Shown: positions 1-39,630 of the stretch, piece after piece
How the letters are laid out: the number at the start of each line of letters is the position of its first letter
How positions within the stretch are numbered: the stretch's first letter is position 1
Assembly: GCA_903921455.1 (NCBI GenBank)
Contig: CAIXPZ010000242.1
Coordinates: 1-39,630, forward strand
Source of the DNA: an uncultured Verrucomicrobia subdivision 3 bacterium
GTDB taxonomy: Bacteria; Verrucomicrobiota; Verrucomicrobiae; Limisphaerales; UBA11358
Direction: 5' to 3'
DNA length: 39,630 nt
Notes under the pieces: model-generated
What the model was told of the DNA's origin: nothing
The model's database searches: none
Seen by the model: only the letters and a program-made list of their open reading frames with translations
Translations under genes and position numbers: made by a program

Positions 1-1
1 C

Positions 2-1108
2 AAACCGTTCGTTTCTGATCCTCCCGCGTCAATCTTGACGAGCGCGCACATCGAAGGACTCGCCAAAGCCGTCATCAATAACAATCTGCGCCTGTTGACG
101 GATTTAGACAACCACGGCTCGTGCGATTGCAGTTATTCGTTGCAGGACAATTGCCGCTTTCGCGTCAATGTTTACAAGCAAAATGGCAACTACGCGATGG
201 TGTTGCGCCGGCTGCAATCCAAAATTCCCTCGCTCGAAGCATTGCAGTTGCCAGCGGTGTTTCGTGAAGTGGTGAAAGAGAAGAACGGAATTATTTTTGT
301 CACCGGTGGCACGGGCAGCGGCAAAACGACGACGCTGGCGGCACTGTTGAACGAGATCAATCAGACCGAGGAAATTCACGTCGTCACGCTGGAAGACCCG
401 ATTGAATTTTTGCATCCGCATCTCAAGGCCACGTTCAGCCAGCGCGAGCTGGGGCGCGATTTCTTCAATTTTCCCGACGGCCTGCGGGCCGCGCTGCGGC
501 AGGCACCGAAAATTATTTTTGTCGGGGAAATCCGCGACCGCGAAACGATGGAGATTGCGCTTACCGCCGGCGAAACCGGCCATTTGGTTTTCAGCACGCT
601 CCACACCATCAGCGCCGGCCAAACCATCAACCGCATCCTCGGCATGTTCAGCAAAGAGGAAGAACAACAGGTGCGCGAGCGGCTCGTCGGCTCCCTGCGT
701 TACATTATCAGCCAGCGGCTGGTGCCCAAGACGGCCGGCGGCCGGTTGCTGGTCACGGAATTGATGGGCAGCAGCCTGCGCACGCGCGAAGCCATTGCGC
801 TCGGCGAAAATGAAAACCGCCGGCTGGCGGACATCATCGAGGCCGGCCAAACCGCCGGCTGGCACAGCTTCGAACAGTCGCTAATCAAAGCCTACGATGA
901 GGATTTAATCACCGAGGAAACGGCGGTGCTCAACTGCATCAATAAACCGACCATGCTCCAGCGCATTGATGCCGTCAACCATCGCCGGGCAACCGCCAGC
1001 TCCGGCCCCACGTTGAAAATGCGAATGGATGGCATGGCCACCATGATGCCGCCCGCAACCAAACCGCCCGTCCTGCCTGCGGGTGAAGGGTTGAGGCCCG
1101 GCCAGTGA
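2..1108 (+). CDS. PilT-like type IV pilus retraction ATPase (5' partial)
   Basis: A secretion-type ATPase of the PilT/GspE family, which hydrolyses ATP on the cytoplasmic face of the inner membrane to retract type IV pili. The reading frame is open to the window edge, so the true start lies upstream; an internal TTG at 35 is not needed. Seen: a Walker A motif GGTGSGKT (about nt 305-328), the Asp box VTLEDPIEF, the Walker B region FVGEIRD and the His box TGHLVFSTLHT. Together these are the family signature, and the C-terminal layout fits PilT better than PilB/GspE. Oddities: the residues before Walker B read LRQAPKI rather than the usual LRQDPDI, and the AIRNLIRE retraction motif region reads TREAIALGEN. 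The tail ends in a Met/Pro-rich stretch. It could be a PilU-type or specialised paralogue. It converges on the response-regulator gene. Confidence 0.9.
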   Translation, partial: KPFVSDPPASILTSAHIEGLAKAVINNNLRLLTDLDNHGSCDCSYSLQDNCRFRVNVYKQNGNYAMVLRRLQSKIPSLEALQLPAVFREVVKEKNGIIFVTGGTGSGKTTTLAALLNEINQTEEIHVVTLEDPIEFLHPHLKATFSQRELGRDFFNFPDGLRAALRQAPKIIFVGEIRDRETMEIALTAGETGHLVFSTLHTISAGQTINRILGMFSKEEEQQVRERLVGSLRYIISQRLVPKTAGGRLLVTELMGSSLRTREAIALGENENRRLADIIEAGQTAGWHSFEQSLIKAYDEDLITEETAVLNCINKPTMLQRIDAVNHRRATASSGPTLKMRMDGMATMMPPATKPPVLPAGEGLRPGQ

Positions 1109-1176
1109 TTGGAGCCGTAACAGGAAAGAACAACCGATAGTAGAGAAGAATAGGAATTGCCCCCGAGAAGGCTGAC

Positions 1177-1210
1177 GTCGCGAAAAAAGTGCGCCATTTT
1201 ACTTCGTGAC
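1177..1210. terminator. Hairpin in convergent gap (possible terminator)
   Basis: GTCGCGAA (1177-1184) pairs with TTCGTGAC (1203-1210) with one G-T wobble. Inside it, AAAA (1185-1188) pairs with TTTT (1197-1200), leaving an 8-nt loop and a 2-nt bulge. It lies between the convergent PilT-like and response-regulator genes. No clear T-run follows on either strand, so it is only a possible terminator or RNA 3'-end stabiliser. Confidence 0.35.
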
Positions 1211-1219
1211 GAAAAGCTT

Positions 1220-1271
1220 AAAGCCGTGCGGTTACGCCAACCGGGAAATCAACTGCCGCATTAACGGCTTT
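1220..1271 (-). terminator. Candidate terminator of response-regulator transcript
   Basis: On the minus strand AAAGCCGT+GCGG pairs with CCGC+ACGGCTTT, a 12-bp stem. The left arm contains the last sense codons of the response regulator, and its TAA stop falls in the 4-nt bulge. The arm is followed by the short T-rich stretch TAAGCTTTTC. The loop is long (24 nt) and the T-tract is poor, so confidence is modest. Confidence 0.35.
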
Positions 1272-1893
1272 GCTTCCGGGCGAATTTCATGACTGCCTCG
1301 GTCTGGCTGTGGACGTGCAGTTTTTCGTAAATGCGCTGGATGTAGGTGCGCACGGTGCTCAGGCTGATGCCCAGTTCGCTGGCAATTTCCTTGTAAGGAT
1401 GTCCGCGCGACAGGCCTTGCAGCACCTCCATTTCGCGCGCGGTTAGCGATTCCGTCTCCGCCCGGATCGCCGCGTGCGCTTGAAAGGACTGCACCACCTT
1501 CCGCGCAATGTGGCCGGACATTGGCGAACCGCCGTCGTAAACCTCGCGGATGGCCTCGATGATTTTTGCGGGACGATTACTTTTCACCAGATAGCCGAAG
1601 GCACCTGCCGACAACGCCTGAAACACCTGCTCGCCCTCCTCGAAAACCGTCAGCATGATGATCTTCACCGAGGGCGCGGCCTTCCGCAAAATCGAGACGC
1701 AATCAATGCCGCTCATGCCGGGCAAATTGATGTCCATCAGCACGACATCGGGCAGTTGCTGCGGGATGCCAGCGAGCGCATCCTCGGCGTTCGGATAGGC
1801 CTTCACGCAGCGGAAGCCGGACTGGCCTGCGAAATAGCGCACCAAGGTTTCGCGCAGCTTGGCGTCGTCTTCAACGATCGAAACTTTAATCAT
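1261..1893 (-). CDS. LuxR/NarL-type response regulator
   Basis: A two-component response regulator of 210 residues. The receiver domain spans about residues 1-120 with acidic pocket E8-D9-D10, phospho-acceptor D54 (VLMDINLPG), T82 and K104. A LuxR-type helix-turn-helix follows at about 148-205 (LTAREMEVLQGLSRG, then KEIASELGISLSTVRTYI). Phosphorylation of D54 should drive dimerisation and DNA binding. The ATG at 1893 was chosen because the receiver fold begins right after it (MIKVSIVEDD). The frame stays open upstream to a GTG at 2031 and has other ATGs at 1971 and 1953, but that extension has no domain and includes an 18-bp intergenic repeat. The gene follows the propeller histidine kinase on the same strand, so the two are very probably cognate partners controlling the neighbouring polysaccharide genes. 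Confidence 0.93.
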   Translation of the reverse strand: MIKVSIVEDDAKLRETLVRYFAGQSGFRCVKAYPNAEDALAGIPQQLPDVVLMDINLPGMSGIDCVSILRKAAPSVKIIMLTVFEEGEQVFQALSAGAFGYLVKSNRPAKIIEAIREVYDGGSPMSGHIARKVVQSFQAHAAIRAETESLTAREMEVLQGLSRGHPYKEIASELGISLSTVRTYIQRIYEKLHVHSQTEAVMKFARKQSR

Positions 1894-2008
1894 GGCGGAA
1901 TCAAGTGACGTCACCAAAGCAGCGGGCGTCGCTGCCGAAGCTACCACGGCCATGTCGGAAACTGAATTCATTTCAATCCAATCTAACCGCAATGCCGCTA
2001 GTCGCGTA

Positions 2009-2026
2009 GTCGGATGAAACGTGGAC
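2009..2026 (-). promoter_or_regulatory. 18-bp intergenic repeat, copy 1 (candidate operator)
   Basis: GTCGGATGAAACGTGGAC on the plus strand occurs exactly here and at 20812-20829. The ends GTC/GAC form a short inverted repeat. It lies between the kinase stop codon and the regulator start, in the same orientation to its downstream gene as copy 2. A shared CGGTTAG lies downstream of both copies on the minus strand, at different distances. It could be a regulator binding site or a scattered genomic repeat. Confidence 0.4.
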
Positions 2027-2032
2027 GCCACC

Positions 2033-5000
2033 TTATTTCACCGCCGAAAAATTGACGGGGACGATGAGGGAAATGCGGGTGCCGCGACCAGGCTGGCTGT
2101 CACATTCAAAATGGCCGCCGATGCTGCGCAGCCGTTCACGCATATTTTCCAGACCGTTGCCGCCCCCGCTCCGCTTCGGCGGCGAGGCCGGGGCAAAACC
2201 ACAGCCGTTGTCCTCGATGCTGATCCTGATTTCTTCCGCGCCGGGCGCGAGCTGCACACTCACGCGGCTGGCCTTCGCGTGTTTGAGCACGTTGTTCAGC
2301 GCTTCCTTGGCGGCGAGAAAAACTTGGCGACGCACTCCGGTCGGCAAGGTGACGGACGGAATTGCCGGCGGCAAATCGAAGGCGCATTGCACGGCACTGC
2401 CGTCGAAATAGTCCTCCGCATAGCGGCATAGATAATGCACGAGGTCGGCCAGCGTGTCGTTGCGCGGATTGACCGCCCAGACAACCTCCTCGAACGAGCG
2501 AATGGTGTCGCGCGCGGTTTCGGAAATCTCCTGCACGTCGCCGCGCGCGGCGGCGGGAATGTCAGGATGGCCGCCAGCCATTTCAGTCAGGAGCGAGAGC
2601 CGTGTGAGTTTCGCGCCCACCTCGTCGTGCATGTCACGGGCAATGCGCGTGCGCTCTTTTTCGAGCGCGGCCTGCTGCTCAAGCTGCACCATGCGCGCCC
2701 GCAAACGGCGGAATGAAACGTAGCGCACGATCGCCACCACGCTCGCCGTGAAGCCAAATAAAACCAGGCCGCGAAACCACCACGTCTGCCAGAAATATGG
2801 CGCCACCACCACGTTCACCACCGCACCGGTTTCGTTCCAGACGCCGGCGTTGTTGCAGGCCAGCACGTGGAACTGATAGTCACCGGCCGGTAGATGCGGA
2901 TACTTTGCGCTGCGCTGCGTGCCGGCCTCAATCCAGTCCTCGTCAAAATTGTCGAGCCGGTAACGGAACTGGACATTTTCCGGCGAGGCGAAACTCAAAG
3001 CTGCAAATTCAAATTCCAGCTTGCGATGCTGCGGCAAAAGGCGCAGCCCGCTTTTTGACTGGCGCAGATCCGGCCAGCCATTTCCGTTCTCCGTCTGCAA
3101 TGGCGAACGGGCGGCGTAGAGCGCCGCCGTCTTGTCATCCACGGCCACGCGCTCCACCAATACCGGCGGCGGCAGGGGGTTTGCGCGGAGGCTTTCGGGT
3201 TGCACCGCCAGCAAGCCGCTGCGGGTTGCAAACCACAGCCGCCCGTCGCTCCCTTGGCAGACGTTGGGGAAGTTCGCGGAGTTCGGCTGGAAATTGGGCA
3301 GACCTTCGTTGCGTCCGAAGACCAGCGAACGCAAATGCTCCGCGCCGCCTTCCGCCACCGCCGCCAAATCCGCCAGTTGCAATTGAAACAAACCGTGATT
3401 GCCCACGACCCATAATCCGCCGCGCCGGTCCGGCAACAGTTGCGAGGCGAAATCGTCCATCAATCCATCCGCCGTCGTGAGTCGCGAGAATTTCCCGTTC
3501 TTCAACCGCCCCACGCCCGCGCCCGCGAAACCAACCCACAAAGTCCCGTCCGCCGTGGTTTGCAACGCGCGCACTGGCGCACCGCCTGACTCGGTGACCG
3601 CCGTTTCCCGCACGAGCGCCGCTCCGCTGATGCGCAACACCTGGCCTTCCAGCGTGCCAATCCACAACGTTCCATCCGCGCCTTCAGCCATGGCGCGGAT
3701 GGTGCGGTTTTCGCCCGGCAGCTCGTAAGTCGCGACGATTTTGCCCTCGTGCAATTGCTGCAGGCGGCTGGGCGAGCCGGTGACAACCCAGACATCATCG
3801 TTCGCCGCGACAAAAATCAAATGCACGGAACCGTTGTGCAAACCATCCTGCCGCTGCCAGGTGCGCCAGGTGCCGGCGTGAAAATAATTCAGCGTGCGAT
3901 TGCGCGCGCCCACCCAGACACCGCCTTTCTTGTCCGCAGCGACGCAGGTGGCGGCGTCCGCCGTCCAGCCGGATTCCGCGCCGATCACATTCCATTTGCC
4001 GTCGTGGCAGCGGGTCAAAATGCCGCTTTGCGAGGCAACCCAAATCCAGCCCTCGGTGTCCTCGCAAACCGAGGCGACGGATTCAAACGGCAGCCCGGTT
4101 TCGCGCCCAATCAACTCCACCGCGCTGGGGCGGATGAGATCCAAGCCGCCGCCGCGCGTGCCGGCCCAGAGGTTGCCCTCGCGATCCTCATTCAAGCAAT
4201 AAACGGATTGGTGGGAGGTGGGAATCGGTTTCAGCTCGCCGTTTTTGAACCGGAAAAGGCCGTCCGCCATCGTGCCAATCCACAACGCTCCGGCGCGATC
4301 CTCGAACATAATTTGCGGTTCGGCATTCGTGGGCAAGACCGCCAGCTCCACCGGTTCAAGGTGTCCGTCGTATTTCAACAGCCGCGTGCCGTCGCAAAGC
4401 CACATGCCCGACGAAGCCGCGCCACACAGCCGGACGGCGGATTCCTTGCAAAACAAATTGGTTCGCAATTCGCCGCCGCGAAATACGCCGATCTGACCGC
4501 CTTTGGAAAACCATAATTCGCCCGCCGCATCGGTCGCGATCCAGGCGTTGATTCCGGCTGGCCAGCCATTCGTGGTGCCGAACCGGGTCACCTGACCCTC
4601 CTTAATCCGGCAAAGCGTGCTTTGATAAGCAATCCAAACGGCACCGGCATGATCTTCCGCCATGGCCGCGACCCGCTCGGTCGGCAACCCTTCCCCCGGG
4701 CCATAAGTGCGCGCCGCATCCGGCTCCAGACAAATCACTGAACCCGTATCAATCCCCAGCCAGAAGCGGCCGCGCCGGTCGAGCAACATCGTGCGGATAG
4801 ATTTTTTGAGCAGGCTTGGCAGTTGAACCGCCGAAAAACCCGCGCCGTTGAAACGCATCAAGCCGCCGTAAGTCGCCACCCACAAATAGCCGTCCGCCGT
4901 CTGCGCCACGCCCGTCACGCTGTTGTCCGGCAGCCCTTCATCCGTCTGCCACGCACGACATGACCAGTCGGCATGTTGCCCCGCCGCCCCCGCCCGACCG

Positions 5001-5065
5001 GCGGACGAAAACAAAAACGCCCACGCCAGCAAGGCGGCGATGAGTTGTGGCAGACGAGCGGGCAT
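2033..5065 (-). CDS. Periplasmic two-component propeller sensor histidine kinase (Reg_prop/Y_Y_Y/HisKA_3)
   Basis: A 1010-residue membrane sensor kinase. Residues 1-28 are a signal peptide. Residues about 40-625 hold many Reg_prop repeats of the DGxLWVAT/GGLWVVG type (for example 58-66, 258-266, 466-472, 548-556, 607-613), expected to form two periplasmic beta-propellers. Residues about 680-755 match the Y_Y_Y domain (YRLDNFDEDW, YPHLPAGDY). One transmembrane helix lies at about 764-782. The HisKA_3 domain has phospho-acceptor H813 in ARDMHDEVGAKLTRL; the HATPase domain has N924, DNGCGF (952-957) and GNGLENM (969-975). This architecture is the one Bacteroidetes hybrid two-component systems use to sense oligosaccharides, but here the receiver is a separate downstream protein. 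It lies behind lyase and sulfatase genes, which suggests glycan sensing. The exact ligand cannot be read from sequence. Confidence 0.95.
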   Translation of the reverse strand: MPARLPQLIAALLAWAFLFSSAGRAGAAGQHADWSCRAWQTDEGLPDNSVTGVAQTADGYLWVATYGGLMRFNGAGFSAVQLPSLLKKSIRTMLLDRRGRFWLGIDTGSVICLEPDAARTYGPGEGLPTERVAAMAEDHAGAVWIAYQSTLCRIKEGQVTRFGTTNGWPAGINAWIATDAAGELWFSKGGQIGVFRGGELRTNLFCKESAVRLCGAASSGMWLCDGTRLLKYDGHLEPVELAVLPTNAEPQIMFEDRAGALWIGTMADGLFRFKNGELKPIPTSHQSVYCLNEDREGNLWAGTRGGGLDLIRPSAVELIGRETGLPFESVASVCEDTEGWIWVASQSGILTRCHDGKWNVIGAESGWTADAATCVAADKKGGVWVGARNRTLNYFHAGTWRTWQRQDGLHNGSVHLIFVAANDDVWVVTGSPSRLQQLHEGKIVATYELPGENRTIRAMAEGADGTLWIGTLEGQVLRISGAALVRETAVTESGGAPVRALQTTADGTLWVGFAGAGVGRLKNGKFSRLTTADGLMDDFASQLLPDRRGGLWVVGNHGLFQLQLADLAAVAEGGAEHLRSLVFGRNEGLPNFQPNSANFPNVCQGSDGRLWFATRSGLLAVQPESLRANPLPPPVLVERVAVDDKTAALYAARSPLQTENGNGWPDLRQSKSGLRLLPQHRKLEFEFAALSFASPENVQFRYRLDNFDEDWIEAGTQRSAKYPHLPAGDYQFHVLACNNAGVWNETGAVVNVVVAPYFWQTWWFRGLVLFGFTASVVAIVRYVSFRRLRARMVQLEQQAALEKERTRIARDMHDEVGAKLTRLSLLTEMAGGHPDIPAAARGDVQEISETARDTIRSFEEVVWAVNPRNDTLADLVHYLCRYAEDYFDGSAVQCAFDLPPAIPSVTLPTGVRRQVFLAAKEALNNVLKHAKASRVSVQLAPGAEEIRISIEDNGCGFAPASPPKRSGGGNGLENMRERLRSIGGHFECDSQPGRGTRISLIVPVNFSAVK

Positions 5066-5161
5066 TGGTCGGATACTAATTTAGAATCGGCGGCGCGCAA
5101 GGTGGATGCGCCCGGTCATCAGGCCATGAGCTTGCGTGGAGCGCCGTCTCGATTTGTTTTC

Positions 5162-6802
5162 TTATTTTGCCAACGCCGGCTTTGCGCCTTGCCAGCCATT
5201 TTTCCATTGCGCCATAAGCTGATTGACGAGTTCAGTCTTGGCCGGGTCTTTGGCGATGTTCACGTTTTCCTGCGGATCGTTTTGATGATCGTAAAGCTCA
5301 ACGGCGTCCACCCGCGCATGATCCTTGCGGCCAACCCAAACGGTAAAACGATAGCGGTCGGTGCGCATAGTGTAGCCCATCAAGCCGCCCTTCTGGCCCC
5401 GCGGATACTGGCTGAAGGCCGCCGTTTTCCACGGGCGTTGCGGGTCATCCAGCAGCTGCTTGAAACTCGTCCCTTCAAGATGACCCGGCAGTGGCAGGCC
5501 CGCGAGTTCGGCCAGCGTCGGATAAATGTCCACAAATTCCACGAGCGCGTCCGTGTGCATGCCGGGATGCTTCATACCCGGTGCGGAAAGTATCAGCGGC
5601 GCGTTCACATCGTTCTCCACATTGCTATGTTTGCCCCACGCGGCGTGTTCGCCAAGTTTCCAGCCATGATCGCCCCAAAGAATCACAATCGTGTTGGTGC
5701 GGAGATTGAGCCGGTCAAGTTCCGCGAGCACCCTGCCGATTTGCGCGTCGCTGTAGCTTACGCCGGCGAAATAGGCCTGCTTGAGTTTGCGCGCGATTTC
5801 CGGCGGGATCGGACCTTCCGGCGGAACGTCCTTGTAGGCGCGAATTTCCCCATCGTTCGGATTAACGGCGTAACCGGGCGCGTCTTTTGCGGGAAACGGA
5901 TTTGGCGCGAGCTCAATCTTGGCGGGATCATAAAGATCCCAATATTTTTTCGGCGCCACCCACGGCAGATGCGGCTTGATGAAGCCAACCGCGAGAAAAA
6001 ACGGTTCCGGCTTCTGGCTGATCGCTTGCAACGTCTTCACCGCAAGGTCCGCCACCTTGCCGTCGGTGTAAGTGTTGTCCGGCACGTCGGCACATTCATA
6101 AACCGGGCCGCGAACATTGGCTTTGAACGCTGAATCGCTCTCGCCAGCACCAGCCTTCATGCCATTTTTTTTGACCTTCTTGGCTGCGGCGGTGCCCGTC
6201 GCCAAATTTTTCCCCGGCGCATTAGTCAGCGGCAGCGAATAGGACTCGAGTTTCGTTCCCGCATTGTCACCCTTGTTGCCGTCCGGTTCGCCTTGGACGT
6301 TTTCCTGCCCCAGCGCGACATTCTCCAGCTGCGCGTAAATCGGTGCTTTCGGCGTCTGCCACGGCACCGACCAGGTTTGCGGATCGTCCAGCCCGCCGTG
6401 AAAAATTTTGCCCATGCCCTGAACGAAATAGCCGTTGTTCTTGAAATGCTGCCCCAGCGTGACGACCTCCGGCAGCGCCACGCGGAAATGCGTGACCAAA
6501 TCCCAGACCTTCGTCGTGTCGGGCCTTGTGCCGGTCATCACGCTGGAGCGCGACGGCGAACAAACGGCCTGCTGGCAATAGGCGCGATTGAAAACCATGC
6601 CCGACTTGGCGAGGGCGTCAATGTTCGGACTCTGGATATAATCCTTGCCGTAGCAGCCCAGCTCCGGCCGTAAATCATCCACGACGATGAAGAGGACGTT
6701 GGGCTTCGATTGCGCCGTATCGGCGGCAGCCAAAGGCAGCCCAGCGGCCACAACCGACCAGGCAGCAGCGGCAAGAATGTTCCGTATTGGTTTTGATTTC
6801 AT
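5162..6802 (-). CDS. Sulfatase, iduronate-2-sulfatase-like
   Basis: A 546-residue type I sulfatase that would hydrolyse sulfate esters from sugars. A signal peptide occupies residues 1-27, so it acts in the periplasm or outside the cell. Metal-binding D42-D43 occur in FIVVDDLRPELG. The formylglycine motif is C81-S-P-S-R in AVCSPSRSSVMTGTRPDTTKVWDL-type context, which is typical of the iduronate-2-sulfatase branch. WGDHGWKLGEH and the following KHSN supply further active-site residues. Activity needs a formylglycine-generating enzyme, not encoded in the window. A low-complexity Ala/Lys/Gly insert (about 168-230) lies between the N-terminal strands and the CADVPDN region. It is 37 nt downstream of the duplicated lyase gene in the same direction. 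Substrate could be a sulfated uronate or hexose; the family alone does not decide it. Confidence 0.92.
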   Translation of the reverse strand: MKSKPIRNILAAAAWSVVAAGLPLAAADTAQSKPNVLFIVVDDLRPELGCYGKDYIQSPNIDALAKSGMVFNRAYCQQAVCSPSRSSVMTGTRPDTTKVWDLVTHFRVALPEVVTLGQHFKNNGYFVQGMGKIFHGGLDDPQTWSVPWQTPKAPIYAQLENVALGQENVQGEPDGNKGDNAGTKLESYSLPLTNAPGKNLATGTAAAKKVKKNGMKAGAGESDSAFKANVRGPVYECADVPDNTYTDGKVADLAVKTLQAISQKPEPFFLAVGFIKPHLPWVAPKKYWDLYDPAKIELAPNPFPAKDAPGYAVNPNDGEIRAYKDVPPEGPIPPEIARKLKQAYFAGVSYSDAQIGRVLAELDRLNLRTNTIVILWGDHGWKLGEHAAWGKHSNVENDVNAPLILSAPGMKHPGMHTDALVEFVDIYPTLAELAGLPLPGHLEGTSFKQLLDDPQRPWKTAAFSQYPRGQKGGLMGYTMRTDRYRFTVWVGRKDHARVDAVELYDHQNDPQENVNIAKDPAKTELVNQLMAQWKNGWQGAKPALAK

Positions 6803-6839
6803 TGGTAGTTGGGCGGGTTGTTAGACGCTGGCAGATTTT

Positions 6840-9281
6840 TCATTTCTGATCATTCGTCAGGTGCGTTGTATTTTCGCCATCCAGATTCGCGCTGATTTTG
6901 TGCGACTTGGATAATCCTGAATCTTTCAACCATAAAACCGGCTGGGTGATAGCGATGTTGCGCTGAATTTCCTCATCGGCGGGATCGGGCGGAAGTTTCT
7001 GCCAGAGCTGCAAATAATTTTGCTCATCAAAGGCGAGGCCGGCAAAAAGCAACGCCGCCTGCCGGCGCGGCCAGCCCTCCCACGCCTGCACATCCGGCTT
7101 GAGCGGCCACTTGGACTTGTCGGCGAGGAACGGTTCCAGATACGCGACGGCTTTGCGGATGCCACGGCCGTCGGGCAATTGAAAATTCCACAAGTTGTCC
7201 GTCGGCGTCGAAAGCACCTGACAAAGCGTGGACATGTTATCGAGTTGAAATATCGAGTAGGCATAAGGCTTGGTGCGTTTCAACTCGGCTGGAAAACTTC
7301 CATCCGCCGCCATCTGATTTGGAACAAAGACTTCCTTGAACTGCCGCCGGCCCTCGGCAAGTTTCACTTCGTCGCCGATGAACTTGGCAAACACCGCCAC
7401 TTGCAGCCAGAACGCGACGGCGTGATTGTTTTTTGCGGCGGCTTCGTCGCGGCCGTTCTTGCTCGTCATCATCCACTCGGTGTATTCGCGAAACCATTGC
7501 TTCATACCCGCACATGTTTCCACCGCAAACGCCGGCGATTTTTGCATCGCGTCAATGGCCGGCGGCACTTCGATGAGATGCAGCGTGTCAATGATGCCGA
7601 TGCCGCGTCCGGGTGAAACCCCTGGAATCGCCTGCGCATAACGCAAATGCGGATTCATCCGCGTCGCCGGGTCGAGGAAAAATACGCGCAGCAATTCCGC
7701 CGCCTTACCGGCATAACGATCTTCATTGGTGATTTTGTAAGCCGCGCCCAGCGCGGCCACCGCATCGCGCAACTGGCGGAGCGCCAGCCGGTGTTGATTA
7801 AAATTTTCCGGGTTCGTCTGGCCGTCCCGTTGGATGTAAGGCAGGCCGTTCGTTTTCATCGGGTCAGGCCACCAATAATCGCCGTTGGAATAATAATCAT
7901 TCAGTCCGCCTTCGCTGAACTTGGCGGGATATTTCGTGATGCTGATCGGCGCCAACGCGAGCGCGGCTTCGGCCGTTTTCAAGATTCGCTCGCGGTCAAT
8001 GGTCGCCAGGTCAAAATTTTCACCGGCTGACGCGGACAAGTTGCGCTGGGGCGAAATCGGAGAGAGCAGTTGAAGCCGCTCCTTGGCGCCGGCGGGAAAC
8101 TGGGCGAGAATCTTTTCAAACGCCGGCTCATGATAAATCGTTCCTGCCTGCCGCAGTTGCGGAGCAAAGTCGGCACGGTCAAAACTCTTGATCTGTTCGT
8201 ATGGCCACTTTTTCGACGGGTCGGCAACGTAAGGCAACAGAAAATCCATCGCCGCCGCCAGCGCATATTTGCCATTGGCCAGCCGGCAATGCCACAAATC
8301 AACGCCCGCGTGTTCAGCCAGCGTGGCCAGCGTGAACAGCGCTTCGAGATTGAAGTGCGAGTAGCCCAGTGCCGCCGTCCGCGTCAGTTCCAGCGGCTGC
8401 CGTCCATCCGGTTCAATCTGCACGGCGATGCGTTTTTGTTTGGCAGCTTCGGCGATTTGTTTGGCTACGTCAGATTTGCCCAGCACGAGCGCCAGTTCGA
8501 TCGCCTGCACGTCATACCATGTCCCGTGATTGTTGCGCGAACCGGCTTCCTCGCGGCCCGGCTTGCTGGTGAGCAGCCAGTGGAAATACGTCTCCAGCCA
8601 CGTTTTGAAATCGGCCCGGTCTTTTTCTGTCCACGCCGCGGAATTCGCCAGCAACTGCGCCGCGTCCGCCGCCACCGCGAGGTTGCGGCCTTCGAGTATG
8701 CCGGTGCCGCGCCCGGTGTTTTCGCCCGGCACGGCCTGGGTGAAATTCATGTTGGGATTCATCCGCGTCGCCGGATCAAGAAACCAGACGCGGAGAAATT
8801 TTGCCGCCTTCGCCGCGTAAGCCTCGTTGCCGGTGAAATAATAAGCCAGCGCCAGGGTCTCGACATTTTTGGCCATCATCCCGATCCGGGCGTGATCGAA
8901 GGCTTCTTCCCGGCTTTCAGGATTCACTTTGCCATCGTGCCGAATGTAAGGCAGTCCATCCGGCTTTTTCGGGTCGGGCCAAAAATAGGGCGCGATGCTC
9001 ATGTAATCATGTTTGTCCCCGCTCGGCGGAAGTTTGTCCTTCTCCATCACTGACGGCGGAGCCGCTTCCAACGCCTTGGCCGCCGCCCGCACCAGCGCCT
9101 TGAATGCCGGCTGCAACGACTCGTCGTGCGCGGCCAGCCGCGCCTTCACTTCCGGCAACGCACCGGGGCTGACGGCAAAATAGCGCGGCGAATTATCGTC
9201 GGCCTTGGCCAGTCCGCAGGCGGCAAGAACAAACCAAATAAAGGCGATCCGCCTTGCCAAATGGGTGAGCAGCTTCTTCAT
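6840..9281 (-). CDS. Tandem-duplicated alginate-lyase-family protein (two PF05426-like domains)
   Basis: An 813-residue secreted protein (signal peptide about 1-27) made of two homologous alpha-toroid lyase domains, roughly residues 35-410 and 425-785. Matching landmarks recur in both halves: W-P-D-P (101-104 and 471-474), GLPYI (109-113 and 479-483), DPATRMNP (169-176 and 537-544), an N-N-H motif (250-252 and 618-620) and a Tyr in GYSHFNLEAL (Y307) and AYSIFQLDNM (Y675). In alginate lyase A1-III (PL5), N-N-H and a Tyr in an equivalent context form the catalytic site, so both halves may be active by beta-elimination on a uronic acid polymer. The first half has NNHGTWYDVQ, the form common in PL38/PF05426 proteins; the second has NNHAVAFWLQ. 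The usual family member has a single domain. The start overlaps the GH2 stop by 4 nt (ATGA), so the two are co-translated. Confidence 0.88.
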   Translation of the reverse strand: MKKLLTHLARRIAFIWFVLAACGLAKADDNSPRYFAVSPGALPEVKARLAAHDESLQPAFKALVRAAAKALEAAPPSVMEKDKLPPSGDKHDYMSIAPYFWPDPKKPDGLPYIRHDGKVNPESREEAFDHARIGMMAKNVETLALAYYFTGNEAYAAKAAKFLRVWFLDPATRMNPNMNFTQAVPGENTGRGTGILEGRNLAVAADAAQLLANSAAWTEKDRADFKTWLETYFHWLLTSKPGREEAGSRNNHGTWYDVQAIELALVLGKSDVAKQIAEAAKQKRIAVQIEPDGRQPLELTRTAALGYSHFNLEALFTLATLAEHAGVDLWHCRLANGKYALAAAMDFLLPYVADPSKKWPYEQIKSFDRADFAPQLRQAGTIYHEPAFEKILAQFPAGAKERLQLLSPISPQRNLSASAGENFDLATIDRERILKTAEAALALAPISITKYPAKFSEGGLNDYYSNGDYWWPDPMKTNGLPYIQRDGQTNPENFNQHRLALRQLRDAVAALGAAYKITNEDRYAGKAAELLRVFFLDPATRMNPHLRYAQAIPGVSPGRGIGIIDTLHLIEVPPAIDAMQKSPAFAVETCAGMKQWFREYTEWMMTSKNGRDEAAAKNNHAVAFWLQVAVFAKFIGDEVKLAEGRRQFKEVFVPNQMAADGSFPAELKRTKPYAYSIFQLDNMSTLCQVLSTPTDNLWNFQLPDGRGIRKAVAYLEPFLADKSKWPLKPDVQAWEGWPRRQAALLFAGLAFDEQNYLQLWQKLPPDPADEEIQRNIAITQPVLWLKDSGLSKSHKISANLDGENTTHLTNDQK

Positions 9282-11734
9282 TTTAATTTTTCCACGGTCA
9301 GAAATTCGGTTTTAATTCCCTCGCTGGCAATGCTGGCCACGGCGGCAGAGCCGGTCAGTTGAAGACTGATTTGCGCCCGGCCATTGTAAAGCTGCACCAC
9401 CCGCGAACCGGTGGACGTGCCAAGATTGTCGAGCAACCGCCCATCGCCGGTTAGCCCAAAGCGAACGATGCTGGCCGCGTCGAGGCACGGCACGCCGGCT
9501 TGGTCGAACACGCGCGCTTCAATCGTGACGACATCGTTGCTCCGCGATATTTCACTGAGCGTCAATTTCGACGGCTGGCTCCAGGACGCAGTTTGATACG
9601 CGACCGGAATTTCATCGGCAACTTCTGCGACCGCAGATTTTCCAACGGCGCGCAGTGTGTTCGCGCCTTCGTTCAGCTTGACGATCCAGCGCAGACCGGC
9701 GGCCGGAAAATCCGCGCTGTTGCGCTGCTTGATTCCCGCCGAGACGCCGTTGACAAACAACTCCACCTCGCGGCAGTTGGAAAAAACCTTCACCAATTTT
9801 TCCTCGCCGGCTTTGCCCCAGCGCACCGGCCAGGTGTGCCCGTAAATGTGAATCATCGGCTGATCCGCCCAATAACTTTGGAAGACATAATAACTTTCCT
9901 TCGGCGTGCCGTCGCGCTCGACGACGCCTTTTTGGTTCACGCGCGGCACCGGATTTTCCGGCCGCAGCGGTGTGGCGAAGTCCTTGAAAATCCACATTGC
10001 CGCGCCGGTGAGATTCGTCATCGTCGCCTGCTCTTTCAGATGCCAGTCAAACAGATTGATGATGTAGCTTTCCGACCAGTCGCCGTCGCGCGAGGCGCGC
10101 GCCTTGCCGCCGGTGGCTTTGTAAGCCTTGCCCACTTCCGCCGTCCCTTCGCCGGTGGCGACTTGACCGAGAAATTTTTCCGGCGCTTCCGAATGCCGGC
10201 GCGCATGGCTGTCGCCGCCGTATTCGGCGTGGATGAAATGCGGCGTATCCTGGATGGCCTTTTCCACGGCGCTGCGATACTCGATGTAACGTCCGCCATA
10301 CCAGCCGGCCCAGATGCTCGGCGAATAAATATCCGGGATGTCCTTGCAGAAATCGCAGCGGCGAATCACCGTCTGGCGCGACGGGTCAAGTTGATGGGAC
10401 TGCGTGTTCAATTTCGTCATGAAGGCGTGGATGGCGTCTTTGTCGAAAGTTTCAAAATCACCAGGCCAGTCATTCTCGTTGCCGAGTCCCCAAAGAATGA
10501 TGGACGGGTGATTGTAATGCTGGTCAATCATCGCTTGCTGTATATCCAACGCCTGCTGTTGATATCGTTCGCCACCCAGTCCGCCGCGACACCACGGAAT
10601 TTCCTCCCACGCGAGCAGGCCGAGTTCATCGCACAGATCCAGCACCAGCGGTGCTTGCTGGTAATGGCCGAGCCGCACAAAATTCGCGCCCATGGCTTTC
10701 ATCGCCTGCAAGGTCTGACGCACGACTTCGTCCGGCACGGCGGCGGCCACGCCCGCGTGATCTTCATGATAATGCGTGCCGCGCAACTGCAACCGCTCGC
10801 CGTTCAGCTTGAACGGGCCATGCTCGACCCACGCAACGGAGCGAATGCCGAATTTGTCGGCCACGGACTGTTCGCCTTGCGCCGATTTGATGGTGACGGC
10901 GCAACTGTAAAGTGCCGGTGATTTCGGCGACCATAATTTTGGGGAAATAATTTCAAACGCGGCGAGTTCTCTTTCGCCCGGCCCGGCAGCCATTTTATGG
11001 GTCGAAGTTAAAACAAGGTTGCCTTGCGGGTCGCGGACTTCGACAGCAAGTTCAACCTCATCTTTCAATGAATTCGGATTGTAAAGCCGCGCCCGGATTT
11101 TCACCGTGGCTTTGCCATCGGCGGTAAGCGTCGGCTCGATATGCACGCGCGCCAGCGAAATTGCCGGAACATAAACCAGGCTGACGTGGCGATAAAGTCC
11201 GCCGTAGCGGTTAAAGTCGCTCAAGTCGGACGGGATGCTCTCGGCATCGCGCGAGTTATCACACTCCACAGCCAACCGGACTTCACCGCCGGCACTTGCC
11301 ATTGCGGCCGCGTCGGTGATGTCCACGTCCCATTGGTCATAGCCGCCGACGTGTTCGCCAACTTTTTTCGAGCCGACAAAGACCTGCGACTTTTGACCCG
11401 CACCGTCGAAGTGCAGTAAGGTTCGTCCATTGGGAAATGGATTGACCACCTTGAGCCGCGTGCGATACCAGCCCGGCCCCTGATAATAACGCACATCGGG
11501 ATCAACCGAGTCGCGCGCATTGAAGCAATGCGGCAGGGTGACCGGCAGCCAGTTGACATTGTCGGTGGCCTTGTCGCCGCGCCAGATTTCCCAAACGCTG
11601 CCGAGCGAGCCCTGATAAAATTCCCAGCCGTGGTCGAGCCGCTGAATCGTCTGCGCGCCAGCCATGCCGGCGACGGCCAGAAATAATCCAGCAGCGGCAA
11701 GGACAAGCTGTCGATGGGAAAAAATATGTTTCAT
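9278..11734 (-). CDS. GH2 glycoside hydrolase (beta-galactosidase/beta-glucuronidase-like)
   Basis: An 818-residue exported glycosidase. A signal peptide (1-27) is followed by the GH2 sugar-binding jelly roll (about 30-190), an Ig-like domain (about 192-300) and the TIM barrel (about 302-600). In the barrel, WGLGNEN places the acid/base at E420 and FIHAEYGG places the nucleophile at E504, as in retaining GH2 enzymes. The C-terminal part (about 625-815) looks like DUF4982 plus a further Ig-like GH2 domain. A Shine-Dalgarno-like AAGGGA lies just upstream of the ATG. It follows the hydrolase gene with 9 nt between and overlaps the lyase start by 4 nt. In this context it would trim non-reducing-end sugars from oligosaccharides made by the lyases. 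Galactosidase, glucuronidase and mannosidase specificities cannot be separated here. Confidence 0.92.
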   Translation of the reverse strand: MKHIFSHRQLVLAAAGLFLAVAGMAGAQTIQRLDHGWEFYQGSLGSVWEIWRGDKATDNVNWLPVTLPHCFNARDSVDPDVRYYQGPGWYRTRLKVVNPFPNGRTLLHFDGAGQKSQVFVGSKKVGEHVGGYDQWDVDITDAAAMASAGGEVRLAVECDNSRDAESIPSDLSDFNRYGGLYRHVSLVYVPAISLARVHIEPTLTADGKATVKIRARLYNPNSLKDEVELAVEVRDPQGNLVLTSTHKMAAGPGERELAAFEIISPKLWSPKSPALYSCAVTIKSAQGEQSVADKFGIRSVAWVEHGPFKLNGERLQLRGTHYHEDHAGVAAAVPDEVVRQTLQAMKAMGANFVRLGHYQQAPLVLDLCDELGLLAWEEIPWCRGGLGGERYQQQALDIQQAMIDQHYNHPSIILWGLGNENDWPGDFETFDKDAIHAFMTKLNTQSHQLDPSRQTVIRRCDFCKDIPDIYSPSIWAGWYGGRYIEYRSAVEKAIQDTPHFIHAEYGGDSHARRHSEAPEKFLGQVATGEGTAEVGKAYKATGGKARASRDGDWSESYIINLFDWHLKEQATMTNLTGAAMWIFKDFATPLRPENPVPRVNQKGVVERDGTPKESYYVFQSYWADQPMIHIYGHTWPVRWGKAGEEKLVKVFSNCREVELFVNGVSAGIKQRNSADFPAAGLRWIVKLNEGANTLRAVGKSAVAEVADEIPVAYQTASWSQPSKLTLSEISRSNDVVTIEARVFDQAGVPCLDAASIVRFGLTGDGRLLDNLGTSTGSRVVQLYNGRAQISLQLTGSAAVASIASEGIKTEFLTVEKLK

Positions 11735-11743
11735 CAGCGTCCC

Positions 11744-12691
11744 TTAATTTTTTAACAAGCCCAGGCTGCCGAGAAAGGTTCCGACATCCTCATGCGTTTT
11801 TTTGTCCGCGGCCTTGCCGGCTTCACCATATTTGCTGGAGTTGTAGGAATGCCCCAGCCCTTCAAAAGTCACCAGTTCGCAGCGGTTGCTGTTGCTTGCC
11901 AACTTGTCCTTAAAGGCAACTGAATTGGCATAAGGCACCGTCTTGTCCGCCGTGGCATGAAAGACGATGGTGGGCGGCATCTTGTCCGGCATCTGATCCG
12001 GCACCGAACAGGCAAGCGCCCGCGCGGCGTCGCCGCCAAATCGTTTGGGGCCGCCATAGCCGCCCGCCTTGGTGTCAGTCACGGGATTGAGCAGAACCAG
12101 CGCCGCCGGCAAAATCCTGGGCGCGGGATCATCTTTTCCCGGTCCCGCAGACGGGATGGCCGTCCACGCGGCGACATGGCCGCCCGCTGAACTACCTTGG
12201 GAAATAATTTTCCGGGAATCAATTCCCAGTTCGCCCGCATGCTCTTCCACCCAGCGCACCGCGGCGCGACCGTCGGCAACGCAATCCTCCGGGGTTCCGC
12301 CAAAGCGGGTGCGCGTTCGATAATCGGGAGCGATGCCGACCAGTCCCTTGCCCGCAGCCCACTTCGCCCAGCCAATGCTGTGCAAGGGTGTGCCCGAAAC
12401 CCAGCCGCCGCCAAAAAAGCCAATCAGGCAGGGCCGCTGATCGCTCTTGGCCCAGCCCGCCGGCTTGACCACGAACAGGCGCAATTCAGTTTCGCCGACC
12501 TTGCGGAAGACGAACGCTTCGCTGCCCGGAATTGAGAGCGGTGTCACCTCCGCTGTTTGATCAGCGGAAGCCGGAGCCGTGACTTTCCGGTCTTCTTGCG
12601 CTGGCAAAGCCGGCCGGCCGGCCAGCAGCAAGAGAATGATTCCTAAAGCCAAGGTCAGCCTTGTGAGTTTGTTTTTTCGCGGCGCTTTCAT
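11744..12691 (-). CDS. Secreted alpha/beta hydrolase (esterase-like, BD-FAE family)
   Basis: A 315-residue alpha/beta hydrolase with an N-terminal signal anchor (about 10-31). The nucleophile elbow G166-S-S168-A-G, acid D249 (HATADKTVP) and base H281 (GLGHSYN) form a complete catalytic triad in the usual order. The oxyanion-hole motif that normally reads HGGG/HGGxW is FFGGGWVSG here, so its His is replaced by Phe. The ATG at 12691 was chosen because it begins the signal peptide; the frame stays open upstream only by overlapping the lyase gene. The protein resembles acetyl-xylan esterase/lipase-like enzymes of glycan loci, so it may remove acetyl or feruloyl groups from the polymer attacked by its neighbours. 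It is 22 nt downstream of the PL7 gene and 9 nt upstream of the GH2 gene. Confidence 0.88.
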   Translation of the reverse strand: MKAPRKNKLTRLTLALGIILLLLAGRPALPAQEDRKVTAPASADQTAEVTPLSIPGSEAFVFRKVGETELRLFVVKPAGWAKSDQRPCLIGFFGGGWVSGTPLHSIGWAKWAAGKGLVGIAPDYRTRTRFGGTPEDCVADGRAAVRWVEEHAGELGIDSRKIISQGSSAGGHVAAWTAIPSAGPGKDDPAPRILPAALVLLNPVTDTKAGGYGGPKRFGGDAARALACSVPDQMPDKMPPTIVFHATADKTVPYANSVAFKDKLASNSNRCELVTFEGLGHSYNSSKYGEAGKAADKKTHEDVGTFLGSLGLLKN

Positions 12692-12713
12692 GTGGGTAAT
12701 ATTATAATTGGAC

Positions 12714-15700
12714 TTACGGTGCGGCCAGCCGATAGAAGCGGCTGTGGAAATTGGTAAAGCTGGCATCGGTGAAAATATAAACTCCATTGCTGCCGGTGAC
12801 GTTCGTGCCAATGGGCAACCAGACCGGATCCGACAGATTGGTCTTGGCCTGGACCAGATAACTAGCGAAGGGCGTGCCGGTGTAGTTGATTTGGAAAGTC
12901 TGATTGGCCACCAGGGCACCGGCGATGGCTGGAGGAAGCTTGATGGCGAGACTGGCGACCGCACTCGTGACCGAGCCGGAAGCATTGGTGATAACCACGG
13001 AGTAACCGCCCACGCTGGCGGCCTGAACATTGCTCAAAGTCAGCGTCGGATTGGTGGCTCCGGCGCGGTTGGTGCCGTTGAACTGCCATTGGTATGCGAG
13101 CGTGGGATCGCCGGTGGCACCAACGATGAAGGTGGCGTTGCTGCCGGTAAGCACAGCCTGGGTTACGGGTTGATTGGTAATAGCGGGCAAAGTGGCGACG
13201 TATTCCGACGGCAGTAGAATCGAATAACCCTTGGTCTGCAAGAATTGGATAATTCTCTGAAATTCCAGCAGGTGCGGCGCGTCGAAATAGGGCGGATGAA
13301 ATTGCAGCGCCACCGGTCCTGCCGGCCCGCCGGGATAAGTGGCAATGAAGTTCGTGGAGTTAGGCAGGCCCGTGCCGTCAGCTTCGGAAATAATTTTCAC
13401 CGCCGCCACGCTGGCATTCAAATAACTTCTAGCGGTGGGGACGCTGGAGGTAAAAAACAGTCGCAGGGCCGGCATGGCATTGATGACGGCGGCGGTGTTC
13501 GTGTCAAAACCGTTGTAAGGTGTGCCAAAGGCAATGACATCATGGTCCAGAGCCTTGGCCAAGGCAGCTTGGGATTGTCCCAGATGTTGCTGCATATAGG
13601 CCAGACCGGAGCCTTCGTATTCGGAAACCACCTGTCCGCCGGCGTTCGTCCATTGGGTGTGATCCCAGGCGTGATCCCAGAATTCCACATCGCCCACGGC
13701 TTCCTGCGACTGCATCCATTGGGCGATAAGATTGGAATTGCTCCCGACAATGTTGGTGCAAATGACGCCGATCCCTACTTTGACGCCCAAGCTTCGGGTA
13801 ACTTGGAGAAAGTTGGTCCACTGCTGGCCATAAGTTAATTCTCCCCGAAAATCATCCGCCTTGATGATGACAACTTTGTCCGGATTCGCGGCCTGATTGA
13901 AAGTGACAACATCCGTGGCGGTCGCAGCGGTGCACCCACCCGGCTGGGTTGTCGTAAAAATTAAAGTGACCGTGGTTCCTGCATCCGCCGCTGCCGGCGT
14001 GTAAATCGTGGTGAGCGCATTAGTGCTTGAAAAAGTCCCGGTGCCACTCGAAGTCCAAGCGCCGCCAGTGGCCGAACCGCTCAAGCTGGCGGTGACATTC
14101 ACCGACATGGTGCGATAGACGGATTGAGCCGAAACATTCAAAGCGACAACCGGACTAGCCACCGTCAAAGTGGCCATCGGCGAAGTGGAAGTTCCGTTGC
14201 CGCAGTCGGAGGTTACATCGCAGGTGTATTGGTCACCATTGGCCGGCGATGAAACAACCAAGCTGTTGCTGGTGCTTAAGATGGTGCCCGAACCAACTTT
14301 CTTCCAGGCATAAGTGAACGGTGCCGTGCCAGCACTGGGAGTTTCCGTAAGTGTGATGGACTGACTTGGGCAAATCGTCAAGCCGCCGGTGCCGCCGCCA
14401 TTTCCCACCGGCATGGCTGCCGTCGCGGCAAGACAACCACTCACCGTGTAAGTCAGCACCACTCGGCCGGTGGCACCACTGCCGCCGGTTTTCACGCCAT
14501 TGGCGGATGAACCTTTGGCCCCACCACCGCCACCACCAGGCGCAATCCCATTGGTGCCATTGGCGCCGGTGCCCGCCACACCGGTGCCGCCTGCGCCGCC
14601 AACCGTGATGACTCCAGTCCCACCCAAACCCGGAGTATTGGTGATTGAACTGGCGTTACCGCCGGCACCCGAATCTCCAGCCCCACCGCCGCCGCCGCCG
14701 CTAACATTGGTAGGACTAGTGATGCCAGCGCCCCCATTTCCTCCGGCCAATACGAAGTCGCCGATACTGCCAGCCGTAGCCAAGCCGGCGGTGCCACTTC
14801 GGCCGGTGGTGCCAATGTTAATTATAGTTACCCCCCCGCCGCCACCTTTCGCCAGAATATTGGTTAAAGGCGAACTAACTATGTTAAACCATGAGTCACC
14901 ACCGCCAACCGCGGCCAGATCGTTGGTAGAACTAAGCCCACCCGAACCTACATTGATGTTATAATTTGTTCCCGGTATAACTGCGTAAGCATTCAGCCGG
15001 GCATACGACCCACCACCGCCGCCGCCGGCAAAAGCGTTTCCAGCGTTGGTTCTCTGCGCGCTACCACCCGCACCACCCGCGCCCCAACATTCAATTTGAA
15101 CCGAGGTAATACTATCAGGACAAATCCAATTCGTGCTGCCAGCATTGGTGAAAGTGATGGTTGCGACAACGGACAGAGTTGCGATGGCACTGGTCACCGA
15201 GCCGAAGTTGTTCGTAATAACCACCGTATAATTGCCGGAACTGGCACCGGACACATTGGTTAGGTTAAGGAAAGCGTTGGTCGTGCCAGCGAGATTGTTG
15301 GTGGCATTGAACCACCAGCGGTAATTTAATGGCGGCGTGCCGGTGACGCCAACGGCAAAGCTGGCATTGCTTCCGGCATTTACGGTCAGGCCGGCTGGCT
15401 GGTTGGTGATAGCTGGCGGAAGATTGATGGTCAATGTGGCAACAGCGCTGGTGACCGCGCCATATTTATTATTGATCACCACAAAATAGTTTCCGGCATT
15501 AGTGCTTTGAGTGTTGGTGATGGTAAGTGAACTGCTGGTGGCCCAAGAAAGGCTGGTGTTAGTATTAAACCACCAATGGTTGGTCAGCGGTGCAGTGCCG
15601 TTTTCGCCGACGACAAAGGTCGTGTTGCTGCCGGCAGTGGTGCTCTGGCCAATCGGCTGGCTCGTAATGACCGGCGGGAAATTGCCGGTCAAGACCACGA

Positions 15701-16790
15701 CTGAACTGGTGACGGCATAAAAACCGGGCGTGCTGTCACTCACGACCGCAGAATAGTTTCCCAGATTGGCACCGGTAAGATTAGATAGAACCAGCGAAGC
15801 ATTGGTGGCACCAGCCAAGCTGTTGCTGCCATTCAGCCACCATTGATAACTCAACGCGCCGTTGCCAACGGCACCGAGGTTGAAAGCGGCACTGCCGCCG
15901 GCCACGCCCACCCAGTTGGTTGGCTGGCTGGTAATGCTCGGTGCGTGATAAGTGGTCAGCGAATAGAAAGCCACCCGCGCGCCATCATTGGTGCAGCCAC
16001 AGGTGTTGTCGGTCTGGTTATAGTCGCCGGCTTTGAAATAAACCGTGTTACTTGAGGTGATATCCCAGTTTGTCGCGACATGACCGAGGTAATTAGTGCC
16101 GCTGAAAAGGTTCCATGAGTTGGTGACATTGTTGATGCTGACCTTCAGCACGCCATTCACTACTGACATCGTGTAACCGATGGACTTATTCAACCCGACG
16201 TTGGAACCGGATATGAAAGTCGTGCTGAAACTGCTGGAAAGATTTCCGTCCAAATTAACATTCGCATAAATCTTTTGGTTGGGGAGATCAAACATGATCA
16301 TGGTCAGTTCATTGTTCGCACTCGCGCTGCCATCCGGCTTGGTGTTGGGTTCATGGATCTGGCCGATGCAAACCTTCCCGGTGTCGGAAGAAACATTTGA
16401 AACCACGCAGGTGGCGCTCAAATAGTTTGAGCCATAGACCGTCCAATTCACGCTGCTATCATTCGGGTTAAGCAGTTCGCGCAACTCGCTGCGCGGGTGG
16501 GTGGAGCCGCCGGTCGTGGCCCCGTTATCCGGCGCCCAGAAGACCATCGCCCCATCGCCGCCGGTGTAAAAATAGGCATTGGTAAATCCCGAAACAAGCT
16601 GGGCGGTGGAAGCCGAATCCACCGAACCGGCGGCACCAGTAAGAATGTTGTTACTCGTCGGCAGTTGCAGATACCAATGGCTTAAATCAAAGTTGCTGCC
16701 CGGCGGCAGACTCGGATTCAACGCCCAAGCGGAAGCTGAGGCGAAGCCAAAAACAGCGGCCAGGCTTAAATGTAAAAATAGTATCCGCAT
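12714..16790 (-). CDS. Giant PL7 alginate lyase fused to Ig-like, Gly-rich and NodB-like deacetylase domains
   Basis: A 1358-residue exported multidomain protein. After a signal peptide (1-23), residues about 30-283 form a PL7 alginate lyase: RSELR (100-104), QIH (144-146) and YFKAGxYNQ (251-259) are the three family motifs and hold the catalytic Arg, Gln, His and Tyr. Three Ig-like domains follow (about 285-368, 373-456, 459-542), then a Gly-rich domain (about 545-785) and PKD/Ig-like segments (about 786-968). Residues about 971-1200 resemble a NodB/CE4 polysaccharide deacetylase: IIKADD (D979, D980), HAWDH (H1040, H1044), FGTPYNG and QFHPPYFD (H1165). One more Ig-like domain and a C-terminal module ending FYRLAAP complete it. 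Lyase activity is strongly predicted; deacetylase activity is inferred from the spacing of metal and active-site residues. Ser/Thr/Asn/Gly-rich composition differs sharply from the neighbouring enzymes. Confidence 0.92.
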   Translation of the reverse strand: MRILFLHLSLAAVFGFASASAWALNPSLPPGSNFDLSHWYLQLPTSNNILTGAAGSVDSASTAQLVSGFTNAYFYTGGDGAMVFWAPDNGATTGGSTHPRSELRELLNPNDSSVNWTVYGSNYLSATCVVSNVSSDTGKVCIGQIHEPNTKPDGSASANNELTMIMFDLPNQKIYANVNLDGNLSSSFSTTFISGSNVGLNKSIGYTMSVVNGVLKVSINNVTNSWNLFSGTNYLGHVATNWDITSSNTVYFKAGDYNQTDNTCGCTNDGARVAFYSLTTYHAPSITSQPTNWVGVAGGSAAFNLGAVGNGALSYQWWLNGSNSLAGATNASLVLSNLTGANLGNYSAVVSDSTPGFYAVTSSVVVLTGNFPPVITSQPIGQSTTAGSNTTFVVGENGTAPLTNHWWFNTNTSLSWATSSSLTITNTQSTNAGNYFVVINNKYGAVTSAVATLTINLPPAITNQPAGLTVNAGSNASFAVGVTGTPPLNYRWWFNATNNLAGTTNAFLNLTNVSGASSGNYTVVITNNFGSVTSAIATLSVVATITFTNAGSTNWICPDSITSVQIECWGAGGAGGSAQRTNAGNAFAGGGGGGSYARLNAYAVIPGTNYNINVGSGGLSSTNDLAAVGGGDSWFNIVSSPLTNILAKGGGGGVTIINIGTTGRSGTAGLATAGSIGDFVLAGGNGGAGITSPTNVSGGGGGGAGDSGAGGNASSITNTPGLGGTGVITVGGAGGTGVAGTGANGTNGIAPGGGGGGAKGSSANGVKTGGSGATGRVVLTYTVSGCLAATAAMPVGNGGGTGGLTICPSQSITLTETPSAGTAPFTYAWKKVGSGTILSTSNSLVVSSPANGDQYTCDVTSDCGNGTSTSPMATLTVASPVVALNVSAQSVYRTMSVNVTASLSGSATGGAWTSSGTGTFSSTNALTTIYTPAAADAGTTVTLIFTTTQPGGCTAATATDVVTFNQAANPDKVVIIKADDFRGELTYGQQWTNFLQVTRSLGVKVGIGVICTNIVGSNSNLIAQWMQSQEAVGDVEFWDHAWDHTQWTNAGGQVVSEYEGSGLAYMQQHLGQSQAALAKALDHDVIAFGTPYNGFDTNTAAVINAMPALRLFFTSSVPTARSYLNASVAAVKIISEADGTGLPNSTNFIATYPGGPAGPVALQFHPPYFDAPHLLEFQRIIQFLQTKGYSILLPSEYVATLPAITNQPVTQAVLTGSNATFIVGATGDPTLAYQWQFNGTNRAGATNPTLTLSNVQAASVGGYSVVITNASGSVTSAVASLAIKLPPAIAGALVANQTFQINYTGTPFASYLVQAKTNLSDPVWLPIGTNVTGSNGVYIFTDASFTNFHSRFYRLAAP
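14436..15158 (-). repeat. Gly-rich low-complexity coding segment
   Basis: This stretch inside the PL7 gene encodes residues about 545-785, with repeated GGGGGG, GGAGG and NGxNG runs. It resembles the glycine-rich domains found in verrucomicrobial and planctomycetal exoproteins. The DNA repeats are codon-driven (GGC/GGT/GGA) and not a separate genetic element. Confidence 0.75.
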
Positions 16791-16893
16791 AGTTTCCGTG
16801 CGCCGCGTCTACCGTAGTCCAACAGGTCGCAAGTTCGTTCTTTACATATTCTTCAACCGGCATGCTTTGATTTCAATTCCCTTTTGATTGGAA

Positions 16894-16922
16894 AGCGGGG
16901 ATGCCATCACAGCACCCCCGCT
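16894..16922 (-). terminator. Hairpin 3' of PATR gene, candidate terminator
   Basis: AGCGGGG (16894-16900) pairs with CCCCGCT (16916-16922). After one A-C mismatch, TGC pairs with GCA around a 7-nt loop. On the minus strand the stem is followed by TTTCC. It lies in the 179-nt gap between the PATR gene and the PL7 gene, so it may attenuate or separate their transcription. Confidence 0.5.
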
Positions 16923-16937
16923 CTTACTTCAATCAGT

Positions 16938-16960
16938 CCGACTTGCGCCAACAAGTCTGG
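16938..16960 (-). terminator. Second hairpin 3' of PATR gene
   Basis: GACTTG (16940-16945) pairs with CAAGTC (16952-16957) around a 6-nt loop, with CC/GG extending the stem past a 1-nt bulge. It lies just after the PATR stop codon and just before the stronger hairpin at 16894-16922. It has no T-run and may support termination or protect the 3' end. Confidence 0.35.
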
Positions 16961-16969
16961 CTTGCTCGG

Positions 16970-19867
16970 TTACGGATGGTGCATCCGGTAAAATACGTTT
17001 GGTTTGGCCGGATCTACTGTGATGATCATCTGGTTAGTGGCTGTGGAATTCGGAACCAGAAACCAGAAGTTAGTGCTCGTCAAGCTGACTGAGTTCGATT
17101 GTAGTTCCCAGCCGGTGTAACTCGGCGGCCAGCTCAAGGTCAGCAAATTGCCGGCGGCGCTGAACGTGATATTAGTGCCGGTGCCGGGCAGGGTCACGGC
17201 ATTCGTCACCACCTGGTTCAGGGTGATGGTGCTGGGCAGATAGTTGTTGTCGCCGCTGTAAATGGCCGTGATGACGGTGGTGCCGGCTGGCAGATTGGCA
17301 ACGGTCAGGCTGGCCGCCACGCCATTAACCACATTACTCGTGCAGAGCGCAACGCCGTTGGTTTCAAAGACCATTGTGCCGGTGGCGTTTCCTGCCAGCA
17401 CGCTGTTGGTCTGAACCGCCGCCGTGAAAGTAACCGGGGCGCCCGAAAGATTGGTTTGCGCCGAGGATGTGAGGACCAGGCTGCTCGTGCTGCCCAAGTT
17501 CAAATAGAGTTCTCCGCTGATGATTTGGAGCGAGGCTGGCACTACCACATTACCCTGAACCGTCACCGAACTTGGTGCCGTGCCGGTCACGGAACCACCG
17601 GTAGTCTTGGAAATAATCTTATAACTGCCTGCCGTCAGCGACGTGCCGGTGTTTGCCACGGTAAACGCGGTGGCTGCAGATAGTGTCAGTGCGCCATTAG
17701 TAACCGTGAAGCATGGCGCCAAGAATCCATTGGTAAAGATTAAAGAAACGCCACCTGCAGTGGCGTCTAAATTACCTTTGAGCATGGCCGCAGACCCAGT
17801 GTTTGTGCTATTTAGGTTGTTGCTCAAAATATGGTTTGCCCCCAGGACGAAGCCGCCGCCCATTGCGGAGACATCAAAGATGGCGGCGCTCGCAACGCTG
17901 ATATTGGTAGAACTGGCGATGGAAGCACTAACGCCCAACGCGAGTGTGCCACTGTCAATCGTCGTATTGCCGTTATAAGAGTTGACAGCCATGAGCGTCA
18001 CCGTTCCCGTCCCTAACTTGTGCAACCCGCCCAGATAAGTGCCGGATATGTCGGTGTTAGTGATATTACCATTGAAGACCATATTGCCGGCACCTTGCAC
18101 GTTCAAATTACGGTTGGTGGGGCCTTGCGTGCCAAACAAATCCAAAGGCCCGTTGACATTGATTGTGACGTTGGTGCCCGCATCAATTACTTTGCTGCCC
18201 GTCCCAGTCAAAAGACTTGCGCTCGGGAAAGTCAACGATGAGGCACCGCCTGAGGCTATAACTCTGAGAATCCCACCAAGGGATAAGTTGCTCACCGAAT
18301 AGCTGTTGGGCGAGGCCAAGTCTAGGACGGTGCTGTCATTGACGCTGACTCCGGTGGTTAGGGTGCCTCCGGAGAGGGCATTGGTGCTGCTTACCCGCAG
18401 GGTTCCGGCACTGATGGTGGTCGCACCCGTGTAACTGTTGGTGCCGTTAAGAATCAGCGTGCCTTCACCCAGTTTGGTCAGACCGCTATTGGTTCCCGTT
18501 GCTGCCTTATCTTGGATTGGCGCATTGATGGTCATCCTGCCACTTACGGTCAAACTCAAAGCGCGATTATTGAGGCCTTGGGTTCCGATAAGGTCGAAAA
18601 GCGACCCGTTGACCACCATGGTCGTATTGGTGGCAATCACCAGACTTTTGCCCGAAGTTCCCGTAATGATGGCACCATTGGTAAAGGTGAGCGTGGACGA
18701 CCCTGAATTGGGACCGGTAAAATATAGGATGCCGCCTAGGCTCAACTGGTTCATGGTGTAGCCCGAATCCGCCGTGCCAAGGTTCAGGGTTCCGTTTTGG
18801 GAAGTGCTTCCTCCGCTCTTCAGAATTGAACTTCCGGATAGTGCCGAGACGCCGTTCACCTGCACTGATCCATTATTAATCGTGGTCGCTCCGCTATAAG
18901 TGTTGGTGCCGTTCAAGGTCAAAGTCGCGTTGGTGCCGCCCATGGTTAGGGCGCCAGCACCGACAAGATTGGCGGACACAGACATATTGTTACCACCGAT
19001 GGCACCCCCCGTCATGGTGTAACTTGATCCATTAAGGGTTCCGCCATTGCCACTGATGCTGCCGCCGGTCATTGTCACTGCCGCCACTGTGTTGCTGAAA
19101 GTCTGAAGATCCAGCGTCCCGCCAGCCGAGACCGCGAGTGCGCCGGTGGAGAGGACATTATTGGTGGCGGAGCGGAGCGTGCCGGCATTCACCGTGGTCG
19201 AGCCAGTGTAAGCATTAGTTCCGCCCAAAATGGTGGTGCCGCCGCCAGTGTTGGTGATGGATACCGATCCGATAATCGCTGCGTTGACGGTCAAAGTTGA
19301 GCCGTTGGCGACGTTGAAATTACCGGCCTGCCGCAACACGACCGTCATGGGCGTGCCGGCGCCGACATTTCCCGGGTTGATTGTGAGCGACGAGTTGTTC
19401 GTCAGAAAAACAACATCCTGCGCCGCTCCCGATACCGCGTTGACAAAGGTTGTATCGGTCGTCGCGCTGTTATTCCCGATTCTGATATCAGTTGCACCGG
19501 CGGCGTTGGCAGAAATCGTATAAGCACTACCATTAGTGATGTTCAAAGACTCGGAGTAAACATGCACCGAGGTATTGGTGAGGGCTGTGATGGCGGGATT
19601 AAACAAGAGATCCGTATATGAACCTGCGTTGGCGCTGCCGACTGGCGCCGACGCCAGGGACCAGTTGGCAGCGGTGCCAAAAGTCGTGCCGTTGGTCATG
19701 ATGTTGATGTTGGCACCCATGACCGGAAGTGAGCCTAGCAGCACAGCGGCCAGCGGCAGTGACAACGCGGCACGGCGGCACGAACTCTTCCAAGAAGATT
19801 TCTTGAAGTTCCGCAAATCAAGCTGGCCCCATTGTTTAGTTTCGCTGGTTAATATGAGTTCGTGCAT
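16970..19867 (-). CDS. Autotransporter-associated beta-strand (PATR) repeat exoprotein
   Basis: A 965-residue exported protein. A long N-region (KSSWKSSCRRAALSL) and hydrophobic core end near VMGA at about residue 52, giving an extended signal peptide. The body is a beta-helix-type passenger with at least four PATR units, e.g. LGGTNAYTGSTTVNAGTL, LNGTNTYSGATTINNGSV, LNGTNSYTGATTISAGTL and the variant VNSYNGNTTIDSGTL. A Big_3-type Ig domain follows (PAGTTVITAIYSGDNNYLPS). The last ~65 residues form a module ending FYRMHHP. No autotransporter beta-barrel is present, which is odd for the family name but common in Verrucomicrobiota. The ATG at 19867 was preferred over a TTG at 19924, which lies inside the pseudopilin gene. 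It follows that gene by 26 nt. Function is probably surface display or polymer/cell adhesion; no enzyme motif was seen. Confidence 0.85.
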   Translation of the reverse strand: MHELILTSETKQWGQLDLRNFKKSSWKSSCRRAALSLPLAAVLLGSLPVMGANINIMTNGTTFGTAANWSLASAPVGSANAGSYTDLLFNPAITALTNTSVHVYSESLNITNGSAYTISANAAGATDIRIGNNSATTDTTFVNAVSGAAQDVVFLTNNSSLTINPGNVGAGTPMTVVLRQAGNFNVANGSTLTVNAAIIGSVSITNTGGGTTILGGTNAYTGSTTVNAGTLRSATNNVLSTGALAVSAGGTLDLQTFSNTVAAVTMTGGSISGNGGTLNGSSYTMTGGAIGGNNMSVSANLVGAGALTMGGTNATLTLNGTNTYSGATTINNGSVQVNGVSALSGSSILKSGGSTSQNGTLNLGTADSGYTMNQLSLGGILYFTGPNSGSSTLTFTNGAIITGTSGKSLVIATNTTMVVNGSLFDLIGTQGLNNRALSLTVSGRMTINAPIQDKAATGTNSGLTKLGEGTLILNGTNSYTGATTISAGTLRVSSTNALSGGTLTTGVSVNDSTVLDLASPNSYSVSNLSLGGILRVIASGGASSLTFPSASLLTGTGSKVIDAGTNVTINVNGPLDLFGTQGPTNRNLNVQGAGNMVFNGNITNTDISGTYLGGLHKLGTGTVTLMAVNSYNGNTTIDSGTLALGVSASIASSTNISVASAAIFDVSAMGGGFVLGANHILSNNLNSTNTGSAAMLKGNLDATAGGVSLIFTNGFLAPCFTVTNGALTLSAATAFTVANTGTSLTAGSYKIISKTTGGSVTGTAPSSVTVQGNVVVPASLQIISGELYLNLGSTSSLVLTSSAQTNLSGAPVTFTAAVQTNSVLAGNATGTMVFETNGVALCTSNVVNGVAASLTVANLPAGTTVITAIYSGDNNYLPSTITLNQVVTNAVTLPGTGTNITFSAAGNLLTLSWPPSYTGWELQSNSVSLTSTNFWFLVPNSTATNQMIITVDPAKPNVFYRMHHP

Positions 19868-19893
19868 GGTGAGTGGTGTTTTAGGATTGTGGT

Positions 19894-20667
19894 TTAACGG
19901 TTTTCCCAAAGAGTTTTTGTCCAAGTGATGCTGGCCGTGTTGAAAGAAACCGTGCGGGCGCTGGAATCGGCATAAAGGACATTCATGCCCTTGAGCGAAC
20001 TATGGCGAAAATCCAGATAGGTTCTCGTGCTGGACACTGGATTTGCCAGATCAGTTTGAGCTCCGCCACCGGCTGCCAACAACCACTGGGCGCTGGTTTG
20101 ACAGGAATTATCACCGGGAGTCTTTTGCTTGCCCTCCACAACCACGATGGTTTCCGTCGGTGAATTGACAATGGGCGTCGCTTTTCTGGCGAAACCAGAA
20201 GTCAAACCGTTGCCGGGAAGATTAAGACCAAGCATCGTGCCCGAACAGGAGTAAGTTAGCTCTACATTGGTTGACCCCATGTCCACAAAGACGGCACTAG
20301 CACAGGCAAATACCGGGTTGGCGATACTGGTGATCTTGGTTCCTTTTTGCGGCAAATAAGCGCCCACTTCCTTCGGCCAAATGACGGAGTTGCCGCTCGC
20401 GTCCGTGGTGGAAGCGGTCGGGTAGAGCCCGCTGTTGTCATCCACATAAAGGGCCAAGGCGAGACCAATCTGCTTATCATTGGAGACACACGAAATTTGT
20501 TTGGCTTTTTCCTTGGCCTTCGCCAGCGCCGGCAGCAGCATCGCCGCCAGAATCGCGATAATCGCGATTACCACCAGCAATTCAATCAGGGTAAAACCGG
20601 TTTTGCCACCGGACTTATAAAGGTCATTCATCCGTCGATCCGAGCATGCGCTATAATCTGTCTTCAT
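19894..20667 (-). CDS. Pseudopilin-like prepilin-type N-methylation protein
   Basis: A 257-residue protein with a type IV prepilin signal: basic leader ending GGKTG, cleavage before [20 protein letters not shown] and a long hydrophobic helix continuing [14 protein letters not shown] prepilin peptidase should cut after G24 and methylate the Phe. The C-terminal part ([21 protein letters not shown]) matches the H-x-DG-like end of the large verrucomicrobial/planctomycetal pseudopilin family. Such proteins are thought to belong to type II secretion or type IV pilus-like machines; that role is inferred. An alternative ATG at 20631 would give a shorter leader. It is the first gene of the minus-strand block and lies 26 nt before the PATR gene, so it may help export or display the large exoproteins behind it. 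Confidence 0.9.
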
Positions 20668-20755
20668 AGTGATTTATTAATTGTCTGCGCAAATATCTAA
20701 AACTGTGCCATAAGATATTCAAAGCTGTTAAAGACGTAGCTGGTGCTGGCGTTGG

Positions 20756-20783
20756 CGTATAGTTTTGGTGAACAATGAATCAA
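20756..20783 (-). promoter_or_regulatory. Candidate sigma-70-type promoter for pseudopilin/glycan block
   Basis: On the minus strand, TTGATT (20783-20778) and TATACG (20761-20756) are separated by 16 nt. Each matches the consensus at four of six positions. Transcription would start near 20749, giving a leader of about 80 nt. The 18-bp repeat is centred about 70 nt upstream of that point, a usual activator distance. Confidence 0.35.
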
Positions 20784-20811
20784 CTGTAAACCAAACCGGC
20801 TAACCGGTCAC

Positions 20812-20829
20812 GTCGGATGAAACGTGGAC
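20812..20829 (-). promoter_or_regulatory. 18-bp intergenic repeat, copy 2 (candidate operator)
   Basis: Exact copy of GTCGGATGAAACGTGGAC found also at 2009-2026. It lies upstream of the first gene of the minus-strand block, in the same orientation to that gene as copy 1 is to the response regulator. Flanks differ beyond the 18 bp. Confidence 0.4.
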
Positions 20830-20954
20830 AAGGGTGCGTCCGTCCTGCCCAGCGCTACCGCAGGCTGGCTCTGGCCGCGATGACGATGCCATCGCCGCGC
20901 CCGGTAAACTGAATGCGAAAATTTACCAAGGAATGTGTTTTTGTGAGTCAAGCG

Positions 20955-20983
20955 TTGACAGCCTAGGGAAAGGCCGGTAAGAA
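20955..20983 (+). promoter_or_regulatory. Candidate sigma-70-type promoter for MoxR operon
   Basis: A perfect -35 TTGACA (20955-20960) is followed after 17 nt by TAAGAA (20978-20983), a weak -10. A start near 20990 would leave a leader of about 38 nt. A GGAG ribosome binding site lies at 21017-21020, seven nt before the MoxR ATG. Confidence 0.45.
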
Positions 20984-21027
20984 ACGGTCACAGCAATCTT
21001 TCATTTCGGGAACACCGGAGCACTATT

Positions 21028-22041
21028 ATGAATGATGAAATAAAGTTGGCGGAAGAAAACCTGGGGCGCCTGCGCAGCTGCTCTCAGTCGCTTCAAGAAC
21101 AAATGGCCTTGGTGGTCATCGGCCAAAACGAGGTGGTGCGGCTGCTGCTCACCGGCCTCATCTCCGGCGGCCACATGCTCATGGTCGGCGTGCCCGGCCT
21201 GGCCAAGACGATGATGGTGAAAGTGCTGGCCGATCTGCTGGGCTGGGATTTCCGGCGCATCCAATTCACGCCCGATCTCATGCCCGCCGACATCACCGGC
21301 ACGGAAATTTTGCAGGCCGATGAAAGCGGCCAGCGCCGCTCGCTGGTATTTCATCGTGGCCCGGTTTTTGCAAATCTCATCTTGGCCGACGAAATCAACC
21401 GCACGCCGCCGAAGACCCAGGCCGCGCTTTTGGAAGCGATGCAGGAATTGGCGGTTACGGTGAACGGCAAAACGTATCACATGGCCCCGCCGTTCATCGT
21501 GGTGGCTACGCAAAATCCCATCGAACAGGAGGGCACTTATCCGCTGCCGGAAGCGCAGTTGGACCGGTTCATGTTGAGCATCCATCTGGATTATCCCGCA
21601 ATCGCCGACGAGGTGGAAATCGCCGCGCGCTCCATCCGTGCGAAGTGGGACAGCTTCCAGCCACTCGCCAAAAAAGAGGAGTTTTGCAAGTTCACCGAAC
21701 TGGTGGATCACATGCCCGCCTCGCGGCATGTGCTGGAATATGCCGTCGCGCTGACCACCGGCAGCCGGCCGAAAAGTGCCGGCGCGGATGACTATGTCCG
21801 CCGCTACGTCGCCTGGGGCGCCGGGCCGCGCGCCTCGCAGCATCTCGTCACCGCCGCCAAGGCGTGCGCGCTGCTGGATGGCCGGCCGACGCCGGAAGCC
21901 GGCGATCTGCGCCGCATGGCGGTGCCGGTTTTGCGCCACCGCATCATTCCCAATTACAATGCGCTGGGCGAAGGCATCGAAGCCGACGCCATCGTCAAGC
22001 ATCTGCTCGAAACCGTTCGCGAGCCGTCCGCGACAAAATAA
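21028..22041 (+). CDS. MoxR-family AAA+ ATPase
   Basis: A 337-residue cytoplasmic AAA+ ATPase of the MoxR family. Walker A is GVPGLAKT (54-61), Walker B LADEINR (119-125), sensor 1 ATQNPIEQEGTYPLPEAQLDRF-type region starts at A160 (N163), and a lid domain occupies the last ~110 residues. MoxR proteins act as chaperones for VWA-domain partners, coupling ATP hydrolysis to metal insertion or assembly. That fits the three MIDAS-bearing proteins encoded directly downstream. The ATG at 21028 has a GGAG ribosome binding site. It is the first gene of the plus-strand operon and ends 15 nt before the DUF58 gene. Confidence 0.96.
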   Translation: MNDEIKLAEENLGRLRSCSQSLQEQMALVVIGQNEVVRLLLTGLISGGHMLMVGVPGLAKTMMVKVLADLLGWDFRRIQFTPDLMPADITGTEILQADESGQRRSLVFHRGPVFANLILADEINRTPPKTQAALLEAMQELAVTVNGKTYHMAPPFIVVATQNPIEQEGTYPLPEAQLDRFMLSIHLDYPAIADEVEIAARSIRAKWDSFQPLAKKEEFCKFTELVDHMPASRHVLEYAVALTTGSRPKSAGADDYVRRYVAWGAGPRASQHLVTAAKACALLDGRPTPEAGDLRRMAVPVLRHRIIPNYNALGEGIEADAIVKHLLETVREPSATK

Positions 22042-22056
22042 TTCCGCCGCAAAGTT

Positions 22057-22962
22057 GTGGCCACTTTGCAACATCCTTACCTTGACCTCGCCGCGATGGA
22101 GGCGTTGCGCGGCGTGCGCTTGTGTCCGCGCGGCGCGGCGGAAGGCACGTTTGCCGGCCCGCACAAATCGCATTTTCGGGGCACCGCCGTTGAGTTCGCC
22201 GACTACCGCGAGTATTCCCCCGGCGACGACATCCGGCTCGTGGACTGGAAAGTTTTTGCGCGGACCGACCGGCATTATCTCCGGCTCTACGACGCCGAGC
22301 GAAATCTCCTGACCTATCTCGTCGTGGACAAAAGCGGCTCGATGGACTTTTCCGGAGCCGTCACGCGCACGCCGGCAAAACTGGAATACGCCGCCCGGCT
22401 CGCCGCCGCCCTCGGCTACCTCGTCCTGCGCGAAGGCGACGAACTCGGCCTCTCGCTGGCGGACACCCGGCTGCACAAACATCTGCCGGCGGCGGCCTCC
22501 TGGCCGCAACTGAACCGCGCACTGGACTCGCTGAGTCAGGCGCGTGCGGAAGGGAAAACCGATCTGGGTGCGTGTCTGGAACAGGTTTTTGCGCTGACCA
22601 AACGGCGCGGAGTCCTCGCCGTGATGAGCGATTTTCTCGATGCGGATGAACGCTTCTGGAAGTCCATTGATCTGTTCCGCCGTTCGCGTTTCGACGTGAT
22701 GCTCTTTCACATCGTGCATCCCGAAGAGCTGGAACTTCCCGCCGTCGCCGCCGCGCGGTTTTTGGAAACCGAAGGCAACGGTTTTTTCAACGCCGAACCC
22801 GATGTCGTCCGGACGCTTTACCGCCGCCGGTTCGATGCATTCCTTTCTGAAATCAAAGCCAACTGTCAGGCGCGCGGCTGCGACTGGTATCTGGCCAATA
22901 CTGCGGACGACGTGTATGGGTTTTTGCGGCGCTGTTTTCTGGCGCGGGAGAATGGACGATGA
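22057..22962 (+). CDS. DUF58 domain protein with VWA-like fold
   Basis: A 301-residue protein with the DUF58 signature at residues 46-83 (EFADYREYSPGDDIRLVDWK, then RTDRHYLRLYDAERNL). It is followed by a VWA-like domain with an intact MIDAS motif DKSGSM (91-96). No transmembrane helix is seen, so it is probably cytoplasmic or peripheral, unlike the longer membrane-bound DUF58 proteins. DUF58 proteins are regular partners of MoxR ATPases. The start is a GTG at 22057, placed 15 nt after the MoxR stop; the protein ends in an ATGA overlap with the BatA-like gene. Confidence 0.93.
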   Translation: MATLQHPYLDLAAMEALRGVRLCPRGAAEGTFAGPHKSHFRGTAVEFADYREYSPGDDIRLVDWKVFARTDRHYLRLYDAERNLLTYLVVDKSGSMDFSGAVTRTPAKLEYAARLAAALGYLVLREGDELGLSLADTRLHKHLPAAASWPQLNRALDSLSQARAEGKTDLGACLEQVFALTKRRGVLAVMSDFLDADERFWKSIDLFRRSRFDVMLFHIVHPEELELPAVAAARFLETEGNGFFNAEPDVVRTLYRRRFDAFLSEIKANCQARGCDWYLANTADDVYGFLRRCFLARENGR

Positions 22963-25022
22963 TCTGGCCGGCCTTCACCAACCCCCTGCTGCTGGCCGGC
23001 CTGGCCGCCGTGGGGTTGCCGCTGCTGATCCACTGGCTCACCCGCGCGCGGCCGAGGCGCATCGCGTTTCCGCCGTTCAAATTCCTGATGGAAGCCTGCG
23101 CCGGCCAGCAGGCGGTCAATCGTCTCCGCACCATAATTCTTCTCACGATCCGCTGTCTGCTCGTCCTCGCGCTGGCGCTGCTGTTCGCGCGGCCGTTTCT
23201 CAAGCCCGCCGGCGCGGCGGCCGGCGCGCAAACCGGCAAACGCGTCGTGCTGGTCCTCGACGCCTCGCTCTCCATGCGTGCCGTGCATCAAGGCGTGCCG
23301 CTCTTTGCCCGCGCGCAGGCCGAGGCGGCGGAAGTGCTTCGCGCACTGCCCGCCGGCACCGAGGCGGCGGTCATTCTCGAAGGCGCCGCGCCGCGTTCGC
23401 TGCTGCCCGCGCTGTCGGAAAATATTCCGGCGCTGCACGACGAACTTGTCAAAGCCCGGCCCACTTTTGAAAACGGCGATCCTGCCGCCGCGCTCGCGCT
23501 CGCCAAAAAGCTGCTCGGCGGCACGGGCACGATTTACGTCTTCAGCGACTTCCAGAAATCCAACTGGCAAGACGTTCATGAACTGCCCGGCGGAATTGTC
23601 TGCCGCCTGCGCCCGGTTGCCACCGAGGCCGTGGACAATGTGGCCATCACCGCCGCGCGCCTGATTCCCGCCGCGCCGGTGATCGGCGAACCGGTGGAGG
23701 TCTTTTGCACCGTTTTCAACTGCACGCCGCATCCGCGCGAAGAAACCGTCCGGCTGGAACTGGGCGAATTCACGCGCGAAACCCGCGTCGCCATCGCGCC
23801 GTTCGGCACGGCCAATGCGGTGTTCAACCTGGCCTTTTCGCGAGCGGGTTCATTCGCCGGCAAGGTCTCGCTGGAGGCGGACGACTTGCCGGCGGACAAC
23901 ACCCGGTATCTGGCGGCCACCGTCGGCAAGACCTTGGAAATTTTACTCGTCAGCGATGCGGACGAGGCCGACTCGCGCAGCGCCGCGTTTTACTTGAGCC
24001 GCGCGCTGGTGCCGTCGCCGCAGGCCGCGCCCGGCCTCAAGCTGGTGCGTCGGCACAGTCAAAACCTGGATCGCGGCATTTTGGAAACGGCCGATGTCTT
24101 TGTCCTCGCGGCTCCGGCCACGCTCACCGGCGAGGCGCTTGAAATCATCGCGCGCCGCGTCAACGAAGGCGCGCGGCTCATCACGTTTCTCGACGGACCG
24201 ACCGCGCCGGCGCTCATGATTTCCGCGCTGGCCCCGCCGTTCTTATTGCAACGGACCGTCGAATCCGAGAGCGGCGATGCGGTGGCGGCCGGTTCGCGAA
24301 AACTTTTCGCGGAACTGGACGCGGCGGATTTTTCCGCGCCACGCTTTCACCGCCATTATCAAAACCGGCTGCTGGAAAATCGCGCCGGCGACGTGCTGCT
24401 TTCCTATCCCGACGGCTCGGCGGCGCTGACCATCAGCGCGGCTGGACAAGGCGCGGTGGTGCTGGCCAATCTGCCGCTGACGCCCGACGGCGGTGATTTT
24501 ATTGGCAGTCCGATTTTTCCTGCCATGCTGCATGAACTGCTCCGCGCGCTGCGCCACGATTCCGCCGAAAACGCCGTCACGCCCGGCGCGGCGTGGCTGC
24601 TCGATGTGCCCACCAGCGGCGAGGGCGCGGTGACGGCGGCTGATCCCGATGGCAAAATAATAGGGGCGCAAATTGTTTCCAGCGGACGCACCACGCGCCT
24701 CGCGCTGCCCGCCGCGAAATCGCCCGGTGTTTATTCGGTGAAGCAGGCGGACGCGATTGTGGCCAATGCCGCCGTGAATGTTGACCCGCGCGAAAGCGAC
24801 ACCCGGCCGCTGGCGCTGGAAAATCTCAAGAGCGGCGAAAATTCCACCGTGACCATTTTGCGCGGCGAAGAGGATTTGTCGCTCACCGGCAAAACCCGCC
24901 AGCTCTGGCCGCAACTGGCCGCCGCCGCCGTGATTTTGCTCGGCGCGGAAATGCTGCTGCTGACGTTGTGGCGAAGTTCCAAAACCGCCGTCGCTCAAAA
25001 GCCAACGGAGGCCGCGCGATGA
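22959..25022 (+). CDS. BatA-like membrane protein with VWA domain
   Basis: A 687-residue inner-membrane protein. The N-terminus is the BatA/aerotolerance-regulator module: helix at about 8-26, then IHWLTRARPRRIAFPPFKFL, then helix at about 58-77. A VWA domain begins at about 96 with MIDAS residues DASLSM (101-106). The middle region is beta-rich with a GATase-like segment, and a last helix lies at about 645-667. It overlaps the DUF58 stop and the next start by 4 nt at each end (ATGA). Bat proteins are associated with stress tolerance and envelope maintenance, but no biochemical role is firmly known. In this locus it is a likely client or partner of the MoxR ATPase. Confidence 0.9.
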   Translation: MIWPAFTNPLLLAGLAAVGLPLLIHWLTRARPRRIAFPPFKFLMEACAGQQAVNRLRTIILLTIRCLLVLALALLFARPFLKPAGAAAGAQTGKRVVLVLDASLSMRAVHQGVPLFARAQAEAAEVLRALPAGTEAAVILEGAAPRSLLPALSENIPALHDELVKARPTFENGDPAAALALAKKLLGGTGTIYVFSDFQKSNWQDVHELPGGIVCRLRPVATEAVDNVAITAARLIPAAPVIGEPVEVFCTVFNCTPHPREETVRLELGEFTRETRVAIAPFGTANAVFNLAFSRAGSFAGKVSLEADDLPADNTRYLAATVGKTLEILLVSDADEADSRSAAFYLSRALVPSPQAAPGLKLVRRHSQNLDRGILETADVFVLAAPATLTGEALEIIARRVNEGARLITFLDGPTAPALMISALAPPFLLQRTVESESGDAVAAGSRKLFAELDAADFSAPRFHRHYQNRLLENRAGDVLLSYPDGSAALTISAAGQGAVVLANLPLTPDGGDFIGSPIFPAMLHELLRALRHDSAENAVTPGAAWLLDVPTSGEGAVTAADPDGKIIGAQIVSSGRTTRLALPAAKSPGVYSVKQADAIVANAAVNVDPRESDTRPLALENLKSGENSTVTILRGEEDLSLTGKTRQLWPQLAAAAVILLGAEMLLLTLWRSSKTAVAQKPTEAAR

Positions 25023-27187
25023 ACTGGGTTTTCCTGCCGCCGTGGAGCACGCGCGTTATCGCCGCGCTGGCGCTGGGGTTGCTGGCGCTGGCCGTGCTGC
25101 GCTGGTGGCGCGAACGGCGCGGCGGCGCGGCACTCGCTTTGCGGGTGCTGGTGGTCGGCGCGCTGGTTTTCGTGATGCTCAATCCGCAGTGGCTCCGGCC
25201 GCGGCAGCGCACGGAAAAACCAAAACTGGTCGTGCTGCTCGACTCGTCCGCCAGCATGGCGACGCGCGATGCCGGCGGCGAATCGCGCTTCGCCGCCGCA
25301 GTGAAAACTTTGGGCGACGCTGCCACGCTCGCCAACCTCAACAAGGAATTTGTTTTGGACTTTCGCCAGTTCGACCACGCCGCGCGCCCAGCGGAATTGT
25401 CTCAACTCGCCAGCATCACTCCCGCCGGCGACGCCAGCGAAATCGGCAAGTCGCTGATGGGCGTGGTTTCCGAACTCGGTGATACGAAGGCGCAGGCCGG
25501 CGTGCTGCTCGTTTCAGACGGCCGCGCCACCGCGCCGGACACGCTCGACGCCGCGCAGCTCGCGCTCGCGCGTTCCGTGCCGCTCTGGACCTGGACCGTC
25601 GGCGGGCCGGTGGCGCGCCGCGATTTGTGGATGGAAACGCCCTCGACCGAGGCGCTCGCATTCAGCGGCGAGGAAGTGGATTTGACCGCCACGCTGCACG
25701 CGGACGGCTACCCGAATCGCAGCTTCAAAGTGGATTTAATCACGAATGGAAAAGTGGTCGCGACCAAGGAAATTTTGCCAGACACGAACGGCGTGGCGCG
25801 CATTTCCCTGCGCGTGAAAGCGCCGGCCGCCGGCGAACAGCGCTACGTTTTCCGCGTCGCGCCGGAGCCTGACGAGGCGGACACGGCGAACAACGAGCGC
25901 GCGGTGTTTCTCCGCTCCGTCGGCCAGAAAGTGCGGGTGCTGATGGTCGAAGGCCAGCCGTATTGGGACACGAAATTTCTCGTGCAGTCGCTCAAGCGCA
26001 ACACGAACGTGGAATTGACGGCGGTCTATCGCCTGAACGCCACGCGCCACGTCGCGGTTGTTTCCGCCACGGGCACGGAGACGCGGTCGGAGCAGGATCT
26101 TTTTCCGCGCACCGCCGCCGCGATGAACGCCTTTGATGTCATTGTGCTGGGTCGCGAGGCGGAGGCGTTTTTTGACAACAACACCGAAACATTGCTGACG
26201 GATTTTGTTTCCAAGCGCGGCGGCAGTCTGGTTTTCGCGCGGGGCAAACCTTACGGCGGACGGTTTCAATCGCTCGCGAAATTTGAGCCGGTGGCGTGGG
26301 GCGACGGCACGGTTTCCGGCGTGAAACTGCGGCCGACGGAATCCGGGCGCGACAATCCCATCTTTGATCTTGGCACCGCCGGCACGCTCGAAGAACTTCT
26401 GGAGCGCCTGCCCGCGCTTGACCAGGCCAGCGTCACGCTCGGCGAAAAGCCGCTGGCGGTCGTGCTCGCCAACGCGGCGCAGCCGGACGGCCCGGTGCTG
26501 ATGGCGTATCAGCGCTACGGCCAGGGCCGCACCATCAGCCTGAACGCGGGCGGGTTGTGGCGCTGGTCGTTTCGCGAAAGCGGCCAGGACGAAAGCGAAA
26601 TCGCCTACCAGCGCTTCTGGATTTCGCTGTTGCAATGGCTGCTGGGCGGCAGCGAATTTCTGCCTGGCTCGGATGTCGCGCTGACGAGCGCGCGGCGTTA
26701 TTACAGCAACGAGCAGCCGATGCAGTTTCTCATCTCCACGCGCAATCTCGACCGCACGATATATCAGCCGCGCCTCCTAATCAGCGGTAACGGCAAAACC
26801 ACCGAGGTCGAACCACGGGCGCGCGGCGAATCGTTCGTCGCGGAAGCCGGGCCGTTTGCGCCGGGAACTTATACCGTCACTTTGAAAAACAATGTTGGGA
26901 AGCCCGCCGAACTTTCGTCCAGCATCGAGGTGGTCAGCGCATCGGTGGAAAAACGCGAGTTGAGCGCCGATCCAGAAACGATGCGGCAGCTCGCGGAAAT
27001 TTCCGGTGGCGCTGTGATTGTCGCGAACGATGTGGCGCGGCTGCCGGAAATCGTGAGACGCTGGGAGGCGGCGCGGGAACTTTCGCATCAGCGGCAATCC
27101 GTCTGGGATCGCTGGTGGATCATGGCGGGAATTTTCGGGCTGCTGGGCGCCGAGTGGTGGCTCCGGCGCCGGGAGGGATTGTTGTGA
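25019..27187 (+). CDS. VWA/GATase-like membrane protein of the Bat type
   Basis: A 722-residue membrane protein. Two transmembrane helices (about 11-29 and 37-55) precede a VWA domain whose MIDAS is DSSASM (75-80). A central part (about 200-300) is an Ig/CARDB-like beta domain, and a class I glutamine-amidotransferase-like fold follows from about 310 (VLMVEGQPYWDTKFLVQSL), without an obvious catalytic Cys-His-Glu set. A final helix (WWIMAGIFGLLGAEWWL) anchors the C-terminus. The ATG at 25019 was chosen over an upstream ATG at 24968 because it has an ACGGAGG ribosome binding site and overlaps the previous stop by 4 nt. The product likely forms a membrane complex with the neighbouring BatA-like and DUF4175-like proteins. 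Confidence 0.9.
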   Translation: MNWVFLPPWSTRVIAALALGLLALAVLRWWRERRGGAALALRVLVVGALVFVMLNPQWLRPRQRTEKPKLVVLLDSSASMATRDAGGESRFAAAVKTLGDAATLANLNKEFVLDFRQFDHAARPAELSQLASITPAGDASEIGKSLMGVVSELGDTKAQAGVLLVSDGRATAPDTLDAAQLALARSVPLWTWTVGGPVARRDLWMETPSTEALAFSGEEVDLTATLHADGYPNRSFKVDLITNGKVVATKEILPDTNGVARISLRVKAPAAGEQRYVFRVAPEPDEADTANNERAVFLRSVGQKVRVLMVEGQPYWDTKFLVQSLKRNTNVELTAVYRLNATRHVAVVSATGTETRSEQDLFPRTAAAMNAFDVIVLGREAEAFFDNNTETLLTDFVSKRGGSLVFARGKPYGGRFQSLAKFEPVAWGDGTVSGVKLRPTESGRDNPIFDLGTAGTLEELLERLPALDQASVTLGEKPLAVVLANAAQPDGPVLMAYQRYGQGRTISLNAGGLWRWSFRESGQDESEIAYQRFWISLLQWLLGGSEFLPGSDVALTSARRYYSNEQPMQFLISTRNLDRTIYQPRLLISGNGKTTEVEPRARGESFVAEAGPFAPGTYTVTLKNNVGKPAELSSSIEVVSASVEKRELSADPETMRQLAEISGGAVIVANDVARLPEIVRRWEAARELSHQRQSVWDRWWIMAGIFGLLGAEWWLRRREGLL

Positions 27188-29901
27188 AAATATTGGTGCT
27201 CCATCACCTGCGCCAACGCCTGGCGGGCTGGCTCGCGCTGCGAAGTTTGCTCGCACTGTTTTTTGTTGCCGGCACGCTGGCATTGGCAGCGGTGCTGGCC
27301 GATGCGGCGCTGGACTTGCCGGAAGCGATGCGCGCCGCCATGCCGTGGCTGCTGGGTTTGGCACTGGCAATTGTGCTTGGAGCTGGTTTTTGGAAATGGC
27401 GGCAGTTCACTGAAACGCGCCTAGCCCGGCTGTTTGAGCAGTCGGATGCCGCGCTCGGCAACCGGCTGATCAATGCGGTTCAGCTCGCGCAAAAAACTGG
27501 CGCGAGCGGCGCGGAGGAATTTTTCCGGCGCGAGGCGGTCGAGCTGGGGCGGCGGGCGGCGAGGCAGTTGGAAGTCTGGCCGGTTGTGCGGAGCGGTCTC
27601 AAACGGGCGGGCGCCTTGCTGATTTGTGCTCTGCTCGCGTGGCTGTTTTTGCTGCTGGCGGAAAGCGATTTGATTCACGCCGTGCTGCCGCGTTTTATGG
27701 ATGCGCATGGCGATCATCCGCCCTATAGCCGTCTGAAAATTGAAGTGACGGCGGACCACGCGGAGGTGATTTACGGCGGCCAGATTGAAGTGCGGGCGAC
27801 AACAAGCGGACGGCCGGTGGAGAAGCTCTGGCTCGCAACGCGGTCAGGCACCAACGAGACGCGCGCCATCATGTTTCTCGCGCCGGACAAATCGTTTTTC
27901 CAGACGCTCGTCAACCTGCGCGAACCGGCGGAGTATTTTGTGACCGACGGCGTGGCGCGCAGCCGGCGTTTTCCCATCGCCATCCGCTATGCGCCGCAGA
28001 TTACGCTGGTTGAGGTCGCCACCACTTTTCCTGAATACACTGGCAAGCCGGCGCACGCGGGGAAATTGACGGACGAGCCGCAGGCGTTGCCGGAAGGCAC
28101 GCGCGTGATGTTCCGCGTGGCGAGCAACCGCCCGCTGAAATCCGGCGCGCTCAACCTGACGCCGGTGCTCGGCGGCCAGCCGGTTCAAATTTTGTTGCGG
28201 CCCGAAACGCAAAATGTCGTCACCGGCGCGTTCGCGCTGGCGGAACCGGTGGCGTTTGACTTGTCCGTGCGCGACGCGGGCAATCTGGATTGCGTGGAAA
28301 CGAAGCGCGGCCGGTTCAATATTTTGCCGGATCACCCGCCGCGATTGTTCGTGCTGGAACCGGGCCGCGACGCCGTGGCCACGCCCAGCATCAAGGTTCC
28401 GTTCCGGGTGCAGGCGATGGATGATTACGCGGTTGCGCGTGTCGTCTGGCTGCGCAGCCACAACCATTCCATCGAGCGTCCGCTCGAAATGAAGCTCACG
28501 CTGAAGAACGGCCCGCAGTCGGTCGAGGCGACCGGCGCGCTGGAACTGGACCAGCTCGGCGTGCGACCCGGCGACGTGATTGAGTATTATTTCGAGGCGG
28601 CGGACAATTATCCCAAGGGGCCGAATGTCACGTTCAGCCGGCCGTTCAAGTTGCAAATCATTTCGCAGGAGCAATACGAAAATGTTTTGCGTCAGGCCGC
28701 CGCGCGGAAGGCGCTGTTTGAGCCGTATTTTCAACTGAACTCGTGGATGCGGCGGCTGGCGGAACGCTCGCGCACGCTGGCGGCGCAGGCGGAACACGCC
28801 GATCCCGCCACCCGCGCCGAGGCGGAGGAACTGGCGAAACAACTTTCCAAATACGACGAGGCGCTGAGCAAGCTGCTGCAAGATCCGATGATGTTCGACG
28901 TGGAAAATTCCTTCCGCGCCACGCTTGCTGCGGAGCAGTCGAAGCTCGGCGAGGCGGCGGCGAAATTGAAACAGGCGCTCGGCAGCGGCGGCACGCCCGG
29001 TGCGAAGGAGTTGAAGGAACTGAGCGAGGCGCTGAACCAGCTCGCACAGACGCAGGACGAGCAGATTGAGCAGCCCGCGCAGCAAATCGCGTCGGTCGTG
29101 CGGCTCGTGTCGCGGGCGGACACCTTCGTCAAGCTGGCGCAGGAACAGGCGGCGCTGGCACAGATGCTCCGGCGCTTCGCGGACAAGACCAACGCCCTTT
29201 CTCGCCTTGAACAAATGGAAGTTCAGGAATTGACGCACCAGCAGCATCGCATCGGCGAGGCATTGCATGAACTGATCGGCCAGTTGCCGGAACTGCTGGC
29301 GAAGGTGCCGGCGGACGCGGAGTTTGATCCGCTCCGCGCCGACGTGAACCAATTTCTCAAGGCCGTTGCGGATGCGAAAATCGAGGAGTATCTGACCAAC
29401 GCGGCGAAGACGCTGGAGGAGCCGGACACGATGACCGGCCATACGCTGGCGCAGATGGCGGCGGACGAAATGGACAAACTCGTCGGCAAATGCAACGGAC
29501 TTGGCGACAAGGCGCAGCAATGTTCGACCGCGCATTTCACGCCGAAGCTGTGCAAGCCCGGCTTGGGCGACACGTTGCAGCAAATCATGGCGGCGCTGAA
29601 TACCGGCAACGGTCAGGGCGGCCGCGATGGCTACGGATTGTTCAACGAAGATGTCGCGCTTTACGGCCCGAATGTCGAGCTGGCCGGGGAACAGGCCGGC
29701 GGACAGGGTGATGCCGGTGGCCGGGGCGGGCAACAGATGGCGACCTTGCCGGGCGGTGCTCCGGATGCGGATTTGCCGCAAAACGAAGTGTCGGGCCATG
29801 TGCGCTTGCAGCCGGACGCGAAATTTCCGCTGCGTTACCGCGAGCTGGTCGGCGAATATTTCCGCGTGATGGCGGAAACAGGAAAGGAAAATGAGAAATG
29901 A
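27184..29901 (+). CDS. DUF4175-like membrane protein with coiled-coil periplasmic part
   Basis: A 905-residue protein. Three helices (about 18-40, 48-66 and 146-165) are followed by beta-rich domains and then a long charged helical region (about 495-740) rich in Ala, Glu, Gln and Lys, expected to form coiled coils. The C-terminus is Gly/Gln-rich (GGQGDAGGRGGQQ). The overall layout resembles DUF4175 proteins, which sit in MoxR/Bat-type operons of Planctomycetota, Verrucomicrobiota and some Proteobacteria. The start is the GTG at 27184, which has a strong GGGAGGG ribosome binding site and forms a GTGA overlap with the upstream stop; an upstream in-frame GTG at 27115 lies inside the previous gene and was rejected. 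Function is unknown. Confidence 0.85.
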   Translation: MKILVLHHLRQRLAGWLALRSLLALFFVAGTLALAAVLADAALDLPEAMRAAMPWLLGLALAIVLGAGFWKWRQFTETRLARLFEQSDAALGNRLINAVQLAQKTGASGAEEFFRREAVELGRRAARQLEVWPVVRSGLKRAGALLICALLAWLFLLLAESDLIHAVLPRFMDAHGDHPPYSRLKIEVTADHAEVIYGGQIEVRATTSGRPVEKLWLATRSGTNETRAIMFLAPDKSFFQTLVNLREPAEYFVTDGVARSRRFPIAIRYAPQITLVEVATTFPEYTGKPAHAGKLTDEPQALPEGTRVMFRVASNRPLKSGALNLTPVLGGQPVQILLRPETQNVVTGAFALAEPVAFDLSVRDAGNLDCVETKRGRFNILPDHPPRLFVLEPGRDAVATPSIKVPFRVQAMDDYAVARVVWLRSHNHSIERPLEMKLTLKNGPQSVEATGALELDQLGVRPGDVIEYYFEAADNYPKGPNVTFSRPFKLQIISQEQYENVLRQAAARKALFEPYFQLNSWMRRLAERSRTLAAQAEHADPATRAEAEELAKQLSKYDEALSKLLQDPMMFDVENSFRATLAAEQSKLGEAAAKLKQALGSGGTPGAKELKELSEALNQLAQTQDEQIEQPAQQIASVVRLVSRADTFVKLAQEQAALAQMLRRFADKTNALSRLEQMEVQELTHQQHRIGEALHELIGQLPELLAKVPADAEFDPLRADVNQFLKAVADAKIEEYLTNAAKTLEEPDTMTGHTLAQMAADEMDKLVGKCNGLGDKAQQCSTAHFTPKLCKPGLGDTLQQIMAALNTGNGQGGRDGYGLFNEDVALYGPNVELAGEQAGGQGDAGGRGGQQMATLPGGAPDADLPQNEVSGHVRLQPDAKFPLRYRELVGEYFRVMAETGKENEK

Positions 29902-30560
29902 AATTATTTCAAACAACCGCAGTTCTAGCTTTATTCCTGCTGCCGGTGCTGCCGGCCGGCTCCGCGAACGAGGCCACCGGCGAAGCGGTGGAATGTGCCA
30001 ACCTCATCTACGCGGGCACGAAAAGTTCAGTCTGCTTCAGCGAGGAATTTCTTTCCACCGTCGCCAGCGAGACGAGCATCAAGACGTCCCGGAAATTCAA
30101 GCCGGTGAAGCTGGCGGAAAAAGAGATTTTTCATTTTCCGTTCGCCGTGATGACCGGTGAGGGCGCGTTCACGCTCACGGACGACGAGCGGAAAAACCTG
30201 AAGGCCTATCTGGAGAAGGGCGGCTTCCTGCTGGCCAGCGCCAGTTGCAGCAGCAAGGAATGGGGCGATTCCTTCGCGCATGAAATGGAAACAATTTTTC
30301 CCGACCGCAAGCTGGCCGAGGTGCCGATGGACCACCCGATTTTCCGCACGGTTTTTGAAGTCAAGCAGCTCGACATGAGTCACGGCGGCGTGGCCAAGCT
30401 CCACGGACTCACCATCGGCGGCAAGATTGTGCTCATCTATTCGTCGGACGGACTCAACGACACCGGCACCATGCACGGCTGCTGCTGCTGCGGCGGCAAT
30501 GAAATCAGGAACAGCCAGAAGGTGAATGTGAACATTCTCGCGTATGCGCTTTTGCAATGA
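29898..30560 (+). CDS. DUF4159 domain protein with four-Cys run
   Basis: A 220-residue exported protein (signal peptide about 1-23) of the DUF4159 family. The GATase-like fold is visible from LIYAGT (36-41) through PFAVMTGEGAFTLTDDERKNLKAYLEKGGFLLA-type sequence (about 81-113) to the conserved end NVNILAYAL. Four consecutive cysteines (C195-C198) in MHGCCCCGGNEI could bind metal or form disulfides; they are encoded by four TGC codons at 30480-30491. A further Cys is at 117. It begins within the DUF4175 stop (ATGA), preceded by AAAGGAAA, and ends in an ATGA overlap with the HEAT gene. The role is unknown; the tight coupling suggests a subunit of the same envelope system. Confidence 0.85.
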   Translation: MKLFQTTAVLALFLLPVLPAGSANEATGEAVECANLIYAGTKSSVCFSEEFLSTVASETSIKTSRKFKPVKLAEKEIFHFPFAVMTGEGAFTLTDDERKNLKAYLEKGGFLLASASCSSKEWGDSFAHEMETIFPDRKLAEVPMDHPIFRTVFEVKQLDMSHGGVAKLHGLTIGGKIVLIYSSDGLNDTGTMHGCCCCGGNEIRNSQKVNVNILAYALLQ

Positions 30561-33500
30561 TGAACAGGAAAGGTAAAATCATAAAACTCCGGCGGCTGGC
30601 ACAGGTGTTGCCGGCGCTGCTGATTTTTGCCGCAGCGGCGGAACCAGCCATCGCCCAGCCTACCGTTCATTCATCGCTCAAAGCCGCTTCGGACGCAGCC
30701 GCCGCCGACCAGTCGCTCGTGCTTCTGATTTTTGGCGCGGAATGGTGCGGGCCGTGCAAGCTCCTAAAAAGCAAAACGCTTTCCGCGCCGGAATTTCTCC
30801 AGCAGACCAACCCGCTACACCTCGCGGAGGTGGACATTGACGCCGACCAGAAACAGGCGCACGACTTTGCCATCGAGGCCGTGCCGACGCTGGTGTTGCT
30901 GACGGCGGACGGGAAAATCATCTCGCGGCAGACCGGCTTCATGCGAGCCGTCGAACTGATCCTCTGGCTTGAGGCCGGACGTGCCCGTGCGGCGGCGGGA
31001 CAATGGGAAGGCACCGCGCCCGGCGCGCAGTTTGACGAGTTTATCAAGAAGGCGGCGGCGGATAATATCGGCACGAATGAAATTCAACGGCTGGTGGAGT
31101 TGCTGGGCGACGCCGATCCCGCCAATCGCGAGCAAGCCGGAAAAATTCTGCTCGCCCAACGCGACCAAGCCGTGCCGCCGCTCATCGAAGCGGCCAGTAA
31201 TCCCTATCTCGGCGTGCGGATCGCCGCGAGCGAATTGCTGCAACGACTGGCTCCCGACCTCATCGCAGTGGATCCGTGGCAGTCGCCGGTGGAAGCAAGC
31301 AACGCGGTGGTCGCCTTGAAAAAATGGTGGGCGGAAACGGGCAAACTGCCGACGGTTTTCGCGCTGTCCGCGACGAATTCTTTTTCCGCAAATTCCATCA
31401 AGGAGGCGCTGGAACAATTGCGCGGCGACGACCCGATGCGGCGCACGGCGGCGATGACGCTGCTCGCCAGCCGTGGTCCGGAAGTCCTGCCGGCGGTGCG
31501 CGAGGCCACCAAACGCGCCGAGCGGAGCGGCGACCAGCGCGCGCTTGGCCTGCTGGAAGATGTGCGCTGGACAATTCTTGTGCCGGATGCCCTCGAACAA
31601 CATAGCGGCGCGGTTCGCAATGTGCTCGCACGCGGAAAAAGTTCGGAGCGGCAGGCGGCGGCGGAACGCCTGGGCCGCATCGGACGCGATGCCCTCGGTG
31701 CCTTGACCGAACTGGCCGGTGATTCCGACCCGCTGGTGGTGGAGAGCGCGGTTCGCGCGCTGTCGGGCATTGGTGGCAACGCCGCCATTCCCGCGCTGGC
31801 CGCGCTGCTCCAGTCGGGAGACAATAATTTGCGAATGACGGCGGCGCAGGCGCTCGGCCACACGAAAAATTCCGCCGCCGTCAAACCGCTGCTGGCCGCG
31901 CTGAACGATCCTGATGAAGTCGTCGCCTGCACCGCGCTGTCGGCGCTGGAGGAGACGCAGTCCCGCGAATCGTATCGCCCCGCGTCGGAAAAGACGCCGG
32001 AAGAAATCACCGCCGGGTTGAAATTGTGCCTGACTGATCCGCGCTGGCGCGTCCGGGCGGCAGCGGCGGAAATCATCGGCAAATTGAGCGTGGGCACGCT
32101 GGCGGATGACTTGAAAAAACGGCTCGACGATCCGGACGGATTTGTCGTGAAGAGCGCGTTGACGGCCTTGGGCAAATTAAATGCCGCGCCGGAGCCGGCC
32201 CAACTCGTGGCCTTGAGTCAGCGCCTGCCCAGCCTGCAAGGCGACGCGGTGGGGCTGCTGTTGTCGTCGGAATCGGACGAAACGGTCAAAACCATCACGG
32301 AACTTTTTAATTCCGGCACCGTTGAAAACCGGCTGGCGATCCTCAATGTGATGGCGCAAAAGGAAACCTCCGATGAAACGAAATCCGATGAGGAATGGAA
32401 ACCGCTGCTGACCCAGGCCATCACGGCGGCGGATCCGCGTTTGCGGCGCGGCGCGGCGACGGTCCTGGGCCAGCGTTCGCCGAAGCTGGCGGTGGAACTC
32501 GTCGGCCTGCTGCTCGCGGATGAAGACCGGGAAACACGGCTGGCCGCAGTGAATGTGGTGCTGCGGATTCTGGACCGGGACAGCGGCGACTTGTTGAACG
32601 CGCGGAATTTCTATTCTTCGTCCTCGACCAAGACCAACAAGCCATTTGCCAACACCGGCCAGTTGGCCGCCTGGCACGCCGCGCTGCGGCAACGCGCGGA
32701 ACCGGTGCCAAGCCTGACTCTGGCAGCGGCCATTTTTGCGACCGGCGATGGCAAAACCGATTTGCCAATGCTGCTGACCGCATTGGACAAAACGAACCGC
32801 GCGACCGGGCAAAGCCGGTTGCAGCAGCAAATGGACACGGTGGCGATCGGGCTGGTCGCACCGAAACTGTCCCTGCCGGAAGGCTTGCCGGTGCTGGAAA
32901 AATTGTCGGCCGCGCCGGTCTGGTTTGCGCTGGCCGCGAGCCAAAGCGGACGCTGCAAGCCGGAAGTGGCGGATTATTTAATGGAGCCAGCGCGGTTCAA
33001 ATCCGCCGTGGAGCGGGCGGACGGTTCGGATTTGTCGGCCGCGCTGGAGCTTCTGGCCGGTTACGACTACGAATACGGCGAACGTCGTAAGTGGTCTTTG
33101 TGGGCGGAAACGGATCGGACGAAAGCGGTGGCTCTGGCGCTGGTCGAATCCACCAACGCGGCGTGGCGCGCGGCGGCGGTATTTTCCCTGGGACTGCGCG
33201 CTGACCCAACGGCGAATCAAACTATTTTTGAGAAGGCCAGCGCCGATCCGAGTCCGTGGGTTCGGGCGTCGGCCGTCAAGGCGCTGGCCCGAAATCCAAA
33301 CGATCGTCTGGCCTTGGAACAACATTTGACGCCGCTGTTGAGCGATACCAATCTGGTGGTGGCCACGGCGGCGGCGGTGGCGCTGCTGGAACCGGAAATC
33401 CGCCAGGCCGCCGGGCTGGCGGAAGAGATGAATTACTTTCAGTTTGAAACCGTCCGGGGCGGACGCAGCCAGTCTTACGCTCAAAACGACGAACGGCCGC

Positions 33501-33895
33501 TGACGACTTTGGAAACCAAACCGGCCTATTTGTCGGCGATTCGGGAACGACTGGTTGCCGCGCCGGTGGAATCGTCCGCGGCCTTCGTCCTGCTGCTCGC
33601 GCAACATGGCGAGTTCGCCGGCGTGGACCGGCTGGCGGCGCAATGGGCGGCACCAAAATCTGAAAATGAGACCAGCGCGGATGACGCGCTGTTGACGGGC
33701 ATTGCGCTCAGCCGCGACATCAAGTATTTACCCGCCTTGAGACAGTTGGCGGCGGCCCGGCGCGAAGAGTCGGAGTTGCGAAAAATTTTGCAGGCATTGA
33801 AGGGAATGGCGGGGCCGGACGCCCGGCAATTGCGGTTGGAAATCAACAAAAAAATCCGGAACGCAGGCGGAGCTTCAGGCGTTCCAATTGATTAA
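30557..33895 (+). CDS. Thioredoxin-fold protein with long HEAT-repeat array
   Basis: A 1112-residue exported protein. A signal peptide (about 1-33) precedes a thioredoxin-like domain (about 36-145) with an intact redox motif W63-C-G-P-C67 and the cis-Pro in EAVPTLVLL. From about residue 150 to 1090 the sequence is a helical array of HEAT/armadillo-type repeats, e.g. SAVRALSGIGGNAAIPALAA and KSALTALGKLNAAPEP. The thioredoxin head could reduce or form disulfides, while the array is a protein-binding scaffold. It follows the DUF4159 gene by a 4-nt overlap; the cysteine-rich neighbour is a plausible redox client (inference). A second ATG immediately follows the first and either could be used. Confidence 0.88.
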   Translation: MMNRKGKIIKLRRLAQVLPALLIFAAAAEPAIAQPTVHSSLKAASDAAAADQSLVLLIFGAEWCGPCKLLKSKTLSAPEFLQQTNPLHLAEVDIDADQKQAHDFAIEAVPTLVLLTADGKIISRQTGFMRAVELILWLEAGRARAAAGQWEGTAPGAQFDEFIKKAAADNIGTNEIQRLVELLGDADPANREQAGKILLAQRDQAVPPLIEAASNPYLGVRIAASELLQRLAPDLIAVDPWQSPVEASNAVVALKKWWAETGKLPTVFALSATNSFSANSIKEALEQLRGDDPMRRTAAMTLLASRGPEVLPAVREATKRAERSGDQRALGLLEDVRWTILVPDALEQHSGAVRNVLARGKSSERQAAAERLGRIGRDALGALTELAGDSDPLVVESAVRALSGIGGNAAIPALAALLQSGDNNLRMTAAQALGHTKNSAAVKPLLAALNDPDEVVACTALSALEETQSRESYRPASEKTPEEITAGLKLCLTDPRWRVRAAAAEIIGKLSVGTLADDLKKRLDDPDGFVVKSALTALGKLNAAPEPAQLVALSQRLPSLQGDAVGLLLSSESDETVKTITELFNSGTVENRLAILNVMAQKETSDETKSDEEWKPLLTQAITAADPRLRRGAATVLGQRSPKLAVELVGLLLADEDRETRLAAVNVVLRILDRDSGDLLNARNFYSSSSTKTNKPFANTGQLAAWHAALRQRAEPVPSLTLAAAIFATGDGKTDLPMLLTALDKTNRATGQSRLQQQMDTVAIGLVAPKLSLPEGLPVLEKLSAAPVWFALAASQSGRCKPEVADYLMEPARFKSAVERADGSDLSAALELLAGYDYEYGERRKWSLWAETDRTKAVALALVESTNAAWRAAAVFSLGLRADPTANQTIFEKASADPSPWVRASAVKALARNPNDRLALEQHLTPLLSDTNLVVATAAAVALLEPEIRQAAGLAEEMNYFQFETVRGGRSQSYAQNDERPLTTLETKPAYLSAIRERLVAAPVESSAAFVLLLAQHGEFAGVDRLAAQWAAPKSENETSADDALLTGIALSRDIKYLPALRQLAAARREESELRKILQALKGMAGPDARQLRLEINKKIRNAGGASGVPID

Positions 33896-33910
33896 GAAAG
33901 GAAACTGGTT

Positions 33911-35500
33911 ATGTGGAAACAAACGACCGTTGGACTGCTGCTGCTGGTGTTTCTGTGCGGCTGCATCAAGACCAAGGATGAACTCTCGCTCAATGCCGAC
34001 GGCTCCGGCAAGGTGCGAATCGAAACGCAAAGCAGCCTCCCGCCCGAATTGTCGGCAGGCATGGGCGCGCAGATGGGCGGCCTGGGCGGCGGCAGCATTT
34101 ATCCGCCCGTCAGCGAGGCCGAGGCGCAGAAGTTTTTTCCCGGAAAAGATTTTACCATCACCGTGAAACAGCAAAAGGCCGACAACGGTGACGTGACGAC
34201 GGTCATCGAGGCGGAATTCAAAAATATCAATGCGCTGCTGGCCAGTCCATACGGCCGCGCCCACCAACTGCAGGTGAAAATTGCGAACGGCTCGCTGGTG
34301 GTGAAAGGCGTCACCGGCATGGAAGCCGCCGCGCGGTATGCCGAGATGAAGGATGACACCGGCACGGGCTTCGGGATGGTTCCCGGCCTCGCCGACCTGC
34401 AAAAGAAAAAGGGCGAGATGCGCGCCGAATTTCGCGTGACGCTGCCGAACGGAATCACCACGGCCAACGGCACGAAAGACGGCAAAACCGCCACTTGGAT
34501 CGTGGAGCGGGCGAAGTGCAAGGATGCCGATGATTTTGCGCGGCAGCTCGGCGCAGTTTCCGAGGTGAGTTGTCCGGCGGATGGCTTGAAAATATCGCCG
34601 GTCACGCCGGTGCGGATGGGACTGCTGCCGTTCGCCGAACTGGCTGCCGGCGCCGGCATGGCCGGTGGTGCGTCTGTGGATACAAACCAGATTGCCGCCG
34701 CTGCCAAGTTTGTGCCTTACGGATTGTCCGTGACGCGGTCGCTGGATTTGAGCGGAGCCGGCGGCGTGCAGGAAAGCGCGGCCCAGTTGATTGGCGCGGT
34801 GGTGATTCCGCAGGAATTCGCGCCGCCGAAATGGGGCGAGCCAAAATTGGAGGAGGCGGTGGATGCCAAGGGCAACAACCTCAAGCCCGCCGAAGAGGGT
34901 GAAGCCGGCGGATTTTCGATGCGCTCCCGCTATTCAGGAATGGAAAACGGAGACGACGAAGAGAGCGCCACCAACCGGATTCAGCGGCATGTGGTGACCG
35001 TCGCTTTTCGTCCGCCGGATTGGAAGGTCAACGAAATCGCCCGGATCAAAGGCACCGTCAGCCTGCAATACTTTGGCGGTTCGCAAGTGGTGAAGCTGAC
35101 GAATGCCGTCCCGGCGAAATGGATTGTGGATGCTTCAAAAATGATGGGCGGCGGCGGATTTGACTCGTCGGAAAAGCCGCTGAACAGCGCGGCGCTGGCC
35201 GGGCTTGGCCTGACGGTGTCGGTGCAGATGGGCATGATCCAAGGGGGGATGACGATGCTGACGTTGCAGGTGAAAGGTAGCGCGGCGACGCTGACGGACG
35301 CGCAGGTGTTCGATGCCGAGGGCAAACCGTGGCCGACGTATTTGCAGCAGCAGGACTTTGGCGGCGGCGACGCGACCTCGTGTCAGTTGATGATTGCCGG
35401 CAAGCCGCAGCCGCCCCTGTCGCTCGCGCTTCAGGCCAGCGGCGGCGGCGCCACCGTGGCGGTGCCGATTTTGGTGGAGCATGTCGCCCTTGCAAAATAA
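33911..35500 (+). CDS. Predicted lipoprotein of unknown function
   Basis: A 529-residue predicted lipoprotein. The hydrophobic N-terminus ends in LCGC with the lipidated residue at C18. No family was recognised with certainty. The mature start reads LSLNADGSGKVRIETQ, a beta-strand pattern also present in the next gene product (LTIKADGSSVFTTETV), so the two may be distant paralogues. Gly/Met-rich stretches occur at about 50-63 and 405-415. A ribosome binding site (AAAGGA) lies 8 nt before the ATG. It is 15 nt downstream of the HEAT gene, so it probably belongs to the same operon. An LppM/DUF3153-like fold is possible but unproven. Confidence 0.75.
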   Translation: MWKQTTVGLLLLVFLCGCIKTKDELSLNADGSGKVRIETQSSLPPELSAGMGAQMGGLGGGSIYPPVSEAEAQKFFPGKDFTITVKQQKADNGDVTTVIEAEFKNINALLASPYGRAHQLQVKIANGSLVVKGVTGMEAAARYAEMKDDTGTGFGMVPGLADLQKKKGEMRAEFRVTLPNGITTANGTKDGKTATWIVERAKCKDADDFARQLGAVSEVSCPADGLKISPVTPVRMGLLPFAELAAGAGMAGGASVDTNQIAAAAKFVPYGLSVTRSLDLSGAGGVQESAAQLIGAVVIPQEFAPPKWGEPKLEEAVDAKGNNLKPAEEGEAGGFSMRSRYSGMENGDDEESATNRIQRHVVTVAFRPPDWKVNEIARIKGTVSLQYFGGSQVVKLTNAVPAKWIVDASKMMGGGGFDSSEKPLNSAALAGLGLTVSVQMGMIQGGMTMLTLQVKGSAATLTDAQVFDAEGKPWPTYLQQQDFGGGDATSCQLMIAGKPQPPLSLALQASGGGATVAVPILVEHVALAK

Positions 35501-35519
35501 AACCCGAAAGGAACTTTTT

Positions 35520-37160
35520 ATGAAATTATTTTTCCAATGGACCCTGGCAGCCATCACGTTGGCGGCGGCGATGACCTGGAACGGAACGGCGGCCGCCCAG
35601 TTTTATGGTTATGGCGGCGGCGGAACGGAAATGAATTCAGTGCTGACCATCAAGGCTGACGGAAGTTCCGTGTTCACGACCGAGACGGTCGAGTCGCGGA
35701 CGATGGCGGAGCAACAGGTGCGGATGATGGAGCAGTATAAAAAAATGCGCGAGGCGACGGAAGCTGGGGAAGAGCCGACGAAGCCTGATTTGACTTCCAC
35801 CAACGAAACTAAGCCGTTCACGGATGAGGAGCTCGCCAAAAAACTCAACGAGTCCATGAATGAACGTTACGGTGAAAATATGGAGGATTCCGGCCAGAAA
35901 TACACCGTGGCAATGAAGACAAACACGGTCGTATTCACCTCCACCCGTTCCTTTGCGTCGCTTGAGGAAATGTTGAAAGACAACTATGAAATCTGGATCG
36001 CAAGCGGCGTGTCGTTTGAAAATGTCCGGTTCGAAACAGACACAAACGGGCTTCTGAAACTGTCATTGACGTCAACCCCAGGCAGAAACTCTAAGATTGA
36101 CTGGCGTTCGAGATGGAAATTGAGCGGGGCGAAAACCGAAATGAAAATAATTTTCCCCGGCAAGGTGGTTTCCAGTGGATTTTCAGCCACGGAAGGCAAC
36201 GCAACTTGGTTTGCCGTGGACAGCAAAAAAGACGAATCTCTTGATGCACTTGCCAAGCTTGTTGATGGCACCACGGTCATCACCGCCGAGGCGGGCGGAC
36301 TCAAGTTGGACGCGCCGGTGGAATCGAAAAAACTTCTTCGTTCCAGACGGCAACGCGCGGCGGGGGGCGATGAGCTGCCCATCACAGACGCCGGGCCGGG
36401 TTTCGTGGCCGAGGCCCAAGGCATCACCACAACAATCACACATGTTTTTCCAGGCGGAGAGGATTATTTCAAACAAAACGGTAATTCCTCGCCGACCGGT
36501 GCCGTCGTGAACGCGAAGCTGTTTGCGCCGAAGGGACGCACGCTGCAAACCGTGAGCGACGTGCGTGTGCTCACGGCGGTGGATGACAAGGGCCGCTCCG
36601 TCGTGGCGGAACCGGAGGCCGGCGAAGAGATTGAATCTTATCGAAGCTATGGCGGTTCGCCGGATGCCAACTCGATGCCGATCCAGCTTCATTTGCAATT
36701 GCCGGCGCCGGATGCGCAGGCAATTGACACGATCGCGGCCGAAGTCGTGGCGACCACAGTTGGCACCTGGAAGGAAATGACGCTGACCAACCTCCAGGAA
36801 AATGCGACGAACGAACTCGATTTGGCCACCGTGGTGCCGGGGGCAAAACTGGTCATCGTCAAAAACTCGTCGAAGAACGGCCAGATAAACATACAGGCGC
36901 GGCTCAAGGGACCGGGCACCGTTCGGCGTCTGGAGCTTCGCGCAAAAATTCCGGGCAACGACCGCTTCAACAGCAATTCTTCCGAACGAAATTCCAGCAC
37001 CAAAGGCGGCGAAACCACCCGCACCCTGACCATTCAGGGCTACGGCTATGGCGAGGAAGGCGGTTTGTCGCCGGCGACGGTTGTGCTTATCGTCCGGTAT
37101 CCGGCAGACCTGCGCCGGGAGCGCGTCAAATTCAATCTTAAAGGACTGGATTTATTATAA
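35520..37160 (+). CDS. Secreted protein of unknown function (LppM/DUF3153-like features)
   Basis: A 546-residue exported protein with a signal peptide of about 26 residues ending AAAQ. It shares the ADGS strand with the upstream lipoprotein. The middle contains MKIIFPGKVVSSGFSATEGN followed by WFAVDS, reminiscent of the 'FPGKV...W' pattern of LppM/DUF3153-type domains. The C-terminal third is beta-rich (LNLQENATNELDLA-like strands, RLKGPGTVRRLELRAKIPG). No catalytic motif was seen. The ATG at 35520 has an AAAGGAA ribosome binding site; longer in-frame starts lie inside the previous gene. It is the last gene of the plus-strand operon and converges on the minus-strand lipoprotein gene with a 9-nt gap and no visible terminator. 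Confidence 0.75.
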   Translation: MKLFFQWTLAAITLAAAMTWNGTAAAQFYGYGGGGTEMNSVLTIKADGSSVFTTETVESRTMAEQQVRMMEQYKKMREATEAGEEPTKPDLTSTNETKPFTDEELAKKLNESMNERYGENMEDSGQKYTVAMKTNTVVFTSTRSFASLEEMLKDNYEIWIASGVSFENVRFETDTNGLLKLSLTSTPGRNSKIDWRSRWKLSGAKTEMKIIFPGKVVSSGFSATEGNATWFAVDSKKDESLDALAKLVDGTTVITAEAGGLKLDAPVESKKLLRSRRQRAAGGDELPITDAGPGFVAEAQGITTTITHVFPGGEDYFKQNGNSSPTGAVVNAKLFAPKGRTLQTVSDVRVLTAVDDKGRSVVAEPEAGEEIESYRSYGGSPDANSMPIQLHLQLPAPDAQAIDTIAAEVVATTVGTWKEMTLTNLQENATNELDLATVVPGAKLVIVKNSSKNGQINIQARLKGPGTVRRLELRAKIPGNDRFNSNSSERNSSTKGGETTRTLTIQGYGYGEEGGLSPATVVLIVRYPADLRRERVKFNLKGLDLL

Positions 37161-37169
37161 CGATTCCGT

Positions 37170-38612
37170 TTACTTTGAAATTGAACCGGCCCCCGCTCCT
37201 TTTCTCATCGCCGCCATCAGAAGTTTGCGGCCAGTCGCGAATGGATCTTGGTTGCCCTGGGCGGCCAACCCAGCCGGTGCGGCGGCGAGCTGAAAAGTTT
37301 CGAGTTTCTTTTTTAGTTCCTGACCGGGTTGCAAACCGGCCAGAAATTTTTCCCAGGCACGCGCCGGTTCCCCGCCCAGGCCGCTTTGCCACAGGCAATA
37401 CTGCGTCAACGCATCGCCATCCAGCAGCACGCGCCCAAAATGCGCCGATTGAAACCGGCCGTCGGGCCGGCTCCAATTGGCATAACACAGTGTGGGCAGA
37501 GCGCGATGATCTTCCAGACTGGCTTGCCAAACCACCTGTCCATCCTGCCATTTGCCGTTGGCATGATTGGGCGCGCGATCCAGCGCCAGTTTGACGGTCA
37601 GGTGATCCGCCTCCCCGCCGGAGCCGTCTAAAAATTCGGCGAACAAGTCGTCCGTCGCATTCAGCGGCTTAGGCGGCTCGAGTTTCGGATTTTTTTTCTT
37701 TTCACGCTCCCAGGTCTTGACTTTGGCGCGGTAGAGATCGCTGCGCGCCAGAAATTTCCCCCACGATTGCTCCAGCGTTTTGGCATCATTCAGCACGGTG
37801 AATGATTTTGGCAGCGGTTCCGCCGCTGATACCCCCATTTTCTCCGCCGCCCGGCGTTGCACCAAACGCAGCAGCGCGGAATCATCGCCGCCATCAGTAA
37901 AAATCGCATACAGCGCCGGCGCATCCGAAAGTTTCAGGTAGCCGCGCTCAAAGAGATACTGGCAAAACCGCGCGGTGAATTCTTCCGACGCGTTCGGGTC
38001 GGCCAGGGCGCTGACTTCGCCGGTCCAGAAATACAGGCCGGCATTCTTGAGGTCGCGCCGGAAGTCTTCCTCCAGAAATTTGCGCAGTTTCTGGTAGCCG
38101 TGTTCGCGGCCAAACTCAGTCTGTGTCCAGCCGATGACCAGGTCAGTCAGTTGATCCGCCGCGTGAAACCGGCGGGCGGTTTTGCCGGCCAGATCGTCGT
38201 TGCCGCGAAAGCGCTCCTGATAAAATCCGGCGGTGCCGAGGCTCGTGGCGAGGTTCGTGTAGGAGCCGACGCCGCCGACGTCAGCGGGCAGCGCGCCCGC
38301 AAATTCGCCTTTGGCGACCTGGCGTTGGCCGTCCGGTTTCACTTTGCCCAATGGATAAACGCGCGCGATGGCCGCGAGTTCGTTCGAGGGAAAATCCTGA
38401 TATTGGGGCACGCCGTTGGAATGGCTGCCGTCGGCCCGGTAAAAAGTCAGCGTGCGTTCAACGCCGCTGGCGGTGGGTTTCAGTTCGACGGTGTAATCGT
38501 TATGCGGACAGCCCGTGACCAGCGCACAAAGCAGCGCCAACGACGCGGCCAGCCAGAAACGTTTGGTCACCAGTCGCGGGAATCCTGAAAAATCACGTCC
38601 TGTTGGTTTCAT
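37170..38612 (-). CDS. Predicted lipoprotein of unknown function
   Basis: A 480-residue predicted lipoprotein. The basic N-region and hydrophobic core end in the lipobox LVTGC, with C35 lipidated. No domain was recognised. The protein starts with beta-type sequence ([24 protein letters not shown]), which recalls the opening strands of the two secreted proteins encoded opposite, and continues as a mainly helical, Lys/Glu/Asp-rich region. The stretch about 300-320 is strongly charged ([19 protein letters not shown]). The gene is convergent with the operon and divergent from carB, so it is probably transcribed alone from a promoter in the 123-nt gap before carB. Function unknown. Confidence 0.75.
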
Positions 38613-38635
38613 GGTCGGAGGCTATGGCTGCGAAT

Positions 38636-38666
38636 CACGGGAATCAAGGAAATCAAAAGTCCCGTG
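38636..38666. promoter_or_regulatory. Inverted repeat in lipoprotein/carB divergent gap
   Basis: CACGGGA (38636-38642) and TCCCGTG (38660-38666) form a perfect 7-bp inverted repeat with a 17-nt spacer. It lies between the divergent lipoprotein and carB starts. It could be an operator or an RNA hairpin in a carB leader. No convincing -10/-35 pair or ribosome binding site for carB was seen. Confidence 0.3.
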
Positions 38667-38735
38667 CGTGACGCTTCGTGCGGCTTTTGCCTTTTAATCC
38701 GCGCTCAATTCGTGTTTCATCTTCCCGTTTCGATT

Positions 38736-39630
38736 ATGCCCAAACGCACTGACATTCATTCGGTCCTCATCATCGGCGCTGGTCCAATCATCATTGGGCA
38801 AGCCTGTGAATTTGACTATTCAGGAACGCAAGCCTGCAAAGCCCTCCGCGAGGAAGGCTACCGCGTCGTCCTCATCAACTCCAATCCGGCTACCATCATG
38901 ACCGACCCGGAGTTCGCCGACCGCACTTACATCGAGCCCATCACGCCCGAATGCGTGGAGAAAATCATCGTCCGCGAGAAAGAGGAAATGAAACGCCTCG
39001 GCGCGAAAGGTAAACTCGTTTTGCTCCCGACGCTCGGTGGGCAGACCGCGCTTAACACCGCGATGTCCCTCCACAAAAACGGCGCGCTCACGCGCCACGA
39101 CGTGGAAATGATCGGCGCGAAACCCGAGGCCATCCACAAAGGCGAAGACCGTTTCGCGTTCAAGGAATTGATGCTCCAGATCGGCCTCGATGTTCCCATC
39201 TCTGGCGTCGCGCACAACCTGGACGAAGCCCGCGACGTTGCGAAAAAGATCGGCAAGTTTCCGCTCATCATCCGGCCCGCATTCACGCTCGGCGGCACGG
39301 GCGGCGGCATCGGTTACAATCAGGAAGAGTTTGAAGCCATCGCCAAGAACGGCATCGAACTCTCGCCCGTGAACGAGATCCTCATCGAAGAATCCCTGCT
39401 CGGCTGGAAGGAATACGAGATGGAAGTCATGCGCGACAAGGCCGACAACTGCGTCATCATCTGCTCCATCGAGAACTTCGACCCCATGGGCGTCCACACC
39501 GGCGACAGCATCACCGTCGCGCCCATCCAGACGCTGACCGACAAGGAATTTCAGATCATGCGCGACCAGAGCTTCGCCGTCATCCGCGCCGTCGGCGTCG
39601 AGACCGGCGGCTCGAACATCCAGTTCGGCG
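38736..39630 (+). CDS. carB: Carbamoyl-phosphate synthase large chain (3' partial)
   Basis: The first 298 residues of CarB, which makes carbamoyl phosphate from bicarbonate, glutamine-derived ammonia and ATP for arginine and pyrimidine synthesis. The start [20 protein letters not shown] and [17 protein letters not shown] are hallmark N-terminal sequences, followed by [12 protein letters not shown] (49-60), GGQTALN (101-107) and the ATP-grasp loop [15 protein letters not shown] (181-195), then [12 protein letters not shown]. The gene continues past the window end; full CarB is about 1070 residues. No strong ribosome binding site precedes the ATG. It is a housekeeping gene and marks the return to ordinary chromosome beyond the operon. 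carA is not in the window. Confidence 0.97.

Follow-up and report, generated by a model that had tools for sequence, protein, structure and literature searches.

The window, a stretch of 39,630 nucleotides of DNA, carries a 1358-residue frame without any internal stop (ORF inspection), whose product is probably secreted and joins two enzymes that act on one decorated polyuronate, a PL7 lyase and a NodB-fold deacetylase, as suggested by sequence and structural modelling. According to Pfam, the domains follow the order PL7 lyase, Ig repeats, Gly-rich domain, NodB-fold domain, Ig and tail. The earlier note had proposed that PL7, Ig, Gly-rich and NodB parts were joined in one polypeptide, and this was borne out by the intact frame, with three Ig-type repeats and a Gly_rich_2 domain in between.

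Features of the fusion gene and of its neighbours in the window
Feature	Residues	Positions	Strand	Basis
Whole gene, multidomain protein (PL7 lyase and NodB-fold domain)	1-1358	12714..16790	-	intact ORF; collinear homologues
Signal-peptide-like N-terminus	about 1-23	16722..16790	-	judged by eye only
PL7 lyase domain	34-282	15945..16691	-	PF08787; best solved relative A1-II' 2cws
PL7 motif RSELR	100-104	16479..16493	-	aligned to A1-II' RSELR
PL7 motif QIH	144-146	16353..16361	-	aligned to A1-II' QIH
PL7 motif YFKAGDYNQ	251-259	16014..16040	-	aligned to A1-II' YFKAGNYVQ
Three Ig-type repeats	about 284-541	15168..15941	-	PF13927, PF07679
Gly_rich_2 domain	548-781	14448..15149	-	PF21722, E 5.1e-17
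Linker region without confident family, weak Ig_2	786-966	13893..14435	-	PF13895, 21.2 bits, below cut-off 27
NodB-fold domain	967-1200	13191..13892	-	PF01522 sub-threshold and predicted fold
Motif 1, K977-A-D979-D980 (invariant Lys; base Asp and metal Asp, both presumed)	977-980	13851..13862	-	conservation
Motif 2, H1040..H1044 (presumed metal ligands)	1040-1044	13659..13673	-	conservation
Motif 3 position, FGTPYNGFD (Gly in place of CE4 Arg)	1088-1096	13503..13529	-	conservation
Motif 5, H1165 (presumed acid)	1165	13296..13298	-	conservation
Ig repeat	1202-1269	12984..13187	-	PF13927
C-terminal tail	1285-1358	12717..12938	-	no family found (Pfam)
Alpha/beta-hydrolase esterase, GSSAG, likely ATG at 12691		11744..12691	-	PF20434; solved esterase 7bfn, E 1.6e-53
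GH2, beta-glucuronidase-like		9278..11734	-	Pfam; 6d7j, E 5.6e-297
Tandem PF05426 lyase, probably PL38-like		6840..9281	-	two PF05426 stretches; 3nfv, E 2.1e-96; 8bdq, E 3.1e-73
Sulfatase with CSPSR motif		5162..6802	-	PF00884; 6hhm, E 6.7e-100
Sensor kinase with Reg_prop and Y_Y_Y domains, probable regulator		2033..5065	-	Pfam
LuxR-type response regulator		1261..2031	-	Pfam

PF08787 matched the PL7 domain with E 1e-42 and 146.9 bits, against a cut-off of 29.7. The PL7 family is marked by the motifs R(S/T)E(L/V)R, Q(I/V)H and YFKAGxYxQ, and all three, announced beforehand as RSELR, QIH and YFKAGxYNQ, were found at the N-terminus of the window protein. The best solved relative of this part was the alginate lyase A1-II' (2cws; E 4.3e-30, 108 bits), whereas the solved glucuronan lyase 7nde was much more distant (55 bits). 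Nevertheless, PL7 membership alone is no proof of alginate, since PL7 subfamily 4 is said, in the accessible text of PMC7911691, to contain glucuronan lyases only.

The NodB-fold domain scored below the PF01522 cut-off of 23.1 bits, with 17.6 bits at residues 969-1106 in the whole protein and 21.9 bits when the domain was searched by itself. The HMM search that the earlier note had suggested thus stayed below the threshold for the window protein alone. In alignment A1, which has 18 members with the window protein counted, 17 matched PF01522 at E up to 10, the best at 4.3e-8. The cut-off was passed by four of ten scanned relatives, all of them stand-alone (L012, 38.6; L013, 37.2; L008, 31.1; L014, 28.2 bits), and missed by the other six; L010 passes. 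NCBIfam gave no match to the domain, the A1 profile matched no solved structure by sequence at E up to 1, and the A2 profile, searched up to E 10, gave nothing useful among solved structures, with a single deacetylase, 7y51, at E 1.4. When A2 was aligned by hhalign with a canonical CE4 frame from locus L043, KADD was paired with TFDD, NHGWDH with NHTFQH and FGSPYN with FRPPVG, while A1 yielded only the second and third pairs (NHTFQH, FRPPVG). The probabilities of these two alignments were only 1.2 and 2.8%, and A2 against L046 reached 3.5%. Since this residue-level profile link to CE4 is weak, the NodB assignment draws instead on the predicted fold and on the matches to PF01522.

Structure prediction, the other check suggested for this domain, returned a confident NodB-type model (pLDDT 95.2) that matched CE4-type structures. 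Its first Foldseek match was the CE4 esterase domain of the xylanase Xyl (PDB 7ax7), and its top VIA-align match was 3qbu, which we take to be HpPgdA. Of the six best Foldseek matches, three were forms of BA3943, a CE4 pseudoenzyme, which also took ranks 6, 8 and 9 in another structure comparison; hence, the fold is uninformative on activity.

In the NodB alignment, K977 and D979 were each kept in 180 of 180 letters, D980 in 179 of 180, H1040 in 179 of 181, H1044 in 181 of 181 and H1165, the motif-5 His that serves as the acid in CE4, in 176 of 176. The earlier note had named D979/D980, H1040/H1044 and H1165, and all were confirmed, the Asp-His-His metal triad D980/H1040/H1044 being present as judged by sequence. 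All five catalytic positions (presumed metal triad, base Asp, acid His) were kept together in 173 of 175 rows. The divergence noticed in motif 3 (no RxPY; FGTPYNG) also proved real, with Gly at position 1089 in 179 of 180 rows in place of the CE4 Arg, and with N1093 in 177 of 179 and D1096 in 176 of 179. This Arg activates the base in the CE4 definition given in the accessible part of PMC12022489. Both the PF01522 gathering score and the motif-3 Arg set the domain apart from CE4, and it was not filed there because of the Gly and the invariant Lys before the base. Even so, the domain probably works like a CE4 enzyme.

Both domains also occur in 10 other proteins, six of them collinear with the window protein (62-70% identity over 1352-1378 aligned columns), which ruled out a chimera or gene-call artefact. 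The N-termini are hydrophobic by eye in 9 of these 10 fused relatives (P0002 is apparently truncated), and the tails of 9 of the 10 carry FYR or FFR near the C-terminal end. Candidate relatives in the protein searches were restricted to about 0.55-1.75 times the query length, and for the PL7 relatives 120 of 137 matches were listed. The GC3 values of the PL7 (0.665) and NodB (0.637) parts were similar, and that of the Gly-rich part was lower (0.525). The closest PL7 domains among the matches listed (P0034 and P0035, 80-81% identity) had no NodB. On the NodB tree (59 rows; protein rows below 50 bits, and locus rows below 75 bits or of at most about 180 residues, left out), the fused label needed six changes, and on the PL7 tree (55 rows; rows below 150 bits or of at most about 200 residues left out) it needed five, at least four being forced by starred branches on each. 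A single ancestral fusion was thus unsupported, as neither the fused PL7 nor the fused NodB domains formed a single clade on either tree, and module loss, gain or exchange is more likely. Together with the closest PL7 domains, these trees indicated that the pairing is not obligatory.

No PL7 was found in the 27 genome-contig loci, the contig of L003 starting inside the fused frame. For this reason L003, whose record reads uncultured Verrucomicrobia subdivision 3 bacterium, counts as host evidence for the fusion, the only named one among the relatives. In the order to which the L003 genome belongs, at least 7 of 320 genomes carried the NodB family (E up to 1e-10), and in the phylum of that genome at least 28 of the 387 genomes sampled did so (E up to 1e-20), both lower bounds with at most 7 or 8 candidates scored per genome. 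Among the NodB relatives, fusions with SASA esterase and GH29 and locations in polysaccharide gene runs also occur. Additionally, a 685-residue protein adjoining the NodB gene of L008 matched no Pfam family and no solved structure, and Pfam likewise gave nothing for the frames of L069 and L073.

The fusion gene is the first of a run; behind it come genes for an esterase, a GH2 that resembles beta-glucuronidases, a lyase with two PF05426 stretches in tandem and a sulfatase, and the same gene set is kept in L003. The best solved relative of the GH2, 6d7j, is a beta-glucuronidase. All NCBIfam equivalogs for the GH2 were under their cut-offs, the beta-galactosidase (290 bits) and beta-glucuronidase (283 bits) models being about equal and both far below; the nearest NCBIfam model for the sulfatase, choline-sulfatase, was also below its cut-off. 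From its gene content, the run fits a uronic-acid polymer, glucuronate-containing ones as well as alginate.

In the mechanism proposed, the PL7 part would cut 1,4-linked uronate chains by beta-elimination, and the NodB part would bind a divalent metal and, with Asp979 as the base and His1165 as the acid, strip these same chains of acetyl groups (O-acetyl most likely). Lys977, two residues before the base, would probably provide the activating positive charge in place of the motif-3 Arg, as proposed for the His of PelA. Once deacetylated, the polymer could be degraded to the end by the PL7 part together with the products of the neighboring genes (PF05426 lyase, sulfatase, esterase and GH2 glycosidase).

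We infer an O-acetylated uronan as the substrate, in two versions. The earlier note had assumed alginate with the acetyl groups of the bacterial polymer, which is one of the two candidates. It is possible, if rather doubtful, that the NodB part is an alginate O-deacetylase opening the O-acetylated bacterial polymer for a PL7 alginate lyase: the likeness to A1-II' agrees with this, and acetylation shields alginate from most lyases in the accessible text of PMC4444821, but neither the GH2 nor the sulfatase is required for alginate, the subfamily 4 enzymes weaken the argument from PL7, and no heparinase-type (PL17-like) family was found among the 23 window frames scanned. The GH2, the sulfatase and the type of PF05426 lyase make a glucuronate-containing polymer at least as likely. 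A target such as glucuronan with O-acetyl groups, or a sulfated polysaccharide resembling glucuronan or a glycosaminoglycan, is a serious possibility, in which the PL7 and PF05426 lyases would cut, the GH2 would trim glucuronate, and the sulfatase and deacetylase would strip decorations. This agrees with the beta-glucuronidase match of the GH2, an iduronate-2-sulfatase among the sulfatase matches (E 1.3e-84), the gene set shared with L003, and the best matches of the PF05426 protein, PL38-type activities being reported for glucuronan, alginate and hyaluronan. Against it, alginate lyases are closer to the PL7 part than is the single solved structure labelled glucuronan lyase, and the GH2 and sulfatase specificities are drawn from similarity, with the NCBIfam scores given above.

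Several observations count against a lyase-deacetylase pair on one polymer. The motif-3 Arg is replaced, and HpPgdA, which also lacks it, is described in the accessible text of PMC12022489 as inactive on N-acetylated polysaccharides under the conditions tested there; BA3943 is prominent among the folds; the trees do not group the fused domains into one clade, and NodB is missing from the nearest PL7 relatives listed; the scanned neighbours of the NodB relatives L002, L011, L012 and L016 are not carbohydrate genes; and the adjoining esterase could be the deacetylase instead. The domain is unlikely to be an N-deacetylase or C-N/amide hydrolase for some other substrate (an amino sugar, peptidoglycan or one of imidase type), simply tethered to a second secreted function, given the fusions with PL7, SASA esterase and GH29, the polysaccharide gene runs and the xylanase esterase as first Foldseek match. 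A dead, substrate-binding domain, as the earlier note had allowed, is more improbable still: the sub-threshold score, the lost Arg, BA3943 and one NodB copy (L006) without a metal Asp and a metal His, which means that decay does occur in this family, speak for it, but the joint conservation of the catalytic positions makes mere binding less likely. Beyond the two-enzyme protein favored here, we tentatively suggest a conserved class of secreted lyase-deacetylase fusions, whose deacetylase might be an undescribed carbohydrate esterase family of NodB fold, a true uronan O-deacetylase in which the invariant motif-1 Lys (K-A-D-D) takes the role of the Arg.

Should the two domains work on one and the same chain, the acetyl block on many uronan lyases would be overcome within a single secreted protein, and a NodB-fold O-deacetylase for uronans would be supplied. 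A NodB family with an invariant Lys and without the motif-3 Arg also offers a ready test of the flexibility of base activation in NodB-fold esterases, and the gene is a concrete lead to the use of decorated uronans by Verrucomicrobia.

In the open-licence papers searched, no PL7-NodB fusion was found described, in agreement with the earlier note, which knew of no enzyme with this order. A1-II' aligns with the window lyase over nearly its full length, including RSELR, QIH and YFKAG, but its solved chain (237 residues) is a lyase only. The CelAly-type fused alginate lyases (PMC13235733, main text) are likewise multimodular and combine an alginate lyase with a further catalytic module, although this module is a glycoside hydrolase or another lyase and the word esterase is absent from that text. 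PelA (CE21), as described in the accessible text of PMC12022489, is a NodB-like deacetylase without the motif-3 Arg, for which the motif-1 residue two before the base is proposed as the substitute; it differs in having His there instead of Lys, D-x-D instead of adjacent D-D, and a GalNAc polymer in a biosynthesis system. PsmE of Pseudomonas syringae (accessible text of PMC4444821) combines in one protein an alginate-modifying domain with a deacetylase acting first, but the former is an epimerase and the latter is predicted as SGNH-type, unlike the window module, which models as a NodB fold; this SGNH module is the sole uronan O-deacetylase that we came across in the literature. Xyl (GH11-CBM36-CBM36-CE4; accessible text of PMC9165906) shares an N-terminal chain cutter, a C-terminal NodB-fold metal-dependent esterase and other modules between them, but is a glycoside hydrolase on xylan rather than a lyase on a uronan, with other linkers. 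Hence, of the proposal that a lyase-deacetylase fusion clears its own path, the two-domain fusion is real, and the idea of joining a depolymerase or an epimerase to a deacetylase is already known in principle from Xyl and PsmE.

The 1358 residues of the fused protein are coded by an intact minus-strand frame (12714-16790), and its N-terminus looks by eye like a signal peptide. The three PL7 motifs that the earlier note had claimed at this end were all found, and they aligned with the matching motifs of alginate lyase A1-II' (2cws, E 4.3e-30). When the NodB part was compared with PF01522, as the note had proposed, the domain was matched, but below the cut-off of the family.

Features of the fused protein (residues) and of the genes that follow it
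Feature	Position	Evidence
PL7 domain	residues 34-282	PF08787, E 1e-42 (Pfam)
PL7 motif RSELR	residues 100-104	
PL7 motif QIH	residues 144-146	
PL7 motif YFKAGDYNQ	residues 251-259	
Several Ig-type repeats		Pfam
Gly_rich_2	residues 548-781	Pfam
PF01522 match, NodB region	residues 969-1106	17.6 bits vs cut-off 23.1, sub-threshold (Pfam)
Further Ig repeat	residues 1202-1269	Pfam
Alpha/beta-hydrolase esterase	downstream, same direction	start likely 12691, 22 bases past fused-gene stop
GH2	downstream, same direction	beta-glucuronidase 6d7j, E 5.6e-297
Tandem PF05426 lyase	window 6840-9281(-)	3nfv, E 2.1e-96; two PF05426 domains, one protein
Sulfatase with CSPSR	downstream, same direction	6hhm, E 6.7e-100; iduronate-2-sulfatase, E 1.3e-84
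Sensor kinase and response regulator	downstream, same direction	

The PL7-NodB fusion is a real, conserved combination of known enzyme types. The search of long proteins with the NodB region gave 33 relatives, 10 of which also carried PL7; P0002, P0003, P0009, P0012, P0013 and P0014 aligned to the query in one stretch (1352-1378 columns, 62-70% identity), and P0004, P0005, P0006 and P0017 only in pieces. The same ten proteins were the NodB carriers among the 120 listed matches of the PL7-region search (137 long relatives), where the nearest PL7 domains, P0034 and P0035 (80-81%), were without a NodB domain. At least four label changes were forced on each of the trees of PL7 and of NodB domains, which implies repeated loss, gain or exchange of the modules. 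The PL7 motifs were kept in the ten fused relatives, except for QMH in P0004-P0006, QMK in P0017 and RSEFR in P0006. Among the 14 rows shown, the His of QIH was replaced by Lys in P0017, P0060 and P0066 (QMK, QIK), and PL7 proteins of this kind may differ in specificity; P0066 also carries a PL6-type domain (PF14592).

The search of short proteins with the profile of the NodB-domain family (A2) gave 160 relatives, several of the 120 listed being named polysaccharide deacetylase by their sources. The genome-contig scan gave 27 loci, 24 of them titled Verrucomicrobiota or Kiritimatiellota groups and the other three lying in MAGs, two gammaproteobacterial and one of Hydrogenedentota. The family was patchy, being present in at least 7/320 genomes in the order of locus L003 and in at least 28/387 across the phylum sample. 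L003, from an uncultured Verrucomicrobia subdivision 3 bacterium, starts within a frame matching the C-terminal part of fused P0014 (686/689 identical).

The NodB active site is an unusual variant. Of 181 distinct rows (184 before identical rows were removed; domains >60 bits), 175 had letters at D979, D980, H1040, H1044 and H1165, the residues named in the earlier note, and 173 of these 175 kept all five, a conservation that is partly due to selection, since the rows were collected through similarity to the NodB family. The two exceptions were P0254 and the second NodB copy of a 2562-residue protein with two NodB domains (L006:5660-13348(+)). In that copy a metal Asp is changed to Ala and a metal His to Tyr, and by its sequence it looks like a dead copy. 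K977 was invariant (180/180), and E1036, W1038, W1042, E1057, N1093, D1096, E1136 and Q1163 were nearly so. Gly occupied the position of the motif-3 Arg of carbohydrate esterase family 4 (CE4) in 179/180 rows. PMC12022489 describes this Arg as the presumed activator of the base. In the assays cited there, HpPgdA, which lacks the Arg, showed no activity on N-acetylated polysaccharides; PelA lacks it too but is active, apparently through a motif-1 His. The PelA residue, H526, lies two before the base D528 (PMC12022489). In the fused protein K977 likewise lies two before D979, and K977 would probably do the job of the missing Arg. Since the motif-3 Arg is absent and an invariant Lys precedes the base, we assign the domain to the NodB-fold superfamily rather than to CE4.

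The gene run was also found at L003, where esterase, GH2, PF05426 and sulfatase followed the fused gene at 73, 71, 69/60 and 74% identity to the window; there GH2 is fused with one PF05426 domain and the other is separate. From its solved relatives, the PF05426 protein is one that we place, as a prediction, in PL38; 3nfv or 8bdq is presumably BoPL38. Alginate, glucuronan and hyaluronan lyases are all reported in PL38 (PMC9029943, PMC13027841). By score, the PL7 domain lies closer to alginate lyases (108 bits) than to 7nde, a solved glucuronan lyase (55 bits), which argues for alginate as the substrate. The gene run speaks against alginate through its sulfatase and its beta-glucuronidase-like GH2, although NCBIfam did not decide for GH2 between models of beta-galactosidase and of beta-glucuronidase, every one of which scored below cut-off. 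PMC7911691 describes PL7 subfamily 4 as holding glucuronan lyases only. Alginate and a glucuronate polymer are both candidate substrates, the latter slightly favoured.

Upstream in the window lies a 984-residue PATR-repeat protein with Big_3_5 (16970-19924(-)), in which Pfam found no NodB domain; the PATR proteins P0007 and P0008 carry one. A run of DUF58, BatA/VWA, DUF4159 and HEAT-repeat thioredoxin genes (22057-33895(+)) is apparently unrelated to the fusion.

The Pfam scan of neighbours covered part of the NodB loci, among them L002, L003, L006 to L012, L014 and L016. In L008 the stand-alone NodB gene is flanked by a TonB receptor gene, and on its opposite side a window-type esterase (62%) follows after one intervening gene. 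That gene (L008:10851-12908(+)) encodes a 685-residue protein, secreted judging by eye, for which neither a Pfam family nor a solved relative was found; it is a candidate new carbohydrate enzyme. The NodB gene adjoins a PF05426 lyase in L014 and GH29 in L007, and GH29 is two genes away in L009. In a Kiritimatiellae MAG (L010:9917-11575(+)) the NodB domain is fused to an alpha-L-fucosidase (GH29), near a heparinase-type gene, GH28 and a sulfatase-like gene. The double-NodB gene of L006 follows a kinase and a regulator that share 46% and 43% identity with their window counterparts. No carbohydrate genes were found among the scanned neighbours of L002, L011, L012 and L016 (1, 1, 1 and 2 genes).

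Other fusions were also observed. P0015 and P0019 hold the NodB domain and a SASA-type acetylesterase (PF03629) in one protein, joining two different esterase folds, and the precomputed Pfam list gave PF03629 in 9/33 NodB-search proteins. PL7 was fused to sulfatases (PF00884, PF16347, precomputed Pfam) in 7 of the 120 listed long PL7 proteins (P0099, P0105, P0106, P0107, P0109, P0110, P0114), again pairing a lyase with a decoration-removing enzyme.

In agreement with the earlier note, which knew of no enzyme with this order, no description of a PL7-NodB fusion was found in the open-licence literature; subscription papers may hold one, and the combination is apparently undescribed. Its purpose is plausible, and the deacetylase activity of the NodB domain and its substrate are predicted. 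Alginate lyases joined to other catalytic domains are already known (PMC13235733). The principle of a chain-cutter plus deacetylase is likewise known from the GH11-CBM36-CBM36-CE4 xylanase Xyl, which joins GH11 and CE4 (PMC9165906), and in PsmE its own SGNH module must strip acetyl groups before epimerisation (PMC4444821).
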